Source of the DNA: a virus | Virus record (IMG/VR): IMGVR_UViG_3300046808_001349 | Location: 1-22,406 of that record | Length of the DNA: 22,406 nt | Strand: one strand, 5' to 3' | Part shown: piece by piece, positions 1 through 22,406 of the stretch | Numbering within the stretch: the first letter of the stretch is position 1 | Layout: every line of letters begins with the position of its first letter | The notes under the pieces: model-generated | What the model saw: the letters and a program-made list of their open reading frames with translations, nothing else | Told to the model about the DNA's origin: nothing | The model's database searches: none | Made by a program: the position numbers and the translations under genes

Positions 1-1395
1 ATAGCGACTAATACAAGAGGGTTAACAGCAAAAAACTCCGAATCATTAGCTATAGAAATTCTAGAGTATCCAAGTGCACCAATAATACGCGCGTTTACAT
101 TATCAGGTAGTAATTATTCTCCAAGTACACCAATAACTACAACAATATCTTTACCTTATAAAACCACACTCTCGTCTTTTCAACACCTATATGAAAGTGA
201 TGTAATATTAAATATTAGAGATTCCTGGACTAATAGACCTCTTTTTCCACAGCCTTTGAGTTCGGAGTGGGTAGTAGATGGCATCTCTGTACCAAGTACA
301 ACAAATACTGTAACATTTTTATCTTCTACAGCAATACGTGATTGTCTGGTGCAGTTTTCTATTAGCGCGCAAAACTATAGTGGTTTGCAGAAATATAGAA
401 GCTCTCCTAGATTAGTATCTCCTACAGTAGATGCTTTAGCTTTAAATATTTCACAAAATATTTTATCAAGAACAACTAACTTACCAGGTGGTTCAGCTAG
501 CATGAACGCCTTTTCAACTAAAAATCACACTACTAACACGTATGTACGCAATCCAGATTTGTGGTGCGGCGCTAATCTTTGGACTGAAGATCTAACACCT
601 CAATTTACTAGTTGCGCAGTCTACAAAACATTCAGTTACGAGTCATATGGTGGTGTTTTAATAACGCCTAGACATGTCCTGTATTGTAAACACGCGCACC
701 CACAGGCAAAAGGTACATGGTCACCAAATCTAAATCAGTCGTGTGATTTAAGGTTCGTTACAACAGATAATGTATCGGTAAGCTGTACACAGTTACATCA
801 AGCAAGCTCCACGATCTACGATTTAGCTGTAGGTGTGTTGGATAGAGATATGGCAGAGCTAGGGTTACATATTTCACCAATATGTACACTAAAAATGACT
901 GCAAACCCTCTTGTACAGTATGATATAGGTAATGCAAAAATAAACGCCTTAGGTACAATTTTACAATCCGCTTCTCCAGCATACTCAAACACACCTATTA
1001 TAGCTATGTCACAAGGAGCAGGGAGAGCAACTAGTGCTATACCTCCTACACCGGTAGCTAAATACCCACAGTATAATGATATAATGCTGCACATAGCAAC
1101 AAGTTATTCCACAAATAATTACTATCTTTCGAACTTTAGATACAGTGTATGGGACGGTGATTCTGGTACTCCGGTGTTCGTTATTATTAATGATACTGTC
1201 TACTTGCACGGTATTATGGTAACGCAAAATTTTGGCTATACTAGTTTAAATATAGACAATATTAATCAGATAATAGCTCAGGCTGACGCGAATGCTATAG
1301 CTATGGGTAGGTTAGCTGCACCTACGGGCTATACAGTTACAGATACAAATCCCGTTCCAATAACACAAACCTTAAATACAGTATATAGCTTATGA
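1..1395 (+). CDS. Large structural-type protein with C-terminal trypsin-like serine protease domain (5' partial)
   Basis: The frame is open from the first base of the window, so the gene starts upstream; a TTG codon at 256 is not a convincing start. The visible N-terminal half is rich in Thr, Ser, Pro and Tyr and looks beta-rich, as in phage fibre or adhesin-like proteins. The second half carries a chymotrypsin-fold signature in the right order: GGVLI followed by His (codon 691-693, aligning with the AAHC histidine), Asp in YDLAVGVLD (codon 820-822), and Ser in the classical GDSG motif (codon 1162-1164). The predicted role is a serine endopeptidase, possibly virion-associated. The stop overlaps the next gene's start by 4 nt (ATGA), which suggests coupled translation with the subtilisin-like protein. 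The triad is read from motifs; activity, substrate and location in the virion are inference. I see no signal peptide because the N-terminus is missing. Confidence 0.7.
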   Translation: MATNTRGLTAKNSESLAIEILEYPSAPIIRAFTLSGSNYSPSTPITTTISLPYKTTLSSFQHLYESDVILNIRDSWTNRPLFPQPLSSEWVVDGISVPSTTNTVTFLSSTAIRDCLVQFSISAQNYSGLQKYRSSPRLVSPTVDALALNISQNILSRTTNLPGGSASMNAFSTKNHTTNTYVRNPDLWCGANLWTEDLTPQFTSCAVYKTFSYESYGGVLITPRHVLYCKHAHPQAKGTWSPNLNQSCDLRFVTTDNVSVSCTQLHQASSTIYDLAVGVLDRDMAELGLHISPICTLKMTANPLVQYDIGNAKINALGTILQSASPAYSNTPIIAMSQGAGRATSAIPPTPVAKYPQYNDIMLHIATSYSTNNYYLSNFRYSVWDGDSGTPVFVIINDTVYLHGIMVTQNFGYTSLNIDNINQIIAQADANAIAMGRLAAPTGYTVTDTNPVPITQTLNTVYSL

Positions 1396-4300
1396 TAAAT
1401 TCACAAATAATTCCACCTCTAGGTTATCCGCTTAGCGATATTAATATTTTAAATACCTCTTTAACTAATAACGACCCAACTGCTATAGAGCCTTATAGTG
1501 GTGAGGTTGCTGAAGGCGACCTGTTGACTTTTAACCCCGGTGTGCATAGAGCTATTGTTACACTTAAGGACGACTATAGTTGTAGCTGTACTCTGAGAAA
1601 CGAGCTAGTTGAATACTGCGATCATCTCGAAGACTGTCTAAAGGAACCTATATCGGAATATTGTTTTTATAAGAAAAGTAAAAATTTGTATTTTGAAATA
1701 ACATTTGAACAAATGGTAGCTATTAGTAACCGCGATGACGTGGCGGATGTAAAGTTTGTTTACGATATTGATAGAAATATTCATTTAGCAGATGAAAGAG
1801 AAATATATACTGGAATACCTAAAAATAGATTTGGTACAGTAGGCAAAGTACTGCAAGAGAGAATTATTAGTTCAGCGTCAACTAGAGAGGATTATAATAC
1901 TTTACAAATTCCTGTTTCGACGGAAAATAGTTCCTTTAGATTTGTTTTATCTGCTACTCTAAATTTTGATCTTATAAATACATATTGCCAGAGTCTATCA
2001 GAGTATATTAATGTTGACGCTGTAAATTACGGATTATATGTACATAATCACCCCTTTACAAAAACACAAAACGATATAACTAAAAAAGTTAAACACAAAT
2101 ACATAAACGATGGGTCAAATGTAGATGTTATTTTGCTCGACTCAGGTATTGATGCTACACATCCTGAATTTCTTAATGATCAGGGTGTTTCACGTGTTGT
2201 TTTAGAAGACTGGACACAGTATAAAGACGACAATAACAATTCAATAGTTAATACACAATCACCGGATTTTTATACTGATTATAACGGCCATGGTACTTTT
2301 TGCGCTTCTTTAATAGGTGGTAAAAATACAGGTTGGGCACCAGGCTGCAAGATCTACTCTATAATGTGTGTAGATGGTAGATCAGGTATAGTGTTTAGTT
2401 TAGAGCAAGCTCTCAAACTCGTTAAGGCCTTTATAAAGAAGAAAAAAGATCAGGGTATTAATAGACCAACTATTATTAATAATAGTTGGGGGTATACGAA
2501 TACAAATCATTGGGTTAAACAACCAACACTTATTAATTATTTTCCGACTTTTTTAGAAAATAGAGGAACAAATGCACTAACCACCGCTATCTTATCAGTT
2601 AACACACTAGTCGATGAAATTATTGCTCTTGGTGGTGTTATGGTATCAGCTGCTGGTAATGCGAACCAAAGACTACCTCTTACGAAAGACGCAGCAACTT
2701 ATAGTTTACTAATAGCAACAAATAACAGTGGCGGAACTGTGCTAGCTATGCGAAGTCAAAACACAAAATTCAAAGAGAACCTAATTAATACCGGATTCAT
2801 CAACGGACTTAAAGATCGCCTCGGATCTAATAGCGGGCTTTACGAATATCTAACTAAAATTGGTTCATGTCCAAATACAACATTTCCTTATGAATCACAG
2901 CGGGAAAATCCTATGATTATTGTAGGTGATGCTCATCCACAACCCACAGGTAAAAATACTTACTGCCATCCAAATTACGTAATTAATGAGAATACAGGTG
3001 TGATTAATCCCGGTAAAAATTTATTTATCAAGTCAAACTATAGTAATTACGGCCCAGGTGTAGATTGTTTCGCTAGTGGTTATCATGTTATTGGTGCTCT
3101 ATCTAAAAATGGTAGTAATTTTTCTCGTTATACTAGACTAACAGATCAATATGCAACAAACACCGGTACATCTTTTTCTTGTCCGCAGGTTGTAGGTGTT
3201 TTAGCTAATTATTTACACGACAATACTGCTGCTACACCTTTAGATTGTAAAGATTGGTTGTATAATAATTGTCTATCTGGCCAAATAGCAGAGTTTGATA
3301 ACACAAAGACTAGTATTGACAAACTGCATTATTTTCACGGCACAGATACTCAGAATATTACATCTTACGAAACACTAGCGATACAAGTAACGAGCAATTA
3401 TTTTGATGAAGCTTATACAAGGTATGGTTATAACCGAGTGGAAATTTTAAGCTCTTATAGTACAAAAGATAAAAATTACATCAATTTCAGTGGTGGTTTT
3501 TGCTCTATTTTTGATAATGATGAGTATGTATTCTTACCACTAGATCATAGATATACTTTCGATCAGCCTTTTTTTGGACTTACAAATGAACTAGCGGAAA
3601 AATATTCTAGTGCTGCAGGTATAAACACAACTGGAAACACTAACGAATTAAGTCATAATTTTAATTTATTATCCATTCATCCCGATTATATAGGAAGTGG
3701 GTTAAGCGGTAGATTGACAGACTCTAGATGGCTTAGTTACTTAACAACACCTCTTGGTAGTTTACCTTATTATTATTATGCTCCAAGCGCAGCTTTAGGA
3801 GATTACGATTGTGATATTTCGTTTTTAAGTAGTTATGGCAATCTTGCACCTACAAAGGTAGATGTCTTTAAAAAAACTCATAACGGACTACAGTATTTTA
3901 CAACTATTGATCACCCATATAATATTACAAAGGATGGTAATTTAGCTTGCAATAGTTATAATTGGGTTTCAGTTAATTTGCTTGGAGAATTAAGGAAAAA
4001 AGACCCTAACACGCCTTTCTCTAACTTTATCTTTAAAACACCAACGGGTTGTAGTTTTATTGCACCTTTGAATACGACGCTTAGACAACCTCGTCCTACA
4101 GCTAATAACTTTAACTATAATCCTCGTGCAGGTAATGAATCCAAAGGCAACAAGCTCATACTAACAGACACTACAGGGCTTATTTTTGTGTACATAATAT
4201 CCGAGCAAGGGTTCACGCATGTGCAAACCATATCTTCTGTTGTAGAAAGTGAAGATGTTTTATATATTAATCGTAATAAAGATCTTTTTCCTATGTATAT

Positions 4301-6236
4301 ATACGGCGCGACATTATCAAATAATGGCGAATATTTGGCTGTTGATACACGAAATGTTACACTTTGTTCCTATTGCACACAAAATCCTTATTTATCGGGT
4401 AATTCTATAACTATAGGATATAGCAATGATGTACAAAATAAAAATAGTGTTGCAAGTCTAACAGGTATACCATTAGAGAATGATATAATACCGACCTTAC
4501 CTGGTAGCACACAGTTATATAAATGGAGTGGCACGCAGTATGTTTATTTAAGTACTATAGTACCAAAAGGTCACTTAAAATATATACCAGGAGGTAGTAT
4601 AGATCTTCCTCTGATAAAAGCGCCAGTGCGTGATGATGGCTTTGAAGGATTAGTATCTATTGATACTATAAAAAATGATTATTTAAGTGCGTACACATCC
4701 TACAACCTCAACGCATATACAAATTTTAGAAGTCGGTTTGATGAAAACAATAATTTACTTATATTCGATGCAGATTCTATAACTTCAAAATTTATTTCTG
4801 TTTCAACTTTTGATGACGGGATTATGGAAATACCTATACTTAGAGCTCGCGGTGGTACAAATCAAGTTGAAGTATATAGTATTGATAATAACACTGTAAG
4901 TTTTGTTTTGAGTAGTGATCTCAGGAATATTTTTTCTTCTAGATCGCTTAAAAACTCTTATCTATTTTTATCGAGTTTCTATATGAATCAATTTTTGCGT
5001 ATAGACTTAAAAGATAATGCTGTACTGTCTGGCTCTCTCGTATATAGTGATGATCCATTCCAAGAAACTTATAAGTCAGGTAGTATTTTCGGTAACCATC
5101 GCATTAAAAAAGACAATAATCGTTTATATACAACACTACCTTTACCGCAACTTGTTACTAGTACATCTAATACGGGGTTGAATCCTAACGGTACGGTTGT
5201 TCCGATAATAACAAGACATATTGTCGAAAATATTGGAGATATAAGTAACTACCCGTGGTTGGTAAAGCATAAAAATTATGATACAAATAATATAGTTTAT
5301 AATACTTTACCGGTTGATCTTAATAGTTTACGTAGTACTACTTCTCTCCCTTCCTTCTCTGCTCATGGGGGCAATGGTAGTATTATAATTTATGCAGACG
5401 AAGAAGAAAGATACAAGTACCCAGTATATTTATCGTTCGACTCTACGAGCACTTCTATAAGTTCCTATACATGTAAATTTAAGGAATTATCAGGTGATTA
5501 CTTTGATAAAAAATATTGGAATCCTTATCAGGCGCAGCCCTTACCGTGCAACAGTATTTTAGGTGGTGAAGAGGTTGTCTTCAGCGATGGTAGACAGGAA
5601 AGACCTATACGTGTAGATTTTATACGTACACACGAGAGCGGTAAAAAAATAGCAATAGATCAAGGTAGAGGCCTAGTGTATTTTCTCACGCCAGATGCGA
5701 ATTCTCCTCACGGATTTAAAACTTTTACTATTTTTCATGGGTTTACGGATTTATATCCATTTCATTTTAATAGCGTTCCTACTGAAAATGGGCTTTATAC
5801 ACCGATAGCAAAAGCACTTGACAGCATAATTATACCAAACAATAGCTGTACACCGATAACTATCCCTACGTACGCGTTTTTTAATACCGAAGATACAATA
5901 ACTGTCGCGTATCAGTTTCATAGTAATGAGCCTCATGCTATGCCTAGTCCGCGATCAGGTATCCAAGGCACCCTGGCTATCGAACTATTTAAAACAACTT
6001 TCGTTACATTTAAAATAGATTTAGATTATGAACACGGTGAAACAAACATTACAGAAGATCATGTAAAATTCAATCAACATATCTTCCTACAAGGCCATAA
6101 CATATATGATTCACCTAACCTACTTCTACAATCTTACCCAAGAAACTACATTGTAACTACTGATGAGGGTAATACAATTGACTACGATGGAAGAACCTAT
6201 AACAAGGTAGGAGTTACACCGTACCCAATAACTTAA
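1392..6236 (+). CDS. Subtilisin-like (S8) serine protease with propeptide and very long C-terminal region
   Basis: A protein of 1614 residues. Residues about 48-130 resemble an I9 subtilase propeptide: a VTLKDD-type strand, then a FEITFEQMVAI segment and an aspartate-rich VADVKFV end. Residues about 240-610 form an S8 domain with catalytic Asp250 (LLDSGID), His300 (NGHGT), oxyanion Asn423 (SAAGN) and Ser594 (GTSFSCP). An extra loop of roughly 80-100 residues sits between Asn423 and the serine motif. The remaining 1000 or so residues match nothing I recognise. They are beta-rich, and segments such as SNNGEYLAVDT resemble blades of a beta-propeller. Several Cys lie near the N-terminus (residues 64, 66, 76, 82, 91). 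The start is ATG inside the ATGA overlap with the trypsin-like gene. The size and the location beside neck and terminase genes suggest a virion or fibre-associated protein. The protease assignment is firm; target and timing are unknown. Confidence 0.85.
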   Translation: MINSQIIPPLGYPLSDINILNTSLTNNDPTAIEPYSGEVAEGDLLTFNPGVHRAIVTLKDDYSCSCTLRNELVEYCDHLEDCLKEPISEYCFYKKSKNLYFEITFEQMVAISNRDDVADVKFVYDIDRNIHLADEREIYTGIPKNRFGTVGKVLQERIISSASTREDYNTLQIPVSTENSSFRFVLSATLNFDLINTYCQSLSEYINVDAVNYGLYVHNHPFTKTQNDITKKVKHKYINDGSNVDVILLDSGIDATHPEFLNDQGVSRVVLEDWTQYKDDNNNSIVNTQSPDFYTDYNGHGTFCASLIGGKNTGWAPGCKIYSIMCVDGRSGIVFSLEQALKLVKAFIKKKKDQGINRPTIINNSWGYTNTNHWVKQPTLINYFPTFLENRGTNALTTAILSVNTLVDEIIALGGVMVSAAGNANQRLPLTKDAATYSLLIATNNSGGTVLAMRSQNTKFKENLINTGFINGLKDRLGSNSGLYEYLTKIGSCPNTTFPYESQRENPMIIVGDAHPQPTGKNTYCHPNYVINENTGVINPGKNLFIKSNYSNYGPGVDCFASGYHVIGALSKNGSNFSRYTRLTDQYATNTGTSFSCPQVVGVLANYLHDNTAATPLDCKDWLYNNCLSGQIAEFDNTKTSIDKLHYFHGTDTQNITSYETLAIQVTSNYFDEAYTRYGYNRVEILSSYSTKDKNYINFSGGFCSIFDNDEYVFLPLDHRYTFDQPFFGLTNELAEKYSSAAGINTTGNTNELSHNFNLLSIHPDYIGSGLSGRLTDSRWLSYLTTPLGSLPYYYYAPSAALGDYDCDISFLSSYGNLAPTKVDVFKKTHNGLQYFTTIDHPYNITKDGNLACNSYNWVSVNLLGELRKKDPNTPFSNFIFKTPTGCSFIAPLNTTLRQPRPTANNFNYNPRAGNESKGNKLILTDTTGLIFVYIISEQGFTHVQTISSVVESEDVLYINRNKDLFPMYIYGATLSNNGEYLAVDTRNVTLCSYCTQNPYLSGNSITIGYSNDVQNKNSVASLTGIPLENDIIPTLPGSTQLYKWSGTQYVYLSTIVPKGHLKYIPGGSIDLPLIKAPVRDDGFEGLVSIDTIKNDYLSAYTSYNLNAYTNFRSRFDENNNLLIFDADSITSKFISVSTFDDGIMEIPILRARGGTNQVEVYSIDNNTVSFVLSSDLRNIFSSRSLKNSYLFLSSFYMNQFLRIDLKDNAVLSGSLVYSDDPFQETYKSGSIFGNHRIKKDNNRLYTTLPLPQLVTSTSNTGLNPNGTVVPIITRHIVENIGDISNYPWLVKHKNYDTNNIVYNTLPVDLNSLRSTTSLPSFSAHGGNGSIIIYADEEERYKYPVYLSFDSTSTSISSYTCKFKELSGDYFDKKYWNPYQAQPLPCNSILGGEEVVFSDGRQERPIRVDFIRTHESGKKIAIDQGRGLVYFLTPDANSPHGFKTFTIFHGFTDLYPFHFNSVPTENGLYTPIAKALDSIIIPNNSCTPITIPTYAFFNTEDTITVAYQFHSNEPHAMPSPRSGIQGTLAIELFKTTFVTFKIDLDYEHGETNITEDHVKFNQHIFLQGHNIYDSPNLLLQSYPRNYIVTTDEGNTIDYDGRTYNKVGVTPYPIT

Positions 6237-7051
6237 TAATAACTACCGTATATGTCGTTGTTATTAATATTCATATCTACAACCTTTTCCTTCGATTCAA
6301 TATTGATATCAAAGTTATAGGATTTAGCTTCTGATGCGCTTACACCAGGTATAGTTGAAGATATTGTACCAGAGAACGAGCTTTCGTAGACTTGTTGATT
6401 CTGCTTCTCCCCAGATAAGCCAGGCTCGAACGAGTGCTCGTAGCGTTTCGCTTTTACACGATATACATAGTGTCCGAGAAGGGGGTTTAATGAAGCAATA
6501 TCTTGATCGACTCTCTCAGTAATTTCAAACCACTTTGATCCTCTACCATTAGGTCTATCACAACCAAGAGCAGTGAGCTCAATAACATCTCCTGATTTAG
6601 GTTCTATGACTTGATTGAAAGATGCATAATCTACCAAGCTACTCATAGTTGCAGTGAAAGTATTAATATGTAAATAACCAGTTAGCTCGTCATCTGATGC
6701 AAAACCAAATTTTGAGAGGTTAATTGCATTTTCAGTAAGCTCAATATACATTTGCAATTCAAACGGACCTTTGAATATCTTAGTAGGTTCTTCCCCGTAA
6801 AATAAATCCGCTGAAAGCGTATTAAATGTATTTACATAGTAGTTAATGGGTACACCATAGCTGTTAATTAAATCACTGTACGATTGCTCATAAATGAGCT
6901 GCTCGGCTTGAAAGTTAGAAGGATTAAAAAACTGCGCGCAACCTGGAGCAGCAACGGCTGCAAAAGTTTCAGCAGGAGAGCATTGTCTGTTAGGATTACA
7001 TTGCATTCTGTTTACGGCGCTTGAGTATTGCACATGGTACACCTTCTTCAT
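6233..7051 (-). CDS. Neck / head-completion protein, T4 gp14-like
   Basis: A 272-residue protein related to the T4 gp14 neck family, which with gp13 joins the filled head to the tail. The supporting pattern is a segment ending in LFYGEEPTKIFKGPFELQMYI (the family's FGED...K.Y block), then LSKFGF, then a P-K-x-GD-VIEL segment in place of EGDLIYFP, WFEI, and a VYRVKAKRYEHSFE stretch matching the strand before the ID-rich end. Length is close to T4 gp14 (about 256). The ATG at 7051 gives a 56-nt overlap with the upstream gene; Met16 (ATG at 7006) would give only 11 nt and may be the true start. The N-terminus has several Cys (CNPNRQC...GC). The stop overlaps the convergent protease gene's stop. 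T4 has gp14 near the terminase on the same strand; here it is on the opposite strand. Confidence 0.72.
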   Translation of the reverse strand: MKKVYHVQYSSAVNRMQCNPNRQCSPAETFAAVAAPGCAQFFNPSNFQAEQLIYEQSYSDLINSYGVPINYYVNTFNTLSADLFYGEEPTKIFKGPFELQMYIELTENAINLSKFGFASDDELTGYLHINTFTATMSSLVDYASFNQVIEPKSGDVIELTALGCDRPNGRGSKWFEITERVDQDIASLNPLLGHYVYRVKAKRYEHSFEPGLSGEKQNQQVYESSFSGTISSTIPGVSASEAKSYNFDINIESKEKVVDMNINNNDIYGSYY

Positions 7052-7349
7052 CTTCGAACATCTCTGCTTCTACATTAGAATTGCCAAGTATCTTTGTTCC
7101 TGGTTCGAAGTGTGTATCGTAAGTATTGAGTAAAGCTGTTAATGGACTACCTTTAAGAGATACATTATCAGCACGACCAGAAGTTATATTATCAATAAGA
7201 GGATGTTTGTGTTTATATTCCTTATTTACATAATTAATATTTTTGCGCGTACCGGGATCGACGTGTAGCCTCTTACCGTTTTTAGGGTTCGGATTAGTAA
7301 TCGGGTTGCCCTTAAAGTATTCCAAAAAGTATTTTTTAAAATCAACCAT
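6996..7349 (-). CDS. Unknown 117-residue protein upstream of the neck gene
   Basis: I do not recognise this protein. It is basic in the first half (FKKYFLEYFKGN, then GKRLHVDPGTRKNINYVNKEYKHKHP), neutral with a KGSPLTALLNTYD segment in the middle, acidic near residue 95 (EMFEDEEG) and ends in a basic tail, LKRRKQNAM. There are no membrane segments or signal peptide. The ATG at 7349 lies 7 nt after ATTAAATA on the minus strand, so the gene probably has its own late promoter. That would bypass the terminator just upstream. It overlaps the gp14-like gene, so the two are probably co-translated. Position suggests a head or neck assembly role, which is inference from neighbours only. Confidence 0.7.
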   Translation of the reverse strand: MVDFKKYFLEYFKGNPITNPNPKNGKRLHVDPGTRKNINYVNKEYKHKHPLIDNITSGRADNVSLKGSPLTALLNTYDTHFEPGTKILGNSNVEAEMFEDEEGVPCAILKRRKQNAM

Positions 7350-7364
7350 TTGTTAATATTTAAT
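7350..7364 (-). promoter_or_regulatory. Late-promoter-like element for the 117-residue gene
   Basis: On the minus strand ATTAAATA at 7364-7357 is followed by 7 nt (TTAACAA) and ATG at 7349. The spacing is 2 nt longer than at the other genes, so a 2-nt leader is predicted. It abuts the T-run of the terminator for the gene before it. Confidence 0.5.
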
Positions 7365-7400
7365 AAAAAAACCGAGTAGAACGCATTCTACTCGGTTTTA
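7365..7400 (-). terminator. Intrinsic terminator after the acidic gene (both strands possible)
   Basis: An 11-bp perfect stem (7371-7381 with 7386-7396) with a CGCA loop, extended by A/T pairs. A run of six T follows on the minus strand (7370-7365); on the plus strand TTTT follows as well. It ends transcription of the 7421-8269 gene. Confidence 0.85.
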
Positions 7401-7420
7401 GTTATTTTTTTGAGTTTATA

Positions 7421-7939
7421 TTAGCGTTGAAAAGCTCCTTGACCGGTTTTAAGATTGCCGACCTTGTTGTTTTTACCCATATCTGGCTGCTTTGCATTTA
7501 CAAGAGCGTGGCCGTGGTCACCATCGTTACCAACTTTGTCTGTTGAAGCTGAGCTAGCAGAACCACCAACAGGCTTAAGGTTACCAACTTTGTTGTTCTT
7601 GCCGTGATCAACGGTCTTTGACGCAGCGGTAGCACCACCAAGGCTTTCTTCGTCTTCTTCAAGATCGCTACCACCGAACTCGTCTTCACCGCCCATTTCA
7701 TCTTCGCCTTCACCTTCACCTTCATCAGCACCTTCTTCTGCAACAATTGCACCAAGTACTTCATAAAGTTTCATTGCGGTTTCACGATCAAGCTTAATGG
7801 TTACTTCATCTTCACTACCCATCTCTTCATCTGGTGTAGCGTCGTCAAGACCAAGTGAATCAAGCTCTTGTGCTTCGTCTTGTTCACCACCGAACATTAC
7901 GTTTTCGTAAAGTGTGTCAAATATAGATTTTTTACTCAT
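7421..7939 (-). CDS. Putative nested product starting at Met111 of the acidic protein (172 aa)
   Basis: Within the 282-residue frame, ATG at 7939 (reading leftwards) is preceded by CTTAAATA and exactly 5 nt, the same arrangement found at most gene starts in this window. The sequence beginning there, MSKKSIFDTLYENVMFG, looks like a natural N-terminus: a short basic start followed by an amphipathic helix. The predicted product shares the whole acidic and repeat-bearing C-terminus with the long form but lacks the basic N-terminal 110 residues. Nested in-frame scaffold genes are known in other phages (lambda C/Nu3). This is a prediction from the motif; chance occurrence in AT-rich DNA is possible. 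Confidence 0.4.
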   Translation of the reverse strand: MSKKSIFDTLYENVMFGGEQDEAQELDSLGLDDATPDEEMGSEDEVTIKLDRETAMKLYEVLGAIVAEEGADEGEGEGEDEMGGEDEFGGSDLEEDEESLGGATAASKTVDHGKNNKVGNLKPVGGSASSASTDKVGNDGDHGHALVNAKQPDMGKNNKVGNLKTGQGAFQR

Positions 7940-8269
7940 AAATTTATTTAAGCTCTTTTGTGCTATTTTTCTACTTTCTTCGGTAATTTCTTCTTCATCT
8001 TCTTCATTTTCATCGCAACTGCAATCAGGTTGCGAGAGATTCTTAATATTATAGAGATTGTCTTCAAGTTCCTTTTTAGACATTTTCTTTCTATCTATTT
8101 TAGAAGCTACATAACCTGCTGTTTCTTGAGGCCCGCCCTTAACGAGTGGCGCTTCCCCAATCTCTTCTTTTACCTTAGATTCACGTATAATGTTTTTCTT
8201 CACATCATTGAGAATATTACCGTATATATCACCAAGACTATTAAGGTCTTTCTTTTTTGTAGTAGACAT
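7421..8269 (-). CDS. Acidic head-core/scaffold-like protein (function uncertain), likely with a nested second product
   Basis: A protein of 282 residues with a lysine-rich N-terminal part (1-75), an acidic stretch (84-98, CDENEEDEEE), then MSKKSIFDTLYENVMFG at 111, and a very acidic Glu/Gly/Asp region (129-210). The C-terminal tail contains two copies of GKNNKVGNLK (about 223-232 and 265-274). Low complexity, high charge and the place next to terminase and neck genes fit a phage prohead core or internal scaffold protein, but I see no diagnostic motif. The start is well supported: TATAAATA lies exactly 5 nt before ATG on the minus strand. A second copy of the same promoter pattern lies before Met111, so a 172-residue product is plausible. 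The gene ends at a strong hairpin terminator. It is divergent from the terminase gene, with 16 nt between start codons. Confidence 0.75.
   Translation of the reverse strand: MSTTKKKDLNSLGDIYGNILNDVKKNIIRESKVKEEIGEAPLVKGGPQETAGYVASKIDRKKMSKKELEDNLYNIKNLSQPDCSCDENEEDEEEITEESRKIAQKSLNKFMSKKSIFDTLYENVMFGGEQDEAQELDSLGLDDATPDEEMGSEDEVTIKLDRETAMKLYEVLGAIVAEEGADEGEGEGEDEMGGEDEFGGSDLEEDEESLGGATAASKTVDHGKNNKVGNLKPVGGSASSASTDKVGNDGDHGHALVNAKQPDMGKNNKVGNLKTGQGAFQR
7940..7952 (-). promoter_or_regulatory. Internal late-promoter-like element before Met111
   Basis: On the minus strand CTTAAATA at 7952-7945 is followed by 5 nt and the in-frame ATG at 7939. It has the same spacing as the promoters at true gene starts. 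It is the only such element I found inside a gene. Confidence 0.45.
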
Positions 8270-8282
8270 ATAATTATTTATA
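8270..8282 (-). promoter_or_regulatory. T4-type late promoter for the acidic head-core-like gene
   Basis: On the minus strand TATAAATA occupies 8282-8275 and ATTAT fills the 5 nt to the ATG at 8269. This is a perfect match to the T4 late consensus. With T4 geometry (octamer at -13 to -6) transcription would begin at the A of ATG. Confidence 0.75.
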
Positions 8283-8285
8283 TAA

Positions 8286-9992
8286 ATGCCCGCTAAATCT
8301 ACAAAAAATGAATTTTATCTAGGTAATCCTAACTTACCTAATAAACACTGGAAAGGTGAATACACAAAGGAGATGGTAACACATCTTAAAAAGAGTAAAC
8401 AGAATCTCTTACACTTTGCAGAAAACTTCTTCTATATTATCGACCCTGATGCTGGTAAGGTGTGTATTGAATTATTCCCGTATCAGAAGAGATGCTTAAG
8501 AACAATTAGAGATAATAGAAAAGCTATATTATTAGCTAGTAGACAGGTTGGTAAAACAACAGTGCTTACAATCTATGCTCTCTGGATTGCGTGCTTTAAT
8601 GATTATCAAAATATTGTTATTGTTGCAAACAAAGAAGCAACAGCAATAGAAATTTTCCGGAGAATACGATTAGCGTATGAAGAGCTCCCCAACTGGATTA
8701 AGCCAGGTGTTAAAGAATACGGTAAAACATCTTGTGAATTCGAAAATGGTTCTCGTATAGGTATTAGTACAACAACAGGATCGGCAGCTCGTGGTGCTTC
8801 TATTAACTGTATTATTATTGATGAGATGGCGTTCATTGAGCCTGAGTCAATTCTCGAAGATTTCTGGAGATCAGTGTTTCCTACTATTTCAAGATCTAAG
8901 AAATCAAAAGTTCTAATAGCTTCCACGCCTAATGGTACGGGTAACTTGTTTCATAGATTAGTTGATGGAGCTGAAAAGAATGAAAATGGCTTTGTATACG
9001 AGAGAGTTATATGGTCGGAGGTTCCAGGTAGAGACGAGAAGTGGAAACAAGAACAGCTTAAAGCTCTCGGTAGCATGGAGTCTTTCTTACAGGAATATGA
9101 GTGCCAGTTTTTATCACTAGGTGATTCTTCTATTGACGAAGAGCTGTTCTACGAGTTATCACAAAAATGTACAGAACCTAAAATTGTACTTGACGATGGA
9201 CACTATAAAATATGGGAAGAACCTGATGCATCAAGATTGTATGTAGCTGGTGTTGATATTTCTGAAGGTGTTGGTATCGATGCTAGTGTTATACAGATTT
9301 TCGATATTACAGATCTCAAAGCAATAAGACAAGTTGCTGTTTATCATAATAGATTGATTCCGCCGCTAGAGTTTGCTAATAAACTATATTCTATATTAAG
9401 AAACTGGGGTTCGCCTTTAGCTCTCATTGAACGCAATAACTGTGGTGCGCAGGTTGTTGATAGATTAGCGTTTGATATGGGTTATGAAAAGGTTGTATCA
9501 TATGGCGCTAAAGTAGCTAATAGAACAACACCCCAAATGGGTATGATAGCTCATACTAATACAAAATATAAGGGTGTTATTAATATGCGCTATTTCTTAA
9601 ATGAGATAAAGGTTGTTGAGTTTAGAGATAAAGAGACTCTCAAAGAATTCAAAGACTTTGTACGTTATCCGAACGGTATTTGGAAAGCTAAGAGCGGATC
9701 ACATGATGACCGCGTAATGTCGTGTTTATACGCTCTCTACATACTTGAAAAGGAACTTACAGAGCGTTATTTTGATATATTAGAATTTGATGATCAGGGT
9801 AAACCAGCAGCTATAGAGCAAATGGATTTTGGCATAGCAATGTTTGAGAATCCCACATCTATATATCTAGACAATGAAATTGTTGGTCATAATACACACA
9901 CTATACCGGCTATTGTTTTTGGTATGGGTGAGGTAGATAATGAAAGTGATATTACTGAGTTAGAAAGCGAGGGCTGGCAGCGGCTATATTAA
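8286..9992 (+). CDS. terL: Terminase large subunit (T4 gp17-like ATPase-nuclease)
   Basis: The DNA-packaging motor of 568 residues (T4 gp17 is about 610). The N-terminal ATPase has Walker A SRQVGKTT (85-92), Walker B IIIDEMAF with Asp179/Glu180, and the coupling segment STPNGTGN (213-220). The C-terminal RNase-H-like nuclease has Asp324 (AGVDISEGVG), Glu382 (LIERNN) and Asp474/Asp475 (SHDDRVMS), matching the three acidic positions of gp17. It docks on the portal, translocates DNA into the head and cuts the concatemer. ATG at 8286 is the first in frame. No convincing NNTAAATA-N5 element precedes it, unlike many neighbours; only a poor match, ATTATTTA, is at that distance. The small terminase is not visible here. 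The gene ends inside the promoter of the next gene. Confidence 0.95.
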   Translation: MPAKSTKNEFYLGNPNLPNKHWKGEYTKEMVTHLKKSKQNLLHFAENFFYIIDPDAGKVCIELFPYQKRCLRTIRDNRKAILLASRQVGKTTVLTIYALWIACFNDYQNIVIVANKEATAIEIFRRIRLAYEELPNWIKPGVKEYGKTSCEFENGSRIGISTTTGSAARGASINCIIIDEMAFIEPESILEDFWRSVFPTISRSKKSKVLIASTPNGTGNLFHRLVDGAEKNENGFVYERVIWSEVPGRDEKWKQEQLKALGSMESFLQEYECQFLSLGDSSIDEELFYELSQKCTEPKIVLDDGHYKIWEEPDASRLYVAGVDISEGVGIDASVIQIFDITDLKAIRQVAVYHNRLIPPLEFANKLYSILRNWGSPLALIERNNCGAQVVDRLAFDMGYEKVVSYGAKVANRTTPQMGMIAHTNTKYKGVINMRYFLNEIKVVEFRDKETLKEFKDFVRYPNGIWKAKSGSHDDRVMSCLYALYILEKELTERYFDILEFDDQGKPAAIEQMDFGIAMFENPTSIYLDNEIVGHNTHTIPAIVFGMGEVDNESDITELESEGWQRLY

Positions 9993-10000
9993 ATATAGGT
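9988..10000 (+). promoter_or_regulatory. Late promoter for the 192-residue tube-fold gene
   Basis: ATTAAATA at 9988-9995, then TAGGT, then ATG at 10001. The element overlaps the terminase stop codon (9990-9992). AGG in the spacer is too close to the start to serve as a normal ribosome site. Confidence 0.65.
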
Positions 10001-10579
10001 ATGGCAAGTAATGAGTTACAACAATCGTTTTTGAATAAGTCACGTGTTGATAAGTTTAAGCTTGTCTTTACTCTACCAGTTGCTTTGAGACAGATTAATA
10101 CACATACAGAACGAAATAATAATACAGTTATAGAGAATTCAATGCAATTTTCTATTTACGGTACGGTTGTTCCGGAAATTCAAGTACCAGCTTTAGAGAT
10201 TAGATATTCTGGTAGTACACTATATAATTCTACGCACTCTAAAAACCCATATCCTCCTGTAACGGTTAATTTTACAATAGATAACCAATATAATAACTAT
10301 TGGGTAATATATACATGGTTAAACCTAATGCATGATGAAAGTTCTGGTACATTTGATAAGAGAAATCTTATTACAGATGATAAGTTCAAAGACTATCAAA
10401 CAGATCTAATGATATATGGTTTAGATGAGTATGATAATAAAAGAATTCAGTTTACTTACACAAAAGCCTTTCCTACTATACTTGGTGGAATAAACTATAA
10501 CTATAGAGAATCAGATGAAATCCAATCGTCCTTTACCTTTGTTTATTCGCAATTACATACTAAACTAATTAATTATTAA
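10001..10579 (+). CDS. Tail-tube-fold protein (putative tube or tube-junction component)
   Basis: A 192-residue protein lying between terminase and sheath. The pattern DKFKLVFTLP, then NSMQFSIYGTVVPEI, then YPPVTVNFTIDNQYNNYWVIYTWLN suggests the beta-barrel of contractile-tail tube proteins, with a trailing strand pair at FTFVYSQLHT. It is not the main tube protein, which is better matched by the 189-residue gene after the sheath. It may form a specialised ring at the head end or baseplate end of the tube. T4 has its gp15 tail terminator nearby in this cluster, but I see no specific gp15 resemblance. The start is supported by ATTAAATA exactly 5 nt before ATG, a promoter that overlaps the terminase stop codon. 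Function is inferred from fold-like patterns and position. Confidence 0.6.
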   Translation: MASNELQQSFLNKSRVDKFKLVFTLPVALRQINTHTERNNNTVIENSMQFSIYGTVVPEIQVPALEIRYSGSTLYNSTHSKNPYPPVTVNFTIDNQYNNYWVIYTWLNLMHDESSGTFDKRNLITDDKFKDYQTDLMIYGLDEYDNKRIQFTYTKAFPTILGGINYNYRESDEIQSSFTFVYSQLHTKLINY

Positions 10580-10598
10580 TAAAAAGTTTCCGAAAAGC

Positions 10599-10611
10599 CA
10601 TAAATAATTTT
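10599..10611 (+). promoter_or_regulatory. Late promoter for the sheath gene
   Basis: CATAAATA at 10599-10606, then ATTTT, then ATG at 10612. The spacing is identical to the other late genes. No purine-rich ribosome site lies within the region that would be transcribed. Confidence 0.75.
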
Positions 10612-12948
10612 ATGGCAAAGCGCATTATACAATCACCTGGTGTTGAAATCCAAGAAATAGATCTCTCGTTGAGACTACCTACACCTGCTGGAACCACAGT
10701 TTATGCTACTGGTTTCTCAGATCAAGGCCCTACTGACGAGGTCATTGGTATTTCAAGTCTAGCAGAATTCGAAAATATCTACGGCAAACCAAAATCGCCT
10801 GCAGAGAGATACTTCTACCACACTGTAAAAGCTACTCTCAACTCGCAAGCTAAGTTGCTCGTTAACAGATTACCTTACGGTAGTGATAGTGGTCAAGGAT
10901 TTGGATCTTATGTTTCAGTCCTTGCTTATCCTGTTGCACCTGTACTTCAAGGCTCAGTTAGCGGCACTGAAGGTACATTTGTGAGCACAACTTCCGCAGG
11001 TATGACATACCTCGTTGGTAAGCCAACACAATTTAACATTACCTCCGAACAACATCTCAAATTAATGAGCGGTGAGTTGTTCGATTGGAGCAGCACTCCT
11101 GGTACATCCTTCGACAATATCAGCGCTCTTGGTGGTGCAGGTATTATTGTTGTTAATAAAGGTCAGACAGTAATCGACGGTAAGTTCAACGGCTACTATG
11201 TTGGTCTTGCAGATAACACCAATATTAACCCTGCCACCGACTACGATGCAATCAGAAGTGTTTACACTGTAACACAATCCGCTGCACCGACAGGATTAAC
11301 AAGCTTTGTTAATATTCCTGCTAGCAGATTTGACTTTGCTCTTTCAGCTTCTTCCGCTGCAGGTAGCAATCCTAAGAATGATTCAATCTCCCAAATCATG
11401 GAAGAGAAAATCACAGGATTTGATACCAGCACAAGAGCATTCGACGATACACTTAACTTCGGTCTATTCAAACTTAGACAATCAGTGTTTACAGACGACG
11501 CTAACAAACTTGGTGCTATTATCGAAGAAGGCTTCAACGGCTCGATCGGTTATGGTAGACAAACAATGGATCCGCGTGGTGGTGAGCCTGTTAACTTCTT
11601 CTTAGAAAACGTTGAGAACAATTCAAGAAACACTGAGCTTCTTGTTAACCCATACATCTCAAATCAATTCACGGGTATCCAACTCAATGACGATGGTACA
11701 CCGAAGAATAAAGTTAGAGTTATCTCTAAGCAACTCGAAACGTTTGTAACAACATCCTCCCCTGCTTCAGCGGTAGCGATCGTTGGTTGTACATATAGCT
11801 CGTTGACAGCGGCTGCTAACTCAATTGGCTACGCTGATGCTCTATTCCCTCTTGGTGCATATGGTGAATCTAAGCTCAATGAAAAAGTAATCGGTAATGT
11901 ACCTGGTAAGCTTTCAAGAGCTCTTGAAAGAATCAGAAACGCTGATATCTTCGATATCGACATTATCGCTGAAGGTGGTCTTGGTACTGTTTGGACTTAT
12001 ACAAATACCGCTGCTAACTCAGCATATTTCGATGATACCAAAACAACACCTGCTATTGAAGCTCTTAGAACAACAAGTGAGTTGGACAATACAGCTGCAA
12101 GAGATGCTTACAATGCAATCTTCACTAAGTTCACAACATTCGTTGGACCTATCAAAGACGGTGGCCGTGGTGATATGATCTTCATCGCTGACCCAATCAG
12201 ACAGATCTTCGTAACAGGTAAAGATAGCAAGATCATCAATGATAACTCAAAGAACTTCTCAAGAGACATTTATTGGGCTCTAAGACATCAGTTCTCAATG
12301 GGTAACACATCTTACGCTGCTGTGTATGCTAACTACCTCAAAGTATATGATGACTTCAGCGGTCTTTATGTATATGTTCCACCTTCTGGTTTCGCAGCCG
12401 CTAAGATGGTTTCAACTGACTCGCTCGTTGGACCATGGGGTGCACCTGCAGGTCTTAACAGAGGTCTTGTTGGTGATGCAATCGACGTTGCATTCTCACC
12501 GAACCAAAGACAACGTGATGATCTCTACACGATCAGCATGAACCCAATTACAACATTCCCTGATCAAGGTATTGTAATCTTCGGTCAAAAGACACTTCAG
12601 AAGAAGCCAAGTGCATTCGATAGAATTAACGTAAGAAGAAACTTCTTATATCTTGAGAAAGCAACTAAGTCGGTAATGAAATACTTCATCTTCGAGAATA
12701 ACACACTATTCACAAGATCACAAATCATTAACACCCTTAACCCGTTCTTCGAAAGAGTTAAAGCAGATGACGGATTATATGATTACCTCATTGTTTGCGA
12801 TGAACGTAACAATACTCCAGAAGTTATTGATAATAACGAACTTATTGTTGATATCTATCTCAAGCCAGTTAGAACAGCTGAGTTCATCAGAGTTAACTTC
12901 TACGCAACAAGAACCGATGCTAGCTTCGCAGAACTAGTTGGTAGCTAA
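10612..12948 (+). CDS. Tail sheath protein (T4 gp18-like)
   Basis: The contractile sheath subunit, 778 residues (T4 gp18 is 659), forming the rings around the tail tube that contract on infection. The N-terminus has the sheath signature SPGVEIQEIDLS, and residues about 25-85 match the domain that threads neighbouring subunits. The conserved C-terminal domain (about 660-775) contains FDRINVRRNFLYLEKATKSV, a CDERNNTPEVIDNNEL segment and LKPVRTAEFIRVNF, all typical of the family. The middle (about 100-450) is variable and probably surface-exposed. The ATG has CATAAATA 5 nt upstream. A strong terminator follows the stop, so this is a single-gene unit. Codons ending in C (AAC, TTC, ATC) are used more than in flanking genes, as expected for a very abundant protein. 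Confidence 0.95.
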   Translation: MAKRIIQSPGVEIQEIDLSLRLPTPAGTTVYATGFSDQGPTDEVIGISSLAEFENIYGKPKSPAERYFYHTVKATLNSQAKLLVNRLPYGSDSGQGFGSYVSVLAYPVAPVLQGSVSGTEGTFVSTTSAGMTYLVGKPTQFNITSEQHLKLMSGELFDWSSTPGTSFDNISALGGAGIIVVNKGQTVIDGKFNGYYVGLADNTNINPATDYDAIRSVYTVTQSAAPTGLTSFVNIPASRFDFALSASSAAGSNPKNDSISQIMEEKITGFDTSTRAFDDTLNFGLFKLRQSVFTDDANKLGAIIEEGFNGSIGYGRQTMDPRGGEPVNFFLENVENNSRNTELLVNPYISNQFTGIQLNDDGTPKNKVRVISKQLETFVTTSSPASAVAIVGCTYSSLTAAANSIGYADALFPLGAYGESKLNEKVIGNVPGKLSRALERIRNADIFDIDIIAEGGLGTVWTYTNTAANSAYFDDTKTTPAIEALRTTSELDNTAARDAYNAIFTKFTTFVGPIKDGGRGDMIFIADPIRQIFVTGKDSKIINDNSKNFSRDIYWALRHQFSMGNTSYAAVYANYLKVYDDFSGLYVYVPPSGFAAAKMVSTDSLVGPWGAPAGLNRGLVGDAIDVAFSPNQRQRDDLYTISMNPITTFPDQGIVIFGQKTLQKKPSAFDRINVRRNFLYLEKATKSVMKYFIFENNTLFTRSQIINTLNPFFERVKADDGLYDYLIVCDERNNTPEVIDNNELIVDIYLKPVRTAEFIRVNFYATRTDASFAELVGS

Positions 12949-12958
12949 TTAAACAAAT

Positions 12959-12988
12959 AAACGGCTCCTCGAAAGGGGAGCCGTTTTT
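12959..12988 (+). terminator. Intrinsic terminator after the sheath gene
   Basis: Stem ACGGCTCCTC (12961-12970) with GGGGAGCCGT (12975-12984), nine Watson-Crick pairs and one G-T pair, closed by a GAAA tetraloop. TTTTT follows. It lies 10 nt after the sheath stop codon. Confidence 0.9.
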
Positions 12989-13008
12989 AATAAAAACAAC
13001 TAACCCCG

Positions 13009-13021
13009 ACTAAATAATTAT
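13009..13021 (+). promoter_or_regulatory. Late promoter for the tail tube gene
   Basis: ACTAAATA at 13009-13016, then ATTAT, then ATG at 13022. It lies 20 nt after the sheath terminator T-run. Confidence 0.65.
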
Positions 13022-13591
13022 ATGCCAAACTTACAGAACATCGAAAAATTCTACTCACGCGCTTCTACAAGAGATTTCTCAAGAGATTTCTTATTCAGAG
13101 TCAAGTCGCTTAACATCCGTGACCTTGTTATGGGTGATGACGATCTTGTCTATGTTAAAGCAGCACAATTACCAGGCAGAACTGTAACAAACGTAGCTGT
13201 ACCATATATGGGTCTTAACTTCAACGTCCCAGGCGGTGCAACTTACCCAGGTTCTGATTCTTATGCCTTAACATTCTATCTTGATGCTGGTAGCGTATTG
13301 AGAGAGCGCTTCGAAGTTGCTTCACGCACACTTTTCGATGACGATTCTTCAACCGGTAGATACGGCACACCAAACACACAAAACTTTATTACTCTCGTAC
13401 AACTAAGAAAAGATCTTAACGAGTTACGTGAATATAAACTTGTTGGTGCTTCACTTCGCAACATCAATGCTATCGATTATCAGATCGCTTCTGGTACAGG
13501 TAACACTGTTGAAGTAGGTGTCACACTTGCTTACCACTACTACGAAATCGGTAGTGGCTCTGGTGCATTAGCCAACGAAGGTGGAATTTAA
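13022..13591 (+). CDS. Tail tube protein (T4 gp19-like)
   Basis: A 189-residue inner tube subunit (T4 gp19 is 163) that stacks as hexamers to form the DNA channel. Features matching the family are an N-terminal helix region (NIEKFYSRASTRDFSRDFLFRVKSL), LVYVKAAQLPGRTVTNVAVPYMGLNFNVPG, then YALTFYLDAGSVLRERFE, and the C-terminal strand VGVTLAYHYYEIG. It directly follows the sheath gene, as gp19 follows gp18 in T4. The ATG has ACTAAATA exactly 5 nt upstream. Hairpin terminators lie on both sides, so the transcript carries this gene alone. C-ending codons are favoured, as in the sheath gene. Confidence 0.9.
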   Translation: MPNLQNIEKFYSRASTRDFSRDFLFRVKSLNIRDLVMGDDDLVYVKAAQLPGRTVTNVAVPYMGLNFNVPGGATYPGSDSYALTFYLDAGSVLRERFEVASRTLFDDDSSTGRYGTPNTQNFITLVQLRKDLNELREYKLVGASLRNINAIDYQIASGTGNTVEVGVTLAYHYYEIGSGSGALANEGGI

Positions 13592-13617
13592 TATTAAGGT
13601 TTAAAAGTTAAAGCAAC

Positions 13618-13651
13618 AAAAACCCCGGGGCATTTCGCTCTCGGGGTTTTT
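13618..13651 (+). terminator. Intrinsic terminator after the tail tube gene
   Basis: Stem AAAAACCCCG (13618-13627) with CGGGGTTTTT (13642-13651) around a 14-nt loop that can pair a little further. The T-run forms part of the right arm. It separates the tube gene from the gp54-like operon. Confidence 0.85.
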
Positions 13652-13652
13652 G

Positions 13653-13665
13653 ATTAAATACAAAT
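13653..13665 (+). promoter_or_regulatory. Late promoter for the gp54-like gene
   Basis: ATTAAATA at 13653-13660, then CAAAT, then ATG at 13666. The octamer starts right after the T-run of the tail tube terminator. Confidence 0.65.
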
Positions 13666-14586
13666 ATGGCTGGTATAGGTACGCTGCGCGATGATTTAGC
13701 ACAAGACGGGTTTTATGAAGCTCGTCTTGATTTCCCTGAATCCAAAAGATACAGATCGAGATCAGTGCGCGACGACTTAGAGAAAGATGGGTATGATGTT
13801 AAGCTCGATCTACCTGAACCTGCAACTTTAATAGGACCTGGTGGAGGAGGTAATGGACCTCGAGCAGCAAGATTAGATAGACAAATAAAATGGGAGAACG
13901 ATCTACCTCTAAAGTTTCTTTGGACGATTAAATTTTCAGCGAGAGACGGTCAAAATAATGCTCTTGGAAATAGGATAGAGAAAGTAATAAAAATGTACGA
14001 AGCTCGGTCGACAGGCAAGTGGCCTGTTCAGAAAGATATAATAGAGCGTCAATCTCATAGCAAATACGGGTATCTCTTCGCAACTGCAGTTGCGTTTCCT
14101 GGCGATAGCTTTGCAATAATGGAACAGCCTTTTGAAAACACAGGTGGCTTTATTCCTGCATATGTTGGGGGACAGCGTACAGGTTATGGTAGTGGAAATA
14201 AGTTAGATATTACTTTCTTTGAAACAAATAAAGATATTTTAGATTATTTTATTAGACCATGGATAATCGCTAACTCTCACCTCGGTTTAATTGAATTAGG
14301 TGAGGGCAACCCAACAGATATAAAATGCCATATACAAGTCTGTTTTTATACACGTGATAAAGCTTCCTATGAAAGAAAAAACGAGGATGCTTTTTCTGGT
14401 AATGTAAAAGAGTTTAGAACAGTAATGCAATTAAGAAAATCTATGCAGTTCTATAATTGTGTACCCTTTAACATTGCTGGAGATCAAATAAGTTACGGTG
14501 AGCTTAGTTTTTCAGATGTAAGTAAAATAGTTTCATTTGCCTTTTCGCATTACGAGATAGATAATATTGAGAACATGCAAAGATAA
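13666..14586 (+). CDS. Tube-fold baseplate/tail protein, gp54-like
   Basis: A 306-residue protein. The C-terminal two thirds (about 80-300) resemble tube-fold junction proteins such as T4 gp54: LPLKFLWTIKFSARD, then LDITFFETNKDILDYFIRPWIIANSHLGLIELG, then MQFYNCVPFNIAGDQISY and a final VSFAFSHYEI strand. Such proteins start tube growth on the baseplate. The first 55 residues are different: two copies of an RDDL-x-x-DG-...-LD-PE motif (about 7-25 and 34-51), then a Gly-rich linker (GPGGGGNGP). The start is supported by ATTAAATA 5 nt before ATG, just after a terminator. The stop overlaps the next start by 1 nt (TAATG), so this is the first gene of a coupled unit. The gp54 assignment rests on pattern and position. 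Confidence 0.65.
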   Translation: MAGIGTLRDDLAQDGFYEARLDFPESKRYRSRSVRDDLEKDGYDVKLDLPEPATLIGPGGGGNGPRAARLDRQIKWENDLPLKFLWTIKFSARDGQNNALGNRIEKVIKMYEARSTGKWPVQKDIIERQSHSKYGYLFATAVAFPGDSFAIMEQPFENTGGFIPAYVGGQRTGYGSGNKLDITFFETNKDILDYFIRPWIIANSHLGLIELGEGNPTDIKCHIQVCFYTRDKASYERKNEDAFSGNVKEFRTVMQLRKSMQFYNCVPFNIAGDQISYGELSFSDVSKIVSFAFSHYEIDNIENMQR

Positions 14587-15425
14587 TGAAGGATTTTACC
14601 TTAAAACTTACTTTACCAAGTGGTCGAACAATACGCATAAAAGAAATCTCTAACAGAGTATACTTTAATATTTTAAAATTCTGTGAAAACCAAGACTACG
14701 AGGGGTTAAATTTATACCTCGAGGATATTATTTTCAGCGAATATAAAGAAATCGATATAATCGATAGACTTTATATAATGTTGTATTATAGAATGCTTTT
14801 TGTAAGCGAGAATATTGTCTTTAGCTCGGATAGCTTACAAGGTAAATTTAAAGAAGTAAAATATAGCTTACGAACTATTCTTGAGAAGATAGAAGAACAA
14901 TACGAAGATCACACTCTTGTTATTAAGGATAAAGAAATTTCCGTAACTCTCGGACTACCCAATACAATGTTTTTTGGAACTGTCGATGATGTTTACGGTT
15001 CAATTATAAAGAGTGTAACTTATCAAGGTAAAACGGTAGATCTAAATACGATTTCTACATCAGAAAAAATAACAATAATAGAGCGCTTACCGCTTAGTGT
15101 ATTTACTGAAGTACAAAAGTATACAGAGCGACTCTCGCAGACACTGAGTAAGTTCGTTTTAATTGAAGCTAACGAGGAGTTTGATATCCAACAACATGAA
15201 ATTAACATTATCTCTAATGGCTTAATGATGTTTATTAGTTCTCTTTTTGGCGGGGGGCTTAACTCCTTTTATGTAACGATGTTTAGTTTTGTTAGTAAGT
15301 TACAAATGGATTCAGAGCTATTCTTTAATATTACACCTATCGAAATGCGTGTTATATTTAATATACATGCTGAAGAGGTAGAAGAGCAACAACGGAGAGA
15401 GAAAGAAAATAGTAGGCAAATGTAG
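14586..15425 (+). CDS. Probable baseplate hub assembly protein/chaperone (gp51-like position)
   Basis: A 279-residue soluble protein, mostly helical and charged. The N-terminus reads FTLKLTLPSGRTIRIKEISNRVYFNILKF; this 'property to be recognised plus helical body' form is common in phage tail or hub chaperones. The last 60 residues include a helix-rich FGGGLNSFYVTMFSFVSKLQ segment, ITPIEMRVIF and a charged tail (EEVEEQQRREKE). It sits between the gp54-like gene and a gp26-like gene, just before the tape measure, as T4 has 26 and 51 near 27-28-29. I cannot assign it to a named family from residues alone. The ATG overlaps the previous stop by 1 nt and has no promoter element or good ribosome site of its own, so translation is probably coupled. 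Confidence 0.55.
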   Translation: MKDFTLKLTLPSGRTIRIKEISNRVYFNILKFCENQDYEGLNLYLEDIIFSEYKEIDIIDRLYIMLYYRMLFVSENIVFSSDSLQGKFKEVKYSLRTILEKIEEQYEDHTLVIKDKEISVTLGLPNTMFFGTVDDVYGSIIKSVTYQGKTVDLNTISTSEKITIIERLPLSVFTEVQKYTERLSQTLSKFVLIEANEEFDIQQHEINIISNGLMMFISSLFGGGLNSFYVTMFSFVSKLQMDSELFFNITPIEMRVIFNIHAEEVEEQQRREKENSRQM

Positions 15426-15440
15426 TTGCAAACCAATGCT

Positions 15441-15445
15441 AGGAG
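15441..15445 (+). promoter_or_regulatory. Possible Shine-Dalgarno site before the gp26-like gene
   Basis: AGGAG is the clearest ribosome-binding-like sequence in any gap here. It lies 14 nt before GTG at 15460 and 5 nt before an in-frame ATT at 15451. It precedes a gene without a TAAATA-N5 element, which fits normal internal initiation on a longer mRNA. Confidence 0.4.
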
Positions 15446-15459
15446 CTTAAATTAATATT

Positions 15460-16197
15460 GTGAGTGATATTAAGCAATTTATTCAGCAGTTGGAAACCAT
15501 TACCGATGGTGAAGTAGTAGATATTTTCATCCCCTCAGTAAAGAAAAAGGGTAAGTTTCGAGCACTTACCGTTAAACAACATAAAGACATTATTAAGACG
15601 GTAATGGAAGGTTTTGATGGTAGCATTAAGACACCAATTACCTTTAATAACATTCTCAAAGAAAATGCTATCGATAAAGGTCTTGAACTTAAGCTTTATG
15701 ATCGCAACCACATTCTTGTTGAATTACGTAAAGCTACAATTGGTGAGTCGGTAAAAATTGGTGATACAACCTACGACCTCAAAGAACTACCAAAATTTAA
15801 CTTTGAATTTGAAGGTGAACCAAACATCGAATATAAAAATATCTCCGTAGAGATGGAGATTCCAAGCTTAGAGAAAGATACACAGATTACTGAAAAAAGT
15901 ATGTTTGAGTTTGGTAAAATCTCCTCTGAAGAGAAGAAGGTTAAGGACTCTGTGAATATCTTACTTACTTTCGAAATTATTAAATTCATTAAGCAGGTAA
16001 AAATTGGTGAATTGGTACTAAGCTTTGATAAGCTCAGCTTACACGAAAAGAAGAGTATTGTTGATGCTTTTCCACTTAAGCTTAATAATAATATTATTGA
16101 TTTTATCTCTAAGTACAAGGAATATGAGCAATCACTACTCACTTTTGGTGACGGAACTAAGCTTACAATTGATGCTAGTTTCTTGACCAGTGAATAA
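15460..16197 (+). CDS. Baseplate hub protein, T4 gp26-like
   Basis: A 245-residue protein resembling the T4-type base plate family that contains gp26 (208 residues). The family begins with a strand pair, a FR-x-L-T-V-K-(E/Q) segment followed by a helix, and later an L-R-K-x-(T/S)-(I/V)-GE motif. Here these appear as GKFRALTVKQHKDIIKTVMEG (about 32-52) and LVELRKATIGESVKI (about 86-100). The second half is helical and ends with a SLLTFGDGTKLTIDASFL strand pair. It probably acts in hub assembly beside the tape measure. The GTG start at 15460 lies 14 nt after AGGAG, which is long. An ATT codon at 15451 in the same frame would have a better spacing of 5 nt, so the exact start is open. No TAAATA-N5 element precedes it. 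Confidence 0.6.
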   Translation: MSDIKQFIQQLETITDGEVVDIFIPSVKKKGKFRALTVKQHKDIIKTVMEGFDGSIKTPITFNNILKENAIDKGLELKLYDRNHILVELRKATIGESVKIGDTTYDLKELPKFNFEFEGEPNIEYKNISVEMEIPSLEKDTQITEKSMFEFGKISSEEKKVKDSVNILLTFEIIKFIKQVKIGELVLSFDKLSLHEKKSIVDAFPLKLNNNIIDFISKYKEYEQSLLTFGDGTKLTIDASFLTSE

Positions 16198-16205
16198 ATA
16201 TATGT
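16193..16205 (+). promoter_or_regulatory. Late promoter for the tape measure gene
   Basis: AATAAATA at 16193-16200, then TATGT, then the GTG start at 16206. An ATG at 16202 is out of frame and reaches a stop after three codons. The fixed 5-nt spacing therefore favours GTG as the real start. Confidence 0.65.
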
Positions 16206-19200
16206 GTGGCTGATAATCCAAACGACCAAATTTTACCACAGATATTAGCTCTTCTCGAAGGCGAGAAAGATCTGGAACAACCTTCAAATGCTGCTCAAAC
16301 CGAGCAGCATAAAGGTATTATAAAAGATAGGACGGAGAAGCCAAAAGAAAAACCCGCTTCTCTAACTTCCAACGAAGAAGGTAGACTTAAAAATATTGGT
16401 GTAATACTCGCTAATACTATTGGTAGAGAGTTACAAATTGGTAAATATAAGCCAGGTCCTGAGGCTGGTCGTCTCAAGATGGAGCAAACAAAGGTAGGCT
16501 CTGCGGTTAATGTTCCAAAACCACCGCCTGCACCTACAGGACCTGCTAACAGTATTCTTGATCTATTAAAGAATTTAGGTTGGATGGCTCTACTCGGTGG
16601 TATAGCTGCCGCTGCTGCTGCACTGTATGATAATTTAGGTGCTCTTGGTAGAGGTCTAACTAAAATAGCTCTAAAACTTGCACCTTATATAGGTAAGCTA
16701 GCTAGGTTTGGCGGTAAGATTATTAGAGGTATAGGTATGTTAGCGAGTGGGCTAGGTAAACTTGTAACATCTCTTAGTGATGCGTTTAAATATTTTAAAA
16801 CAAAGGGTATAGCGGGGTTTCTTGATGATCTTAAGATGAAGTTTCCCAAGACATCGCAGTTTGTTGATGATACACTTAAGCTTTTCGATGATTTTAAAAA
16901 CTGGTTTAAAAATTCCTGGTTCGGAAAAACTTTAGATAACATTAAAGCAGCTATTAAGGCTAGATTTAAAGGGCTGTTTGTAATGAAAGTAAAAACAGCA
17001 TCAGGAAAAGAACTAGAGCTACTTACAGGACTTGGTGCGAAGGTTGAAAAAATAAAAGATTGGTGGAAAAACACTGTTGGCAGGATATTTGATCTAAAAT
17101 TCCTACAAAAAGCTGAAAAGGCTGGTGATGCCGTAAAAGGAGCTAAAGATTTAGGTAAATTTGGACAAGCGGTACAACGCGTTATAGGTGTTGTAAAGGG
17201 CATAGGCGGCTTTGTAGGAAAAATAGTCGGATGGCTAAAGAGCGGCTTTGGTGCTTTAACGGAGATCGGTGGAACAGTAGCAAAAGTATTGGGTAAGGGT
17301 AAAGGCGGTGGTATACTTGCTAAAATGCTTGGTGGTGCGTTTAAGCTTATAGGTAAAATGCTACAGCCTATACTTAAAAAATTACCTGTTATAGGAGCTG
17401 TTATGAGTATAGGTTTTGCCTGGGCAAGATTTCAAAAAGGCGAAACTATACCCGCAATACTCGAACTAATTTCAGGTATCTTATCCTTTATACCTGGTAT
17501 TGGTACTGTTGGTTCTATTATCATTGATGGTGCATTAATGCTTTATGATATGGATAAGCAGAAGAAGGAAGAGGCTGCTAGTGGCATAGAACCTAAAGAA
17601 GGGGGAGGTATTTTTGGAAAGATTAAAAAATGGATGGGGGATTGGTTAATGCCTAAATTGAGATATCTACCTTTTATAGGAGCTATGTTTTATTACGCTG
17701 ATGCTATTTCAGCATTTACCAGCGGTGATTTATTTAACGGGATAGACAATTTACTTAAAGGTCTTATTGCAACTGTTGGTGGTAAGGGTCTTGTTGATCT
17801 TATAAATAGCGCTTACCCGGTCATAAAAAGCTTCTTTACAGATGAAGAAAAAGCCGAGCCTGAGGCTAAGAGCGAAGAAAAGGGAGGTTTCTTTTCCTGG
17901 GTTAAAGATAAGTTTGCCGAGGCTATGGGGAACCGTGAAAAGCTAAGTAAAATACCTTTCATGAACGTATTCTTCTATGGTGCAGATGCGTGGAATGCTT
18001 TCAAAGGCGGTAAGTGGGGCGAAGGTTTCAAGTTTTTGGGTCTTGCTCTTCTTTCTGCTCTACCTATTACCGGTATAGTACAGACTATATCTCTTGGTAT
18101 TAACTGGGTGTTATCATTCTTCGATGATAATAAAGACCAAGGTCAGCCAGAAGAAATGAAAAGTGACGGTGGGTTCTGGGACTCTATTAAAGGCGCATGG
18201 GAAGCTATAGGTGGTATTGTTGTTGGTGCTATTGATGCTATTAAAAATTGGATATCGGATACCATTAAGAGTATTACTGAGAAAGCTAAAGAGGTCCTTA
18301 ATCCAATGAACTGGTTTGATGGTGAAGAAGAGGATGAGCTTAGCGATGAAGAAAAGCAACGCAGAGCCAAGAAGATGGGGTGGGATAACTGGGATCAATA
18401 TAAAAAATCAAACTGGAAGAAGAATCCTGAAACGATGCCTGCGGCTCAAGCTGCAGCACCAGCTACTACATCTCTACCAACTAATACATCAGATAATGAA
18501 GAATTAATGCGCAGAGCTAAAGCAATGGGTTGGAATACTGCTGATGAGTATAAAAATTCAGGATGGAAAGAAAACCCTGCAATTGCTAAAGGTGCAGAAA
18601 CTGCAGTTTCAGCAGTAGAACAAAATGCTAAGGCAATGGGCTGGAAAACTGTTGATGAGTATAGAAATTCAGGATGGAAACAAAACCCTGCAATTGCTAA
18701 AGGTGCAGAATCTGCTGAAGACCCTGTAGTCTTACGTAATGCCAAAGCAATGGGTTGGAACACCGTTGAAGAGTATAGAAACGCTAACTGGAAGCAGAAC
18801 CCTGCTATGATAGCTGCAGTACCTGCAGCGTCTACAACAACGGCAAGCTTTACAGATACTACCGCAGCCGGAACTACACCAACTACAGGTATAGCGACTG
18901 CAGCACCTGGCTATGGCGTGGCTCCAGGGCAAGTTGCGCAAGGCTTCGCTACTGCTGCAGCACCTGCTACAACATATACACCAACTACTCCTTCTGCTCC
19001 GCTAAATCAAGATGTTAAGGCAAATATCGCCGCTGTTATGGAAGCAGTGAAAGCAAAAGGCTTTACAAATCCGAAGTATCTTGCTGCTGTTTACGGTAAC
19101 GTGATGAAAGAAACAGGTGGTAAGATAATGGCTGAAAATATGAACTACTCAACTACGAGTAATGCTCGTATACGCAGTATTTTCGGTAGCCGTGTTGCGG

Positions 19201-20843
19201 GAATGACAGATGCGCAAATTAATCAAATCAAAAGCACACCTGAATCTTTTGGTAATGCAATGTATGGTGGCCATACAAGAATCGGTAAAAACTTAGGTAA
19301 CGTTGAACCTGGTGATGGTTTTAAGTTTAGAGGTAGAGGATTTGTACAACTTACTGGTAGAGCTGCATACACAAAAGCATCAAAAGCAATCTTCGGTGAT
19401 GATAGATTGGTACAAAATCCTGATTTGGTTCTAGATAGACAGGTCGGTGCTTTAGTTACTGCGTGGGAGCTTGAAGACAGAAAGAGCTGGGCAGGTAAGT
19501 ATGGTATTGATTACAATAACATGACTCAGGAGCAAGCGAATATGCTTGTAACTAGTAAGATTGCAGGTACAAAGGTCACAAGAGGCCAAGGATATCTAGG
19601 TGGTCTTTTAACTAAGGTAGATCAATACTCAACACAATTTAACCCTGCAGATTACGCAGGTGGTTCTACAGCTGTAGCTGCTGCAATGCCATCAAACTTA
19701 GATACAATGGTACCAGCAAACACCAATACAGCTACTGGTGCTGCTACAGCAGGTATTATGTCTGCGCTAGGAATGCAAGCACCTAGTCAAAGCACTGCTC
19801 AATTCCAAGCACAGTCTATAAGCGTACCGAGTGCTGGCGGTCCAGTAACAACAACATGGACGGGTGGTGAGTCAAACTTCAATATTAATGGCGCTAACAT
19901 GGGTCCATTAAACTCAGAGTTCCGTCGTCGTCTTGAAAGCATGGCTGCTGAGTATAGGCAAAAAACTGGTAAGAAAATTACTGTCTCTGGTCCAAGAAGT
20001 GCTTATAGAACATATGAGCAGCAAGTACAGATCTATAAAACAGCGAGACCGGGTTATGCTGCTACACCAGGCTCATCAAACCATGGTTTTGGTTTCGCTC
20101 TTGATATTAACACAGCCGATGCTAATAGAGCTGAAAGCCTGGGACTACTTAAAAAATACGGTCTCCATAGACCAATGATGTCGCCAAGATTGTATGAGCC
20201 TTGGCACCTCGAGCCAGTAGGTCTCGACAAATCAAAACTAGCACAATATCGTGCTCGTAAGGAATCTGGTAAGTTCTCAGGAGATCAACTTGCTTTCGCT
20301 CTAACCGGCGGAGCAGCACCACCGTATACAGAAGGATCATTTATGCCTGCTGGTTCTGTCGCTTCTGCTGCTACACCTACAACGGGCTCTGCAGGCACTG
20401 TCTTTAATACTGGTGCAAGTTCAACACCCGATTCGAGTGGCGGTGGGTTGTTTAGTGGTTTGACCAATCTATTCACTCCTTCTAGTCTCGGTACTTCAGC
20501 TGAAAGCGCTGGCGGCGGTATTTCTAACTTAAGTTCTTCTTCTACACCAGGGCCAATGTCTACAATGGGCGCTGAAAGTAATATAACAAGCAAAATGGAT
20601 GATATCGCCTCCAAACAAATAAGTAAAGCAGACGAAGAAATAAACGTTCTTAAGGATATTGAGAAGAGTATTAAAGAACTTAACAAACAAATTAGTGCAC
20701 TATCACGTGTTACTATAAACAACGTATCAGGCGGTGATGGTAAAACAAGTATTACTAACGCAAATATACCAGAAACAGACAAGAGACTTGAACCTCAAAC
20801 GAGTGGTGGGTTTTTTGGCGGTAAGCTGTTTGGCTTTGCGTAA
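16206..20843 (+). CDS. Tape measure protein with GH19 lysozyme/chitinase-like and M15 peptidase domains
   Basis: A protein of 1545 residues between the hub chaperones and the tube cap, the T4 gene 29 position. Residues 116-190 and 385-640 are hydrophobic and helical; the second block is three tandem units of about 95 residues. Four short GW-type repeats follow (719-866), then an Ala/Thr/Pro linker. Residues about 938-1145 are a GH19 domain: Glu969 (KETGG), ENMNYS, and FRGRGFVQLTGRAAY. Residues about 1225-1337 are an M15 peptidase: Arg near SAYRTYEQQ, zinc ligands His1293 and Asp1300 (SNHGFGFALD) and His1334 with catalytic Glu1331 (EPWH). A coiled-coil-like stretch (about 1460-1500) lies near the end. 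It should set tail length, enter the cell envelope at injection, and cut both glycan and peptide of the wall. The GTG start is fixed by AATAAATA 5 nt upstream. Confidence 0.88.
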   Translation: MADNPNDQILPQILALLEGEKDLEQPSNAAQTEQHKGIIKDRTEKPKEKPASLTSNEEGRLKNIGVILANTIGRELQIGKYKPGPEAGRLKMEQTKVGSAVNVPKPPPAPTGPANSILDLLKNLGWMALLGGIAAAAAALYDNLGALGRGLTKIALKLAPYIGKLARFGGKIIRGIGMLASGLGKLVTSLSDAFKYFKTKGIAGFLDDLKMKFPKTSQFVDDTLKLFDDFKNWFKNSWFGKTLDNIKAAIKARFKGLFVMKVKTASGKELELLTGLGAKVEKIKDWWKNTVGRIFDLKFLQKAEKAGDAVKGAKDLGKFGQAVQRVIGVVKGIGGFVGKIVGWLKSGFGALTEIGGTVAKVLGKGKGGGILAKMLGGAFKLIGKMLQPILKKLPVIGAVMSIGFAWARFQKGETIPAILELISGILSFIPGIGTVGSIIIDGALMLYDMDKQKKEEAASGIEPKEGGGIFGKIKKWMGDWLMPKLRYLPFIGAMFYYADAISAFTSGDLFNGIDNLLKGLIATVGGKGLVDLINSAYPVIKSFFTDEEKAEPEAKSEEKGGFFSWVKDKFAEAMGNREKLSKIPFMNVFFYGADAWNAFKGGKWGEGFKFLGLALLSALPITGIVQTISLGINWVLSFFDDNKDQGQPEEMKSDGGFWDSIKGAWEAIGGIVVGAIDAIKNWISDTIKSITEKAKEVLNPMNWFDGEEEDELSDEEKQRRAKKMGWDNWDQYKKSNWKKNPETMPAAQAAAPATTSLPTNTSDNEELMRRAKAMGWNTADEYKNSGWKENPAIAKGAETAVSAVEQNAKAMGWKTVDEYRNSGWKQNPAIAKGAESAEDPVVLRNAKAMGWNTVEEYRNANWKQNPAMIAAVPAASTTTASFTDTTAAGTTPTTGIATAAPGYGVAPGQVAQGFATAAAPATTYTPTTPSAPLNQDVKANIAAVMEAVKAKGFTNPKYLAAVYGNVMKETGGKIMAENMNYSTTSNARIRSIFGSRVAGMTDAQINQIKSTPESFGNAMYGGHTRIGKNLGNVEPGDGFKFRGRGFVQLTGRAAYTKASKAIFGDDRLVQNPDLVLDRQVGALVTAWELEDRKSWAGKYGIDYNNMTQEQANMLVTSKIAGTKVTRGQGYLGGLLTKVDQYSTQFNPADYAGGSTAVAAAMPSNLDTMVPANTNTATGAATAGIMSALGMQAPSQSTAQFQAQSISVPSAGGPVTTTWTGGESNFNINGANMGPLNSEFRRRLESMAAEYRQKTGKKITVSGPRSAYRTYEQQVQIYKTARPGYAATPGSSNHGFGFALDINTADANRAESLGLLKKYGLHRPMMSPRLYEPWHLEPVGLDKSKLAQYRARKESGKFSGDQLAFALTGGAAPPYTEGSFMPAGSVASAATPTTGSAGTVFNTGASSTPDSSGGGLFSGLTNLFTPSSLGTSAESAGGGISNLSSSSTPGPMSTMGAESNITSKMDDIASKQISKADEEINVLKDIEKSIKELNKQISALSRVTINNVSGGDGKTSITNANIPETDKRLEPQTSGGFFGGKLFGFA
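17313..18170 (+). repeat. Three diverged tandem units of about 95 residues in the tape measure
   Basis: Each unit has a charged linker (GGxF...), then P-(V/F)-(I/M)-(G/N)-A/V-x-F, an ADA-x-x-AF-x-x-G-like segment, a hydrophobic LL-x-GLL-like helix and an SFF-like end. The P(V/F) anchors fall near residues 394, 489 and 584. The units are similar in protein pattern but not in DNA, so the duplications are old. Confidence 0.65.
18360..18803 (+). repeat. Four copies of a GW-type repeat inside the tape measure
   Basis: The protein motif A-K-x-MGW-x-T-x-(D/E)-EY-(K/R)-N-(S/A)-x-W-K-x-NP occurs at residues about 719-741, 769-791, 806-828 and 845-866. Copies 2 and 3 share almost 50 nt with two mismatches at a period of 111 nt (from 18554 and from 18665), which indicates recent duplication. 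Copy 1 is the most diverged. Function is unknown; binding to wall or baseplate partners is possible. Confidence 0.9.
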
Positions 20844-20847
20844 CCCT

Positions 20848-20860
20848 TATAAATAATATT
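20848..20860 (+). promoter_or_regulatory. Late promoter for the tube cap gene
   Basis: A perfect TATAAATA at 20848-20855, then ATATT, then ATG at 20861. It sits in the 17-nt gap after the tape measure gene. Confidence 0.75.
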
Positions 20861-21943
20861 ATGCCTGGTCCGTATTACGCTAAAGTTGGTAAAACAGTAA
20901 AAAGTACTACACTTATTAAGGGCGCAGGAACCTTACCCAATACCGACCCTGAAGTAGTGCTTGAATGTACACGTAAGCCCATTGATGTAATACAGGATTT
21001 TACATGGTCAGCGTCACATATTACAAGTGATACGATGAAGAAAATGCCCAAGGTTTTATTGGTAGAGAGACGACAAGAGCTGAACTCAACGATTTCATCT
21101 GCTCTTTATTATCTCAATGCTGTGCGTAAAGCTGGTAGTTCTCTCGGTGGTGATGCTCTAAATTCTATAAAAACAAAGCTCAATGCTCTGGTAGGTGGTG
21201 AAAATGTATCTAGCACTATATCAAGTACCGTAAAATCTATTAATAGCTTTATTGAAAGTAATGCAATTTCTTCAGACGATGCTGCTCTACTAAAATCTGC
21301 CGAATATCTTCAGTCGTACATGGGTATATATTATACTAAACCCACAGGTTTTAGATATGTCTTACCTTATTTCGGTGATAATGTAATGGATGCGCAAAAC
21401 AGTTTTGGTGCCACGGCACAAGAGAAGACTGGTATCGGTACAGCTATTGAAACAGGTCAAGCTGTAGTTAATGAAATATCTTCAACCGTTAATCTCTCAC
21501 AACCGGGGTCGTATATCGAAAGACCAAAACATTTCCAATATCCAACAGAAGGTAAGTCTGTTACTATAACCTTTCCTCTTGTTAATACGTTTAAAAGAAA
21601 CAACTACCTCCCTTACCAGCAAAACTATGAGCTATTATGGATACTTGCGTTTCAAAATAGACCGTACAGAACATCATTTTCACGAATTTTACCACCGAAG
21701 ATTTATACATTAACGATACCCGGACAAGAGTTCTTTCCTTATTGCTTTTTAAGTAATATGCAGGTAAACTTTAACGGCACAAGACGGTTACTACCTGTAA
21801 CATTACCTTCTGGAACAACGCTCGAAACTACGATACCTGATGCTTATACGGTTTCTTTAACCTTTACTAGCTTACTAGCAAATATCGGTAATACAATGAT
21901 TGCGAAATCTTTCGCTGAAAAAATAAAAACAGGCACTGCTTGA
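20861..21943 (+). CDS. Baseplate tail-tube cap protein (T4 gp48-like)
   Basis: A protein of 360 residues, almost the length of T4 gp48 (364), which links the baseplate hub to the first tube ring. The C-terminal part (about 218-345) is the recognisable tube-fold domain: YIERPKHFQYPTEGKSVTITFPLVNT, then YELLWILAFQNRPYRTSFSRILPPKIYTLTIPGQ, then a CFLSNMQVNFNGTRRL strand and AYTVSLTFTSL at the end. The middle (about 75-160) is helical and rich in Ser and Ala. It directly follows the tape measure, as gene 48 follows 29 in T4. ATG has a perfect TATAAATA exactly 5 nt upstream, a promoter that begins 5 nt after the tape-measure stop. The following gene lies 21 nt downstream. Confidence 0.8.
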   Translation: MPGPYYAKVGKTVKSTTLIKGAGTLPNTDPEVVLECTRKPIDVIQDFTWSASHITSDTMKKMPKVLLVERRQELNSTISSALYYLNAVRKAGSSLGGDALNSIKTKLNALVGGENVSSTISSTVKSINSFIESNAISSDDAALLKSAEYLQSYMGIYYTKPTGFRYVLPYFGDNVMDAQNSFGATAQEKTGIGTAIETGQAVVNEISSTVNLSQPGSYIERPKHFQYPTEGKSVTITFPLVNTFKRNNYLPYQQNYELLWILAFQNRPYRTSFSRILPPKIYTLTIPGQEFFPYCFLSNMQVNFNGTRRLLPVTLPSGTTLETTIPDAYTVSLTFTSLLANIGNTMIAKSFAEKIKTGTA

Positions 21944-21964
21944 TAAATCTTACGGATTATTATT

Positions 21965-22345
21965 ATGAATTTTGACGGAAAATTACAAGACGAAATATTA
22001 GACTTACCACCTTTGGCTCGTGAGAGATATGAAAATATCTTTAATGTTTATAAAACAGTAAAAGACGAAAATAATTTTTATTATTTCTACAATATTTTAA
22101 ATAAGGTAGTTATACCAGATTCTATTGATCAAGGTTTCTTTGATACAATAACGCTTAATAAGAAGTTACCTTGGACGACGCTCTCATACCAAATATATCA
22201 AACCATTAGTCTGTGGTGGTTGCTATTTTTAATAAATAAGCCCAAAAATATTTTTCTTGCAGAAGCAGGAATTGAATATAAGTATATACGTCAAGAATAC
22301 ATTGATCAAATCATAAACGATTTAACCGAACAGATAAATAAATGA
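21965..22345 (+). CDS. Baseplate wedge protein, T4 gp53-like
   Basis: A 126-residue protein (T4 gp53 is 196). The core KKLPWTTLSYQIYQTISLWWLLFLINKPKNIF matches the LysM-like segment of gp53 wedge proteins (W-x-x-(L/I)-x-Y-x-x-Y-x-x-x-x-LWW-x-(I/L)). The N-terminus (LPPLARERYENIFNVYKTVKDENNFYYFYN) is aromatic and probably an extended arm. In T4 gp53 clips wedges together around the hub. No TAAATA-N5 element is present; a weaker GATAAATC lies 15 nt upstream, and the leader has only GGA as a possible ribosome site. The stop overlaps the next ATG by 4 nt. Confidence 0.65.
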   Translation: MNFDGKLQDEILDLPPLARERYENIFNVYKTVKDENNFYYFYNILNKVVIPDSIDQGFFDTITLNKKLPWTTLSYQIYQTISLWWLLFLINKPKNIFLAEAGIEYKYIRQEYIDQIINDLTEQINK

Positions 22346-22406
22346 GCGAACAGGCTAATATCGGAAATAGCGTTTATACCTTTAATTTCTCTATTGCAAC
22401 CGGTAC
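22342..22406 (+). CDS. Start of a further late gene (3' partial, unidentified)
   Basis: ATG at 22342 overlaps the previous stop (ATGA), and the frame stays open to the window end, giving about 21 residues (MSEQANIGNSVYTFNFSIAT...). Tight coupling to the wedge gene suggests another baseplate component. Too little is present to name it. Confidence 0.6.
   Translation, partial: MSEQANIGNSVYTFNFSIATG

Follow-up and report, generated by a model that had tools for sequence, protein, structure and literature searches.

Leaderless mRNAs of phages are known mainly as single cases, such as that of lambda cI. In bacteria, leaderless (TA-led) genes have been described in Actinobacteria and Deinococcus-Thermus, where the −10 box adjoins the open reading frame (ORF) (PMC3160421, PMC12340547), at a distance of 6-7 bp in Deinococcus (PMC12340547). 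The late genes of phage T4 are transcribed from the promoter TATAAATA by the gp55/gp33/gp45 system. As a sequence-only reading of the present DNA had also stated, the T4 octamer is located at −13 to −6 (PMC1524935), and its first T is poorly conserved in other T4-like phages too (PMC1524935). Most T4 copies of the element are found 24-35 nt upstream of the start codon, and a Shine-Dalgarno sequence occupies the interval. The marine T4-like phages, namely cyanophages (NATAAATA) and pelagiphage HTVC008M, have the same octamer as the phages described here.

The window, that is, the whole stretch of DNA analysed, is a 22.4-kb virus fragment that covers only the structural (late) region of a T4-like phage. 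It resembles T4 in that the same promoter core precedes late structural genes without a −35 element; genes for a gp55 homologue and for a sliding clamp are present in its relatives. It differs in that the core lies 5-6 nt before the start codon with no Shine-Dalgarno sequence found. We propose, at a probability of about 0.85, that a T4-type late promoter has been shifted so that late transcription would start at the start codon and give leaderless late mRNAs. In the literature covered, which included few subscription papers and preprints, no earlier report of leaderless T4-like late genes was found.

The putative promoter core and its spacing in the window

The sequence-only reading had listed TAAATA followed by five nucleotides and ATG or GTG (TAAATA-N5-RTG) at a set of places and nowhere else in the window. 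A search of both strands returned exactly these 8 matches, while shuffled sequences gave 1.28 on average (sd 1.22) and none of 100 shuffles reached 8. The hexamer itself is not enriched, with 37 copies against 42 expected; it is its placement that is. TAAATA stands at exactly N5 before 7 of the 13 gene starts (P ~4e-19, given its density in the window). The elements and their genes are as follows.

6996..7349, minus strand: small protein under the N7 variant
7357..7362, minus strand: TAAATA 7 nt before the ATG at 7349 (motif scan), predicted 2-nt leader
7421..8269, minus strand: acidic protein with a probable nested second start, predicted leaderless
7937..7950, minus strand: nested in-frame TAAATA-N5-ATG inside gene 8269-7421, in 60/66 orthologues
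8267..8280, minus strand: TAAATA-N5-ATG, putative late promoter core of gene 8269, N5 in 65/70 orthologues
9990..10003, plus strand: TAAATA-N5-ATG before tail-tube paralogue 10001, with 39 N5 and 20 N6 among 78 orthologues
10001..10579, plus strand: tail-tube paralogue (phrog_45, 4e-17), predicted leaderless
10601..10614, plus strand: TAAATA-N5-ATG before tail sheath 10612, N5 in 50/71 orthologues (most of the others not aligned at the N terminus)
10612..12948, plus strand: tail sheath (phrog_23, 7e-73), predicted leaderless
13011..13024, plus strand: TAAATA-N5-ATG before tail tube 13022, N5 in 46/47 orthologues
13022..13591, plus strand: tail tube (phrog_45, 4e-17), predicted leaderless
13655..13668, plus strand: TAAATA-N5-ATG before 13666, with a terminator T-run stopping 3 nt upstream of TAAATA
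13666..14586, plus strand: structural-region protein, family unassigned, predicted leaderless
14586..15425, plus strand: internal control, a coupled (overlapping) gene that lacks the element
16195..16208, plus strand: TAAATA-N5-GTG before 16206; the start codon differs, the spacing is the same
16206..20843, plus strand: protein of 1545 aa carrying endolysin-like domains, GTG start, predicted leaderless
20850..20863, plus strand: TAAATA-N5-ATG before 20861 (motif scan)
20861..21943, plus strand: protein without an assigned family, predicted leaderless
21965..22345, plus strand: gene without the element, internal control (element in 0/23 orthologues)

At 9990..10003, the TAA of TAAATA doubles as the stop codon of the terminase gene. 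The 7-nt variant reported before the gene at 7349 was found at the position listed; those of its orthologues that carry the element have mostly N5 or N6. The copy at 7939 is present as reported, but "internal" undersells it: it is in frame and conserved, and is probably a second start within the gene at 8269, which predicts a conserved C-terminal short isoform (7939-7421). In the orthologues that carry this copy, its Leu and Ile codons always end in A and its Asn codon is always AAT. The genes at 14586 and 21965, which overlap or closely follow another gene, lack the element in the window, and their orthologues mostly lack it too. The gene at 15460 had been placed in the same coupled class. 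It lacks the exact element but does not overlap the preceding gene; it carries a near-miss, TAAATT-N6-GTG, and 24 of its 37 orthologues have the N5 element.

Several other arrangements were observed. TAAATA stands 1 nt before the ATG at 22342 (22335-22344), which does not fit the proposed geometry, and this N1 class recurs at 16 ORFs in relatives. The divergent starts at 8269 (minus) and 8286 (plus, terminase) are separated by 16 bp (8270-8285); the terminase has no element of its own in the window and N6-ATG or N5-GTG in relatives. The gene content comprises terminase, sheath, two tail-tube paralogues, hub-like proteins and a large lysin-domain protein. The sheath gene is flanked by the tail-tube paralogues, the hub-like proteins 14586 and 15460 match one and the same family, and the 1545-aa protein matches two endolysin families in separate stretches. 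Adjacent genes at 1-1395 and 1392-6236 encode what appear to be a trypsin-like and a subtilisin-like protease, the latter matching a PHROG protease family.

Conservation of the spacing among relatives

No terminase of a cultured phage exceeded ~39% identity to that of the window, and 118 relatives were found among viral contigs, 80 of which (58-100% identity) were taken for comparison. The clade is one of widespread, uncultured T4-like phages. When the spacing between TAAATA and ATG was tallied over the related loci, it peaked sharply at N5 (294), with a shoulder at N6 (80) over a background of ~20. Among 942 ORFs from ~80 related contigs there were 371 cases of N5, 98 of N6, 13 of N7 and 1 of N4, although the loci share kinship and these counts are not independent. 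Such a one-sided distribution is expected of a fixed transcription start, since any closer spacing would truncate the start codon. In relatives, N5 is also kept before GTG starts. An A precedes the TAAATA core in 67%, and the first T of the octamer is poorly conserved. Both element and spacing are kept where the proteins are only 35-60% identical and the flanks and spacers have otherwise diverged.

A genome-scale scan of the spacing had been suggested by the sequence-only reading. Run on the four largest clade genomes, it gave 30-43 matches of TAAATA-N5-ATG against 2-7 of the reversed pattern (G005, 30 vs 5; G009, 35 vs 2; G016, 40 vs 2; G017, 43 vs 7). We considered whether the spacing could be due to chance, to the composition of an A/T-rich genome or to biased start-codon calling, as the relatives have ~34% GC and TAAATA is common in them. 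The shuffle and reversed-pattern controls argue against this, as do the N5 peak in every large relative tested and the 262 of 293 motif starts that are the first in-frame start codon. No clear N5 excess was found in T4, cyanophages, Melnitz, phiM9 or XG4, and the lack of a comparable peak in cyanophages and Melnitz further renders an artefact highly improbable. The same comparison with cyanophages, Melnitz, phiM9 and XG4 ruled out N5 spacing as a general feature of T4-like phages. A partial N5 excess was present in HTVC008M, a cultured SAR11 phage with TAAATA-N5-ATG at ~12 annotated genes (among them 19456 gp48, 31132 gp25 and 75830 gp3), and in one close relative. As a matter of sequence, the T4-type late promoter core is shifted onto the start codon across the clade.

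Promoter or translation signal

As the sequence-only reading had recognized, TAAATA-N5 might instead be a translation signal, an A/T-rich element bound by ribosomes of a host that makes little use of Shine-Dalgarno pairing, in which case the mRNAs would begin upstream and have leaders. The start regions are indeed A/T-rich and Shine-Dalgarno sequences are absent throughout the clade. They precede 3% of clade genes without the element, as compared with 48-57% in pelagiphage-type T4-like contigs. By genome the rate is 0-7% in the clade, at or below that at internal ATGs, versus 55% in T4 and 45% in HTVC008M; HTVC008M and pelagiphage-type relatives differ from the clade in having Shine-Dalgarno sequences in about half of their genes. 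A Shine-Dalgarno-like word was found before 11 of 292 genes with the element.

The distribution of the element over gene classes, however, is not that of a translation signal. In four large relatives, core genes were assigned to the late or early class from their resemblance to T4 and HTVC008M; 21/40 late and 0/36 early genes had the element in front of them (P = 5e-8). Against the promoter reading, roughly half of the late core genes do not carry the element in its exact form, nor does the terminase gene of the window; several of the former are downstream genes, and in others TAAATA stands at a distance of 8-11 nt. Among overlapping (coupled) genes only 1/110 carried the element and 109 lacked it, versus 54-65% with it in other gene classes. 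The element is also identical to the T4 late promoter core, and early genes show another element with a different, promoter-like spacing. No conserved −35 hexamer was found upstream of the late core in the related ORFs, as in gp55-type promoters.

The placement of intrinsic terminators bears on the same question. A terminator T-run ends no more than 15 nt upstream of 31/329 elements as compared with 11/967 other TAAATA sequences, and where it does so it ends 1-5 nt upstream, typically 1-3 nt. Three intrinsic terminators lie upstream of elements in the window.

7363..7399, minus strand: intrinsic terminator, T-run reaching the promoter of 7349
12959..12992, plus strand: intrinsic terminator upstream of the promoter of 13022
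13623..13651, plus strand: intrinsic terminator, T-run stopping 14 nt before the ATG at 13666, too close for a longer leader

Transcripts from upstream should not reach a gene so placed. In addition, 21 distinct divergent pairs have start codons ~30 bp apart with one element each. With abutting terminators and such divergent pairs, there is therefore no room for leaders with ribosome-binding sites. The absence of the element from early and overlapping genes, together with terminator placement, ruled out that it is a translation signal only, and mRNAs with leaders that begin upstream of it are unlikely. These results support the element acting as a promoter. The part of the earlier suggestion that stands is the lack of Shine-Dalgarno sequences in the clade; the element itself does not appear to be the signal that replaces them, because it is missing from early and overlapping genes.

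Late transcription machinery and the predicted start site

Late factors, which the sequence-only reading had proposed to look for elsewhere in the genome, were sought in relatives. Homologues of gp55 were identified in three large relatives (phrog_234, 6e-24 to 3e-26); the gene is seen in these genomes and not in the 22-kb window fragment. The clade gp55 is short and divergent, with a conserved central region and a divergent C terminus. A 240-aa protein encoded near gp32 in a relative has a predicted sliding-clamp fold (pLDDT 86; PCNA-like matches at 1e-12), while its sequence gave only a weak match to a clamp and the Pfam model DNA_PPF detected none in the clade. For gp33, a small and fast-diverging protein, there was no significant match in the relatives, which weighs against the proposed reading, and a search for S21 gave nothing convincing.

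With N5 spacing and the T4 geometry of −13 to −6, +1 is predicted to be the first base of the start codon. We propose that host RNA polymerase with the phage gp55-like sigma factor, and probably with the phage sliding clamp, reads the TAAATA core. Transcription would then start on the initial base of the start codon at N5 spacing and one base further upstream at N6. The first mRNA of each late unit would lack a leader, its translation presumably relying on recognition of the 5′-terminal start codon, and overlapping downstream genes would depend on coupling. The spacing, the late specificity and the presence of gp55 and a clamp all support the original prediction of late promoters at start codons with leaderless mRNAs. 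Leaderless transcription and translation are strongly implied; what we infer from the sequences is the exact +1, translation without a leader, and that gp55 and the clamp act at these promoters.

Alternatively, these could be real late promoters with varying start sites and leaders of 1-10 nt, so that the mRNAs are not truly leaderless. N6 is common (98 ORFs), N7 occurs (13), and in some late genes TAAATA stands 8-11 nt upstream of ATG. That N5 forms a sharp peak and N4 hardly occurs points instead to a +1 fixed at the start codon for most genes and makes varying leaders improbable. A point against a start exactly at the start codon is that the divergent, short gp55 might have a start-site distance unlike that of T4. 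With the element so near to each gene, a late mRNA would have to start on the start codon or only a few bases away from it, with no space predicted for the usual ribosome-binding site.

Leaderless mRNAs appear to serve all of the late genes, even those for abundantly made virion proteins like the sheath and the tail tube. If so, leaderless initiation can sustain heavy viral protein synthesis, promoter position can substitute for a ribosome-binding site, and sequence suffices to annotate the start codons and promoters of the clade. With its partial version of the arrangement, the cultured HTVC008M already makes the question testable. The leaderless genes of Actinobacteria and Deinococcus-Thermus depend on host sigma factors, and Shine-Dalgarno sequences are in use in the same cells. 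In this clade, by contrast, a phage sigma factor would define the set of leaderless late genes, and the phage lacks Shine-Dalgarno sequences.

Early genes and the host

As the window holds late genes only, the early promoters were examined in relatives. Early genes there, including uvsX, gp43, gp32 and gp55, have TTGA-N17..19-TATAAT ~6-8 nt before the start codon. At 6-7 nt there were 31 cases in six genomes, as compared with 0 for the reversed pattern and 7 at a control spacing of 10-11; none was found in T4 or HTVC008M. Early genes appear to be arranged like the late ones, under host sigma-70-type promoters, and too look leaderless because 6-7 nt from the −10 box to ATG is the sigma-70 distance. 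The −10 box of sigma-70 ends at −7 and the T4 late octamer at −6, a one-base offset that agrees with the difference between early and late spacings. The early spacing also matches the 6-7 bp of leaderless Deinococcus genes. In G009, a more distant relative, AAACACTA and a TATAAT-like box with N6 before ATG occur at ~38 early genes. This early promoter type, in the 85-137 kb region of that genome, has an extra element at about −24 to −17.

Leaderless mRNAs from the repositioned T4-type late promoter may perhaps be part of a genome-wide arrangement. We tentatively suggest, at somewhat less than even odds, that the whole lineage gave up ribosome-binding sites, such that early (host sigma) and late (gp55) units both start on the start codon and translation proceeds by leaderless initiation and coupling, probably mirroring an uncultured Gram-negative host of the same habit.

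Genes for CsgG and CsgF in G005 suggest a Gram-negative host. A host without Shine-Dalgarno sequences would fit Bacteroidota, in which Flavobacteria have TAnnTTTG promoters and only 5.5% leaderless mRNAs (PMC9723704). Flavobacteria resemble the clade in lacking Shine-Dalgarno sequences but differ in promoter type, the early promoters of the clade being TTGA/TATAAT; among those with an intact −35 (TTGA-N17..19-TATAAT), to which the search was confined, none had a TAnnTTTG box, and a Bacteroidota host is unsupported by them. A scan of the terminase alignment against genomes for a host returned only relatives of 25-35%. One relative encodes a single tRNA-Met and the others no tRNA. G005 also carries 7-deazaguanine synthesis genes (FolE2, QueC, QueD-like and QueF), suggesting modified DNA or RNA bases.
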